IMG/VR virus record: IMGVR_UViG_3300036791_000940
Coordinates: 1-46,373 of that record
Strand: one strand, 5' to 3'
DNA length: 46,373 nt
Source: a virus
Shown: positions 1-46,373 of the stretch, piece by piece
How positions within the stretch are numbered: the first letter of the stretch is position 1
Layout: every line of letters begins with the position of its first letter
Notes under the pieces: generated by a model
Databases searched by the model: none
What the model saw: the letters and a program-made list of their open reading frames with translations, nothing else
Told to the model about the DNA's origin: nothing
Made by a program: the position numbers and the translations under genes

Positions 1-192
1 CTAGCGCTTGTCCGGCTGCGGACCTATTGCGTACCTGCTAGGCATGGACCTGTTCCACGTGGAACACCTTGCGCGGCCGCACAATGCGAGCACGCCAAAA
101 GAGAGTGTAACCCCGAGAGCCTAACCCCTTGGTTTGCAGGGTTTGGCGCGGATTTTGGTGATTGGTTTGGTTTGGGCTAGCCGTTAGGCTAG
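1..192. repeat. Left copy of the 192-bp terminal direct repeat
   Basis: This block recurs at 46182-46373 with one difference (C at 128, T at 46309). It starts and ends with CTAG. The last bases form an inverted repeat, CTAGCC-GTTA-GGCTAG (177-192), and a second hairpin, GTCCG-GCTG-CGGAC, lies at 10-23. It holds a perfect 16-bp parS-like palindrome at 51-66 and a G/T-rich stretch of repeated GGTTTG at 131-176. It is non-coding except for the last codons of the leftward gene ending at 184. It may be a physical terminal repeat or the overlap of a circular assembly. Confidence 0.95.
51..66. promoter_or_regulatory. parS-like ParB-binding palindrome, left copy
   Basis: TGTTCCACGTGGAACA is a perfect 16-bp palindrome and fits the widespread chromosomal parS pattern NGTTNCACGTGNAACN. 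parS is where ParB loads for chromosome or plasmid partition. No parA or parB gene is visible here, so a host ParB would have to be used. I saw no other full 16-bp match outside the terminal repeats. Confidence 0.8.
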
Positions 193-483
193 CGTGGCGT
201 GAAGCGCGGTATGGTGATTACGGCAGAGCCATATGACGTCTAGCGGCTTATCGTAGTTTGGGTGATGCATTTGGGCTGTTGCGCCGCATAGCTTACGGGG
301 CAAGCGTTTGAGCAAGCCTCGTTTGAGATACACGCTTGCGTATGATCGGCAGATATCCTTGCGATGCGCCTTGCGCCATTCCCTCATGTAAGCCGCGTGT
401 TCTGCCTTGTTCAGCCGCTCATGAGCCACTGATGGATGCTCACGTATGTGCGGAAGAGACTGAATATGCACAACAGAATGCAC
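184..483 (-). CDS. Small HNH-like zinc-binding protein
   Basis: 99 aa. The C-terminal third carries the pattern of small phage HNH/zinc-finger proteins: Cys66, the HHPNYDKPLDVIWLC stretch (73-87), then HH and H (90-95), ending very near the last histidine. Such proteins bind Zn and may nick DNA. The usual second cysteine of the first CxxC is not seen, so catalytic activity is uncertain. An internal Met33 is an alternative start. The stop codon lies inside the terminal repeat. It sits downstream of the 521-799 gene and is probably co-transcribed with it. Confidence 0.6.
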   Translation of the reverse strand: MHSVVHIQSLPHIREHPSVAHERLNKAEHAAYMREWRKAHRKDICRSYASVYLKRGLLKRLPRKLCGATAQMHHPNYDKPLDVIWLCRNHHTALHATLA

Positions 484-520
484 ATGACCATCATGAAATA
501 GGCGAACGTTCGATCGTTAA

Positions 521-799
521 TCACGGCTTGCTAACCGCTTCAGCCTCTGGACTGGCGTCTTTGGATTGCACCGGTTCGCCGGCTAGGCGAGTGAGCTCAT
601 GACTGGCCTCAACAGACTTCAGAGCCTTTCGTAAAGCCTCTTCACACGTCTCCCAACGCAGCTGTTCACGATCAGAAACGGCCGATTGGCTATGGCTCTG
701 ACACATTCCAACCATTGCATGAATCGCAGCCTCAGGCTCGCCAAACTCCAAAGCTCGAGCAACCGATTCAATCGCTTGTCGACGGCCTGTCTCATCCAT
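521..799 (-). CDS. Hypothetical small helical protein
   Basis: 92 aa, Ala/Glu-rich and predicted mostly helical; no domain recognised. The 38-bp gap to the HNH-like gene suggests a two-gene leftward unit. No clear Shine-Dalgarno precedes the ATG; a TATGAT hexamer at 806-811 (minus strand) lies six bases from it, so the transcript could be nearly leaderless. Overlapping frames on both strands here look like shadows. Confidence 0.5.
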   Translation of the reverse strand: MDETGRRQAIESVARALEFGEPEAAIHAMVGMCQSHSQSAVSDREQLRWETCEEALRKALKSVEASHELTRLAGEPVQSKDASPEAEAVSKP

Positions 800-860
800 T
801 CAAAAATCATAAGCGCTTGATGCGGCAGAATAAAGGCGATCACAAATCAATCGCAGCTGT

Positions 861-873
861 AACAATTCGTGAT
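861..873 (+). promoter_or_regulatory. Shared upstream motif AACAATTCGTGAT, copy 1
   Basis: The same core stands before the rightward gene at 17321 and, on the minus strand, before the first gene of the late operon at 45942. Each copy faces its downstream gene. This one is about 90 bp upstream of the gene starting at 965. Function unknown. Confidence 0.4.
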
Positions 874-904
874 CACAGCACTTGGCGAACACTATGTATT
901 TGCC

Positions 905-933
905 TTGATTTGGACACATGACTGGGTCACTAT
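905..933 (+). promoter_or_regulatory. Candidate promoter for the left rightward operon
   Basis: TTGATT, 17-bp spacer, CACTAT, followed by GAT. The stretch GGTCACTATGATCC resembles GGCCACTATGGTTC in the candidate promoter at 14143-14172. The first downstream gene starts at 965. Confidence 0.4.
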
Positions 934-964
934 GATCCTCGTTGGACAAACCAAGGAAACGAAA

Positions 965-1183
965 ATGACAATCCGATGTGAAGGCAAATTCAATCTCAAG
1001 ACCGAATATGAGCGCGTGCTGCCAAGCATGTCAAACGAGCAGCTGCAATTCCTGCTGAAGGTCGCGCGCCGTCACCCTGAATTACACCGTCAACGTGAAT
1101 TCATCATTGCCGAAATGGGTAACCGCGTGGCGCAAATCTACCGTGAGACATATCCTAAGGGTTGGACCAAAATCGAAGCTTGA
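965..1183 (+). CDS. Hypothetical small protein, first gene of left operon
   Basis: 72 aa, charged; no family recognised. The start was chosen because AAGGAAACGAAA stands directly before the ATG. The same leader precedes the gene at 2076, so the two share a ribosome-binding arrangement. It opens the rightward block of small early genes. Confidence 0.65.
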   Translation: MTIRCEGKFNLKTEYERVLPSMSNEQLQFLLKVARRHPELHRQREFIIAEMGNRVAQIYRETYPKGWTKIEA

Positions 1184-1192
1184 TCGCAAGCC

Positions 1193-1214
1193 CTAGCCGC
1201 TCAAGAACGGCTAG
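1193..1214 (+). terminator. Hairpin between the first two rightward genes
   Basis: CTAGCCG, an 8-base loop, then CGGCTAG gives a 7-bp stem just after the 965-1183 stop. No T-run follows, so it is at most a weak terminator or an RNA processing or stability element. The arm CTAGCCG also occurs at the end of the terminal repeat. Confidence 0.3.
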
Positions 1215-1268
1215 TACGAGCGATTCTGGCTCGAAACCACGAACACAATGAAACGAATGGAGTCGACT

Positions 1269-2042
1269 ATGATCCGGTTCACCCAATTTTTTAGCCTCGA
1301 TAGCGCCAAAGCAATCAAAGCCCGCTCCTACGGGTACCTGAACGTAATCAATTACATGGCGCCTGCGCGCACGGCCGGCGTCGGCAATCTGTGCCCGCAT
1401 GCGTCGCCAGGATGTCTCGCGCTGTGCTTAGGATGGCATTCTGGGCAGGCTGGCGTGGTCCCTAAGGGCCAAGAAGATACAGCCTTGAATAGCGTGCGGC
1501 GCTCGCGTCAGGACAAGGCTAGGCTGTTCATGCAGGACCGTGGCACGTTCCTAGCGGAAATGGAGGCTGGCATATTGCGCGCCGAACGCAAGGCCGCACG
1601 TGAAGGGCTAAAGCTATGCGTGCGCTTGAACGGCGCAACGGACATTGCATGGGAGGGCATACGCGACGTTTACGGCGAGGATGGCCGGCCTTATGTGAAT
1701 GTATTCGCGGCCTATCCTCATATCCAGTTTGTTGACTACACAAAGAACGTTAGGCGCGCCTTGGCGCATGCAGCGGGGCAACTCCCGCGAAACTATCACC
1801 TGACATTCTCGCGTTCCGAGACCAATTGGGCGGATTGCGTGCGCGTGTTGAACGCGGGTGGCAATGTCGCTGTCGTGTTCGCTGGCGAGTTCCCAAAAAC
1901 CTATCTTGGCTGGCCGGTTATCGATGGCGATCAATCGGACTTGCGTCATCTAGACCCACGCGACAAGCAGGGCTTTATCATCGGCCTATCGCCAAAGGGC
2001 AATCGCGCCAAGCAGGACACAAGCGGGTTTGTTGTGCACTAA
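1269..2042 (+). CDS. Conserved phage protein with CPxxSPGCxxxC motif
   Basis: 257 aa. Near the N terminus it carries LCPHASPGCLALCLG (Cys42, 49, 53), and basic residues follow in VRRSRQDKARLF. This recalls a widespread actinophage and proteobacterial phage family of unknown function whose motif is CPxxSxGCxxxCL. The clustered cysteines could bind a metal or Fe-S cluster, but that is inference. The ATG at 1269 was chosen because GGAG lies six bases upstream; an in-frame ATG at 1248 is the alternative. Confidence 0.75.
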   Translation: MIRFTQFFSLDSAKAIKARSYGYLNVINYMAPARTAGVGNLCPHASPGCLALCLGWHSGQAGVVPKGQEDTALNSVRRSRQDKARLFMQDRGTFLAEMEAGILRAERKAAREGLKLCVRLNGATDIAWEGIRDVYGEDGRPYVNVFAAYPHIQFVDYTKNVRRALAHAAGQLPRNYHLTFSRSETNWADCVRVLNAGGNVAVVFAGEFPKTYLGWPVIDGDQSDLRHLDPRDKQGFIIGLSPKGNRAKQDTSGFVVH

Positions 2043-2075
2043 CCGCAACGGACTCTAATCATAAAGGAAACGAAA

Positions 2076-2354
2076 ATGTTAGATTCCGAAATCGTCACCC
2101 GCCGTGATCTCATGATCGCACGCGCTATCGAAGCTCAGGAGAACGCAGCCTGTTATCATTGGTACGCTTCAAATTGCCTGAACACCTACAATTGGTCTGA
2201 AAGCGTCGACAGGGCAGAATATCTAAAACGCGCCGCAGACTGGCAAAATACCGCCAAGCTCGCCCATGAGGTTCAGTCTGAGTGCGTCCAATGCCTGTTG
2301 CACTTATCAGAAGATTGGCTCGACCAAGCCATCCCTACATTCGGAGGAGTTTAA
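2076..2354 (+). CDS. Hypothetical protein
   Basis: 92 aa, helical and fairly rich in Trp, Cys and His; no domain recognised. A strong AAAGGAAACGAAA leader precedes the ATG. It lies 33 bp after the cysteine-motif gene and 3 bp before the next, so it is part of the operon. Confidence 0.65.
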   Translation: MLDSEIVTRRDLMIARAIEAQENAACYHWYASNCLNTYNWSESVDRAEYLKRAADWQNTAKLAHEVQSECVQCLLHLSEDWLDQAIPTFGGV

Positions 2355-2357
2355 TCC

Positions 2358-2552
2358 ATGAAACAGGAACTCACGATCACCTTAATCCGCGCCGCAGCTA
2401 CCGACGCAGGCAATCGCTATATGCGCAAGCATCCTGAAGAGCGCCCTAATGGAACCGCCGCTTGGACGCGTAATGCTTTAGACGCAGCGACAGCTGAATT
2501 TCATCGATTGTGTCGACTGGCAGGCTTGTCACCCTACTGCTTGCCAAAATGA
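2358..2552 (+). CDS. Hypothetical protein, source of a duplicated segment
   Basis: 64 aa with CGGAGGAG upstream of the ATG. It has a basic N-terminal half and the segment RNALDAATAEFHRLCR near the C terminus. The DNA for that segment (2471-2506) is repeated with two mismatches at 2585-2620, where it encodes the N terminus of the next gene. No family recognised. Confidence 0.65.
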   Translation: MKQELTITLIRAAATDAGNRYMRKHPEERPNGTAAWTRNALDAATAEFHRLCRLAGLSPYCLPK

Positions 2553-2620
2553 CAATCGGAGGAGCCTGATATGTCTACGACACATAATGCTCTAGACGCA
2601 GCGACAACTGAATTTCATCG
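2471..2620 (+). repeat. Pair of 36-bp direct repeats, 2471-2506 and 2585-2620
   Basis: TAATGCTTTAGACGCAGCGA and TAATGCTCTAGACGCAGCGA begin the two copies; over 36 bp there are two mismatches. One copy encodes the C-terminal part of a 64-aa protein, the other the N terminus of the 53-aa membrane protein, in the same reading phase. Confidence 0.9.
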
Positions 2621-2732
2621 GCCTAACATAATTGTAATCCTAATCGGCCTCCTAATCGTCATGGCCTTCTGCACATACAAAATAATTCAGGCTGACCGCA
2701 AACGCCCAGACGACTGGAATGGCGGAATCTAA
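2571..2732 (+). CDS. Small single-pass membrane protein, chimeric N terminus
   Basis: 53 aa, ATG at 2571 preceded by CGGAGGAGCCTGAT, stop at 2730-2732 abutting the next ATG. Residues 6-16 (NALDAATTEFH) copy the upstream protein. Residues 20-34 are a hydrophobic run (IIVILIGLLIVMAFC), and the tail is charged. One transmembrane helix is likely. It could be an accessory lysis or membrane protein, but nothing specific supports a function. Confidence 0.6.
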   Translation: MSTTHNALDAATTEFHRPNIIVILIGLLIVMAFCTYKIIQADRKRPDDWNGGI

Positions 2733-3251
2733 ATGAAACTCAAGCGCGGCGGACCTAAATCAGACGCGCCACGGCGAGATGACCTACCAGTCGTCTCGTC
2801 TGTGACCCTGCAACGCGAAGATCGAGTCAATCGTGATACCGCAGTCGTCGAGCTCATGCTTGGCGACTGCTTTTTCACGGTTCGAATGGGTCAGCTGAAA
2901 TTCCCTAACGGCGGATTTTGGAGCCTATTCGTATGCCCAACATGCGGCCGCACAGCGCGCATCCTACGCCTATTAGGCGAACGATTGACCTGTCAGCGAT
3001 GCGATGGATTATTGTACCGATCACAGCTAGACAATCGACCAGATCGGCGGACTCATAACCCGCACATGGTAAACGACGCTATTGACCGAGTGATGGCAAG
3101 CATGGATTACTCTGCCTGGCATAACCCGAAAATCAGGGCTCTCCGTCACCTGGCGATCAAACAGCGTGAATACCGACTTAAAGGCTATCGAGCGTATTTT
3201 GATCCGGTCAAACGGAAGCATCGCCGTAGCCGCAAAAAAATTGAAACTTGA
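2733..3251 (+). CDS. Zinc-ribbon protein
   Basis: 172 aa. Two cysteine pairs, CPTC (68-71) and CQRC (87-90), about 15 residues apart form a zinc ribbon, followed by LLYRSQ and a basic helical C-terminal half ending in Lys/Arg. It resembles small phage or mobile-element proteins whose ribbon is followed by a YxSQ motif. DNA or RNA binding is likely. The ATG directly follows the stop of the membrane protein gene. The 3' end is overlapped by the next frame. Confidence 0.7.
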   Translation: MKLKRGGPKSDAPRRDDLPVVSSVTLQREDRVNRDTAVVELMLGDCFFTVRMGQLKFPNGGFWSLFVCPTCGRTARILRLLGERLTCQRCDGLLYRSQLDNRPDRRTHNPHMVNDAIDRVMASMDYSAWHNPKIRALRHLAIKQREYRLKGYRAYFDPVKRKHRRSRKKIET

Positions 3252-3432
3252 TTACCGCGAGCTCAAAGCCATAGTCAGTCAGCATCCCTGTCTTAAAGAT
3301 GCGCTTCTCGAAGGCCATGAGCTCGCCCTAGACAAGGCTGAACGCATGATCCGCAAGGCCCTACGCGGCGAAAGCACAAACCTCCAATTGCAGGCCGCGA
3401 GGCGCATTGTGCGCACAAGCGGCAGATGGTAG
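3166..3432 (+). CDS. Small-terminase-like HTH protein
   Basis: 88 aa. NGSIAVAAKKLKL followed by a recognition-like helix up to VSQHP looks like the Fis-type HTH of small terminases and related phage DNA-binding proteins. The tail (ALDKAERMIRKALRGE, then QLQAARRIVRTSGRW) matches the helix after that HTH in such proteins. The GTG at 3166 overlaps the upstream gene by 86 bp; TTG at 3199 is an alternative start. It lies far from the large terminase, which has its own TerS candidate. Confidence 0.5.
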   Translation: MNTDLKAIERILIRSNGSIAVAAKKLKLDYRELKAIVSQHPCLKDALLEGHELALDKAERMIRKALRGESTNLQLQAARRIVRTSGRW

Positions 3433-3459
3433 GATTCTTGACAGAATGGAGTTTGCGCC

Positions 3460-3783
3460 ATGGCCTCAACAAAGCATCCCGACAACGATCCACCCGTCGC
3501 CAAAGACCACGACAAGCCCGCCAGGCATCCCGACGATCCAGCTATCCAGCCTCCCTCAAGGGATTATGATCCTCGCCCCATAGGCGTTGCTGGCAAGCGG
3601 CTTGATGACGGCGAACGCGATCCTGACACCGTGGCCGAGGAGCAACGTCGACGATCGGACGAAATTGCCAAAGTCGGTACGGCCAAATGGGTCGACGATC
3701 ACGACGAACGCGCGCCCGAAGATCGAACCAATCGGCAAATCCCCGGCGTAGCGCCACCCGCACCGAAGGAGGCTCGCAAATGA
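3460..3783 (+). CDS. Pro/Asp-rich hydrophilic protein
   Basis: 107 aa, rich in Asp, Pro, Arg and Lys, likely disordered; no domain recognised. The DPDTVAEEQRRRSDEIAKVG segment is the only probable helix. The stop overlaps the next start as ATGA, so translation is probably coupled. Confidence 0.6.
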   Translation: MASTKHPDNDPPVAKDHDKPARHPDDPAIQPPSRDYDPRPIGVAGKRLDDGERDPDTVAEEQRRRSDEIAKVGTAKWVDDHDERAPEDRTNRQIPGVAPPAPKEARK

Positions 3784-3995
3784 TGACGGCCACGCAAGTC
3801 CAAGAGGAAGTCAACAAAGTCGTCAATAGGGCCTTAGCCAATCTCGGTTCTGGCGCAGGCACACTTCCTAACGCCGCGGCTATCGCCACGGTCTTGACCA
3901 ATGCCGCAGCCGCAGTTACAGCACTCGGAACAGGCACAACCCACGATAGGACCATCCAGGATCCTGGAGCGGCGTTAAATCCCGAACTACCGTAA
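3780..3995 (+). CDS. Ala-rich small protein
   Basis: 71 aa starting Met-Met-Thr. AAGGAGG stands before the ATG, which overlaps the upstream stop. It is Ala/Thr/Val-rich with GTLPNAAAIATVL in the middle. No family recognised; a small structural or virion-associated protein is possible but unsupported. Confidence 0.6.
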   Translation: MMTATQVQEEVNKVVNRALANLGSGAGTLPNAAAIATVLTNAAAAVTALGTGTTHDRTIQDPGAALNPELP

Positions 3996-3999
3996 ACAC

Positions 4000-4230
4000 G
4001 TGGCAACCGGCGAAAGCAGCGTGATCGAGTGGCGAGACAATGCTAAAAAATGGCGGTTTCTGCACAGCGATCATGTCGCCAAGCTAATGGACGGGACACG
4101 CCTCGCATATCCCCCATCAGGAAGCGATAGGTTTCGTCCAGAGCTATGGGTTGGGGCGCATTGGAACTGGCTATTTAGAACGCCAGATAACGACGACGGC
4201 ACATTAGGCGGCACACGGCCAACGGTTTAA
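4000..4230 (+). CDS. Hypothetical protein
   Basis: 76 aa from a GTG, aromatic-rich (WRDNAKKWRF, LWVGAHWNWLF), with a possible compact beta-rich fold. No clear ribosome-binding site is seen in the 5-bp gap after the previous gene, so the start is uncertain. Confidence 0.45.
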   Translation: MATGESSVIEWRDNAKKWRFLHSDHVAKLMDGTRLAYPPSGSDRFRPELWVGAHWNWLFRTPDNDDGTLGGTRPTV

Positions 4231-4274
4231 TGCTAAGCCTGGCTAAGCAAATGACTGATAATTCAAACCAAAAT

Positions 4275-4347
4275 TGGTGCCGGTTGAGGGACTCGAACCC
4301 CCGACCCACGGTTTACAAAACCGCTGAAGATCGGCCAAAAGACCGGC
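4275..4347 (-). tRNA. tRNA-Thr(TGT)-like sequence with degenerate 5' half
   Basis: On the minus strand the 3' half is intact: anticodon stem-loop with loop TTTGTAA (anticodon TGT), a T arm with GGGGG-TTCGAGT-CCCTC, acceptor 3' strand AACCGGC, discriminator A and encoded CCA. The 5' strand GCCGGTC pairs at six of seven positions. The D arm is short and does not form a normal stem or GG loop. This is what an attachment site in the 3' half of a host tRNA-Thr looks like, or a decayed tRNA. I doubt it is functional. Confidence 0.5.
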
Positions 4348-4352
4348 CAAAA
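4331..4352. repeat. Short direct repeats beside the tRNA-like element
   Basis: TCGGCCAAAA and CCGGCCAAAA follow each other at 4331-4340 and 4343-4352, next to the tRNA-like half. Such repeats could be integrase arm-type sites, but no integrase gene is seen. Confidence 0.35.
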
Positions 4353-4361
4353 CTACGTTAT

Positions 4362-4490
4362 TTGACCTCCGAAGAATCTGCTATCTTTTGGAAAGCATTG
4401 AGGAATTCCGGCGTCATGATACATGAAGGAGAACTCGCGCAATCCGCGCCGGACGCGCCCGCACGCAAGACTGAAGAACGCAAACCGTGA
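4362..4490 (+). CDS. Possible tiny protein after the tRNA-like element
   Basis: A 42-aa frame from TTG at 4362 (first residues TSEESAIFWKALRNSG after the start). The composition is protein-like but there is no ribosome-binding site. The same frame runs upstream through the tRNA-like sequence, where its translation is an artefact. Low confidence; otherwise 4231-4497 has no gene. Confidence 0.25.
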   Translation: MTSEESAIFWKALRNSGVMIHEGELAQSAPDAPARKTEERKP

Positions 4491-4497
4491 GGCTCCA

Positions 4498-4689
4498 ATG
4501 GCCACAGCATTCGGTAAGGGCAAGATGCCATCTAAATTCCATGGCAAAAGCACGAAACTAGGCCATGGCGGGCGAGCCGCGAAACTGAAATCCGAAGGCG
4601 TGCCCGGCGCCGTGATCGGCGCAATCGCTCGACGAAAGGGCGCAGCGCCAGGCCAAAAACATTACCACGGCGGCAAACGGGGCAAATAG
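4498..4689 (+). CDS. Small basic Gly/Lys-rich protein
   Basis: 63 aa, strongly basic (many Lys, Gly and His). The core KFHGKSTKLGHGGRAAKL is followed by GVPGAVIGAIARRKGAAPGQ and a His/Gly tail. It recalls short basic proteins seen in Hyphomicrobiales phages. Nucleic-acid binding is likely from charge; function unknown. GAGG upstream of the ATG supports this start. Confidence 0.6.
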   Translation: MATAFGKGKMPSKFHGKSTKLGHGGRAAKLKSEGVPGAVIGAIARRKGAAPGQKHYHGGKRGK

Positions 4690-4692
4690 GCC

Positions 4693-5178
4693 ATGAAAAC
4701 ATGCCCAAATTGTGGGAAGCAATTTCCGCCTTGGCGGAAGAAAAAATTCTGCTCTGAAGCTTGTCGAAAGACCGCCGAAAATCGACGTTTGAGGGGGGAT
4801 GAATCGGTTTTAAAGGGAATGATACCTGACGCCAAAAAAACCGAAAAAAATGATGAGCAAAATCAAGGTTTTGTAGAGGCGCTGAGGGGGTATGAATCCC
4901 ATGCCGACAAGGTCTACCTGGCAAACTGGATCGCCTGCAACGAAATTACCCATAAATTGCAGTATAAAGATACCGCGATCGGCTGGACCATGCTTATCGC
5001 CGGTCAGGGGTGGTTTGGCCGCGTCGGCAAGGAAATGTCATTTGGCCCCACGACCCGGTCACGAGCGCGATTGGCGGTGGAAACTTACCTGAAAGGCGAA
5101 CCGATTACGAAATGCGATGACGAGAAATTGTGGCGGGGGGATTGTTGGCCTTTGGTTGCTAGCATGGGTGGCGAATAA
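4693..5178 (+). CDS. Zinc-finger protein
   Basis: 161 aa. The N terminus CPNCGKQFPPWRKKKFCSEA includes Cys4, 7 and 20, with Cys24 next, a CxxC-CxxxC zinc finger of the type found in small phage and HNH-related proteins. No catalytic His/Asn region follows; the rest is a mixed globular domain. Probably DNA- or RNA-binding. The stop overlaps the next start as TAATG. Confidence 0.65.
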   Translation: MKTCPNCGKQFPPWRKKKFCSEACRKTAENRRLRGDESVLKGMIPDAKKTEKNDEQNQGFVEALRGYESHADKVYLANWIACNEITHKLQYKDTAIGWTMLIAGQGWFGRVGKEMSFGPTTRSRARLAVETYLKGEPITKCDDEKLWRGDCWPLVASMGGE

Positions 5179-5867
5179 TGGCCACAATGGATGATTGGCT
5201 GCGAAGTCTCATGCCCAACGTCGGCGCAAGCGCGCCCTACGGCGCATCAGGCTACCCAGACAATCTGCCGAATATGGCTTCCACGCCACCCGGCGGCGGA
5301 TTGATGGGCATGCAAGGCGCGACCCCTGGCGGCCCGTCAATGGGCTATCCGATGTTTTCGATCAGTGCACCGCAGCACAATTGGGGGCCACGACATGCAG
5401 GAGGCTCACCCTCGGGGCCGATCATTCCAGGGCCGCTATCAAATCCGCTAGGATCAAGCGTCACCGTGGACGCACAAAACCCGCCAGCGGGCCCCGTAGG
5501 CAATCCTGGGAACCTTCTCAGCGGGCCAGGCGGCGTCTCATCGTTTCCTGCTGCTACGTCCCCAATGGGCTATCCGGCCCAATCCGGCCCAGGCGCGTAT
5601 CCGATTCCAGGAGCTCCCCCATGGACAGAGGCAAACGCGCCAGCCGGGAACGCAAGCGCCCCGCCAAGTCCATCGTTGGGCTCAGCGAAAAAGGGGACGA
5701 TCACCCACGCGCCATTGCCACCACCACGCCCGAAAAGCCCGAACCTTGGCCGGTACCCAGCGCCTCCTCAAGACAACTCAGCATTTTCACTCGTTAACCC
5801 CTGGACCGGATCAGGCCAGCAGGTCACTGCCTTAGACTTCTCACGACTTGGAAGGAAGCAAACATGA
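5178..5867 (+). CDS. Pro/Gly-rich low-complexity protein
   Basis: 229 aa, dominated by Pro, Gly, Ser and Ala over residues 15-200, hence disordered. The ends are less repetitive: MATMDDWLRSLMPN and a C-terminal LVNPWTGSGQQVTALDF. The composition resembles the internal virion proteins of the late operon (19063-21182), so it may be an ejected or virion-associated protein; this is inference. Coupled at both ends: TAATG before, ATGA after. Confidence 0.6.
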   Translation: MATMDDWLRSLMPNVGASAPYGASGYPDNLPNMASTPPGGGLMGMQGATPGGPSMGYPMFSISAPQHNWGPRHAGGSPSGPIIPGPLSNPLGSSVTVDAQNPPAGPVGNPGNLLSGPGGVSSFPAATSPMGYPAQSGPGAYPIPGAPPWTEANAPAGNASAPPSPSLGSAKKGTITHAPLPPPRPKSPNLGRYPAPPQDNSAFSLVNPWTGSGQQVTALDFSRLGRKQT

Positions 5868-6151
5868 AAAAGATCATCCTCGCCGGCATTGCCGCAGTCC
5901 CTATGATCCTGGTTGCCAGCAGCGCAAAGGCGTTCATTGTGTTCGCGCCAGCGGCTTTCGCCGGCGTCGTTCTAGGCAGCATTGCCTTTGGAGCTCTGAC
6001 CACAGCCATATTTGGTCCCCACTGGATCGCACCATGGGCCGCGCCGTTCACCCCGGTCGCGCCAGTCGTCGAGCAGCCCGTCGTCGAAGAGCCCTACGTT
6101 GCGCCGCCGCGGCGCCATCATCACGTGGTCTATTACCATCAGGGGTATTGA
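5864..6151 (+). CDS. Exported small protein with Sec signal
   Basis: 95 aa. Residues 1-23 are a signal peptide (KK, hydrophobic core, AKA before Phe24). A second hydrophobic Ala/Gly stretch (about 29-50) may be membrane-embedded. The tail is Pro/Val/Glu-rich and ends RRHHHVVYYHQGY. AAGGAAG precedes the ATG, which overlaps the upstream stop. It is the first of a run of predicted exported proteins. Confidence 0.65.
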   Translation: MKKIILAGIAAVPMILVASSAKAFIVFAPAAFAGVVLGSIAFGALTTAIFGPHWIAPWAAPFTPVAPVVEQPVVEEPYVAPPRRHHHVVYYHQGY

Positions 6152-6340
6152 ATGCCCAAGATCTGGGAAGACGCGGTCCGCCGGATCAAAAAGAAGAGTC
6201 CTGGCGTGAACCCCTATGCGGTGGCGACGGCTACACTCCAAAAGGCCGGCGAGCTGAAACCTGGCACTCGAACAGCGACCGCTAAGGGAATCGCTCGGGG
6301 CAAGATGACGCGCGCGGCGCGCCACAAACATCCTGCCTAA
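6152..6340 (+). CDS. Small basic conserved phage protein
   Basis: 62 aa: PKIWEDAVRRIKKKSPGVNP, then YAVATATLQKAGELKPGT and a basic tail. The NPYAVATA...LQKAG...KPGT pattern recurs in small phage and prophage proteins. Function unknown; nucleic-acid binding is possible. The start directly follows the upstream stop with AGGGG in front; the next ATG directly follows its stop. Confidence 0.6.
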   Translation: MPKIWEDAVRRIKKKSPGVNPYAVATATLQKAGELKPGTRTATAKGIARGKMTRAARHKHPA

Positions 6341-7942
6341 ATGATCCGAGCCAGTCTTGCACTCGCGAGCCTTCTGACACTCGGCGGGCTCGCCCTCGGG
6401 CAAGACTATTACGCCCAAACCTCGGTCATTGTCCCGTCATCAGGCGGCCCTGTCGCCTTCACTCCCCTGCATATCTACTACATGTCGGCGACCGGCAATG
6501 ACAGCAACAATGGCACGTCACCGGGAACAGCATGGGCGACGCCTAATCACTCGGTCGTATGCGGGGACGTGATCGTCGCCGCGGCGGGAGATTACTCCGC
6601 AACCAATTTCAGCAACTGGGGAACTGTGTCCACATGCCCCTCGACTAGTGGCGGACTCGCCGCAAGTCCAGGCGGAATCTATTTCGCCGTCCTGCTCTGT
6701 GGCGGAGCCGATCTAGAGGCTTGCCATTCCAACGGTCAGATCTGGAATATGGACGTCAGCAATTGGGCGGTGGAAGGATGGAAGGTCAGCAATCCGGGAC
6801 ACGGGTCCGCCAATCGCGCCTTTCAAGCCAACGGTTGCGGCGCCGTGATTCACCATTTCGCCTATGTCAATGACATCACTTTCAACACAGCATCCGGATA
6901 TCACACCGACAATTGCGGCCAATTGGTAGGCTTTGGCGTGGACTATTTCGCTGTGATCGGCAGCATTGGACAAAACGCCGCGCAGAACACGGACTTCCCC
7001 GAAGCCGCGATCGATCATGTGGGGACCGGTCTCTTCGATTCAGGCGCCGGAGCTCATGCGATTTTCTATGGTGATTTCACCTGGAACAACACGGCCGCCA
7101 CGAACACGCCTTTCGACACCGAAGGAATGATGTTCGACACCTGGAATAACACCGCATATCCAGTCCTGGGCGTCATGGCAAACAATGTGGGTTGGACCAG
7201 CTGGCGATTTTGCATCAATCTGATCACCGGGACCTATACCGGCACAACCGCCATGCCGACCATGAAACTCTACAACAACACGTGTTACAAAAACGACCAG
7301 AACACCAACGGCGACAACGACAGCGCTGAAATTGATCTCAATATCGGCAATCCGTGGCCGGTGACGATCAACAACAACATTGCACAGGCGACGACGGCGA
7401 CCAGCCCAGGGGGCGGCGGCCAGATTGGAGCCTTCATCAGCGCCGGTCCGGCCGGAGCCTCTCACGGCGGCAATAGCGGTTCGAGCATCAACGGGAATAT
7501 CTTCACTGGCGTCACGGGCGCCAACGGTCAAAACAACTATGTCGTTTGGGATGGAAACACGCAACAGACCGGCTCACCTCCAAACATTTTGGGCGTCGAT
7601 CCCGGCTTCACCAACACGACAGATCTGATTTCCAATCGCAATGGGGCCCCAACCTGCACGGGCTTCGTCAATGTGACGCAGTGCATGGGCTATAACCCTG
7701 CAACCCAAACCCTGACCACACCCTCCGTCATCAGCGATCTGACCCCTAATCCGAATTGCGGAGGCGTGACCGGTCAGTGTGTCGGCAAGGGCTACCAGCT
7801 CCCGTCGACGACCTGCCTGACTTCTGGTACGGGGATCGTGGCGGACTACCCGGCTTGGTTAAAAGGCATCGTCTATCTGCACTGGAATGGCTCGAGCCTG
7901 ACCGAAAACGCCGACTTGGTGACGAGGCCATGCGGAATGTAA
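6341..7942 (+). CDS. Exported right-handed beta-helix protein
   Basis: 533 aa. A signal peptide (MIRASLALASLLTLGGLALG) precedes QDYYAQTSVIVP. The domain then opens with IYYMSATGNDSNNGTSPGTA and WATPNHSVVCGDVIVAAAGD, the usual entry to a right-handed parallel beta-helix of the pectate-lyase/carbohydrate-degrading type, followed by Asn-rich turns. It could bind or cleave surface polysaccharide. It shares its N-terminal module with the next gene, which it overlaps by 13 bp. Confidence 0.7.
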   Translation: MIRASLALASLLTLGGLALGQDYYAQTSVIVPSSGGPVAFTPLHIYYMSATGNDSNNGTSPGTAWATPNHSVVCGDVIVAAAGDYSATNFSNWGTVSTCPSTSGGLAASPGGIYFAVLLCGGADLEACHSNGQIWNMDVSNWAVEGWKVSNPGHGSANRAFQANGCGAVIHHFAYVNDITFNTASGYHTDNCGQLVGFGVDYFAVIGSIGQNAAQNTDFPEAAIDHVGTGLFDSGAGAHAIFYGDFTWNNTAATNTPFDTEGMMFDTWNNTAYPVLGVMANNVGWTSWRFCINLITGTYTGTTAMPTMKLYNNTCYKNDQNTNGDNDSAEIDLNIGNPWPVTINNNIAQATTATSPGGGGQIGAFISAGPAGASHGGNSGSSINGNIFTGVTGANGQNNYVVWDGNTQQTGSPPNILGVDPGFTNTTDLISNRNGAPTCTGFVNVTQCMGYNPATQTLTTPSVISDLTPNPNCGGVTGQCVGKGYQLPSTTCLTSGTGIVADYPAWLKGIVYLHWNGSSLTENADLVTRPCGM

Positions 7943-9162
7943 GCGCGATCGCAATTGCCAGCCTAACGTTCGGCGGGGTCGCCTTAGCGCAAGATTATTA
8001 TTCCCAAACCTCCATCATCCTGCCCAACACGACCACCCATTATTGGTACGCCGCGACAGCGCCAGAATGCAATCCAACTTGCACGGCCTATCCGAGCGGA
8101 GCTGGCTATGTGAACGTCTACGATATCGACAATAGTTTCAATCTGGTTAAAACCATTACCCTGCCGACGACGGTCAAAGCGGTTCGTGGATTATTCGCGG
8201 ACAGCACGCATACCCACCTCTACATTCCAAATTACGGAACGACTGCGGTCAGCACCAACACCACGAGCGGGCGTCTCTTAAGCTGGAACCTCAACACCAA
8301 CGCCGCCGATTATGATCAGTCCTATTCCCTAGCGGCTATCGATCGCGCCTGCCTGTCCAGCAATGATGCGACCATCTACGCGCCAGCTGGCGAGAACGTG
8401 CAGACCGGCACATACGCGTCATCCTGGTACGTCCTCACGGCCGCAACCGGCGTCCAAACCGCAACGATCAATCTGACGAGCGGCGCGGTGCGCCCACACA
8501 ACACAATCTGCTCGGCTGGCACAATTTATATGGTTGCGATCGATGTCCACGGCGGCGCGAGCGCGCATCATTCCGTCACCATGTACGCAACATCAGGCGG
8601 CGCGCAGACCACAATCTGTTGCTTTGCTGCCGGCGATGGACGCGTGCGGCCATTCGCCCTCGATCGGACCAACGGTCTGGTTTACGTCAACCTCGAGGAC
8701 TGGATCGGCTTTGGAGTGGGCAAGGCGTCGACCGGCGCGGTCCTCTACGACAGCCAAGCCCCGCCAGGCTACACGCAACCAGGCACTACCAACACGGTCA
8801 ACTCGCACGGAATCGCCATCACCCCAAACGGGAATGACCTCTACGTGGCCGATCCCGACATGGGCGCCGGCTCGAGCACCGCGCACGGCGTGGAGCATTG
8901 GGATGTGTCCGGCGTGCGAACAGGCTCGGCCCCGGTCTACAAATCATTCATTGCCACCGCAGCTGAAGCCAATGTCAGCGGCGGATTTACGCCAGGATGG
9001 CTCGACGCCACCAACGACGGTAAATACATCATAGCCGAAACCGGCGAGGTGATATCCACAACTTCCAACACCGTCGTTTTTCACCTGTCCGACCCTCAAC
9101 AGAGCGACGGCCAGGGCACAATCATGCGAACGCGCTATTTCACTGAAATCGATACGCCTTAG
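7930..9162 (+). CDS. Exported beta-propeller-like protein
   Basis: 410 aa. A signal peptide ending VALA precedes QDYYSQTSIILP, nearly the same mature N terminus as the upstream beta-helix protein. Blade-like repeats follow (VNVYDIDNSFNLVKTITLP; SHGIAITPNGNDLYVADPD), as in YVTN/NHL-type propellers. The ATG at 7930 sits in the end of the upstream gene with GAGG before it. Function unknown; binding or surface display is likely. Convergent with the next gene, overlapping by 4 bp. Confidence 0.65.
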   Translation: MRNVSAIAIASLTFGGVALAQDYYSQTSIILPNTTTHYWYAATAPECNPTCTAYPSGAGYVNVYDIDNSFNLVKTITLPTTVKAVRGLFADSTHTHLYIPNYGTTAVSTNTTSGRLLSWNLNTNAADYDQSYSLAAIDRACLSSNDATIYAPAGENVQTGTYASSWYVLTAATGVQTATINLTSGAVRPHNTICSAGTIYMVAIDVHGGASAHHSVTMYATSGGAQTTICCFAAGDGRVRPFALDRTNGLVYVNLEDWIGFGVGKASTGAVLYDSQAPPGYTQPGTTNTVNSHGIAITPNGNDLYVADPDMGAGSSTAHGVEHWDVSGVRTGSAPVYKSFIATAAEANVSGGFTPGWLDATNDGKYIIAETGEVISTTSNTVVFHLSDPQQSDGQGTIMRTRYFTEIDTP

Positions 9163-9413
9163 CACGGCTGCGGATACGGATAGCCCCAATAGCTGTAGTG
9201 GTGACAGCCGTGCTCGTCCGTCTTGTGATGATGCTTAGGCTTGGCGAAGGGCACGTACTGGACGATCTGCTGGCCCTGGGGGCACTTGTCATGGACAATG
9301 ACCTCTGAAGGCATGAGCGGCGAGCGCTCGAATAGGTGAGGCGGATATTCAGCCGACGCGATCACAGCCATCGACCCGACCCCGAGCATTTTGGCAATCG
9401 TCGGCGTCATCAT
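9159..9413 (-). CDS. Exported His/Cys-rich small protein
   Basis: 84 aa. Residues 1-21 look like a weak signal peptide (LGVGSMAVIASA before Glu). The mature part has KHHHKTDEHGCHHYSYWGYP, which could bind metal. GGAGGAAACGTAA lies before the ATG. The 3' end overlaps the propeller gene on the other strand. No family recognised. Confidence 0.55.
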   Translation of the reverse strand: MMTPTIAKMLGVGSMAVIASAEYPPHLFERSPLMPSEVIVHDKCPQGQQIVQYVPFAKPKHHHKTDEHGCHHYSYWGYPYPQPC

Positions 9414-9474
9414 TTACGTTTCCTCCATTCATGCGGTTCAAGCGGCTTGGCCCGCACAGCCTGCACAGCCTGCA

Positions 9475-9900
9475 TCACCAACACGTCGTAGCTGTGCGTT
9501 TATCCCCGAACATTCTCGGATAGCTGAGCTTGGCGTGTTCCAGGCAGTAGGGCAAATTCTGGTGCTTTGGGCGCCCGCAAAACAAATGCCGATCGTCTGG
9601 CGCGTGATCCACCGACCAAAGGCATTCATTCCAATCCAGATCGATCAACAGACGCGGCGGCTTAGGCGGCGGCGGCGGACGATAGGAATAGTGCTTCGGC
9701 CGGCTACGCTTCACCGTGACGCGCTTAGGCGGCAGCTTGGGCGGCTGAGGGCGCGGCGCAAACTCATGTCCCTTAGCGCGAGCTCGACTAATCGCCCCGG
9801 AGATAACGCTGCGCGTCACCCCAAACTCGTCGGCGATCTGAGACATCGTCATGCCGGCGCGCCACATCCGCTTGAGTTGTACATAAACCGGGACAAACAT
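9475..9900 (-). CDS. GcrA-like cell-cycle regulator
   Basis: 141 aa. Residues 9-43 form an HTH (LKRMWRAGMTMSQIADEFGV followed by TRSVISGAISRARAKG) matching the N-terminal DNA-binding region of GcrA. The C terminus has Cys93, FCGRP (Cys108), LPYC (119) and His122, the GcrA cysteine/histidine signature. The linker is Pro/Lys-rich. GcrA is an alphaproteobacterial sigma70 co-activator acting with CcrM-methylated GANTC sites. A phage copy may redirect host transcription. An in-frame GTG at 9909 is an alternative start. Confidence 0.75.
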   Translation of the reverse strand: MFVPVYVQLKRMWRAGMTMSQIADEFGVTRSVISGAISRARAKGHEFAPRPQPPKLPPKRVTVKRSRPKHYSYRPPPPPKPPRLLIDLDWNECLWSVDHAPDDRHLFCGRPKHQNLPYCLEHAKLSYPRMFGDKRTATTCW

Positions 9901-9974
9901 GATCCTCACCGTCTTACAATCTTTAGAAATGTGCGCTATGGTCCTCTGAGGCGCAACCCGAAAAGGAGTCCCAC

Positions 9975-10349
9975 ATGGCCGCCGTCCTCACTACCACCTC
10001 CGGAATTCTCTTCGACAAGGTCAATAAAACCTCACAGAACGTCACTCTGATCGGCGCAAGCTCTCTAACCGGCCTTGGCGTTGGCGGCGGACCGATCACC
10101 GGCGGCGGTGCTCCTCCAACCGGCGAACCTCCACATCCAGCGCATCCGATCGTCATCCCGCCCGAGATCTGGCCGAACCCTCCTGAAGGAATAGCGCCGA
10201 TTCCAGAGCATCCGATTGTGCTCCCGCCACCGGACGGGTCTCCCCCCAATACTCCGGCCTTCGAGGTGCACGTATTGTGGAGCGAGTCGACTGGCTGGGT
10301 GGTGCTCTTGGAGCCGCAATTCCCGACTCCAACGCCTTCCAAAAGATAA
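9975..10349 (+). CDS. Pro/Gly-rich hypothetical protein
   Basis: 124 aa, with AAAAGGAG well placed before the ATG. The N-terminal 35 residues look folded (TTTSGILFDKVNKTSQNVTL). The middle is Pro/Gly-rich with repeats of HPIVIPP and HPIVLPP, and the C terminus has a short beta-like segment (AFEVHVLWSESTGWVVLLE). A stand-alone gene followed by two hairpin terminators. Function unknown. Confidence 0.65.
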   Translation: MAAVLTTTSGILFDKVNKTSQNVTLIGASSLTGLGVGGGPITGGGAPPTGEPPHPAHPIVIPPEIWPNPPEGIAPIPEHPIVLPPPDGSPPNTPAFEVHVLWSESTGWVVLLEPQFPTPTPSKR

Positions 10350-10367
10350 ACGTAGATCTCATAAGAA

Positions 10368-10407
10368 AAAGCGCCGTTGAGAACTCTTGGCTCACCAACG
10401 GCGCTTT
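10368..10407. terminator. Bidirectional terminator hairpin
   Basis: AAAGCGCCGTTG and CAACGGCGCTTT form a perfect 12-bp stem around a 16-base loop, with A-rich DNA before and TTTAAA at the end, so it can work in both directions. It lies between the convergent genes ending at 10349 and 10439. Confidence 0.75.
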
Positions 10408-10411
10408 AAAG

Positions 10412-10440
10412 AGGGGGGCTAACCGGCCCCCCTTGATTTT
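10412..10440 (+). terminator. Second hairpin terminator, G/C-rich
   Basis: AGGGGGGC, a 6-base loop, GCCCCCCT, then TGATTTT. An 8-bp stem followed by a T-rich tail, terminating rightward transcription after the Pro/Gly-rich gene. Confidence 0.65.
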
Positions 10441-10744
10441 AGCGATTGGCGTGCCCGAATCCGGCTCCAATTCCAAAACCAGTCGAGGTAGCGATCCCAT
10501 TGCCGCGCGTGCCGGCATTGGTGAACGAACCTCCCGCGCCAAGAGCGGCAGCCGAAGCGCCTCTAGGCGTGCTCAGGCCAGCGCCTGCGCCAACCCCGAA
10601 GGAAGTCACGTTCGAGAACGAGCGAGCGCCCAAAGACGCGCCGATGCCCGTGCTAAAGCCCGCGCCGACACCGAAAGCATCGGCCGCAAACGCCGGAGCG
10701 CTCAAACCGAGCACAGCGACGCAGGCATAAATCATGCGTTTCAT
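10439..10744 (-). CDS. Exported Gly/Ala-rich protein
   Basis: 101 aa. A clear signal peptide (MKRMIYACVAVLGLSAPAFA) precedes a mature part rich in Gly, Ala and Ser with repeated FGVGAG/GIGAG units, likely disordered or fibrous. No domain recognised. It has a purine-rich AGGGTGAAAAT leader. It is one of three neighbouring leftward exported proteins. The 176 bp upstream (10745-10920) holds only a hairpin. Confidence 0.6.
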   Translation of the reverse strand: MKRMIYACVAVLGLSAPAFAADAFGVGAGFSTGIGASLGARSFSNVTSFGVGAGAGLSTPRGASAAALGAGGSFTNAGTRGNGIATSTGFGIGAGFGHANR

Positions 10745-10857
10745 ATTTTCACCCTTAGTCTGATAATGAGGCGGAGACCGCCGCCCCTCGGATTAGAATG
10801 CTGCGCCCCTGGGCTCCTGACTGCGCAGTGTCGCGATTGTGACCGGTCCCAGTTCTA

Positions 10858-10888
10858 GCAAGTCCTTCCACCCGGTTGTTGGACTTGC
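10858..10888 (-). terminator. Weak hairpin after the lipoprotein gene
   Basis: GCAAGTCC and GGACTTGC form an 8-bp stem around a 15-base loop, downstream of the leftward gene ending at 10921. No T-run follows, so termination is uncertain. Confidence 0.3.
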
Positions 10889-10920
10889 AAGGCCATGTCG
10901 CTGCATCCGGGAGGCCACAT

Positions 10921-11628
10921 TCAGTTGCGCGTCAGACACTCTCCGCTAGCAGCATGGGTCTGGTGCGGTGCGGTGCACGGGACAGAACGATAGCGGCGGC
11001 CGCGCTTGTCGTAAAAGAAGTCGCCATTGACCGGGGGTAGCGGAGCGGCCCCAGCCGTCACGTAGGCGGTCTGTTGGGGTTGCGGGGCATACTTCCCCAC
11101 GCGACACACAAAACCCATCGCAGCCATCGTCTGAGCCGTGTCGTCGTCGTAGCACATGCGTTGGCGCGCCACGCCGCCCATACCGAGCTGTTGCAGGACT
11201 AGTGCGTTAGCCCGCATGTCACAATTATGGTTCTGCCAGGGGAAAGCGAACGCGCCCCCGCCTCCAATTCCAGAACCTCCCAGAGAGATGTAGCTGTCAC
11301 AGGGCGATGAGTTTCCCACTGAAGGGGCGAACACGCTGGGGGCAATGCCCCTCTCATTGAAATTGCCGCTATTGTTCGTGAGAACGGTCTGGGTGCGATT
11401 GCCGCTGTTCGTCGCCCCGGCGTTCCGGCCATTGAAGCTTGTAGGAACCGTCACCTGTTGAGTTACGCTAGGCGCGAAGAAATTTCGGTTCGAGCTTGAA
11501 CTGAACGATTGGGCATTCGAGGAGGAGCGAGCCACGCCGATACCGGTTCCTATGCCAAGCGCCTGTTGGGCATTCGAGGAGCCGCACGCGGCCAAAACGA
11601 ATGCGATCGCGATAACACTGCTTTTCAT
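10921..11628 (-). CDS. Predicted lipoprotein, Ser/Asn/Gly-rich
   Basis: 235 aa. MKSSVIAIAFVLAACGSS contains a lipobox (LAAC, Cys15), so membrane anchoring through lipid is predicted. The mature part has a Ser/Asn-rich region, then NHNCDMRANALVLQQLGM with scattered cysteines, and a beta-like C terminus (NGDFFYDKRGRRYRSVPC). GGAAGGGAC lies before the ATG. It could act at the host surface; a spanin role is possible but the length and sequence do not point to it. Confidence 0.6.
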   Translation of the reverse strand: MKSSVIAIAFVLAACGSSNAQQALGIGTGIGVARSSSNAQSFSSSSNRNFFAPSVTQQVTVPTSFNGRNAGATNSGNRTQTVLTNNSGNFNERGIAPSVFAPSVGNSSPCDSYISLGGSGIGGGGAFAFPWQNHNCDMRANALVLQQLGMGGVARQRMCYDDDTAQTMAAMGFVCRVGKYAPQPQQTAYVTAGAAPLPPVNGDFFYDKRGRRYRSVPCTAPHQTHAASGECLTRN

Positions 11629-11690
11629 GTCCGTCCCTTCCGTTTCTGTCCTATTTGACAGGATTGCTAAGGCCAAGTGGCCTACGGGGA

Positions 11691-11957
11691 CTATGCATGA
11701 TCCTCAGGGGACTGTAAAGCACTATTTTCGATCGGCTCGATCTTTTCTGCCAGTGGGTAGCCCTGATTGGTCACATGGTAGAACAGCGCGTCGACCAAAA
11801 ACTCAACAACTTCAGCCATTAATTCGACTTGGCGCGCCGCTCTCTTCTCACTGATTTTCCCGTGTGCTACGAGCCATGCTCCCAGCCGCCTGCGCCGATC
11901 CAGTTCCATTCGACAGCATCGGTACAGCTGATTTAAGTCGTGCTCCTTCTGCTCCAT
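11691..11957 (-). CDS. Small CRxEL-RRR family protein, copy 1
   Basis: 88 aa. The central part, CCRMELDRRRRLGAWLVAHG, then KISEKRAARQVELM, matches the protein at 15948-16160 (CCQRELAYRRRVYPRLVELQ). Both belong to a short alphaproteobacterial phage family with the pattern CxxEL-RRR-P-V-g-S-A-Ei-M. Function unknown. The N terminus lies within the 3' end of the upstream gene. Confidence 0.6.
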   Translation of the reverse strand: MEQKEHDLNQLYRCCRMELDRRRRLGAWLVAHGKISEKRAARQVELMAEVVEFLVDALFYHVTNQGYPLAEKIEPIENSALQSPEDHA

Positions 11958-12189
11958 CGGCCCGCCTCTCTATGAAGTCTTGGTATGCCTTAATCATGTA
12001 GTGAACACACTTTTGGGTCTGCCCTAAGCGTAAACCAATCTCCTCATAATTGCCTCGCGAACAGGCCTCTCTCAGTGATATAGTATAACTACTTGCTTCC
12101 TCGCATATATTCTGAATTTCTTCGAACACTTGCCACTCAAGCTCCTTCATTAATTCTGCTCGCGTGGGCTTTAACCTTACCGTTCCCAT
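11848..12189 (-). CDS. Hypothetical helical protein
   Basis: 113 aa, starting MGTVRLKPTRAELMKELEWQ, mostly helical and charged up to about residue 75, then a low-complexity tail. GGAAGAGGG is well placed before the ATG. The last 110 bp overlap the next gene in another frame, which is unusual here, so the C-terminal end may be poorly conserved. Confidence 0.5.
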   Translation of the reverse strand: MGTVRLKPTRAELMKELEWQVFEEIQNICEEASSYTISLREACSRGNYEEIGLRLGQTQKCVHYMIKAYQDFIERRADGAEGARLKSAVPMLSNGTGSAQAAGSMARSTRENQ

Positions 12190-12443
12190 GACACGCCCTT
12201 CCTCTTCCGTTTGCGGAAATGAGCCGCGTCGCCCTTGAAGGCCCTGTTCAGCGGCACATACTCGTACTTCTCCTTCGGCTCCTCCCTTTGGCATTCGTGA
12301 CGAACCACCGAAACGAATTCGCCCATCTCCACCTCGACGAAACTCTCACGAGCGCGCTCGTCAGGCTTGCTGTCGCAGACTACCCATTGGCCATTCCAGC
12401 GCTTGACCCAGCCGACCGGTTCGCCGCAGTGAGCGCACTTCAT
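12177..12443 (-). CDS. Small zinc-finger-like protein
   Basis: 88 aa, beginning MKCAHCGEPVGWVKRWNGQW with CxxC at 3-6, and Cys23 and Cys51 further on. It ends in a basic KRKRKG stretch. Zn binding is likely. The start overlaps the previous stop as ATGA. Function unknown; part of the replication/control block. Confidence 0.55.
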   Translation of the reverse strand: MKCAHCGEPVGWVKRWNGQWVVCDSKPDERARESFVEVEMGEFVSVVRHECQREEPKEKYEYVPLNRAFKGDAAHFRKRKRKGVSWER

Positions 12444-12625
12444 CGCGCTACGACCAGTTTGGCCTTCGGCGTAATGACAACCTCAATCTCGACCGGAAGC
12501 GGCTTCATCAGCTCTTTCTTGATGTACAGCTGGCTGTATTCCGCCTCATACCCAACCGCGCCGTAACGAAGACAATTTTTCGTTTCCCTCTCGAGCTTAA
12601 AGACCACAGTCAGCCTCTCATTCAT
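12440..12625 (-). CDS. Hypothetical small beta-rich protein
   Basis: 61 aa (VFKLERETKNCLRYGAVGYE region near the N terminus). AAGAGGAG lies upstream of the ATG. The predicted strand pattern ends in IEVVITPKAKLVV. It recalls a small DUF-type phage protein but I cannot name the family. Coupled to the next gene by ATGA. Confidence 0.6.
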   Translation of the reverse strand: MNERLTVVFKLERETKNCLRYGAVGYEAEYSQLYIKKELMKPLPVEIEVVITPKAKLVVAR

Positions 12626-12754
12626 CGCGCACTCCTCTTGTGTTTTTTACTACCATCACCTGAAATCTTCTGGATGGTCCTCAGCCGATCGATCGCGGTA
12701 CAAGCTTTGGATTCCTGCCCACAACCTTTCCAGCTCCGGCGTTAGAAATAGCTG

Positions 12755-12893
12755 AAGTGTCCCGCTGGAGGGACAGTAAGTGTCCCGCTGGAGGGACACT
12801 TTTAGATCCCTTCGGCCTTTTCGACACTTTTTAGCCACGAAGTTTGTCTCACATTTCAATGGGTTCTGAGGGGGTGTCCCGCTGGAGGGGCAC
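12755..12893. repeat. Three iteron-like repeats with internal dyad
   Basis: The unit GTGTCCCGCTGGAGGG(A/G)CA occurs at 12757-12775, 12780-12798 and 12874-12892. Each is an inverted repeat TGTCCC-N6-GGGACA (third copy GGGGCA). The middle copy extends to a 9-bp stem, AAGTGTCCC/GGGACACTT. Two copies lie after, and one inside, the 3' end of the winged-helix gene. This arrangement recalls the lambda origin, whose iterons lie within gene O. They could also be termination or attenuation hairpins. Confidence 0.65.
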
Positions 12894-13368
12894 ATATAAG
12901 AGCGGACTTGCTGTCCGCGGTGCATTGTTCTGAACCATCCGACGTCAATAAAGAGGCCTCCGAGAGGGTAAATTTCATTCCCTTCAGCACGCCCTGGTCG
13001 ACAGCTTTCCAATAAATGCGATTGTACTCGGACGTTGGGGGAGCGCCCTGGTAGGAGAGGCAGGTGACCCGATATTCAGATGCAATGCCGGTGGGATTGG
13101 CGCGACGCCGATCACCAGATCGGACGCAGGCGATGAAGCCCTTCTTTCGAAGGCTAAGTAACGCTCGTGCAGCCACGGACTTTGGAACGTTGAGCATATT
13201 GGCCGTCATGGCGCACGAGCAAACAAGAGGTTCGTTGGTTCCGACCCGATGTGCAAGCGCGAGAAGCTCAATCAGTAGAACGCGCTCAATCGGTTGCAGC
13301 GCACGGTAGGCGGGATGTGTCCAAATGTGCTCTGGGATGCAAACGGAGATCTTATGAAGCGCGCGCAC
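12856..13368 (-). CDS. Winged-helix replication initiator-like protein
   Basis: 170 aa. AYRALQPIERVLLIELLALA begins a domain typical of phage O-like initiators and related winged-helix proteins, with SVAARALLSLRKKGFIACV as the recognition-helix/wing region and SEYRVT at its end. The C terminus is short. Iteron-like repeats overlap and follow the 3' end, supporting an origin-binding role. No helicase loader is seen nearby. It could instead be a transcription regulator. Confidence 0.6.
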   Translation of the reverse strand: MRALHKISVCIPEHIWTHPAYRALQPIERVLLIELLALAHRVGTNEPLVCSCAMTANMLNVPKSVAARALLSLRKKGFIACVRSGDRRRANPTGIASEYRVTCLSYQGAPPTSEYNRIYWKAVDQGVLKGMKFTLSEASLLTSDGSEQCTADSKSALICAPPAGHPLRTH

Positions 13369-13390
13369 GCAATTCTCCCGTTCCCGCGTC

Positions 13391-13419
13391 TTGACGGGTT
13401 GTTACGATTCGCGTATGTT
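13391..13419 (+). promoter_or_regulatory. Candidate rightward promoter in a gene-free gap
   Basis: TTGACG, 17-bp spacer, TATGTT. It faces right, away from the initiator-like gene, and a terminator hairpin lies 38 bp downstream. No protein gene fits between them, so it might drive a short RNA. Confidence 0.4.
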
Positions 13420-13450
13420 TGGATGGCTAGAAGACACCTCAAACATACGC
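13411..13450. repeat. 11-bp inverted repeat upstream of initiator-like gene
   Basis: GCGTATGTTTG and CAAACATACGC are exact inverse copies 18 bases apart. They lie upstream of the leftward initiator-like gene and overlap the -10 region of the candidate rightward promoter. This could be an operator or an RNA hairpin. Confidence 0.6.
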
Positions 13451-13451
13451 A

Positions 13452-13493
13452 CAAAACAACGGCCCAGCTCTCCTTCCTGAGACTGGGCCGTTG
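13452..13493 (-). terminator. Terminator after the VRR-NUC gene
   Basis: CAACGGCCCAG and CTGGGCCGTTG form a perfect 11-bp stem around a 15-base loop; on the minus strand TTTTG follows. It would end leftward transcription from the repressor and nuclease genes, and may also stop the short rightward transcript. Confidence 0.7.
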
Positions 13494-13553
13494 CTATCTA
13501 GTGGTGCTAGTCATGACCGGCCACATTATCCGTTTTGTGCGCGCCGTCAAGGG

Positions 13554-13925
13554 TCATCGAATGACGCCCCAGCGCCTGAGCTGCTCAATGGGTTCGTCCC
13601 TGCCCGAGCACAGCGCATAAGGGATATTCAGCTGCGAGCAATGGATGGCGAAGTCCACCTGCTCTTTGGTTCGCCGCTCGCCTAAAGAGCCGTCCCGTTT
13701 TATCCACAGGTCTTTTTTCAGCTCGATAAAGCCTACGGGCAGGCCTGGAGCCATCACGCATAGGTCTGGAGCCCCCTTGGTGAGCCCTGGTTGACCCAGC
13801 GCGCCGGCATTCGGAATTGAGAACACACGCGTGAGCGGCATCCCGGCCGCGCGCCAGTGGTCAACCACCGCGGCTGCGATCTGCGATTCGCTTGGGATCA
13901 CTCTTCGAACAGCCGCGCGTCGCAT
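13554..13925 (-). CDS. VRR-NUC domain nuclease
   Basis: 123 aa. KGAPDLCVMAPGLPVGFIEL contains Asp54 and Glu68 of the PD-(D/E)xK core, with Lys70 next and Gln89 in the following helix, as in VRR-NUC proteins. Length is typical of the stand-alone phage form. It probably cuts branched DNA during replication or recombination. The ATG, with GAGG before it, lies within the last 28 bp of the repressor gene. Confidence 0.8.
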   Translation of the reverse strand: MRRAAVRRVIPSESQIAAAVVDHWRAAGMPLTRVFSIPNAGALGQPGLTKGAPDLCVMAPGLPVGFIELKKDLWIKRDGSLGERRTKEQVDFAIHCSQLNIPYALCSGRDEPIEQLRRWGVIR

Positions 13926-14092
13926 CCGAGGACCTCAATCCATTTCATCAGGGTTTTGAAACTCGGGTCACGCTCACCGCGCTCGATTTTGTAGACCTCG
14001 GCTTGCTGTATCCCCAACTTATTTGCGAGCACGAACGCCGTCAGGCCTCGTTTCTCTCGAAGCGCTCGAAGCTGTGGCCTAGACTTGCCCAT
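13898..14092 (-). CDS. XRE/Cro-CI-type repressor
   Basis: 64 aa, a single HTH_3 domain: LTAFVLANKLGIQQAEVYKI, then ERGERDPSFKTLMKWIEVL. It lacks a C-terminal oligomerisation or protease domain, so RecA-dependent cleavage is unlikely. It is divergent from the recombination operon and probably controls that promoter. No Shine-Dalgarno is seen; a TATGAT at 14098-14103 (minus strand) is five bases from the ATG, so the message may be leaderless. Confidence 0.8.
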   Translation of the reverse strand: MGKSRPQLRALREKRGLTAFVLANKLGIQQAEVYKIERGERDPSFKTLMKWIEVLGCDARLFEE

Positions 14093-14094
14093 GC

Positions 14095-14160
14095 AGGATC
14101 ATACCATCGAATGCGAAAATGGTCGAGCCGCTAAAATAGAGCTTGACTTGCATGATCCTC
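14095..14160. promoter_or_regulatory. Divergent operator region with inverted ATGATCCT copies
   Basis: AGGATCATA (14095-14103) and CATGATCCTC (14151-14160) face each other between the repressor and the ERF operon, one next to each start region. CATGATCCTC also occurs at 9898-9907 and 11696-11705, and TATGATCCTC at 931-940. It is a candidate binding site for the XRE repressor, though part of the signal may be the -10 hexamer TATGAT. Confidence 0.4.
14098..14126 (-). promoter_or_regulatory. Candidate repressor promoter
   Basis: On the minus strand TCGACC, 17-bp spacer, TATGAT, with the repressor ATG five bases further on. Confidence 0.35.
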
Positions 14161-14172
14161 CGTGGCCACTAT
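14143..14172 (+). promoter_or_regulatory. Candidate promoter of the recombination operon
   Basis: TTGACT, 18-bp spacer, CACTAT. The spacer holds CATGATCCTC, so a repressor binding there would block it. The ERF gene starts 35 bp downstream. Confidence 0.5.
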
Positions 14173-14206
14173 GGTTCACGGTTGGGACAACAAGGAGGGT
14201 CCTCGG

Positions 14207-14893
14207 ATGTCCATAAGTACAGACGAGACCACTCAGGTCCCAATCGCCCCGGAGAGTGTCGACGTGTCCCGCCCCCCAGCGCCGTCCGCGCTCTCCGGGG
14301 ACAATCTCGCTGCTGCTCTGAGCGCGGCTCAGGGTGAAATTGTCAATCCGGCGAAAAGCTCAGAGAATCCCCATTTCAGATCACGCTACGCGAATCTGAC
14401 TGAAGGGCTTGAGGCGATTAAGAAGCCATTGGCCAGCCGCGGCATCGTCTACACTCAAATAACGGTTGTTAAAGGCGAGATCCTGTTCCTCGTGACCAAG
14501 CTCATTCACGTCTCTGGACAGTACCTGGAGAGCGAGTACCCGGTTGCGAACTGGACGAGGACAACTCCGCAGCAGATGGGCAGCGCGCTGACGTATGCCC
14601 GGCGGTATGCCCTATTCGCTCTCGTAGGCATTGCTGGGGCTGATGACGACGACGACGGGGAAGACGCTAGCAAGCGACAAACTGGAGCTGACGACGATCC
14701 TTTGATTGGCGCAGATGACGTCGCTTACATCGAAAGGCTGTTGAAAGAGACCAACCTACAACTCTCCGTCTTCCTAGACAGGTTTAAGGTTGGCGGCATC
14801 GCGCATCTCAAGGTCTCAGAATACAAGCGTGCGCTTGAGCTGTTCGCTCAGCGAAAGAAGACGATTGAGGCAGCTCGAGATGAACGTCGTTGA
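14207..14893 (+). CDS. erf: ERF-family single-strand annealing protein
   Basis: 228 aa. The ERF core is visible: LAAALSAAQGEIVNPAKSSE, FRSRYANLTEGLEAIKKPL, and PQQMGSALTYARRYALFALV, ending in GIAGADDDDDGEDA. It anneals complementary single strands in phage recombination and can circularise terminally repeated DNA. The ATG at 14207 has AAGGAGGG eight bases upstream; an in-frame GTG at 14162 has no such site. It pairs with the overlapping YqaJ exonuclease gene. Confidence 0.9.
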   Translation: MSISTDETTQVPIAPESVDVSRPPAPSALSGDNLAAALSAAQGEIVNPAKSSENPHFRSRYANLTEGLEAIKKPLASRGIVYTQITVVKGEILFLVTKLIHVSGQYLESEYPVANWTRTTPQQMGSALTYARRYALFALVGIAGADDDDDGEDASKRQTGADDDPLIGADDVAYIERLLKETNLQLSVFLDRFKVGGIAHLKVSEYKRALELFAQRKKTIEAARDERR

Positions 14894-15518
14894 CGTCGAG
14901 CAGGGGTCGATCGAATGGCGCAGGGCATGTTCAGGCTCTCTGGGATCAACCACGATGCCCGCGCTCGTGCGCCGGAACAAGGATGGCACTCCCAGCGCCT
15001 CCCGACGCAACACGATCGCTGTCAAGCTGCTGGAGCGGTTCACTGGCGTCCTGATCGACACCGTTGTGCCGAGCCTGGCTATGCGCCAGGGCACTCAACG
15101 CGAGCCGGAGGCGCGATGGGGCTACGAGATCATGAACAACGTGGAAGTGATGCGGGTCGGCCTCGTGCGGCATCCGCGCATCCCTTGGGCGCACTCGTCG
15201 CCGGACGGCTTGGTTGGCACGGAGGGTGGCGTAGAGATCAAATCCCCACAACATGGCGCACACCTTGAAACGTTAGAGACAGAGAGAATCGATCCGGACT
15301 ATCTTGTTCAGTGTCAGTGGCACATGTCTGTGACGGAGCGCACATGGTGGGACTATGTGAGCTACAATCCTGACTTTCCGGCTGGCGCGATCTTTTGGAT
15401 TAAACGCCTCGAACGTGACAGTGCGATGATATCGTTCCTCGAGGAGGAGGCTTATCGAGCCCTCGAGGAGATTGAACAGAAGATCGCGTTTTTGAAGGAA
15501 AGGTACGGCGTCCGATAA
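14880..15518 (+). CDS. YqaJ-family exonuclease
   Basis: 212 aa. Lambda-exonuclease/YqaJ signature: GTQREPEARWGYEIM (71-85), PWAHSSPDGL with Asp109, VEIKSP with Glu119 and Lys121, and YLVQCQWHM (141-149). It degrades one strand of duplex DNA to give ssDNA for the ERF protein, a Red-like pair. The ATG lies 14 bp inside the ERF gene. Confidence 0.9.
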   Translation: MNVVDVEQGSIEWRRACSGSLGSTTMPALVRRNKDGTPSASRRNTIAVKLLERFTGVLIDTVVPSLAMRQGTQREPEARWGYEIMNNVEVMRVGLVRHPRIPWAHSSPDGLVGTEGGVEIKSPQHGAHLETLETERIDPDYLVQCQWHMSVTERTWWDYVSYNPDFPAGAIFWIKRLERDSAMISFLEEEAYRALEEIEQKIAFLKERYGVR

Positions 15519-15530
15519 AGGAGAAAGCCA

Positions 15531-15740
15531 ATGCCAATCGCCTGGGTGAGCCCGCCAAAATGGGAATATTACGTCGACCGGTTTTCGAGTGCATTATCGT
15601 CTGAGGAGGTTGTTGAGACATTCAATGATCTCGGCGCTATTGGCTGGGAACTGGTTGCGGTCGAGACCACTTCTCGCCTGGCTTGGTTTAAGCGATTAAT
15701 TCCGAAAGACCACGATGATCAGAAAGAGGTGGGCACATGA
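15531..15740 (+). CDS. DUF4177-like small protein
   Basis: 69 aa. WEYYVDRFSSALSSEEVVET, then LGAIGWELVAVETTSRLAWF fits the short beta-alpha-beta fold of DUF4177-type proteins (the GWELV motif). Function unknown. AAAGGAG precedes the ATG. The stop overlaps the next start as ATGA. Confidence 0.65.
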   Translation: MPIAWVSPPKWEYYVDRFSSALSSEEVVETFNDLGAIGWELVAVETTSRLAWFKRLIPKDHDDQKEVGT

Positions 15741-15979
15741 AACTCAAAAAATGGCTCCGAAAAATGAAGATGCCTGTTGACGTATTTGCGGGCAAGTGCG
15801 GCGTCGGTCCGATCGCGGTCAGTAAATGGCTCAGCGGCGGCAAGGTCACCAAGTCGAAGGCTCGTATGATCGAAAGCGTCACCAAAGGGAAGGTGAGGGC
15901 GGATAGTCTGCCTAAGGTCACCAGGACATGGAAAGGGAGGAGACCCCGTGAGCCTAATGCAAAACTACGAGCTGTTTGA
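15737..15979 (+). CDS. Cro-like HTH protein
   Basis: 80 aa. MPVDVFAGKCGVGPIAVSKW then LSGGKVTKSKARMIESVTKG is a YdaS/Cro-type HTH. The tail is basic. Within the recombination operon it may repress the repressor gene or tune the switch. Coupled to the previous gene by ATGA. Confidence 0.6.
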   Translation: MKLKKWLRKMKMPVDVFAGKCGVGPIAVSKWLSGGKVTKSKARMIESVTKGKVRADSLPKVTRTWKGRRPREPNAKLRAV

Positions 15980-16160
15980 GCCGCGCGTCCACGCTCGAAT
16001 GCGGCATCTCTTGGCCTGCTGTCAACGAGAGCTCGCGTATCGACGCCGGGTGTACCCGCGCCTCGTCGAGCTGCAAAAGATGTCCCCTCGAACAGCCGAG
16101 AAGGAAATTGGCCTCATGCTGGCTTGTGTCAACCATTTCATGGAGATGAGCGAGCAGTGA
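15948..16160 (+). CDS. Small CRxEL-RRR family protein, copy 2
   Basis: 70 aa from GTG, with GGGAGGAG five bases upstream; ATG at 15957 is possible. CCQRELAYRRRVYPRLVELQ then KMSPRTAEKEIGLM is the family core shared with the leftward protein at 11691-11957. Function unknown. It overlaps the Cro-like gene by 32 bp and the NinB gene by GTGA. Confidence 0.65.
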   Translation: MSLMQNYELFEPRVHARMRHLLACCQRELAYRRRVYPRLVELQKMSPRTAEKEIGLMLACVNHFMEMSEQ

Positions 16161-16579
16161 CCGTTTGGATCATCGGGAAGGACGAGCGCGCGCATAAGGA
16201 AATGCTTCAGGACATCGACAGCGCGCCTGAAGGCGCCCGGGTCACCCTAGACGCCAGCCCCAAACGAACGCTGCCACAGAATCGGCTCATGTGGAAGATG
16301 ATCCATTGCTTTGCGACTCAGATCCCCATCGGAGGCGAGTACCGGACCGACAAGGCATGGAAATGCGTACTGCTGAAAGGGTTTGGCAAGGCGATCGAAT
16401 TCGTTCCAGACCTGGACGGAGGCATAGTCTGCATCGGGTATTCGTCTAGCGCGTTGCGTAAGGAGGAGATGGCCAACTTCATTGAGTATATGCATTCGGA
16501 AGGTGCGTTGCGCGGCGTGAAGTTCTATGATGGCCATGACGACGACAGTGTTGAAGAGGCATTCGAGGCGCAGCCATGA
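16157..16579 (+). CDS. ninB: NinB-like recombination protein
   Basis: 140 aa from GTG at 16157, which overlaps the previous stop (GTGA). LPQNRLMWKMIHCFATQIPI (39-58), DGGIVCIGYSSSALRKEEMA and a final GVKFYDG are typical of NinB/Orf of lambdoid phages. The family binds ssDNA/SSB and modulates recombination mediators. Its place after ERF and YqaJ agrees. Confidence 0.8.
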   Translation: MTVWIIGKDERAHKEMLQDIDSAPEGARVTLDASPKRTLPQNRLMWKMIHCFATQIPIGGEYRTDKAWKCVLLKGFGKAIEFVPDLDGGIVCIGYSSSALRKEEMANFIEYMHSEGALRGVKFYDGHDDDSVEEAFEAQP

Positions 16580-17097
16580 AGGATGATCCAGCGGCGATCG
16601 CCGAACACACGGCCTCCGAATGGGCTGAGCCGAAGAAGCCGAAGACGTACAGAACCTCTGATCGGAGGCGTGAGTTCTCCATGCAATTGCGCATTGCGAT
16701 TGTGAACCGCGCAAGTGATGGCTTTTACAACATCCATTGCGAAAAATGCGGCATATTCTGTAAGTCCCGAAAGGACTATCAGATCGATCACATCATCCCG
16801 GAGGCTGAGCGTCCGGCCGCCGATAAGGCCAAGAAGTTGGTTTCAGCTGACGGACAGCTGCTCTGCCTCGCATGCCATGGTTCGAAGACCAAGAAGGACG
16901 TCAGCACGATCGCGTTGGTGGCGCGCCAGATGGCCCGTAATCTGGGGGTCGAGAAGGCGAACAAGAGGAGGATAAGATCACGTGCGAAAGCCCCCAAAGC
17001 GCCGTATGAGCCGGCCTCTGGGGAGCCTAGAATTGCCAGGGAATATGGTTCGCCGGCAGGCAGTTTCTCGAGGTCGGACCGCGACGGAGCCGCTTAG
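16576..17097 (+). CDS. HNH endonuclease
   Basis: 173 aa. CEKCG (55-59), DYQIDHIIPE with Asp71-His72, GQLLCLACH (93-101) and KTKKD give a complete HNH motif with paired cysteines. The C terminus is basic and Pro/Ala-rich. It overlaps NinB by ATGA. It could act as a recombination nuclease; far from TerL, so less likely a packaging cofactor. Confidence 0.85.
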   Translation: MKDDPAAIAEHTASEWAEPKKPKTYRTSDRRREFSMQLRIAIVNRASDGFYNIHCEKCGIFCKSRKDYQIDHIIPEAERPAADKAKKLVSADGQLLCLACHGSKTKKDVSTIALVARQMARNLGVEKANKRRIRSRAKAPKAPYEPASGEPRIAREYGSPAGSFSRSDRDGAA

Positions 17098-17145
17098 GTA
17101 CAGCAATGGGAGCCTTCAAGCCAGAGATCGGATAGCCTGCCGGTT

Positions 17146-17181
17146 CTCCAGGATGAGCGTGTCTCCTGGAGTGGTCACTCC
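17146..17181 (+). terminator. Two overlapping inverted repeats after the HNH gene
   Basis: CTCCAGGA (17146-17153) pairs with TCCTGGAG (17164-17171), and GGAGTG-GT-CACTCC (17168-17181) overlaps it, so the two structures exclude each other. No T-run follows. It may end the recombination operon or be an operator. Otherwise 17098-17320 holds only the shared motif. Confidence 0.4.
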
Positions 17182-17236
17182 CCCGTGAATCTCTGGAAGG
17201 GCGCGTTTCGTCAGTCGAGCGCGCTCACCGTCGATT

Positions 17237-17253
17237 AACAATTCGTGATTTGC
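17237..17253 (+). promoter_or_regulatory. Shared upstream motif, copy 2
   Basis: AACAATTCGTGATTTGC; 16 of these bases (ACAATTCGTGATTTGC) match exactly, inverted, at 45962-45977. It stands 67 bp upstream of the small membrane protein gene and faces it. Confidence 0.45.
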
Positions 17254-17320
17254 TTTGTAGGTTCGGAGTGCGGATATTGCCGCGGTCACCACACAACAAT
17301 GAAACTGATGGAGAATGGAT

Positions 17321-17497
17321 ATGATGGTTGAGCTAGCAGCTGCGATATTCGTAGGCCTATTTTTCGCCTTCGGGATTATCGGCCTTCTCGAGATGGTTAT
17401 CGCTCTCTGTAGGTTTGTAGGGGAAGACGCACGCGAATGTCGCCGTCAGCGAGACCTAATACGCGCTTGCTCTGTAGCTAAAAATAAGTCTTCGTAG
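17321..17497 (+). CDS. Small single-pass membrane protein
   Basis: 58 aa from ATG at 17321 (GGAG seven bases upstream). A hydrophobic stretch, AAAIFVGLFFAFGIIGLLEM, spans residues 6-25 and continues VIALC; then a basic cytoplasmic tail. A holin-like role is possible from its form but not supported by position. The 3' end overlaps the last gene of the late operon by 42 bp, convergently. Confidence 0.5.
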   Translation: MMVELAAAIFVGLFFAFGIIGLLEMVIALCRFVGEDARECRRQRDLIRACSVAKNKSS

Positions 17498-19063
17498 AGC
17501 GTCTCGAATGGTGGCGGCCGGAAGGACAGGAGCTTGAGCCAGTCCAGTCGATGCCGCCACCCTAGCCGCCGCTAAGGCTCTATCTTGATTGGCCTGCTGA
17601 TACCTTCCCTGAATCGCTGGAATGCCTCGATGAAGGCCGTATCCAAGCAGAGCGCCTGTCCCCACTTCTCCTGCAAGATGCCATGGATCGAACTGTCCTG
17701 TGGCCGCATATTCGCCTCCAGCCCCAGCAGCGCCGGTGACGGCCGCTCCGAGGATGGGATGAAGCATATGACGCAGGTCCCAAGCTGAGGGCGCGGCGCT
17801 GGTTTGAGATGGTCTGGCGGTCTCTGCGAGTGTTTTGAGCGCATCCGCTGTCGAGGGACTGATCGCTCCTGACTTCATGAGCCTCTGGCCTTCGTCAGTC
17901 CTGAGGAACTGGCCCATCTGAGTTCCGACATCCTTCCCACCAGGCAGACCAGCCTCGTAGGCCATATCGGACAGCCGTTTCGTATCGGTCAATCGACCGA
18001 ATGCGTTATTAAAATCGCTGATGGCTTGCGCGCCCGTTCCTCCGATTGGGGATGAAATAGGGGCGGTATTCTGAAGCAGGTCATTGAAGTGCGCTTGCGC
18101 GATCTGGCCGGCTTCTGGAGAGACGTCCTTAGTCGCCTTCTGGGTAAGGCCTTTGACCATTCGATTGAGGTCCTCAGCGCTCGTGACGCCCTTCCCTATG
18201 GTTTTCATGCCAAATGCATTCAACTTGCCAATGGCGTTCGCGCCGGTATCGGTTACGGCTTGGGGAGAAGCTGAGATGTGGCCGAGCGCTCGCGTGGTCG
18301 CTTGTCGGATGTCTGCGTTGTCGTATAGCGTGTCTCGCATCACCTTGGCGGCAGCATCCTTGTTCGCTTGTAGTGTTGCCTCAGGGACCTCTGGTGGAAG
18401 CTTGCCGCCGCGTCCTGTGACGCCGCCAAAACTACCTAAAAGACCGCCTGTGAGAGTTCCCAGGATTCCAGATCCGATGGTGTCCCCCGAATCTCCTCCG
18501 GCCCCGGCTGTGCTAAGCGCGCTAGAGCCTCCTCCTTCAAGCATTGAACCGAGTATGCCACCGCCCCAAGACCCCAATGCAGGTTTAACAGCTGTGCCGA
18601 TCCTCGAGGCGATTCCTAGTTTGCCAGGGCCAAAAAAGTAGCCTGCGCCTTGGAGCGCCATTCTGGTCTGAGGGTCTGTAATATCTTGAGCGGCTCGTTG
18701 TGTAATGTCTCGCATGCCAGGGATGAAGCCAGATGCTCCGCCGGTGAATCCTGATCCGAAAAGAGCGGCTTCGTCGATGTTGCGTTGCGGACTTAGGTCG
18801 ATCGGAGGAGCGCCTTGTTTAATGGCCTTACCTAGATGGGAGAGTATGCCGGCGGGGTCCGACCACATGTTCCAAAGGGTGGCAGGTTCATCTTGTGTAG
18901 GCGCAGCTGAGGCTGCCGGCTGGGTGGGCGCAACTGGGGCTGTCGGCTGTGTGGCTGGAGGCTTTAGGAATTGCGCCCAAGGGTCCGCAGCCGGCTGTGT
19001 AGTTGGAGGCTGTGTAGCCGGGGCCTGCGGTGGCTTTAGGAATTGCTCCCAAGGATCGGCCAT
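17456..19063 (-). CDS. Internal virion protein with DPWxQFL repeats
   Basis: 535 aa. The N terminus has two DPW(E/A)QFLKPP units separated by Pro/Thr/Gln-rich linkers. The middle is Gly/Ala-rich and amphipathic (FGSGFTGGASGFIPGMRDIT). The C-terminal half is helical with Pro-Ala-Ala stretches. Composition and position at the 3' end of a podovirus late operon suggest an ejected internal protein that helps DNA cross the envelope. No enzyme motif seen. Confidence 0.6.
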   Translation of the reverse strand: MADPWEQFLKPPQAPATQPPTTQPAADPWAQFLKPPATQPTAPVAPTQPAASAAPTQDEPATLWNMWSDPAGILSHLGKAIKQGAPPIDLSPQRNIDEAALFGSGFTGGASGFIPGMRDITQRAAQDITDPQTRMALQGAGYFFGPGKLGIASRIGTAVKPALGSWGGGILGSMLEGGGSSALSTAGAGGDSGDTIGSGILGTLTGGLLGSFGGVTGRGGKLPPEVPEATLQANKDAAAKVMRDTLYDNADIRQATTRALGHISASPQAVTDTGANAIGKLNAFGMKTIGKGVTSAEDLNRMVKGLTQKATKDVSPEAGQIAQAHFNDLLQNTAPISSPIGGTGAQAISDFNNAFGRLTDTKRLSDMAYEAGLPGGKDVGTQMGQFLRTDEGQRLMKSGAISPSTADALKTLAETARPSQTSAAPSAWDLRHMLHPILGAAVTGAAGAGGEYAATGQFDPWHLAGEVGTGALLGYGLHRGIPAIQGRYQQANQDRALAAARVAASTGLAQAPVLPAATIRDALRRLIFSYRASAY

Positions 19064-20574
19064 TATGGTGCGTATCCTGTTTCGCCCTTATGCGATCCGC
19101 TAGGAATTATGAACGGCGTTCCGCGCTGGAGTTTAGGGACCTCATCAAGGCTTTGAACTTGGACAGGCGTATGGGGCGCTGGTCCCTGGTCATGCCCCTG
19201 GTCTTCTGCGTATGTCGCGCCGTTGTAGTATGGATTTGGCTGGCCCGTGCTCCTGGTCTTATTTATGAACAGCGGATCAACCAAGCCCTTGTATTTGCTA
19301 GGCACCTGCTGACCGGCGGCGGCCATTGTGTTCGCAATCATAGCCTGTGCGCTGTTATCCATCCTGTCTAATTCGCTGTTAATAATGCTGTCACTGTTAT
19401 TGTAATCCATGATATTAGTCGCCGATCCGGTGATATTGCGGGCTTCAGTTAGGTTTCTGACATTCTTAGTTCCGCTGAATTTCTCGGCAAAATTCTGCTT
19501 TTGTAGAAATTGCAACTGGCTACTGGCGTTGAGGACATCTTGGGTTGTAACGCCTGGAGGGAGGCCTGGAAGGGAACGTTTCGCCAACGAGCTCAGCTCG
19601 TTGGCTGTCCAACCGCCCACGCCGCTCGTTAAGTCAGGATGGTGAATCGCGTAGGACACGGCATCACGGTGGTCCTTAAGCCAGCCCGTAGTCTCTTCGT
19701 ATTTTTTCAAGTCAGGCATCATCGTATGATATTCTGTGGCCGCGCTGTCCTTGAACTCCTGCGCCTGCTTGGTCTCCAGCTGGTGCGCCGTCTGATAAGC
19801 GCTAAATGAGGTTGGATCACCGCGGTCCCATTCAAGCGGCTGACCTGAGGCGTCGCGCGCGGCTTCAGCCCGTTGTTGAGCAATCATGGCCGGGTTCATG
19901 CCGATGCCAGACTGGAATTCCATCACTTTGGCGATGGCTTGTCCGACATTCTCCGGCCCGGAGGATTGGACGAACGTCTTATAGCCATCAGGGGTCATGT
20001 GAAGCGCGGCCGCGTTCTTCTCAATGTTCGCTGGATCAAGCAGGTTCTGATAATTCTGCATCCCCATATTGAACAACTGCTGTTGCTGATTAAAGCCCTG
20101 CAAATTCATCAGGTTTCTGAACATATTACCGGCCGGCTCGCTGGGTTGCCCGATGCCGGCGATGAAATTGGCCTGCCCGTGCTGCCGTCCTGGATAGATC
20201 GCGGCGTCGAGCCCAGCCAGCCCGCGCCAGAATCCTTCCTTGGCCGTTTGCTGTTGGACCAGTTGCATATACATCTGGCCTAGGTCAGTTGGTGTCTGGT
20301 AGGCCTTAGGCTCTGGTGGAGGGGGTTGGGGCGCTGGAGGGGCGTTTCCTGGGCCAGGGGCGGCCGCTGGCGCGTTTCCTGGTCCACCTGGGGGTGGGGT
20401 AGCCACCGGAGGGGAAATAGGTCCCGGAAGGCTTGCAGGGGCTCCTGAAGGCATGGGGGGAGGTACCGCTGCTCCAGGAGCCCCGCTCCGAACGTTCCCG
20501 CCCGGATTTGGTTGTTGCATCTGACCAGGGTTCAGCCGCTGGAAGGCCGCCAGGAGATCGAATGGACCAGGCAT
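19063..20574 (-). CDS. Internal virion protein, Pro-rich N terminus
   Basis: 503 aa. Residues 1-90 are Pro/Gly/Ala-rich; the rest is largely helical with Gln/Asn-rich parts (NLMNLQGFNQQQQLFNMGMQ). Overlaps its neighbours by one base at each end. By composition and position, a structural or ejected core protein; no domain recognised. Confidence 0.6.
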   Translation of the reverse strand: MPGPFDLLAAFQRLNPGQMQQPNPGGNVRSGAPGAAVPPPMPSGAPASLPGPISPPVATPPPGGPGNAPAAAPGPGNAPPAPQPPPPEPKAYQTPTDLGQMYMQLVQQQTAKEGFWRGLAGLDAAIYPGRQHGQANFIAGIGQPSEPAGNMFRNLMNLQGFNQQQQLFNMGMQNYQNLLDPANIEKNAAALHMTPDGYKTFVQSSGPENVGQAIAKVMEFQSGIGMNPAMIAQQRAEAARDASGQPLEWDRGDPTSFSAYQTAHQLETKQAQEFKDSAATEYHTMMPDLKKYEETTGWLKDHRDAVSYAIHHPDLTSGVGGWTANELSSLAKRSLPGLPPGVTTQDVLNASSQLQFLQKQNFAEKFSGTKNVRNLTEARNITGSATNIMDYNNSDSIINSELDRMDNSAQAMIANTMAAAGQQVPSKYKGLVDPLFINKTRSTGQPNPYYNGATYAEDQGHDQGPAPHTPVQVQSLDEVPKLQRGTPFIIPSGSHKGETGYAP

Positions 20575-21182
20575 CAGCCGTACCCCAATCCCTTTAAGGC
20601 GCTGGCGAAGCTCTGCTGGAAGCCGCTATTCGAGCCGCTCTGAGCCGGTTTCCAGTTCGCCAAGAATTGTTGCAATACGCCCGGATCATTCCTCGCCTGC
20701 CCGGTCTGCGGCACATTGGCGCCGACAACAGCCGGGGCCCCCGGATTGCCGAGAAGATTCAGATACTGCGCGCGCGTCATGGCATTCGATGGAGCGGCGG
20801 CTGGCGCGGGTTGAGCGGCTTGCGGCGACTGCTGAGGAGTTTTGTTCCAGGGCAACCAGGCTGCCGGAACAGAACCCGGTCCAGCGACGAGGCCTAGAGG
20901 ATTGTCAGGGGTCTGCCGCGGAGACGCGAACCGGGAATCAAGCCCCAGGTTCTGCTGCTGTGGCGGCGGTTGGGGCGGCGGGGCGGCGGGTTGACTGTTC
21001 AGCGTCATGCCGGGCGGAGGCCCTCCACCAATCGGGTTGCCCATCGCGTCAGTCGGCCATTGATTCATGACCTGTGACGGCCAGGGGATCGGCTGGTTGT
21101 TGAAATTCGAGTACGGATTGCTCCATTGGCTCTGATCAAACAGCATATACGGGTTGTTGTTGTACTGAAGGTTACTAGCCAT
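20574..21182 (-). CDS. Pro/Gln-rich virion-associated protein
   Basis: 202 aa, rich in Pro, Gln, Asn and Ser. A short conserved-looking region, NAMTRAQYLNLLGNPGAPAV, lies in the middle and FQQSFASALKGLGYG at the end. Between two other low-complexity internal proteins; probably part of the same ejection complex. Confidence 0.55.
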   Translation of the reverse strand: MASNLQYNNNPYMLFDQSQWSNPYSNFNNQPIPWPSQVMNQWPTDAMGNPIGGGPPPGMTLNSQPAAPPPQPPPQQQNLGLDSRFASPRQTPDNPLGLVAGPGSVPAAWLPWNKTPQQSPQAAQPAPAAAPSNAMTRAQYLNLLGNPGAPAVVGANVPQTGQARNDPGVLQQFLANWKPAQSGSNSGFQQSFASALKGLGYG

Positions 21183-22110
21183 TGCCGTATCCTCCGAAGA
21201 ACTGACCCGAATACGGATACCCTTGAGCCATCAGCATCGAATTCATCAGGTTCGTTCCATAGCCAGGCAGCTGCTGAAGGCCCGATTGCATCCACGCCGG
21301 ATTGGCCCCGTAAGGCGCGCCGCCGAACCCTTGAAGACCCGTTTGTGGCGTGTTCACCGTCGTTCCATACACCCCTGGCTGAACGCCGGTAAGCTGTGGC
21401 ATCAACTGCGAGGCCTGCTGAGCAATCCCCATCCGGCCAGGAACGTTCTGGATCTGAGGCTGGACAAGGTCAAACCGAGGAGCCTCTTGCTGCTTCTGGT
21501 CCTCGCCTTTTCCGGTAAGATCCTTCTCGGCTTCCTTCGCCTGCTGCTCAAACTGCTGGGTCCCTTGCTGCGTCGTCAGGCCTGGGAACCTCTTGCCCAT
21601 CTCACTGTCTGGCGAGAAGAGACCGCTTGGCGTTGAGGCGAGTGTGGTGCCTGGCGTTGAGGCGGGTATGGCGCTGGGCATCGTCGAGGCAGGTGCTACG
21701 TTCAACGTCTCCGACTGGAGTTGTCCGAGCGTCTGATTGCCGGTCCACGAATAGCCTGCCTTCTTAAGCGCTGCTTGGCTGTCTGGACCCCATTGATTGA
21801 CGGGGATGACGCTAGCCACCTGCATCTGAATATTGCGAGGCGCGGCGCGAGCGCTCGGATATTGGTTGAGATCCACACCTGCCCGGCGAGCAAAAATCCT
21901 CCAAGTCGGATCGATGATCTGCCAAAAACCCTGCGCCGGATTCCCTACGCCTGTCTTTGGATCATAATTTATATCCTTGATCGCTTGCGTGAGGTTCCTG
22001 TTCCCGCTTTCGACGCCAGCCACAATATCAAACGGCGAACGAAGCTGAGCCCCCGGCGTTGCTGTCCCGACACGCGATGGCTGCGAAATGATGTTGGGAT
22101 CGTCAGCCAA
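21175..22110 (-). CDS. Virion lytic transglycosylase / ejection protein
   Basis: 311 aa. SPFDIVAGVESGNRNLTQAI with Glu34 as the catalytic acid, then GFWQIIDPTWRIFARRAGVD, is an SLT/lysozyme-like fold as in virion-associated transglycosylases that open peptidoglycan during DNA entry. The remainder is Gln/Pro/Gly-rich. There is no suitable ATG; a TTG at 22110 with GAGGAG six bases upstream is the likely start and sits at the end of the upstream gene. Confidence 0.75.
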   Translation of the reverse strand: MADDPNIISQPSRVGTATPGAQLRSPFDIVAGVESGNRNLTQAIKDINYDPKTGVGNPAQGFWQIIDPTWRIFARRAGVDLNQYPSARAAPRNIQMQVASVIPVNQWGPDSQAALKKAGYSWTGNQTLGQLQSETLNVAPASTMPSAIPASTPGTTLASTPSGLFSPDSEMGKRFPGLTTQQGTQQFEQQAKEAEKDLTGKGEDQKQQEAPRFDLVQPQIQNVPGRMGIAQQASQLMPQLTGVQPGVYGTTVNTPQTGLQGFGGAPYGANPAWMQSGLQQLPGYGTNLMNSMLMAQGYPYSGQFFGGYGNG

Positions 22111-23440
22111 GGAGCGCTCCTCGGATTGGAGCCGGGCCCCGACGCTGTCGAATGCGCGGCACAGTCTGCGGTCCTGGAGCACCCAAAGCGCCAACCCCAG
22201 GCGTCAGGCCGGCAAGCGCGCCAGCCATCGGACTGCCTTGTGGGCCGCCTCCCATCGCCGGCACGGGCAACCGCATGGAGTTTGGACCGGTGATCCCAGG
22301 CGGGTTGACTGGAATGGGCGGCTGTAGCGGATTGGCATACGAGGCATTGAGCTTCGCAATCTTGCCGCGCCCAAGCTTCCCTGCTGCACCGCGGTTCAAG
22401 ACCGCCTCACCAGGCGCCAGCATCATCGGAACATGATCGTGTGTGCCGACGCCAGGAACTTTGGTCATGCCACGAGAGGCAAATTTGAACAAGCCGCCTA
22501 GGCCTCCAGATCCGCCCAGGCTTCCAATCGCGCCCAGCCCACTGAACAAGGCCCCAAGCGGATCGGCGGCAGTCTGGGTCTGGGTGGTTTGGAGTCCTGT
22601 GCTCGCTTGCCCATAAGGGGTCATGCCGAGCGCGGACTGAAGCACGCCGAGCTGCTGATAGGGATAGCTCCACGCCTGGTTGTATTTGGCCAATTGTGCA
22701 TTGATTTGGTTCTGCTGTTGCTGCTGCTGCGCCTGGCCAGCCGCCTGCTGCTCTGCAAAGGTTTGAGCTTGCGAAGAGAGCGCTTGCTGACCGAGGCCTC
22801 CGAGACCTGACGCAGCCTGTAGATTCAATGCGGTTTGGTTCTGTCCCACATTCTGATTGGCGAGCGCCGCCTGCATCCGACCTTGGATGTCTTGCTCGGC
22901 AGCGTTCTGCGCCTGGCCGAAGTTGGCCTGGTTCAGTTGCGCCGCCATCTGCGCCATGTTCTGCGCCCCTTGAGCCTGCGTCACGCCTTGCTGAATGGCT
23001 TGCCGAGATCCGCCATACGCGCCTGCGCCTGCCGCCTGCGATTGGTTGCCGATCTGGTTTAAGCCCAGCTGCTGTTGCATGATCGGGAGCGTCGCGTTGA
23101 TCACGTTCTGGGTGTACGGATTAAGGTACGGTTGCAGGTCCGTGTTCGAGAGCTGACCGGCCTGAACTTGCTGCGGCTGGGATCCGAGCACCCCGAGATA
23201 TCCGGCCTGCGATGCGTTGAACTGTGGCTGTCCTGCACTGCCGGCTTGCGCCGCGGTGTTCCAGGATTGCTGCTGTTGCGGAGAGACGCCGGCAACCAAT
23301 TGTCCCTGGTACTGCTGCAACGGCTGATTGGCGATGTTCTGAGCATAGCCATAGTTCTGCTGAGCCGCCTGATTCACCCAAGGTGGGAGCTGAACCTGCT
23401 GTTGCTGCTGAGAAGTCTGTGTTGAATCTGAACCGCCCAT
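22103..23440 (-). CDS. Gln-rich internal virion protein
   Basis: 445 aa, very rich in Gln, Ala, Asn and Gly for the first 290 residues, helical with repeated AQ units. It then has a Gly-rich linker and HDHVPMMLAPGEAVLNRGAA, a motif also found in phage tail and internal proteins. Likely ejected with the transglycosylase. Function inferred from composition and order. Confidence 0.65.
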   Translation of the reverse strand: MGGSDSTQTSQQQQQVQLPPWVNQAAQQNYGYAQNIANQPLQQYQGQLVAGVSPQQQQSWNTAAQAGSAGQPQFNASQAGYLGVLGSQPQQVQAGQLSNTDLQPYLNPYTQNVINATLPIMQQQLGLNQIGNQSQAAGAGAYGGSRQAIQQGVTQAQGAQNMAQMAAQLNQANFGQAQNAAEQDIQGRMQAALANQNVGQNQTALNLQAASGLGGLGQQALSSQAQTFAEQQAAGQAQQQQQQNQINAQLAKYNQAWSYPYQQLGVLQSALGMTPYGQASTGLQTTQTQTAADPLGALFSGLGAIGSLGGSGGLGGLFKFASRGMTKVPGVGTHDHVPMMLAPGEAVLNRGAAGKLGRGKIAKLNASYANPLQPPIPVNPPGITGPNSMRLPVPAMGGGPQGSPMAGALAGLTPGVGALGAPGPQTVPRIRQRRGPAPIRGALLG

Positions 23441-23442
23441 GG

Positions 23443-23796
23443 CTACAACTCTTTATGGTATAAATACGATTTGGCCTTCAGTTTCCAGCCGCGTTCCTTG
23501 GCGTGCGCCATCCACCCCATGCGTCCGAGCGCCGAGATCAGTCCGATGTTGTTACGATCCGCGTAGGCTATGACCTGGTCCTGCAACTCGTCGATGTCTT
23601 TAAGGTCGCCGACAACCGCCATCAGATTGAGTTTGCGCGCCCGCGGGAACTCCTGGACCTCCGTGATCGCCCAGGTGTGGTCGACGCAGAATCCCTGCAT
23701 TCTGCCCTCCTCCATCGCCGTGCAAATGTCTTGAAGGGTGTAGAGACCCCCCATGACGTCGAGCACACGCGCGAGCTTGTCCTGGTAGGAGATCAT
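23443..23796 (-). CDS. Small virion-operon protein, possibly GNAT-like fold
   Basis: 117 aa. NLMAVVGDLKDIDELQDQVI, then ISALGRMGWMAHAKERGWKL has the strand-helix-strand ending common to GNAT-like proteins encoded beside podovirus internal proteins. No acetyl-CoA P-loop motif is clear, so an enzyme role is doubtful. The start overlaps the previous stop (ATGA). Confidence 0.5.
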   Translation of the reverse strand: MISYQDKLARVLDVMGGLYTLQDICTAMEEGRMQGFCVDHTWAITEVQEFPRARKLNLMAVVGDLKDIDELQDQVIAYADRNNIGLISALGRMGWMAHAKERGWKLKAKSYLYHKEL

Positions 23797-24035
23797 GTCG
23801 GAGTGCTCCCCAAAGGAACCGCCGTCACAGACAGCGCTCCGCCGCTGTTGACCGTCAGTTGGAAGGCGTGCTTCGGCGGTTTCTCATCTGAGGCCAGCAG
23901 TAGGATCTTCGAGACTGCCTGATCCGTCGTTACGGTCTTGAACAGCTCATGAGCCATCCAAGCCGAGAAGCGCTGGAGATACTCTCGCGTCTTGGGGTCC
24001 AGATCCTGCGGAACAGTCGGAGGCGCGATTGCCAT
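23793..24035 (-). CDS. Hypothetical small protein
   Basis: 80 aa: a helical N-terminal half (DPKTREYLQRFSAWMAHELF) and a beta-rich C-terminal half. Coupled on both sides. Likely a minor structural or assembly protein by position only. Confidence 0.6.
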   Translation of the reverse strand: MAIAPPTVPQDLDPKTREYLQRFSAWMAHELFKTVTTDQAVSKILLLASDEKPPKHAFQLTVNSGGALSVTAVPLGSTPT

Positions 24036-25594
24036 TACCGATCACCTCTCACCACGATGTCGACGAGATGCTGGCCCAGCGTGAACGGTACAATCTGGGG
24101 ACCGATGCATGAGATCTTCATTCGAATGTCCCGGCCAGTTACGCGCGCATCGACATAGCCGTCTTGCCTGATCGGAACTGGCGTGGTCCACACCTCAGGA
24201 TCTCCCTGAGAGCGCGTGCGCTGTGAGCTGAATTGAAACTGGACTTCGGCCGCTTGCGCCGCTTCGCGCAAATCCGGAATGACCTGCTTCAAAGTGACGA
24301 ACTTCGCGCCGTTCACCAGATTAAGGTCGAAGGTTTCCGCCCATGGCGGATCCGCGTTCCCATACACAGAACCGAGCTCATGTTCGAAGGCTACCGTCCC
24401 ATCCGCCATGATCGGCTGCTGCGTGTAGCTCGAAGTGACGCATGCGGACCGGGACATCTGGCCCTGCGACCACCACTGCTCCTTGTAATTGTAGATCGCG
24501 ACGCGGGTGTTGAAGAGCTGGCCTTTCTGTGGGAAGAACCACCACACTTCATTGAAATTTCCAACATGGCCAATGCAAGCCTGCTCGCGGGCGTTCGCAA
24601 CTTCGATGTCGTCGTCAATCCAAGTGCGGATCGTGCACGCAATCGGCGTGATGTTGACTCCATCGAATGAGAACATGCCCTGCTGGCTCATCCAGAGGAT
24701 CACATACGATGTCGAGGTCACTGAGGCCGGAGAGTATGGCGTGCAATCATCGGCGAGCTCTAGGTAGTCATGGATATATGGCAGACCGATATAGCGGGTC
24801 ACGTAGGCTTTCTTGGCGGTGAAAAAGAGCACGCCAAATCGTCCATTCTCGGCGCATATGATTGGCGATGCCGGCTCGATATCAAGGAAGCCAGCTTGTG
24901 AATCGACATTCGAGAAGTCCCACGCGTTGCGATCTTCCTCGTTGCACCACCCAAATCGTCTAGCCGACCCACCGTCCGGATTACCGTGGATGTCCGTCGT
25001 GCCGTCGTTGTACATGCCGTAAATGATTACGAAGCGCTCTTGCGTCACCACGAAGCAGCGCCCGGACGGCGATCCTGTGGTCTGAGTAAGCACCGTGCCA
25101 GTCGTGGCGCTCGGGTCCCATTCCAAGAGCCGCCCATCGACAGACGACATGATCAAGAGGATCTGGCCGAAGTTGTCGACACTCCAGCAATCGGGGATGC
25201 GATCAACGGCGAGAAAGACACTCCCGGCGCGAGGGTCGCCATAGGTGTCGTCACCGTAATTCAAGTCGCCATAACCACCCTGGGCTGGGAGGGCTGGCGG
25301 GGCCAGGCCTCCGGCCGGCGTGATCTCGACTAGCGTTCCCAACGTGTCGACATAGACATGCTGCTCACAGACATAGGCCACGTGGTACACGCCAGCCAAA
25401 TCATACCAGCCATGGATGCGTTTGCAGCGCGAGGCGAAAGTGTACGTGTACTGCGATTGACCGCCGACTGGCTGAAGCTCGCCTTCGACCCAGCGCATGA
25501 GGTTGACTTGTGCCCAGTTCGAGGAACGCATGCGTTTCGTCGGGTTGGCGACCACCCCTGGCGGAATCTCGATTGGGACGAATTTCGTGCTCAT
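24035..25594 (-). CDS. Tail/stabilisation beta-rich structural protein
   Basis: 519 aa. It begins with a segment common in podovirus tail proteins (WAQVNLMRWVEGELQPVGGQ), then beta-propeller-like blades (ILLIMSSVDGRLLEWDPS; WDFSNVDSQAGF). It resembles large head-to-tail or stabilisation proteins of SU10/P22-like phages. Exact role uncertain. Confidence 0.6.
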   Translation of the reverse strand: MSTKFVPIEIPPGVVANPTKRMRSSNWAQVNLMRWVEGELQPVGGQSQYTYTFASRCKRIHGWYDLAGVYHVAYVCEQHVYVDTLGTLVEITPAGGLAPPALPAQGGYGDLNYGDDTYGDPRAGSVFLAVDRIPDCWSVDNFGQILLIMSSVDGRLLEWDPSATTGTVLTQTTGSPSGRCFVVTQERFVIIYGMYNDGTTDIHGNPDGGSARRFGWCNEEDRNAWDFSNVDSQAGFLDIEPASPIICAENGRFGVLFFTAKKAYVTRYIGLPYIHDYLELADDCTPYSPASVTSTSYVILWMSQQGMFSFDGVNITPIACTIRTWIDDDIEVANAREQACIGHVGNFNEVWWFFPQKGQLFNTRVAIYNYKEQWWSQGQMSRSACVTSSYTQQPIMADGTVAFEHELGSVYGNADPPWAETFDLNLVNGAKFVTLKQVIPDLREAAQAAEVQFQFSSQRTRSQGDPEVWTTPVPIRQDGYVDARVTGRDIRMKISCIGPQIVPFTLGQHLVDIVVRGDR

Positions 25595-26379
25595 AGCAGT
25601 CGAATGATAAACCCCAAGACCATATACGGTTGTAGATTGTTGTGTGGCTGGCCGCCGCCATCGGCAGTCAAGGAGATACCGGTCGCCGCCCCGCCGATGG
25701 AAACGCCGCTCGCCGAGCCAACGATGCCGATGTTCGCATTCGCGCCTTGGATGCCGATGCCGGTCGTAGCCGATCCCGTGTTCCCTGATTGAAGCGAAAT
25801 GCCGCTACCCAGACCAATTCCGCTGCCTCCTGACACTGTATTGGTGAATGTGTGCGTATGTCCTGGATCGGAAACACCGTGCGCGTGCGGCGACTGACTG
25901 ATGTTATGCGTGTGGCCTGGATCAACGACGCCGTGCACGTGGCCAGGATCGTTAACGCCATGAACGTGCGTCGCCAATTCAGCGTTGGTGAGCGTATGAG
26001 TTGCCTCGCCGCCGATAGCCGATATTGGCTGGCCAGCGCCGAACCCAACCGGAACACGACCCCTCAGGTCCGGTAAATTAAATGTCGTGCTTCCGTCACC
26101 AGCGCCAAAGGCAGTGCCGAGGATGCCGAACAAGCTGGCAAAATCGGTACGGCTGATCACGTCGCCAGCGCACCACCACCAATTCGTCGGCGGAGTGACC
26201 CCTGGCCACATGATGATTTGACCAATGATGGTTCCGGCCGAGGCGATCGCGTCAGAGTTCGTCTTGACCTGCGCGTCAATGAGATCGAGGTCGGAGTTGA
26301 GCTTATCACCCCAAGTGGTCGGGCTGGCGTGAACCTCGGGCTTGACCCAGCTATAATTCTTGGTGATCGAGTCAGGCAT
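25591..26379 (-). CDS. Tail collar domain protein
   Basis: 262 aa. YSWVKPEVHASPTTWGDKLN, then GQIIMWPGVTPPTNWWWCAG, FNLPDLRGRVPVGFGAG and repeated DPGH(V/T)H units form a tail-collar domain as in T4 gp12 and the Phage Collar family. The C terminus is Gly/Ser/Ile-rich with FIIRLL at the end. Receptor or fibre component. The first ten residues resemble those of the 33789-34235 protein. Confidence 0.85.
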   Translation of the reverse strand: MPDSITKNYSWVKPEVHASPTTWGDKLNSDLDLIDAQVKTNSDAIASAGTIIGQIIMWPGVTPPTNWWWCAGDVISRTDFASLFGILGTAFGAGDGSTTFNLPDLRGRVPVGFGAGQPISAIGGEATHTLTNAELATHVHGVNDPGHVHGVVDPGHTHNISQSPHAHGVSDPGHTHTFTNTVSGGSGIGLGSGISLQSGNTGSATTGIGIQGANANIGIVGSASGVSIGGAATGISLTADGGGQPHNNLQPYMVLGFIIRLL

Positions 26380-26385
26380 GAGGGA

Positions 26386-26601
26386 TCACTTCTTCTTCGC
26401 CTTCTTCGGCTTTGCCTTGGGACTCGCCTTTGGCTTCACCGCGACCGCAACCTTGGGCTTGGGCTTCGCCTTCGTCTCTTTTGACGCCAGGTAGGCCTGA
26501 TAGTCGACGTTGTCCGGATCAGGCGGAATGAAGCTCTTTGAGCCGTCGTCGTTGGTGCGGCAGATGATATCGGTGTTCGGGACTGGCGTGTAGCTCGGCA
26601 T
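26386..26601 (-). CDS. Small protein with Lys/Ala/Pro-rich tail
   Basis: 71 aa. A short folded start (YTPVPNTDIICRTNDDGSKS) is followed by a histone-like tail of KPKA and KAKP repeats. It could bind DNA or be a fibre accessory protein. The start lies two bases after the preceding stop. Confidence 0.55.
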   Translation of the reverse strand: MPSYTPVPNTDIICRTNDDGSKSFIPPDPDNVDYQAYLASKETKAKPKPKVAVAVKPKASPKAKPKKAKKK

Positions 26602-26603
26602 CC

Positions 26604-28172
26604 TCACAACTCCGCATTCCTGGTCATACTCGCGATCGAATAGGCCTGTCCCTGAGCGGTCCCCGTGGCCGCACATTGAAGGGTGTCGGTGCCGATAATA
26701 CCGGTCACCAGATTGGAGGCGTTTAGGTAACTGATGTTGCCAAAAGTGATGGTCGGAACCGCTCTCATCTGCATTGGAAAAGAGGTCGTTGACCTAACGA
26801 GCTGACCAGCGCCGCCGGCATATCCACATGCAACGATCGTCGCGTCCGTGATGTTTTGATAATACCGGCGGCAAGCCGCCAATGTTAGGGGAAGTGAATG
26901 TAAATCAAAGGGCGTCGCGCGTGAGCCAAGCTCCAACTGGACATTCGAAAAAGCAATGTAGGCTCCGCTGGTCTGACAGGTGCTCGTTGAGCCATTTGCG
27001 CCAACGAAATTGGAGCTCGCCCATGCGTTCGGTGGTCCGCGTAGGGTTGATCCAGATCCAAGATCGAAATGAACGATTACCGATGCCGCATTACCGGCCG
27101 AGTACCAAACGCCGCCGCCTGTCTCCCCTGGAATGACAACGGTAATAGCCGTCCAGATGCCTGCTAGAAGCGAAAACTGGAATGGATATGAGCGAGTGCC
27201 GGCCGCATTCCCGATAGCGCCACCAAAGGTGCCGGCGATCGAGCTGAATGCCCAAAACGATAAACTCACTGTGGCCGCGCGTGCCGAACCCCATTGAAAA
27301 TCGGCGACCTGGGCGAATTCGATTCTTTGCATGATTTGAAAATAGTCAGTCGATCCCGGCGTCGTGTTGGCGGTGGATGTGAGCTGGATATAGCTGCCAA
27401 GCCCTCCTGGAAGCGGGGCATTCCAGCCGCCCTGTACTGAGGTAAAGCAGCTAGCCACCGTCGAGAAATAGAGCCACCGATCGCAAACAAATTGGCCGGT
27501 AATCGGCGTAATCGAGGCTCCGCTGTTCCACTGATCGATTAACATCGCTCCGTTAATGATCCGGTTTCGATGTTGCGCGGCATTGTTGGCGACGTAGGTT
27601 TGAGTCCAGGCTGTCGTGGCGATCTTGGTGGAGTTATCCGCGGCTGCTACCGTAGGCGCTTGTGGTGTGCCGGTGAGGCTCGGTGAGTTAATAGGGGCAT
27701 ACGAGGCCGCTACAAATTCGGTCGTGGCTAGAGTGGTCGAATTGTCCCCGGCGGTTGGAGTTGGCGCTGTGGGGGTTCCCGTGAACGCTGGAGAATTGAG
27801 CTGAGCGCCGCCGGCCGTAGAGATATCCGCAGTGGTCAAAGTCACCGCGCCCGTGCGGGTGTTGAAGCTGGTGACGCCAGATGAGGAGACCGCCGCGCTG
27901 ACAAAGGCCGTCGTAGCAATCGAGGTGTCGTTATCACCTGGCGCCGGTGTCGGAGCCTTAGGGTCGCCGGTGAACACCGGTGAGCTAAGAACCGCGCCAC
28001 CCGCATTTTGGACATCAGTTGTGGTGAGGGTGACCGCGCCGACGCGGGTGTTGAAGCTGGTGACGCCAGCCGCCGCCGTGGTTTCAGCGATCCGGGTCCA
28101 CTTCACGCCATCCCAGGACCAGTTGAAGTAGGTCTGTCCGACAGTTGGATTGGCTGGGAAATTAAGCGCCAT
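26604..28172 (-). CDS. Tail fibre protein with repeated N-terminal modules
   Basis: 522 aa. Two modules of SFNTRxGAVTLTT...AGG...SPxFTG are followed by units ending ATTxF(V)A, typical of short tail fibres. The C-terminal 330 residues form a separate beta-rich domain, opening with RNRIINGAMLIDQWNSGASI and containing a carbohydrate-binding-like core. Likely receptor binding. MALNFPANPTVGQTYFNWSW is the usual start of such fibres. Confidence 0.8.
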   Translation of the reverse strand: MALNFPANPTVGQTYFNWSWDGVKWTRIAETTAAAGVTSFNTRVGAVTLTTTDVQNAGGAVLSSPVFTGDPKAPTPAPGDNDTSIATTAFVSAAVSSSGVTSFNTRTGAVTLTTADISTAGGAQLNSPAFTGTPTAPTPTAGDNSTTLATTEFVAASYAPINSPSLTGTPQAPTVAAADNSTKIATTAWTQTYVANNAAQHRNRIINGAMLIDQWNSGASITPITGQFVCDRWLYFSTVASCFTSVQGGWNAPLPGGLGSYIQLTSTANTTPGSTDYFQIMQRIEFAQVADFQWGSARAATVSLSFWAFSSIAGTFGGAIGNAAGTRSYPFQFSLLAGIWTAITVVIPGETGGGVWYSAGNAASVIVHFDLGSGSTLRGPPNAWASSNFVGANGSTSTCQTSGAYIAFSNVQLELGSRATPFDLHSLPLTLAACRRYYQNITDATIVACGYAGGAGQLVRSTTSFPMQMRAVPTITFGNISYLNASNLVTGIIGTDTLQCAATGTAQGQAYSIASMTRNAEL

Positions 28173-28175
28173 GGC

Positions 28176-30545
28176 TCATTCGACCGCGTTCTCGGTGAAG
28201 ACGCCCCCGCCTTGTGTCGCAGATGGACCGCCGGTGAAGGTGAATGGGCTCGTGCCGTAAGTCATGGACGAAGCCCCGCCGAAATAGACGCCCCAGATCA
28301 GGTCTGGAACGGTCTTACGAGGCCAAGGTGTGCTGGTTGCGTTGTTGGCCCCGCTCACCGACGACATGAAATTCGCTTGGCCGTACAGTTCGGTCGGATC
28401 GGTGGTGTGAGAGCCCCCGGTATTGACGCCGGCAGCTTCCTCAACGACGGTCTTTTGGCTGCTCGCGCCGGTCGCAGTGCAAGTCACCGCAAAGCTGCCG
28501 GCATTGGTCCGGGTCACCGGGGCGGTGAAGATGTAGGACCATACCCCGGTCGCGCCGCCTTGAGTGTTCTGTTGGGTGTAGGTGTTGGTGCCAGAGGTCG
28601 CATTATCGGTGCATCCGACCGTAGCCGGAGGCGAGGACGAGCCATTGTTGACCGTGAAGGCGGCGATGATCCCATTTCCAACCGTTGGGCTTGTACTCAA
28701 GGTGGTTACACCGCCGACCGTCGTCGTTTTGGCTCCTTGAACGATCGATGGCGTACCGTTTGGAACGAGGGTCACCCCGAGAACGCTGACGTTGGTGTCC
28801 GATGTCGGCGAGAAGTTCACCTGCGGAGGGTAGGTCGTATTGATGGCGCAGGGCTCGTAGGCCGGGATGTTATTGGAGCAAAGTCCATTGCCCATGACGA
28901 CATTGTTGCCAAAGATGTACTTAACGTTCGGAAGCGAAGTGTACAGTAGGGGAGCATTCGTCGTGCTGGGCGTACCGCACGGAACCGACGCTGTCCCCGT
29001 CGCAATTCCGCAAGTATCGATGTAATTATTGGTGATGGTGACGTTGGACTGCGAATTGCTGCCTTGAACGAGACGGCTCAAAGGGAACGCATTAGCGTTC
29101 GGAGACCCGAAAGAAGCCTGTGTGATGTTGGTAATAAAGACACTATGGTCAACCACCTGGGTTTGCATGGTGGCTGGTGCATAGAAAGAGCCGCCAGCAG
29201 ACCCAGACGCTTGAGAGACCCATCTCTGGCTGACTCCGAAAGTTCCTGTTGATGTTGCTCCACCTGGTGGGAAGCTGGTGATTACTGGGGCAGGCCATGG
29301 AGAATTAGCCGATGTATTTCCGTTGGTGCCTCCGCCGAATTGGACCGTTCCAGTCCCTGTATAAACCCAATCACCGATTTGGGCAAAAGTAGCGGCAGTG
29401 GTCACATTGATTGACGCCTGTCCCTTTGTAAATGTAGCCGTAAAGTTGCTATCTTGAGCCTGAATATTCCCACATGGAATGCAGGTCGTTTGGCCTTGTG
29501 ACCCAGGCGGAACGATCCAGGTGTCGTACTGCTCGATGTGCGAAATCACGTTAGAACAAGAGCAATGTAAATCATCCCAGGTCGAACCCCAACCATCGCC
29601 ATGAATACCGGGTTGGTTGGTCGTATACATCGCAAGCGCGCCAAAATAATTGTACTCTAACAGACCGCTTTCCGGAGTGATGCATCGCCCAGGGCAAGTC
29701 TGGAAATAATTGTACTTAAAATGGGTGACAACAGCCATTTGAGCCGGCGTGGCGCCGGTGCCTTGGCTGGACGAAAAGAAGACCGCGGTGGTGCCGCCGT
29801 TGTCAAAGACCCCCGTGCTTCCTGTCGAAGAATTGTGGATTTTGAATGAGTCGTTGAAGAAATTTATGCCGCCGCTGCATCCACCAGCGAATACCGTAAT
29901 ACCAGTCAGAGGGGTCTTAGCTAGATCGAAATTGAAAATGCTGTCATGCAAAGTGCAATCTGCTGAAGCTCCAAGACTGATGGTGATGTCGGTGTTGGTG
30001 GAATTGCCTGCGGCCGTGAAGTCGAGTGGACCTAAACTGAATGCCCCGGTTACATTACAAGTGACCTTAAAGCTGGCGTAGGTGCAGCCTGTAGGCAGAT
30101 TGGCGCTGATCGTCGGGTCCGTTGCAGAGCCTGGTTGACCGAAGTTGCAGCTGTTGCCGCAGGACGGGCCAACCGGATAATCGATCCCGGCGACAGGCCA
30201 TGGTGGATGACAGACAGCTGAGGTTGGAGATCCAGCACAGCCTCCGGTCGTCGCATAGCTCTGCCCGCTCTTCTGGCCACTGCCAGCAATTTGAGAGCCA
30301 CCGGATATGTGAGGGAAAACATTGGTGTCTTGGAACGTATACGGACCAGCAGGAGGCGCGTTGGCGCAGCCAGTCGAGCCCGGCGGGTCGGTGAATCCAT
30401 TGCAAGTGCCAGAACCGCCGCCGCCTCCGCCAGATGTTCCGACAGTCGCCGCCCACCCTGGATCAATGCCCTGCGCCGAAGCCGGCGAAGCCAGGACAAG
30501 CAGGATCAAAAAACCAAGCAACCAACGCAGCATTGCACCTCTCAC
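28176..30545 (-). CDS. Large beta-helix protein with signal peptide in late operon
   Basis: 789 aa from GTG (overlapping the previous stop), or 785 from ATG at 30533. A signal peptide (LRWLLGFLILLVLASPASA) starts it. Asn/Gly/Ser-rich beta-helix turns follow, with many cysteines (CSCSNV, CIPCGN), suggesting an oxidised, exported domain. Probably polysaccharide-binding or degrading. A Sec signal in a structural operon is unusual. Confidence 0.65.
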   Translation of the reverse strand: MRGAMLRWLLGFLILLVLASPASAQGIDPGWAATVGTSGGGGGGSGTCNGFTDPPGSTGCANAPPAGPYTFQDTNVFPHISGGSQIAGSGQKSGQSYATTGGCAGSPTSAVCHPPWPVAGIDYPVGPSCGNSCNFGQPGSATDPTISANLPTGCTYASFKVTCNVTGAFSLGPLDFTAAGNSTNTDITISLGASADCTLHDSIFNFDLAKTPLTGITVFAGGCSGGINFFNDSFKIHNSSTGSTGVFDNGGTTAVFFSSSQGTGATPAQMAVVTHFKYNYFQTCPGRCITPESGLLEYNYFGALAMYTTNQPGIHGDGWGSTWDDLHCSCSNVISHIEQYDTWIVPPGSQGQTTCIPCGNIQAQDSNFTATFTKGQASINVTTAATFAQIGDWVYTGTGTVQFGGGTNGNTSANSPWPAPVITSFPPGGATSTGTFGVSQRWVSQASGSAGGSFYAPATMQTQVVDHSVFITNITQASFGSPNANAFPLSRLVQGSNSQSNVTITNNYIDTCGIATGTASVPCGTPSTTNAPLLYTSLPNVKYIFGNNVVMGNGLCSNNIPAYEPCAINTTYPPQVNFSPTSDTNVSVLGVTLVPNGTPSIVQGAKTTTVGGVTTLSTSPTVGNGIIAAFTVNNGSSSPPATVGCTDNATSGTNTYTQQNTQGGATGVWSYIFTAPVTRTNAGSFAVTCTATGASSQKTVVEEAAGVNTGGSHTTDPTELYGQANFMSSVSGANNATSTPWPRKTVPDLIWGVYFGGASSMTYGTSPFTFTGGPSATQGGGVFTENAVE

Positions 30546-32113
30546 GGGATCGAAGAGAAACTGAAGACAATGAACGGCCCATTGTTAGACCCAAGCTCCG
30601 TCCACGAGGCTCCAGACGTGGGCCAAGTGCCAAACGTGGTCGATGCTCTAAGTGCATTGGTAAACTGTGTATTCTTTAACATGTTGAATGTGCCGGAACC
30701 TCCAACCAACGCGCCCCACCATGCTCCGGAAGCCGTCGCCTCGTAGGTTACGGCCGTGTCGCCCACCTGGACGCAGGTCCAATAGACGGCAAGTCCGGAC
30801 AGGGAAATTGGAGACTGGAAGGACGGAGTCAGCACTCCTGTCGTCGTGGTGACGAATGGGGCCGTGCTGCCAATAACACTACCGGGACGATGAACGCCTG
30901 ACTGAAATTGGTCGCTCATGATCGCAACCTGCGCGGTGCCCAGTGGGGCTGTTCCGGTGGTTCCGGCATTCACGACACGAAAATTTATAGCCGATACGGT
31001 TCCTGAACCGGCGCTCGTCGCCGAGACGTTGTCCAGCCACCCAGGAGCGCAATAAGTGAACGACGTGGTTCCGGTGGCGCTGCCAGTAAGGTCATGGGGA
31101 CCTCTAAATTGAACAACGCCTCCAACCTGATAACCTGGCCCAGTTATCGCAGAACCACCTCCGCCGCCGCTGCTATTGCCTGAGACGATGCCGATCCATC
31201 CGGTATTGGCTGGGTTCAGCAGAGCGTACATAGACGCGCCGGGCACGAGGGTGATCGAGGTGCCGATCGTGCCGCCCGCGGCAATGTTTGAGCTATCAGT
31301 CGTTTGAACCGCTATGCTCGCGCCGCCGGTGCCATTGGTGTTGACGATTGAGACGCCGAAATTGGCGACTAAACCCGCGACCACCGGAAGCTTCACCGGG
31401 CCCGCGGCTACACCAAGCACCTTCCTACAATCCGCAGCGACAATCGTATAATTCGCCGCCACGGTATTGCTGACAGTCCCGGTCAGTAGGTTAATGGTCG
31501 AAGCGGTTTGCGAGGTCGAAGGGCAAGAGGTGGTGACGGTGACCGCCGGGCTGCTTGGAACCCAGTTGGGGCTGACGAAGGATAGAACTTGGTTCGCGCT
31601 CGGAGCCGTACTAGAAACCGGAACGCCTTGTAATTTGACAACTGTCGCAGTCGCCGAATTGCCGGTGACATCTCCGCCCATGGTAACTGACGAAGTGGTG
31701 CCGCCGCCGCCGCCGCTGGTCACCAAGATCCAATTGGTCCCGGTCCCGTCGCAGACGAACTGAGCCGTGCCGCGATTGGTATTGATCGGAATCGGGGTCG
31801 CCGCTCCGTTGATGGTGTTCGAGCCTGCCGGAGCGATGGAAATGTTGTTCGTCGCCGCATTGCCCTGACCGTCCGCGACGCCAATGCCAAGCCCATTCAC
31901 TGCCGCGCCGCAACCTGGAAGGGTTTGGGTCTTGGTGCCGGCCGCAGTGCTCTTCCAGACCAGCCACGCGCCATAATCGACGCCTGCGGCAGTGTCTGAC
32001 GTCGCGGTGCCGCCGATGATTCGGGGCGGAACTGGCCTCATCGCGGCAGATTGCGCCCATGCCAAATCCGGAATGAGCGCGAGCGCCGCGGCGAGAAGAA
32101 GGAGTTTGCGCAT
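30542..32113 (-). CDS. Fibre-like protein with signal peptide
   Basis: 523 aa. MRKLLLLAAALALIPDLAWA is a signal peptide. The mature protein begins with a beta-rich region, then SSVTMGGDVTGNSATATVVK, a module repeated in the next upstream fibre gene, and a C-terminal beta domain. The start overlaps the preceding stop (TAATG). It may be a surface-displayed or assembled fibre. Confidence 0.65.
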   Translation of the reverse strand: MRKLLLLAAALALIPDLAWAQSAAMRPVPPRIIGGTATSDTAAGVDYGAWLVWKSTAAGTKTQTLPGCGAAVNGLGIGVADGQGNAATNNISIAPAGSNTINGAATPIPINTNRGTAQFVCDGTGTNWILVTSGGGGGTTSSVTMGGDVTGNSATATVVKLQGVPVSSTAPSANQVLSFVSPNWVPSSPAVTVTTSCPSTSQTASTINLLTGTVSNTVAANYTIVAADCRKVLGVAAGPVKLPVVAGLVANFGVSIVNTNGTGGASIAVQTTDSSNIAAGGTIGTSITLVPGASMYALLNPANTGWIGIVSGNSSGGGGGSAITGPGYQVGGVVQFRGPHDLTGSATGTTSFTYCAPGWLDNVSATSAGSGTVSAINFRVVNAGTTGTAPLGTAQVAIMSDQFQSGVHRPGSVIGSTAPFVTTTTGVLTPSFQSPISLSGLAVYWTCVQVGDTAVTYEATASGAWWGALVGGSGTFNMLKNTQFTNALRASTTFGTWPTSGASWTELGSNNGPFIVFSFSSIP

Positions 32114-33792
32114 TATGGCACCGTGATTATGCGAGAGGACGAGAACCCCAGCAGCAAGGCTGTCGTGTTGGGCAATAGAGAGATGGGCGCATTTGCGGCT
32201 TGGCTGTTGATGGTGCCGCCGGTCGGCGGATAGATAGAGACGGTGTTGGGTGTCGAATTGCGAAGGAAGATCTTCGCCCCAGTCTGAAGGCCAGGCGGGT
32301 CCCATCTGACGCCGCCGCCACCAACTCCAGCTGCAATCTCGATAAAGCCACCCGTACCGCTAGTCGCTTGTGGAATGGAGTTCGCCCCAGCCTGGGTTGA
32401 GCCCGCCGATGAGACCGTGTTGAGCGGGTCCATACCGCTCTCGTATTCCCACTGGTCGACGGTCGAGTTCCACGCCACATAGCCCCATGGACTGGTAGTC
32501 GTAGGCCTTTGCGAACCCCCGGTGCCTATAGGCTGACCCATCAGCGATGCGATGACCGAGGCATTCGAGGGTCCGCTGACTTCGCCGGCCATGGTGACGG
32601 AGGTCACTGCGCCAGCCGGGGTCGCCGGAACCCAGTTTGTGCCGTTGAAAGTCAGTACCTGGGTGTTCGTCGGGGCAGTATTGGCGACTGGCACGCCCTG
32701 GAGCTTAGCGACGGTTGCGGCTGACGAGGACCCACTGACGTCTCCTCCCATAGTCACAGCCGTGGCCGGACTAGTCGGAACCCAGCTCGTGCCGTTGTAA
32801 GCGTAAAACTGATTGACCGTAGGCAGAGTCGTAGCGACCGCGATGCCCTGGATCGCCGTGACCTTTGAGGTCGCCGAATTTCCAGTAACGTCGCCGCCCA
32901 TGGTGACTGAAGTCACTGGCGGAGTGCTCGGAACGGCCGCGCCTACCCAGTTTGTGCCGTTGTAAGTCAAGACTTGGGTGTTCGATGGCGCGGTATTGGC
33001 GACTGGAATGCCCTGAAGCCTGGCCACGACCGCAGTCGTCGAATTGCCGGTGACATCTCCGCCCATGGTGACTGAGCTGACAGAGGCCGGCGAAGCTGGG
33101 GCCCAATTGGCTCCAGAGCTCGAATAGGTGAGGATCTGACCGTTGGTCGGCGCGGTGCCGCTGAGATTGACGCCTCGAAGAGCCTGGACGACTGAAGCCG
33201 CCGCGGTGCCGCCAACATCGCCGGTCAGGGTGATCGAACCCGGAGGCGAAGCCGAGCCTGCTGCACCTTGCGGAATGGTGAAATTCAGTGTGTAGTTCGG
33301 CGATGTGCCGGTGATGGTGACGTTGGCGTTGGTGCCGGCCGCACCCGTGGTGGTCGAACCGACGATGAGGTTGGGAGCAGGTCCGGTCGCCCCGACTGAG
33401 CCTGGAATGCCTTGCGGGATGGTGAAATTGAGCGAATAGGTCGGGCTATTGCCGGTGATGGTGACAGCCGCGCTCGTCCCTGCCGCACCCGTCGTCGTCG
33501 AGCCTACGTTCAAGTTCGGGGCCGGCCCGATCGCTCCATTAGCGCCCTGCGGAATCGTGAAGAACAGGGTGTAATTTGGAGCCGTGCCGCTCATCGTGAC
33601 GTTGGCTGGCGTGCCTGGCGTCCCAGTCGCCGTTGAGCCAACGGTCATATTTGCCGGCGGACCAGCGGGTCCTTGTGAGCCTCCAGCTTGGAGCGCCGAG
33701 ATTTCGGACTTTACGATCGAGAAGTTGTTCCGCACAGACGCCGTGGTCGGCGAGCCTGAAACGGGGACTGTTGGGTCGACGTTCGAGGTCAT
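32113..33792 (-). CDS. Collagen-like repetitive tail fibre
   Basis: 559 aa. N-terminal coiled or attachment part; then units of GxxGPAPNLxVGSTTTGAAG with NFTIPQG; then copies of SVTMGGDVTGNS...LQG(I/V)PVANTAP and NWVPA(T/S)P; a C-terminal beta domain follows. The repeats imply a trimeric fibre shaft. The ATG overlaps the upstream stop. Confidence 0.8.
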   Translation of the reverse strand: MTSNVDPTVPVSGSPTTASVRNNFSIVKSEISALQAGGSQGPAGPPANMTVGSTATGTPGTPANVTMSGTAPNYTLFFTIPQGANGAIGPAPNLNVGSTTTGAAGTSAAVTITGNSPTYSLNFTIPQGIPGSVGATGPAPNLIVGSTTTGAAGTNANVTITGTSPNYTLNFTIPQGAAGSASPPGSITLTGDVGGTAAASVVQALRGVNLSGTAPTNGQILTYSSSGANWAPASPASVSSVTMGGDVTGNSTTAVVARLQGIPVANTAPSNTQVLTYNGTNWVGAAVPSTPPVTSVTMGGDVTGNSATSKVTAIQGIAVATTLPTVNQFYAYNGTSWVPTSPATAVTMGGDVSGSSSAATVAKLQGVPVANTAPTNTQVLTFNGTNWVPATPAGAVTSVTMAGEVSGPSNASVIASLMGQPIGTGGSQRPTTTSPWGYVAWNSTVDQWEYESGMDPLNTVSSAGSTQAGANSIPQATSGTGGFIEIAAGVGGGGVRWDPPGLQTGAKIFLRNSTPNTVSIYPPTGGTINSQAANAPISLLPNTTALLLGFSSSRIITVP

Positions 33793-34235
33793 GATGTGAC
33801 ATCCCAATTAGAGGCGCCGCCATCCCAAATGGACGCGCCACCATCCCAGATAGAGCCGGCCGGCGGAGTGATCGGCACCGCGCCTCCACCAACCGCGTCC
33901 ACCCACGCCGAACTGGTCGTCGAAACGTACCAGATGTACAGATTACCGCCGTTGCTATCCCACCACAGATTGCCTGCTTTTGGGTTGGTGGGCGCCGTGG
34001 CCGAGATGGTGACGCTCGCTCCCCCTCCAGCGACGATCTGCCACAGACCGTTCTGGCGCGCGTACATGTTATTATCGATTGGCGCTTCAGAGACCTTGCC
34101 GTTGGCCAGCGTGGAGACGCTCGCGACCGTCGAATCGATGCCGTCGAGGTCCGTGTTGATCTGAGATCCCCACGCGTCCTCATCTCCACCCACCGTGGGC
34201 TTCAACCATCCGTAATTGACGGTCGGTGTCGACAT
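33789..34235 (-). CDS. Small tail fibre/attachment protein
   Basis: 148 aa. NYGWLKPTVGGDEDAWGSQI resembles the collar protein start and fits a fibre-anchor region. Then WDSNGGNLYIWYVSTTSSAW and repeats of IWDGGAS. Probably a fibre adaptor. Confidence 0.65.
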   Translation of the reverse strand: MSTPTVNYGWLKPTVGGDEDAWGSQINTDLDGIDSTVASVSTLANGKVSEAPIDNNMYARQNGLWQIVAGGGASVTISATAPTNPKAGNLWWDSNGGNLYIWYVSTTSSAWVDAVGGGAVPITPPAGSIWDGGASIWDGGASNWDVTS

Positions 34236-34516
34236 CAGGCCGCCTTCCTGAAGTTTCTGAAGTCCATGGATGGGTGAATCTTGGCCGGCATGACGACGTC
34301 AAAGCTGCATAGCGCCGATGGGGCCCATGATGGGTCTGGGCAGAGCTGCGATTTGACCCACCCAGATCCGGCGATCGGCTTGCCTGCCCCTTGACTATAG
34401 AGCTTCATGCCATACGAGCCGACGCCATAGGTCGAGGGCACGTAAGCCGGCAGAGGAGGCGCGGAATCAAACGGAACGACGACGTCCTTCGGTTGAGCCT
34501 TGAGCCTGATCTTCAC
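34235..34516 (-). CDS. Hypothetical structural-operon protein
   Basis: 93 aa, Pro- and Tyr-rich, no domain recognised. Coupled on both sides, between the adaptor and fibre genes, so probably a minor tail or connector protein. Confidence 0.6.
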   Translation of the reverse strand: MKIRLKAQPKDVVVPFDSAPPLPAYVPSTYGVGSYGMKLYSQGAGKPIAGSGWVKSQLCPDPSWAPSALCSFDVVMPAKIHPSMDFRNFRKAA

Positions 34517-35139
34517 CCGAAGCTCCGTATTCTGGTGCGAACGAGGCGTGCGCTGGAAGCCTTGGCGCGCATGTGCTCGGCATTCAGCTTGGTAATCATG
34601 TCCTCGACCAGCGCTTTGAGGCCGGCCGCTGTCACCTCCTCGCCGACCGCGTGCAAATCCGCATGCATCAGCGCCGCCATCAGGTACAAACTTGGATACT
34701 TGGTGTAGATCCAGGATGAAATTTGATCGGAGAAAACAGGAACTTCGCCGTAGTACACGAGTTTAAAGATAATACCGTTGACGCTATCCGGTGTACCCCC
34801 AAAATAGATTTGCCGGCCTTCGATGGTGTATGACCCGTAGGCCCACTTATCCGGCTTATTGTAGAACTCGGTCCGTGGCTTGTAGTAGATCGGCATAAAG
34901 CCATCGGCGGCGTTCGGGTTCTGGATCCGGACCATATCCATCTCCAGCCAGTCGTCGGGCAATGGCGCGCATCGCTTGATGATCGGAGCCTCGATGTTCT
35001 GGATCATTCGATCGACCCGGAGCTCGGCATTAAATTTCTGCTCGGCTTGTCGAATGAAGCTCGTGACGAGCTGATCACTCCAATCCTGGCGATTGGCCCA
35101 TTCAGCAATCTGCGCTTTGAGGTCGGAGAAATCAGTCAT
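34513..35139 (-). CDS. Phage adaptor (gp7-like) protein
   Basis: 208 aa. MTDFSDLKAQIAEWANRQDW, then SFIRQAEQKFNAELRVDRMI, LPDDWLEMDMVRI and LVYYGEVPVFSDQISSWIYT fit the portal-adjacent adaptor proteins of SU10/P22-like podoviruses. The ATG overlaps the previous stop; an apparent N-terminal extension upstream is a shadow. Confidence 0.8.
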   Translation of the reverse strand: MTDFSDLKAQIAEWANRQDWSDQLVTSFIRQAEQKFNAELRVDRMIQNIEAPIIKRCAPLPDDWLEMDMVRIQNPNAADGFMPIYYKPRTEFYNKPDKWAYGSYTIEGRQIYFGGTPDSVNGIIFKLVYYGEVPVFSDQISSWIYTKYPSLYLMAALMHADLHAVGEEVTAAGLKALVEDMITKLNAEHMRAKASSARLVRTRIRSFG

Positions 35140-35315
35140 ATCCGTCCCAGCAGCAGTAGAATCAGAAGAATGATCAGAATGATGCCGATCCCTCCGACCC
35201 CATAATAGCCAGCGCCATACCCAACCCCCCAGGGCGCTCCAAGACCAGGGCCTCCAATGCCTCCGAGAAGGATGAGGATGACGATAACCAGGAGGACCAA
35301 ACCGACCGTACTCAT
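35136..35315 (-). CDS. DUF3309-like small membrane protein
   Basis: 59 aa. Two hydrophobic segments (VGLVLLVIVILILLGGIGG and IGIILIILLILLLLGRI) flank a Gly/Tyr-rich loop, the arrangement of DUF3309. The family is common in bacteria; its function is unknown. In a phage late operon a holin-like role is conceivable. The start and stop overlap neighbours. Confidence 0.75.
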   Translation of the reverse strand: MSTVGLVLLVIVILILLGGIGGPGLGAPWGVGYGAGYYGVGGIGIILIILLILLLLGRI

Positions 35316-35548
35316 CACTTTCCCTCCGCCTGTTGGATCTTGGCCTGGACGGTGTCGCAATCATCCTCTGTGGAAACAAACTTACCGTTGGTCAGGCCGA
35401 CGACGCAGTGCACGTGCTCGGCTAATTGCACCACGCTCGGCCCGGTGATGACGGTTATCTCGAGTGGATTGACGTAGACCGTCTGGCCGCCAGCCCCGTT
35501 GAGCGCCACCATGGAGAGAGCGAACGCCCAGGGGTGGATCATAACCAA
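35315..35548 (-). CDS. Small exported or membrane-associated protein
   Basis: 77 aa. The N terminus (MVMIHPWAFALSMVALNGAG) could be a weak signal peptide, then VYVNPLEITVITGPSVVQLA. Two cysteines (HCVVGL, DDC) may pair. Lies between the adaptor region and capsid genes; function unknown. Confidence 0.55.
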   Translation of the reverse strand: MVMIHPWAFALSMVALNGAGGQTVYVNPLEITVITGPSVVQLAEHVHCVVGLTNGKFVSTEDDCDTVQAKIQQAEGK

Positions 35549-35862
35549 GCTCCCGGTCTCCAGACCCGGAAATTGCGGCCATTTGGCAGGTCTTCAGGGC
35601 CATGTCCGTTCCACCATTTACGCCAGTCGTTCTCGTCCCATTGCTGATGCACGGCGCGCTCGGCCACAGTCACTGGCACCTTGCCGATGTACTTGTTAGT
35701 GCCGGTATTGAGCATGATCTCACGATCGCGCGCGACGCCGTCGAGGATCTCCTCCACATCCTGCTCAGTAAAGACGTGGAATTTGTCAGGCTCTTCGTCG
35801 TCCCAGACTTTAGTTCTGCGAACTCCATTGGCGTCCTGGTAGACGAGCTTATGCTGGCTCAC
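35539..35862 (-). CDS. Capsid-associated hypothetical protein
   Basis: 107 aa. KLVYQDANGVRRTKVWDDEE, then VFTEQDVEEILDGVARDREI, is a small mixed protein often encoded next to SU10-like capsids. A minor capsid or assembly role is plausible. RBS-like AGG/GAGG is present upstream. Confidence 0.6.
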   Translation of the reverse strand: MSQHKLVYQDANGVRRTKVWDDEEPDKFHVFTEQDVEEILDGVARDREIMLNTGTNKYIGKVPVTVAERAVHQQWDENDWRKWWNGHGPEDLPNGRNFRVWRPGAWL

Positions 35863-35879
35863 GGCTAGTGCCTCGAATT

Positions 35880-35922
35880 TAAAAGGGGGGAGTGTCGCAA
35901 GCTGCGGATGCTCACGACACTC
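35880..35922 (-). terminator. Terminator after the major capsid gene
   Basis: On the minus strand GAGTGTCG and CGACACTC form an 8-bp stem with a 17-base loop, then CCCCCCTTTTAAA. It directly follows the capsid stop and could lower expression of downstream genes. Confidence 0.55.
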
Positions 35923-35935
35923 AAATGCGTAAGTC

Positions 35936-36922
35936 CTATTGCTTTATTCCGTTGAAGAGGAGGTGGGCCAACGGGTTACGCATCTCCAACCCCCATTCGA
36001 CCACGATCATACGCGTCTCCGCGTCGCCCACACGGGCCATTAAATACTGTCGAAAGGCGCGGAAGAACGCGACGGCCGCATAGTCCGGATCGATCAAGAG
36101 CCCGGTATCGGTCGGTATCCAGCGGCTCGGAGCCACCTTGATCCGGCCGAAGTCGGTCGCGATCACGTCGATCGTCGAGACCACTTCCGTCTTGCCAACC
36201 AGGACCTGCGTAGTTGAACGTCCGGTGAAGGTGCTAATGGTCCTTTTGGGGCCTGGAGGCACGATCCAGAGCGTCGGCGAGCCACCATTGACATAGCTCT
36301 GTTGCATCGCTGCGCCGAGCATGGCCTCGGTGATTTGGATTTGTGAGCCCGCAGCAATCGCCGCAAACGCATCCGTACTAAGGACCGGGAGACCTGTGAC
36401 GACGGTTCCAGGAGCAACCGCGGCCGCAGCGACCGAGTTCTTGTCGACGGCCCTTCCAAGCCAATGCGCAAAAGCCTCTGTCTTGCGCGCTGTAGGCGTG
36501 GTGTCGTCACCGGTAACACGCGGCTGCCTCGAGCAAAGGATGCTCTCCATGTCGCTTTTGAGGACCTTGGAAGCCAAGGCCATCTGGTGCGCCATTTCGG
36601 AGCCCTTGCCCGCCGCATCGCTCTCCTCCTGAGTGCCGGAGACCGTGGCGTCTCGCTCGGAGATCTGGGTGACGTTGTTGTTGCGGATGGTCGGCTGAGC
36701 CGGATTGTTGGCGAGTTGAAAGCCTTCGAACTGGGCATTGTTAAGATTGACGACAGGAAGGAACTCGGTCTGCCAATCAAAGATCCGGTTCTTGACGTTA
36801 CGCCTGCGGATAGCAGACATAACCGGTGTGTCGAAAGGATCGATGTTGTAGATGGCGTTGCTGAGATCTTCCCTATTCCCCACAGCCTGATATGTGGTGA
36901 ACGCGTTTGTAACCTTTGGCAT
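35936..36922 (-). CDS. Major capsid protein, SU10-like
   Basis: 328 aa. It begins MPKVTNAFTTYQAVGNREDL, then SNAIYNIDPFDTPVMSAIRR, the start of SU10-like (DUF5309) major capsid proteins. EESDAAGKGSEMAHQMALAS in the spine region and PSRWIPTDTGLLIDPDY near the C terminus also fit. Typical HK97-fold capsid size. GAGG before the ATG supports strong expression; a terminator follows. Confidence 0.9.
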   Translation of the reverse strand: MPKVTNAFTTYQAVGNREDLSNAIYNIDPFDTPVMSAIRRRNVKNRIFDWQTEFLPVVNLNNAQFEGFQLANNPAQPTIRNNNVTQISERDATVSGTQEESDAAGKGSEMAHQMALASKVLKSDMESILCSRQPRVTGDDTTPTARKTEAFAHWLGRAVDKNSVAAAAVAPGTVVTGLPVLSTDAFAAIAAGSQIQITEAMLGAAMQQSYVNGGSPTLWIVPPGPKRTISTFTGRSTTQVLVGKTEVVSTIDVIATDFGRIKVAPSRWIPTDTGLLIDPDYAAVAFFRAFRQYLMARVGDAETRMIVVEWGLEMRNPLAHLLFNGIKQ

Positions 36923-36931
36923 TGTGATACC

Positions 36932-38146
36932 TCATCTGATTAACCTAGACATGACAAGTGCGGCGTCTTCAACGCTGCCACTACGAGCAAGTCTGGTCTG
37001 GGCATCATCAATGTGTCGGCGTGTCGCATTCCCTACGGGCGCAGCGACTCCGGGTATCAATGTCCTACCTTGGCCAGTAATGACGGGCTTGATCTTCTGA
37101 CCCATCAATCGATCGTATAGTGCCGCCTTACGTAAAACGGTAAGCATGCGCTTATCGTACACCGTGGCGGTTTCGGCTTCTGAGAACCCCTCCTTCTTTG
37201 CGTACTCACGCATCAAACTGAGGTCTTCGTCAAGAGCCTTTTTGTCGCGGAACCCATTATCCGTGACAAACTCTTCAAACTGATGAACAGCATATTGCTG
37301 TATGTTACGGTCGTATTCGGCCTTCGCCTCTTGGTTCGCCCGACTCATCTCGTTGGCGATCTGCTGGCGCTTGCCGTGAATTAGCGCATAGGCTTTCTGC
37401 TTCTCGTGCGCCGAGCGCGGATCAGCCGCGAACTCACGATCCCAATCAGGCTCGGGCGGCGTCAGCTCCTGGAGCTCTCGATCGAGCGCCTGGAGCCTCT
37501 GGACATAGACGTCGCGCCATTGACCTACCTCGGCGGCCTGAGTCTCGATAGCGCGGCGCGCATCGGCGACCTGGCTGATCCGGACCTTGAACGTGGCGTC
37601 CTTGATGTACCCGTCCAAGGCCTCCTCGAGCGTCACCTCAGCCGGGCGCCCATCGACGGTCACCTCGAACTTCTCGACCGGTTCGCCTTCGAGGGTAGTG
37701 ACCTTGAATTTTAGCCTTTGATCGCCTTCTCCCCCAGCCTCTTGTGGCTTGGGCAGGTCGTCGACCCGGGCCTCGACATTCTCGGTTCCCTCGTGTCCTT
37801 CGTCGGCGGCGGCAGCATCGCGCTCCTCGCCTTGTCCGGATATAGATCGTTCGCGACCCTGCCTTTGAGTTTTGGCGGCCGCTTGGCTAAGTTCTTCGGC
37901 ATCCCCTTGCTCAGACCGGCCATCTGCAACTCTCCTCTCAATTTCCGCTAGGCGTCGATCCTCGCCGCCGTCACGGACGTCTCCAGTCAGAGGATCGCCT
38001 TCGATCCGCCGTTCTTGGAAGATGGGTTCGGGAGCCGAACGGCTCTCCTGCATACGCTCAAAGCGGCCATCCGCGCCCCTCGGACGTTCGCCAGGAGCAA
38101 TTTCGGTCTGGAAGGCGCGCGCGGCGTCGTCGATTGCGTCAGGCAT
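36932..38146 (-). CDS. Capsid scaffolding protein
   Basis: 404 aa, highly charged, Glu/Arg/Asp/Gln-rich, long coiled-coil helices (QQIANEMSRANQEAKAEYDR). Its place immediately before the capsid gene and after the portal region fits a scaffolding protein. Start overlaps the previous gene. Confidence 0.75.
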   Translation of the reverse strand: MPDAIDDAARAFQTEIAPGERPRGADGRFERMQESRSAPEPIFQERRIEGDPLTGDVRDGGEDRRLAEIERRVADGRSEQGDAEELSQAAAKTQRQGRERSISGQGEERDAAAADEGHEGTENVEARVDDLPKPQEAGGEGDQRLKFKVTTLEGEPVEKFEVTVDGRPAEVTLEEALDGYIKDATFKVRISQVADARRAIETQAAEVGQWRDVYVQRLQALDRELQELTPPEPDWDREFAADPRSAHEKQKAYALIHGKRQQIANEMSRANQEAKAEYDRNIQQYAVHQFEEFVTDNGFRDKKALDEDLSLMREYAKKEGFSEAETATVYDKRMLTVLRKAALYDRLMGQKIKPVITGQGRTLIPGVAAPVGNATRRHIDDAQTRLARSGSVEDAALVMSRLIR

Positions 38147-38381
38147 GGGCCCTCCGCCGATAGTGGTAATCGTTCATGAGGATTTGCAATCGAGCGGTGA
38201 TGGCCTCCAGAGCCTTGATCCGCTCGATGAGCTTAAGCTTTCTGGCGTCATCGGTCTGATCCAGTAGAATCTCATTCGACCATTCGGCTTGCAGCGCTGC
38301 GGTCGCGAACTGATAGGCTGGGTCACTCTTGAGGTCCCTGGCCTGCTCGGCGCGCTCGAAGAGCTTGGAGATGTCATTCAT
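38139..38381 (-). CDS. Small protein between portal and scaffold
   Basis: 80 aa, helical and charged (MNDISKLFERAEQARDLKSD, LIERIKALEAITARLQILM). A short conserved gene often stands here in podovirus packaging modules. Function unknown. Overlaps both neighbours. Confidence 0.6.
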   Translation of the reverse strand: MNDISKLFERAEQARDLKSDPAYQFATAALQAEWSNEILLDQTDDARKLKLIERIKALEAITARLQILMNDYHYRRRAHA

Positions 38382-40705
38382 TTATTCCCCCCTTGGCCTT
38401 GTCCAGGAGGCGGCCTCATGGCGGCTGTAGCGAGCGCGGTCTCGGCTTGCTGTTGGCCGGCCTCACGCTTCTGGTCGATCTCGGCTGCCGAGGTGGCGGC
38501 GTCGAGTTGCATCTTCCTCTGCTGCATTGCCGCGTCGAGATGAGCCTTGTGCACGTCGACGGCGAGCTTGTGGGCTTCGAGATCGTTATCGGTTGGGTTC
38601 TGCGACGGCGCGCCAGCCTTCATCCGCTCGACATCGATCTTTTGCTGCTCGTAATCAGCCTTCTGGTGCAACGCCGTGTAGCGGAACTGATCGTCCTGCT
38701 GCTGCTTTTGAGACTTGAGCTGTTGCTCGGCGATGGCTTTGGCGGTGTCGGCTTTGACTTTCTCGTACTGCGCCTTGGCGGCAAGCGTCATTGCGTCGGG
38801 CTCCTTCGGCTGCGCGGCCATCTGCTGGAGCACTTGCGGATCGATCGGCTTGAAGTACCGGCCTGGGTTCTTGATGTTGGCCAGCGCCAATAGGTCGGTC
38901 AGGGAATTCATGTATTCGACCGGGCTCACCATCGGGTTGGTTGGCCCGAACTGCTGCATGATCATTTCCTGCTTGGTGATGATCTGCTGCAAGGTGCCGT
39001 ACCGGACCATGTCCGAGCCCTTGCCGAGGGTGGAATTCACCTCCACGCCCATCGACGCATCGAATGAGCCTGTGTCGACGTCGGTCCAACTGCCGTTGAT
39101 GCGGAGCGTTCGGCGCTGGTTGGGGGCTTCGGAGATCTCGTTATAGAGGCCTGTGAACAGGTCCCTGAACCCGGTCTCGGCAAGCACGCGCGCGATCAGC
39201 TCGATCCGCTCCTGCTGCCCGTTGATGACGGCCTCGACCCCAATTTGAGTGCTGGATTGGAGCGCCTTGGGATCGAGGCCCTTTGCCGCATCGGACAGGC
39301 CCGTACGACGCTGCAACTGATCATTGAGCATTTCCAAGACCGGCATAGCCTGTTGGCCGGCGAATGGGATCTGAACGAAGCTCACCGCGGCGCGCGGGTC
39401 ACCCCGGGTCCGGATCACGGCGCCAATCTCATCGTTCATGGCGTCGTCGACGTTGGTGGTCAGCTCGTTCATGACCGTTTTCGGATTGATGCTCTCGGCC
39501 AGACTGTCGAGGACACCGCGCCACATGTTGGTCTTTATTTTTTGGATGTCTTCGGTGTAGTCCGCGAGGCTGTCTCCAACGATCGTGTGGCTCCGAGGAT
39601 CGACGCCAAATACGGCGAACCGTATACGGTTAGCGGGCTCGTCGTGGACGATCTGAGCCGTTTCACCCATGGTGCAGATGTATCGAAGCTCTGCCGTGCC
39701 ATCACCGTCTTTGTCGACTCTGATGTAGAATTCACCATATTGAACTCCATCGCCGACCCGAGTGGAGATATTGCGCCCCGGATTGCGGAGTTGGCTCTCC
39801 ATCGTGAATTCGTTGACCATCTGCCCTTGGAGGTATTCGAGGCAGAGTTCGCGGTCGTAACCCATGGCGGTCAGGTCTTCGACGGCCACCAGGCGTTGAT
39901 GCCCGACAATCCTCGAGGTCTGGAAGCTCCGGGCGTATCGGTCGAGACGCATCTCCTCCGGCGGCACACCAGCGACCTTGATCAGGGGTTTATCGACCTC
40001 ATAGGTGAACATGACCTGGTCGTAAGTCTGCGTGCGCTTATCGAGGTCGCCGAGATGAACGATCTTGGCCGTCTGATCCTGACCCATGATCACATTGATC
40101 TGGCCGGCCGGCAGGTTGACGTAGGTCTTGGTCCGCACCTCCCGGTGATCGTCCGTCCACCATTTGACAAAGCCTGTCTTGACCGTCATCGCGTCCTTAA
40201 ACGCGCCGTGTAGAATCAAGAAACCCGGATTGTCCTGCCAGAACACGTAATTAATGTAATTGGTTTGTTGTTCGGCAGTCTGGACGTCGGCTTCGGTTCT
40301 GGGGACGAGATTGACCACATTCTCGCTGGCCCCAAACAGGCGAATGAGCGATGGCATGATCAGCATGACCGCGTCGCGCACGTCTGAGGACACATACTGC
40401 GACTTGTACGCGCTCTCCTCATCCCCGCCGAGAATCTGCTCGTAGGTCGCGGTTGGATCCTGGATGATTTGAGTGTCGGAGTAGGGCGTGCCATCCGGGT
40501 TTAAGCTCGGCAGCATCCCGTAATAATATTTCTGGGCGGTGTCGCGCGCCGGCGCTAGGACTGAGCCTTCGTAATCCTTGGAGTCTTTGATCATCGCTTG
40601 GATGAACGGCTCGTAGCTCTCCGGATCGGACGGGTCATAACCGGAGCGGGAGTAGCCCTGGCGATCGCCCTCTTTGAATGTGTCGAATAGCTGTTCGACT
40701 GCCAT
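38378..40705 (-). CDS. Portal protein
   Basis: 775 aa. YVSSDVRDAVMLIMPSLIRL (about 105-124), then FGASENVVNLVPRTEADV, and a stem/wing with VKTGFVKWWTDDHREVRT are hallmarks of large podovirus portals. The C-terminal helical barrel is Gln/Lys-rich. Forms the dodecameric DNA channel. Start overlaps the endolysin stop (TGATG). Confidence 0.9.
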   Translation of the reverse strand: MAVEQLFDTFKEGDRQGYSRSGYDPSDPESYEPFIQAMIKDSKDYEGSVLAPARDTAQKYYYGMLPSLNPDGTPYSDTQIIQDPTATYEQILGGDEESAYKSQYVSSDVRDAVMLIMPSLIRLFGASENVVNLVPRTEADVQTAEQQTNYINYVFWQDNPGFLILHGAFKDAMTVKTGFVKWWTDDHREVRTKTYVNLPAGQINVIMGQDQTAKIVHLGDLDKRTQTYDQVMFTYEVDKPLIKVAGVPPEEMRLDRYARSFQTSRIVGHQRLVAVEDLTAMGYDRELCLEYLQGQMVNEFTMESQLRNPGRNISTRVGDGVQYGEFYIRVDKDGDGTAELRYICTMGETAQIVHDEPANRIRFAVFGVDPRSHTIVGDSLADYTEDIQKIKTNMWRGVLDSLAESINPKTVMNELTTNVDDAMNDEIGAVIRTRGDPRAAVSFVQIPFAGQQAMPVLEMLNDQLQRRTGLSDAAKGLDPKALQSSTQIGVEAVINGQQERIELIARVLAETGFRDLFTGLYNEISEAPNQRRTLRINGSWTDVDTGSFDASMGVEVNSTLGKGSDMVRYGTLQQIITKQEMIMQQFGPTNPMVSPVEYMNSLTDLLALANIKNPGRYFKPIDPQVLQQMAAQPKEPDAMTLAAKAQYEKVKADTAKAIAEQQLKSQKQQQDDQFRYTALHQKADYEQQKIDVERMKAGAPSQNPTDNDLEAHKLAVDVHKAHLDAAMQQRKMQLDAATSAAEIDQKREAGQQQAETALATAAMRPPPGQGQGGNK

Positions 40706-41352
40706 CAGCGCCGAACCTTACGCTTGCGTTTTGGCTGCTGATAAGCCGCCACCACAGCGTCGAGGAACTTATCATAATAGGTGCAAATCAAATACCCGAT
40801 GGTGCGATGGGTGTCCCAAGACGGATAAATGTGCTTGTCGCCGTTGATGATCTCGCGGGCTTCGTACGGATCCTCAACCGTTTTGGAGAAGTACCTGGGC
40901 AGGGTTTCAGGCCCCTTGTCGTCCGACCGGAACCATCCTTCATGCATGCCTAGATACATGATCTTGGCGGCTATGATCGGATCGAGGGCCTTCGAAGGAT
41001 GCTGAACGAGATCGTCCTCGCCGGTCAGCTCTAGTTCATCAGTCCCGCGTTGATAATTCTCTTTCCAGGTCAGTTGCACGTAGCCGCGGCCGTAATAAGC
41101 CTGTTGGGTTTCTGGATCGATGGCGCCGTAGGGCTGGCCTGACCCTTTGCCGTACTCCTCGATTGGCCACATTTGCTGTGATGTCTCGTGGTAGGCAGTG
41201 GCCAGCATGTAGGCGAGGCGACGGAGATCGGTCGCTTTGAGCATGTCCCAAACGAGGAGAATATCCTCCTGTCCATCGACCTGCTGTTGGGTCAGGTTGC
41301 CGGAGAACAGGCTCGCGCGCACCTTGTCGAAATAAATCTTCTTATTGAACAA
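40705..41352 (-). CDS. Endolysin, GH19 chitinase-like
   Basis: 215 aa. RRLAYMLATAYHETSQQMWP with Glu56, IEEYGKGSG with Glu65/66, and YYGRGYVQLTWKENY (86-100) form the GH19/lysozyme-like core. The C terminus is basic. It would cut peptidoglycan at lysis. No signal peptide is seen, so a holin or similar would be needed; the only candidates nearby are small membrane proteins. Confidence 0.85.
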   Translation of the reverse strand: MFNKKIYFDKVRASLFSGNLTQQQVDGQEDILLVWDMLKATDLRRLAYMLATAYHETSQQMWPIEEYGKGSGQPYGAIDPETQQAYYGRGYVQLTWKENYQRGTDELELTGEDDLVQHPSKALDPIIAAKIMYLGMHEGWFRSDDKGPETLPRYFSKTVEDPYEAREIINGDKHIYPSWDTHRTIGYLICTYYDKFLDAVVAAYQQPKRKRKVRR

Positions 41353-41380
41353 GAGGCGTCCCCGATCGAAACCGGGAACA

Positions 41381-41410
41381 AAATTACCTCAAAAGGGGAA
41401 CGGAGGTCAA
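41381..41410 (-). promoter_or_regulatory. Promoter before the endolysin-portal block
   Basis: On the minus strand TTGACC, 18-bp spacer, TAATTT, just after a strong terminator. It would drive the endolysin and structural genes separately from the terminase genes. Confidence 0.5.
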
Positions 41411-41418
41411 ATCTCATG

Positions 41419-41464
41419 AAAAACGCCGGCCTCACGGGCTGGGGCTGAAGTTATGAGGCCGGCG
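41419..41464 (-). terminator. Strong terminator after the large terminase gene
   Basis: CGCCGGCCTCA and TGAGGCCGGCG form a perfect 11-bp G/C stem around a 19-base loop, followed on the minus strand by TTTTT. It separates the terminase part from the structural part of the late genes. Confidence 0.85.
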
Positions 41465-41513
41465 AGTCGTCGGGTTCCCCGGCGAATCCGAGAATGCCGG
41501 GCCCGAACATCAA

Positions 41514-42827
41514 TTAGATTATGCCTCGAATGCGTCGGCGTAAAGGGCCACGACCGAATGTCCGGTGGGCGAAGCCTCCGACCATGGAGAATGAGGTGGC
41601 AAAGGTGCGGAAGGCGTCTGCGCCGTGCGAGTAGGGCTCAGGGTCGTGGACCGGGCGGCCGGACTTGCCCCTGCGATACCCCCTCAGCATGCTCAGCCCC
41701 TTCTTGCACGTGCGAGCGTCAAAGAAGCACAGGCCTAGAAGTGTGCGAGCGGCGGCGATGCCATCCTCTGGCGAGGTGAATGGGGCGGTGATGATCGGTT
41801 CCTGAAGCTGCTCTTCGAGATAGATGCGCCTGGTGTTGCCGGAGGAGATCTCGCGCGCGTCGATGTCATGAGGCAGGCAGTGGCATTTATAGACAAAGCC
41901 GCCCTCGGTCGCCTTTCGTCTCAGGATCTCCGCATAGAAGTCCAAACCCTTACCGGTGTTCTGGATGTAGTCGACAAAGTGAATCTCTCGCCCGGCGATT
42001 TGATAGAGCCAAATGCAGCAATAGTCGTGGATTCCCAGGTCCCAGGCTGTGATCACGGGGCTTGAAAGGTCGATAGGCACGGCCCCGATGCGGCCTTGAA
42101 GGGCGAGCTTATTGAGGGCTTCGCCGTAGTATGATCCTTCGATCGGGGCGTCGAATGAGCACTCCATCTCGCGGGCGTACTCTTCCGGGGTCATGTCCTG
42201 GGTGAGCTCGACCGATTCCTCCTTAGAGAGAGCCTCCTCGCCGGTCGCGCTTAAGGGGATGATGAACTGGTCCCAACGTGGATCGTCTTCCGTTCGCATT
42301 CTGAGAGCGTTGAAGTGATCATCTCCATTGCTCGTTCCGGAGACGATGCCGAAACCGCCGTAATCAGCGAGGCAGGGTCGTACCACGGTCGAGAGTACAG
42401 CTGGATTAAGCAGAGGGTACTCGTCAAGGACGATTCCATCGAAATAGAGACCGCGCATCCGTTCGTACGCAGCAGCTCCGCCATAGAGCTTGACGCTAGC
42501 GCCTGTTGGCAGCGTGCAAGAAAGTTCGCCTTCGAGAGTTCGGACACCTGGGATCGCCTCCGTGTACTGCTTCAAATAGCCCCAGACGAGGTCTTTGGCT
42601 TGCTCAAACGATGGGCCGACGTATCCGTATCTCGGAGGCGGCCAGACCCGCCCATTCCGACCCGCCGCCCTGATCAGATGATTGGCGAGCGCAACGGTCT
42701 TCCCGGCTCTTCGATGGGCGCAGCAGAAGATCCATCGCTTCTGGGAGGCATGGAGGGCCAGGAAGTGCTTCCGAGGCCGATACTGGACCTGGATTGATTC
42801 CGCGTCTGCGGTTTGGGGGTTATCCAT
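41514..42827 (-). CDS. Terminase large subunit
   Basis: 437 aa. Walker A-like CAHRRAGKT (36-44), Walker B GIVLDEYP (131-138), coupling SGTSN (163-167), nuclease Asp263 (AWDLG), Asp321/323 (CLPHDID) and Asp404 (HGADAFR). It pumps and cuts DNA at the portal. Overlaps the previous gene by 8 bp. No split or intein. Confidence 0.95.
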   Translation of the reverse strand: MDNPQTADAESIQVQYRPRKHFLALHASQKRWIFCCAHRRAGKTVALANHLIRAAGRNGRVWPPPRYGYVGPSFEQAKDLVWGYLKQYTEAIPGVRTLEGELSCTLPTGASVKLYGGAAAYERMRGLYFDGIVLDEYPLLNPAVLSTVVRPCLADYGGFGIVSGTSNGDDHFNALRMRTEDDPRWDQFIIPLSATGEEALSKEESVELTQDMTPEEYAREMECSFDAPIEGSYYGEALNKLALQGRIGAVPIDLSSPVITAWDLGIHDYCCIWLYQIAGREIHFVDYIQNTGKGLDFYAEILRRKATEGGFVYKCHCLPHDIDAREISSGNTRRIYLEEQLQEPIITAPFTSPEDGIAAARTLLGLCFFDARTCKKGLSMLRGYRRGKSGRPVHDPEPYSHGADAFRTFATSFSMVGGFAHRTFGRGPLRRRIRGII

Positions 42828-43140
42828 CCAGGGCTTTCAAAAGTCGATGGATCATATCGACGCGCAGATCGCCCTCTTTGTCGTCCTCCAACCCTATCAC
42901 CAGCGCCTTGGCGAGCAGGCTTCTTAAGGGGGCGAAAAAGAAGGCATTCGGTGGGCCGCCATGCTCGTTCAGAATTGCAATATTCGGCTCTGTGGTCTTG
43001 GTCGAACCCTCTTCATCCCAGAAGCTTAAGTCCAATTCTCTATCCGAAAGCTCGAACAAAGTCTCATAGGCGTCCTCGTAACTGACGATGTCGCCAATCT
43101 GGATTGGCCAATGGATCTTGCCGGCGATGTCGAGGGTCAT
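42820..43140 (-). CDS. Hypothetical protein between terminase subunits
   Basis: 106 aa. WPIQIGDIVSYEDAYETLFE, then NAFFFAPLRSLLAKALVIGL. No family recognised. Coupled to the TerS-like gene by ATGA and to TerL by overlap, so a packaging accessory is plausible. Confidence 0.65.
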   Translation of the reverse strand: MTLDIAGKIHWPIQIGDIVSYEDAYETLFELSDRELDLSFWDEEGSTKTTEPNIAILNEHGGPPNAFFFAPLRSLLAKALVIGLEDDKEGDLRVDMIHRLLKALDG

Positions 43141-43556
43141 CCGAGGTCCCCTTCGATGGTTTTGGGTTCTGGGGTGGTGTCGGGGTCGAGCCATTTGATG
43201 GCGATGGTGTGCGATCCAGCCTTGACCTCGATCGATGGCTGGAATCCGTCTTGACCGAACCCGCGGCGTTTGCCGGCATTCGATCTCAGCCATTCCTTGG
43301 CGGCGTAGAACTGATTTTGCATAGACTCCGACTTCAACAGCCGCCGGAGCACGCCGATCGATTCATCGACGCAGAGCTCGTAGATCTCGTCCTGGGCCTT
43401 GCGCAGTCTGGCGCTGGCCAGACAGAACGCCCTCAGCCGATCGCTGCGCACATGGATGGCCTTGGCCATCGCGCCGATGTCGCCTTCATGTTCGAAGATC
43501 AGGTTCTCCACCATGTCCTCGTCGAGCTCGGCGTCAAAAGGGATGACGTTGGTCAT
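43137..43556 (-). CDS. Terminase small subunit-like protein
   Basis: 139 aa. An N-terminal HTH-like region (GDIGAMAKAIHVRSDRLRAF) is followed by helices (CVDESIGVLRRLLKSESMQN, AAKEWLRS) as in small terminases. It stands two genes before TerL. DNA recognition at the packaging site is its likely role. Start chosen at the ATGA overlap. Confidence 0.65.
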   Translation of the reverse strand: MTNVIPFDAELDEDMVENLIFEHEGDIGAMAKAIHVRSDRLRAFCLASARLRKAQDEIYELCVDESIGVLRRLLKSESMQNQFYAAKEWLRSNAGKRRGFGQDGFQPSIEVKAGSHTIAIKWLDPDTTPEPKTIEGDLG

Positions 43557-44434
43557 AGGCCCATTCCTCTCTTCACCATAGCGATCAAGGTTGCGTGGTT
43601 GCCCTTGGCGATCGTATCGCAACCGTGGCATTTAAGGAAATAGCCCTCTTCCTCATTGCGGATGCTGACATTGAGAGATCGGCATTTGGTGCATTGCCAT
43701 TTGTTTTTCATGATCTGGCTGACCTCATCCTCGGCTTCGAATCTGGCCTTCTGGATCTCGACGACCTCTCGAGCGCGCTCACGTCGGGCCAGTTCCTCAT
43801 TCCGTTGACGGTTACGATCTTCCTCCTGGCGAAGGCGATAGGCTTCCAATTGCTCCTTATAACGTTCCTCGCTGCGTCGAGCGCGCTCTACATATTGCCG
43901 ATTCTCCTCCTCGCGCCACAACCGATCCTGCTCGGCCTGTTTGCGCCTCTTCTCGACCATCTTGGCTTGGTAGGCCTCTTCGGCCTTGGCTCGTTCGGCC
44001 CGCTCAGCGGCGCGCATCGCGGCGTATTTGGCTTCCCAGGCCTTCCGTTCGGCTTTCTCCTTGGCCAGCATCTCGCGCGTGACGCGCATATTGGCGTCGT
44101 AGGCGTTTTTGATCTCGGCGCGGCGTTTGATCCGCCTTTCGATGTCCTCGTGGGTGAGGAACGCCTCGGTGAACCGGTCATCCTTCTTGGAGACAGCGTC
44201 ATCCCTGGTCTGCCATTCGTCTTGATCGACGCCATAGGCGTGACCGATCCATTCCTCATTCTTGAGCGCCTGGATCGACACCCGGTCGCCGCGTCTGAGT
44301 TGCTCGCATAAGGCCCATTCATACTCGAAGTCATAATTCCCGAACCCGCCGGAGAGGCTGGACGCATGCCAGGGCCGTTTCCACTGAGTGAAGCGGATAT
44401 ACGGCTCGGCTCTCCTGGCAGGTTCGTGGGTCAT
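43553..44434 (-). CDS. Coiled-coil protein with C-terminal zinc ribbon
   Basis: 293 aa. Residues about 110-235 are an almost continuous charged helix (Glu/Arg/Lys/Ala). The C terminus has CTKCRSLNVS and CHGCD, a zinc ribbon. The N terminus is globular (YIRFTQWKRPWHASS). Function unknown; a packaging or regulatory adaptor is possible by position. Confidence 0.65.
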   Translation of the reverse strand: MTHEPARRAEPYIRFTQWKRPWHASSLSGGFGNYDFEYEWALCEQLRRGDRVSIQALKNEEWIGHAYGVDQDEWQTRDDAVSKKDDRFTEAFLTHEDIERRIKRRAEIKNAYDANMRVTREMLAKEKAERKAWEAKYAAMRAAERAERAKAEEAYQAKMVEKRRKQAEQDRLWREEENRQYVERARRSEERYKEQLEAYRLRQEEDRNRQRNEELARRERAREVVEIQKARFEAEDEVSQIMKNKWQCTKCRSLNVSIRNEEEGYFLKCHGCDTIAKGNHATLIAMVKRGMGL

Positions 44435-44646
44435 TGCAGGGTATGGATACAGCCAAGCTCCTCAAACACCCGATCGAAGATCTTCACCAGGGTCTCTTGG
44501 TCGACGTCGGCATTGCTCATGACCACAGTTGGATTATCAGAGGTGCCGGCGATCATCATGAAGGTAATATTCGCTTCATTCAGCGCCTGAACCGCCATGT
44601 TGAGGATTTTGTCCTGATAGGAGGTCAGTGGATGGGGCGTGGTCAT
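44431..44646 (-). CDS. Hypothetical protein
   Basis: 71 aa. LNMAVQALNEANITFMMIAG, then TSDNPTVVMSNADVDQETLV. A small alpha/beta fold is likely. Coupled by ATGA on both sides. Function unknown. Confidence 0.6.
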   Translation of the reverse strand: MTTPHPLTSYQDKILNMAVQALNEANITFMMIAGTSDNPTVVMSNADVDQETLVKIFDRVFEELGCIHTLQ

Positions 44647-44825
44647 GGGATCTCCTCGAGGGCCTTCGATACGGCATATTCCGCGAGAGCGTCGTCAATC
44701 CGCCGGCGCAGTTCATGCGACGCGGTCTGAAAGCAGACGGCTTCCTCAGCGTTCGGGGCGATGATTGCGGTCAGGCCCACCCAGGACCGGGCCTGTTTCA
44801 GGAGCTCCGCCATGCCATCGAGCAT
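44643..44825 (-). CDS. Hypothetical helical protein
   Basis: 60 aa; TGGAGGCGAAGA precedes the ATG. It overlaps the previous gene by 80 bp, more than other joints here, but the ribosome-binding site supports it. No family recognised. Confidence 0.55.
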   Translation of the reverse strand: MLDGMAELLKQARSWVGLTAIIAPNAEEAVCFQTASHELRRRIDDALAEYAVSKALEEIP

Positions 44826-44976
44826 TCTTCGCCTCCAGTTTCTCCACGCGTTCTCTAAGGTGAATGATGCGCTGTTCGAGCTCGCCCATCATTTGCCTCA
44901 GTTCGGCTGCGCCGGCGATGATCTCCATAAGCGCGTCCCGCATCAGGTCGTCTGGCCAGAACTTCTGGTCCATCAT
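44746..44976 (-). CDS. Hypothetical coiled-coil protein
   Basis: 76 aa from an ATGA overlap. A helix with heptads (MMGELEQRIIHLRERVEKLE) is followed by a Gly/Pro/Arg tail. Function unknown. Confidence 0.6.
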   Translation of the reverse strand: MMDQKFWPDDLMRDALMEIIAGAAELRQMMGELEQRIIHLRERVEKLEAKNARWHGGAPETGPVLGGPDRNHRPER

Positions 44977-45188
44977 TGTACCGGTTCCTTCGGCATAACG
45001 CCCATCTGTTCCAGCGCCTCGATCAAGAGCCCGGCCACACGATCCGCCTGGAACGAGGACAACAGGCCGACGTCGCCGGTTCCGTTCTGGGTGATGATGA
45101 CATAATCCAGCCCGCACATGGTGAAGGCAGCGGTGACGCCGCCGACGACGATGGCTTGTTGCTCGGTGAATTTCGCTTCCTCGGTCAT
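44973..45188 (-). CDS. Hypothetical protein
   Basis: 71 aa; IVVGGVTAAFTMCGLDYVII, then helices. A small alpha/beta fold or membrane-near segment. Both ends coupled by ATGA. Confidence 0.6.
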   Translation of the reverse strand: MTEEAKFTEQQAIVVGGVTAAFTMCGLDYVIITQNGTGDVGLLSSFQADRVAGLLIEALEQMGVMPKEPVQ

Positions 45189-45553
45189 TCTTCCTCCTGT
45201 TCATGGGACGTCTCAAGAACGGACTCCTCCAACTGCTCACGCAAGGTCATATTGTCGTTGGCCTCCTCAGGGCTCCTGTCTTTGGAGAAGACCATCCCTC
45301 CGGCGGCGACCCAGGCCTCGTCGAAGCTCATGCCCTTAGCCATGAACGACCGAACGTCGGCATGGAACTCCCGCTCTTGGCGCTCGATTTCTCGCCACTG
45401 ACGCCGGGTTGGGGGCACATCCACCTCCAAGCTCATCTGCCTTGGATCAGCCCGCGCGGCCGCCCGTTCCTTCTCAATCCGCTTGCGCTGCCGGTCATAG
45501 GCCCGAATCTCCTCCCTCGACCTCGCCATAGCAGCCTCAGATTCCTCGCTCAT
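45185..45553 (-). CDS. Charged helical hypothetical protein
   Basis: 122 aa. A basic/acidic helix (REEIRAYDRQRKRIEKERAA) and FMAKGMSFDEAWVAAGGMVF. The start at 45553 is set by the ATGA overlap with the first operon gene. Function unknown. Confidence 0.6.
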   Translation of the reverse strand: MSEESEAAMARSREEIRAYDRQRKRIEKERAAARADPRQMSLEVDVPPTRRQWREIERQEREFHADVRSFMAKGMSFDEAWVAAGGMVFSKDRSPEEANDNMTLREQLEESVLETSHEQEEE

Positions 45554-45942
45554 GTCGCGCCTCCCTTCCGTCTCTGATACCACGCCGTCCGCGAGATCCC
45601 CTCAGCCTCCCAAGGCCTCACCCCCTCCTTCCGCGGCCGCCCCCGACCCCGGCCAGTCTTAGCCTTCGAAGGGGCAATCCTGGCCGCCCCAGGCTCAGGC
45701 TCAGATCGCGCCTCCGGAAGAACCTCCCTGGCTACACGCCGCGCCTCCCGCTCATCCATGACCCGCATACGCTCCCGATCCTCGGCCTCTCGATACCGCC
45801 GCTGCATCTCAGTCTCCCCACTCCTCTGAGAGTCATCCAGCTTGGGCCCGTACTTAGCATCATGAGCCTTGAAATTGTCTCCCACGAGACCCTCCAAAAT
45901 ACCGTCCTGGACGCTATTAAGAATACCGTCCAGGACACTCAT
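45550..45942 (-). CDS. First late-operon gene, AT-hook-like DNA-binding protein
   Basis: 130 aa. TGRGRGRPRKEG is an AT-hook-like basic motif, followed by WEAEGISRTAWYQRRK, a short HTH-like helix. The N terminus has two DGIL units. No clear Shine-Dalgarno before the ATG. It may regulate the operon or help choose packaging DNA; speculative. Confidence 0.6.
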   Translation of the reverse strand: MSVLDGILNSVQDGILEGLVGDNFKAHDAKYGPKLDDSQRSGETEMQRRYREAEDRERMRVMDEREARRVAREVLPEARSEPEPGAARIAPSKAKTGRGRGRPRKEGVRPWEAEGISRTAWYQRRKGGAT

Positions 45943-45961
45943 CCATGGTTTTTCGTCCGAG

Positions 45962-45977
45962 GCAAATCACGAATTGT
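45962..45977 (-). promoter_or_regulatory. Shared upstream motif, copy 3
   Basis: ACAATTCGTGATTTGC on the minus strand, 19 bp from the first late gene. Identical over 16 bp to 17238-17253. The stretch 45943-46181 otherwise has no gene that I can support. Confidence 0.45.
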
Positions 45978-46181
45978 GACGAATGAACCTGTGGTCTGAA
46001 AAGGGCGTTGCGAACGGGGGGACCTCCCCGGCTCCGGTTCTGATCGAGCGGGGCATGGGTGGGGGGCCAAACGCGATCTGCCAGCCAAAAAGAGGAGGGT
46101 TGCCCGGCCTGCCAATCGCATTGCTCTTATTCATAGTAAGTGCATAGATCGCGAATGATTGAATGATATCAATGCGTTACG

Positions 46182-46373
46182 CTAGCGCTTGTCCGGCTGC
46201 GGACCTATTGCGTACCTGCTAGGCATGGACCTGTTCCACGTGGAACACCTTGCGCGGCCGCACAATGCGAGCACGCCAAAAGAGAGTGTAACCCCGAGAG
46301 CCTAACCCTTTGGTTTGCAGGGTTTGGCGCGGATTTTGGTGATTGGTTTGGTTTGGGCTAGCCGTTAGGCTAG
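46182..46373. repeat. Right copy of the 192-bp terminal direct repeat
   Basis: Same sequence as 1-192 apart from T at 46309. A second parS-like palindrome lies at 46232-46247. The base before the repeat is G, so GCTAGC stands at this boundary as it does at 188-193, just past the left copy. Confidence 0.95.
46232..46247. promoter_or_regulatory. parS-like ParB-binding palindrome, right copy
   Basis: Identical to the site at 51-66 because it lies inside the terminal repeat. A linear molecule would carry one such site near each end, and a circle formed by recombining the repeats would carry one. Confidence 0.8.

Follow-up and report, generated by a model that had tools for sequence, protein, structure and literature searches.

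Why should two adjacent genes in the virion operon of a phage encode proteins that begin with a secretion signal, when ordinary virion parts are assembled in the cytoplasm? The question is raised by proteins A and B of a soil phage, of which the window (the whole stretch of DNA analysed, 46,373 bases) is an entire IMG/VR record. Its genes mark this phage as a podovirus whose portal is of the SU10 type. The minus strand encodes the portal, the major capsid protein, an adaptor-type protein, tail fibres, a collar protein and an ejection-type protein, and the plus strand carries the recombination genes ERF, YqaJ and NinB. The features discussed here are listed in Table 1.

Table 1. Position of proteins A and B, their predicted signal peptides and other features of the window (SP-less, without signal peptide).
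Feature	Position	Strand	Remarks
Signal-bearing gene	5864..6151	+	Outside virion operon; short, His/Pro-rich tail at end
Signal-bearing protein, 533 aa	6341..7942	+	Outside virion operon; 14 mature Cys; weaker signal score, 8.8
Signal-bearing protein, 410 aa	7930..9162	+	Outside virion operon; 6 mature Cys; leader like that of its neighbour (QDYY..T..I); weaker score, 9.7
Signal-bearing gene	10439..10744	-	Outside virion operon
Signal-bearing gene	10921..11628	-	Outside virion operon; lipobox-like LAAC
Virion structural protein phrog_3287	24035..25594	-	Border of the variable slot, opposite the adaptor gene
SP-less tail fibre, downstream of B	26604..28172	-	PHROG tail fibre families
Protein B, 785 aa	28176..30533	-	Sec signal peptide and Cys-rich mature part, 22 Cys in 765 aa
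Signal peptide of B, MLRWLLGFLILLVLASPASA^QG (ASA)	30474..30533	-	Predicted by n/h/c score
Protein A, 523 aa	30542..32113	-	Signal peptide (residues 1-20) and fibre-like mature part
Signal peptide of A, MRKLLLLAAALALIPDLAWA^QS (AWA)	32054..32113	-	Predicted by n/h/c score
SP-less fibre before A	32113..33807	-	3-4 repeats homologous to the repeat of A; 1 Cys in 564 aa
Head-tail adaptor-type protein (phrog_2941)	34513..35379	-	One border of the variable slot
SU10-type portal	38378..40705	-	Pfam PF23899, E 8e-151; query for collecting relatives
Endolysin-type gene	40705..41352		Separate from A and B

Both proteins are encoded by minus-strand open reading frames, and the Sec signals that the first-pass annotation had placed at their N termini are indeed present. 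Protein A starts at ATG 32113, within a TAATG at which the stop codon of the upstream fibre gene overlaps its start. The most likely start of B is ATG 30533, which lies a few bases past the stop codon of A and is preceded by a GAGAGG ribosome site; an alternative start, GTG 30545, overlaps that stop codon. Each protein shows the hallmarks of a type I Sec signal, i.e., a positive n-region (two charges in A, one in B), a hydrophobic core of 11 residues, an AxA-type cleavage site (AWA^QS in A, ASA^QG in B) and a true start codon. On a home-made score of the n-, h- and c-regions, which is not SignalP, A reaches 13.5 and B 13.56. As background, the same data set supplied 10,921 start codons located inside long ORFs, of which 10 scored at least 10.5 and not one came up to 13. 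When the first 60 residues were shuffled, the score was matched in 2 of 20,000 trials for A and in none of 20,000 for B. The mature part of A contains six cysteines, an even number.

The same annotation had called both proteins fibre/beta-helix proteins. The fibre part holds for A, one fibre repeat of which is common to the signal-less fibre encoded upstream (E = 8e-34), and the beta-helix part found no match for B in PHROG, Pfam, NCBIfam or PDB, in which neither a catalytic beta-helix family nor fibre repeats were recognised. Searches of phages, viral contigs and the collected loci with tblastn, patterns and phmmer yielded no homologue of B and, beyond the fibre repeat, no sequence relative of A. 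No catalytic family was recognised in either protein, neither matches the Lom family or has a PEP-CTERM sorting signal, and the PDB sequence search gave no meaningful match. AlphaFold2 run without an alignment on mature A and B gave a mean pLDDT of 33 and 35, respectively, with no usable fold. Since A and B lack homologues, the case for them is built on their own signals, cysteine content and position. These features, together with translational coupling, would also link them to a wider class of signal-bearing proteins found in related phages.

Relatives were collected with the portal (80) and with the phrog_3287-type structural protein (nine more), and the interval between the adaptor gene and the phrog_3287 gene was defined as the slot. 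This slot is complete in 17 contigs including the window, four of which (the window, L012, L090 and L092) contain signal-bearing genes, the remainder having signal-less fibres only. Signal-bearing genes are also found in the incomplete slots of L011, L014 and L065. Within the slot they form runs of one to three, mostly coupled by 4-base overlaps. Profile searches retrieved further contigs of the same lineage (L102, L122-L126, L128 and L129) as well as L099, L101, L103, L115 and L120; of these, L122-L126, L128 and L129 conserve the signal-bearing arrangement, and L099, L101 and L103 have signal-bearing genes although their records hold no match to this portal. The long signal-bearing relatives consist of a short conserved N-domain followed by exchangeable fibre-tip domains, which sequence reading and weak PHROG matches describe as LamG-type, SPRY-type, fibre repeats or spike-like. 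The SPRY-type tip resembles the tail fibre of Burkholderia phage AH2. Short proteins made up mostly of the shared N-domain often lie beside the long ones (L014, L090, L092, L099 and L101). In another lineage, roughly eight fibre-like genes with signals stand in a row (L103 1354-11257 and L106 11165-12601), and the last gene of the L103 run (8459-11257) starts with a twin-arginine-like signal, TRRNLGRLF.

The tail modules of the cultured relatives OH, phiM5 and ctyzp037 contain no convincing signals. In the comparable region of phiM5, lysis genes stand alongside virion genes, and in L099 and L101 the signal-bearing genes directly follow a gene read from its sequence as endolysin-like. The lysis cassette of phiM5 and this endolysin-like neighbour indicate that a protein need not be part of the virion just because its gene lies in the operon. 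Searching genome contigs with the portal or LamG profile gave no link to a host; that the host is Gram-negative is an assumption based on cultured relatives, among them phages of Ochrobactrum and Sinorhizobium. In two further relatives (G005:C1:17485-19884 and G006:C1:37571-40030) the portal gives two matches, covering residues 1-220 and 226-762, within a single frame that stays open over 896-949 residues, a pattern suggestive of an in-frame insertion in the portal gene.

Several properties of the signal-bearing proteins argue that the signals are functional. In homologous pairs, which partly overlap, 36 protein-level changes within the hydrophobic core include one to a polar or charged residue versus about 8 expected. 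Mature tail-slot proteins contain 1.61% cysteine when they carry a signal versus 0.54% when they do not (Mann-Whitney P 3e-6, with rows that are partly related). The number of mature cysteines is even in 29 of 30 signal-bearing proteins; L103 4039-5862 has nine, and the signal-less phrog_3287 protein of the window has 11. The LamG-type domain, so named from its sequence, has two aligned cysteines in 10 of 10 signal-bearing copies versus one of nine signal-less copies (Fisher 1.2e-4), although in these comparisons homologous rows are not independent and the P values are overstated and thus indicative only. The lone signal-less LamG copy with the cysteine pair is that of L104. In L088, which belongs to the same lineage and has a LamG-type domain in the same slot but no signal, the pair is replaced by Ser and Asp. 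Moreover, an N-terminal module with the motif WTDLGxGP occurs with a signal in L099, L101, L115 and L120 and without one in L117-L119 (e.g., L118 25-270), and thus the export signal seems to have been gained or lost on the same type of gene. Because the core is conserved, the proteins are rich in cysteine with even counts and the LamG cysteine pair tracks the signal, export appears to be functional, and A and B themselves are very probably exported. The suspicion that they are something other than ordinary virion parts assembled in the cytoplasm is thus upheld.

What they do once exported is less certain than export itself, and this applies to the whole of their extracellular role. The reading we favour, with moderate confidence, is that A and B are disulphide-bonded fibre-type proteins which are produced late, held in the periplasm, released by lysis and act on surface glycans. 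Both would be translated from the tail operon, at starts that adjoin or overlap the stop codon of the preceding gene, and their position in this operon points to late expression. The host Sec pathway would export them and the 20-residue signal would be removed. Signal grammar, even cysteine counts and the association of cysteine with the signal suggest that the mature proteins fold with disulphides in the oxidising periplasm, where they may stay until phage lysis and then leave with the progeny. Fibre-tip modules such as the LamG-type, SPRY-type and spike-like ones normally bind or cut glycans, and the presence of lectin- and spike-like modules in relatives with a signal suggests that released A and B may attach to, or cleave, glycans on surfaces or outside cells. 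The likely gain would be that exopolysaccharide is cleared, or that receptors on debris and neighbouring cells are blocked so that progeny are not wasted. The earlier proposal of secreted depolymerases or decoys is thus sustained as regards secretion; the enzymatic or decoy role assigned to them is conjectural, and no catalytic family is recognised in A or B. The domains of the relatives fit both binding and cleavage of glycans and do not choose between depolymerase and decoy.

Alternatively, A and B could sit in the periplasm or on the cell surface and keep other phages from superinfecting or injecting, as other exported exclusion proteins do, which we consider rather unlikely. Late expression coupled to the tail genes would be poor timing for this role, and known phage exclusion proteins are small, whereas those considered here have 500-800 aa and contain fibre repeats. 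In its favour are the export of A and B and the example of lambda Lom, which shows that exported non-virion genes can occupy such a position (PMC12309495). A role in lysogenic conversion, with the phage being temperate, was also considered and is less likely, as the annotated genes of the window, for which a subset of ORFs was searched, include no integrase.

It is also unlikely, if conceivable, that exported fibres join the virion from outside, being matured by disulphide formation in the periplasm and docking only at lysis as late-added receptor-binding proteins. The fibre repeat of A, and those read in L103 2082-3857 and L106 11165-11974, would fit such a function, as would the location of the genes in the tail module and the short N-domain proteins that accompany the long ones, as in a multi-subunit fibre. 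That nearly all fibre genes of the phage represented by L103 bear signals points the same way and counts against the reading of A and B as released glycan-directed proteins, as it would be odd if none of these fibres ended up on the virion. However, no precedent for docking from outside was found in the open-licence literature searched, and the signal-less fibre and collar genes of the same operon could suffice for a normal tail. The more general proposal, that some tailed phages add Sec-exported receptor-binding fibres with periplasmic disulphides at lysis and that a module with a signal in one phage can be swapped for its signal-less form in a related one, is distinctly doubtful.

That the proteins are not exported at all, the hydrophobic N terminus being retained in the particle or serving as a membrane anchor, is improbable. 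Although the position in the virion operon and the fibre repeat of A would agree with retention, the grammar of the signal is kept while its sequence changes, the AxA^Q sites are canonical, cysteine counts are even and the cysteine pair tracks the signal. Chance hydrophobic N termini or misplaced start codons are very improbable, for although the scorer is home-made and the frame of A is open upstream as far as ATG 32305, no internal start scores as high and stop/start overlaps put the starts exactly before the signals in a layout that recurs in many contigs.

Signal-bearing genes also exist in the window outside the virion operon, where five were noted (Table 1). Two of them, starting at 6341 and 7930, lie in tandem and have similar leaders, QDYY[AS]QTS. 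In relatives, a separate secreted protein combines a signal with a C-terminal PEP-CTERM motif, PEPxxWA (L020 1512-2237 and L012 4520-5080), and a PEP-CTERM-type secreted protein is encoded near the portal in L022-L033, L049, L056, L063 and L077. Both proteins tested pass the cut-off of Pfam PF07589, and that of L020 also passes NCBIfam NF035944. This protein is a candidate phage-encoded exosortase substrate; no clear precedent for phage PEP-CTERM proteins was found in the open-licence literature searched.

When a gene of a virion operon encodes a fibre domain, its product is routinely labelled a tail fibre. A recurring subset of such proteins, present in several metagenomic phage lineages, is very probably exported, and this changes the prediction of receptor-binding proteins. 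It also points to a little-studied phage strategy in which soluble fibre modules would be secreted around lysis. Because signal and cysteines are present or absent together in homologous modules, the idea is directly testable.

Among known systems, the podoviral tail fibre or tailspike gp19 of Sinorhizobium phage phiM5 lies in the same region of the operon as A and B, and A shares its repeat with a signal-less fibre; in contrast to A and B, the tail genes of phiM5 lack convincing signals. The N terminus of the virion-detected fibre (NYGWTKP..GG..DTWG..LN.DLD.ID type), a virion-attachment-type sequence found in phiM5 gp19 and in the window genes at 33789-34235 and 25591-26379, is absent from A and B, both of which begin with a signal instead. 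Other phage proteins do carry signals for export through the host Sec system before lysis, e.g., Lys44 of fOg44, the SAR endolysins of P1 and 21, and RI of T4 (PMC6116005); unlike these endolysins, no lytic domain was found in A or B. The closest positional parallel is lambda Lom, a signal-bearing outer-membrane protein whose gene lies between the tail-spike and side-fibre genes (PMC12309495). Like A and B, it is the product of a tail-region gene with a Sec signal, and it goes to the host envelope and not to the virion; unlike A and B, which are fibre-like or rich in cysteine, it is a beta-barrel membrane protein. No direct precedent was found in the open-licence literature searched for exported tail fibres, or for fibre modules of tail operons that bear both a signal and the marks of disulphides. 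Exported phage proteins are thus already known, and what appears to be new is that such modules recur as a class.
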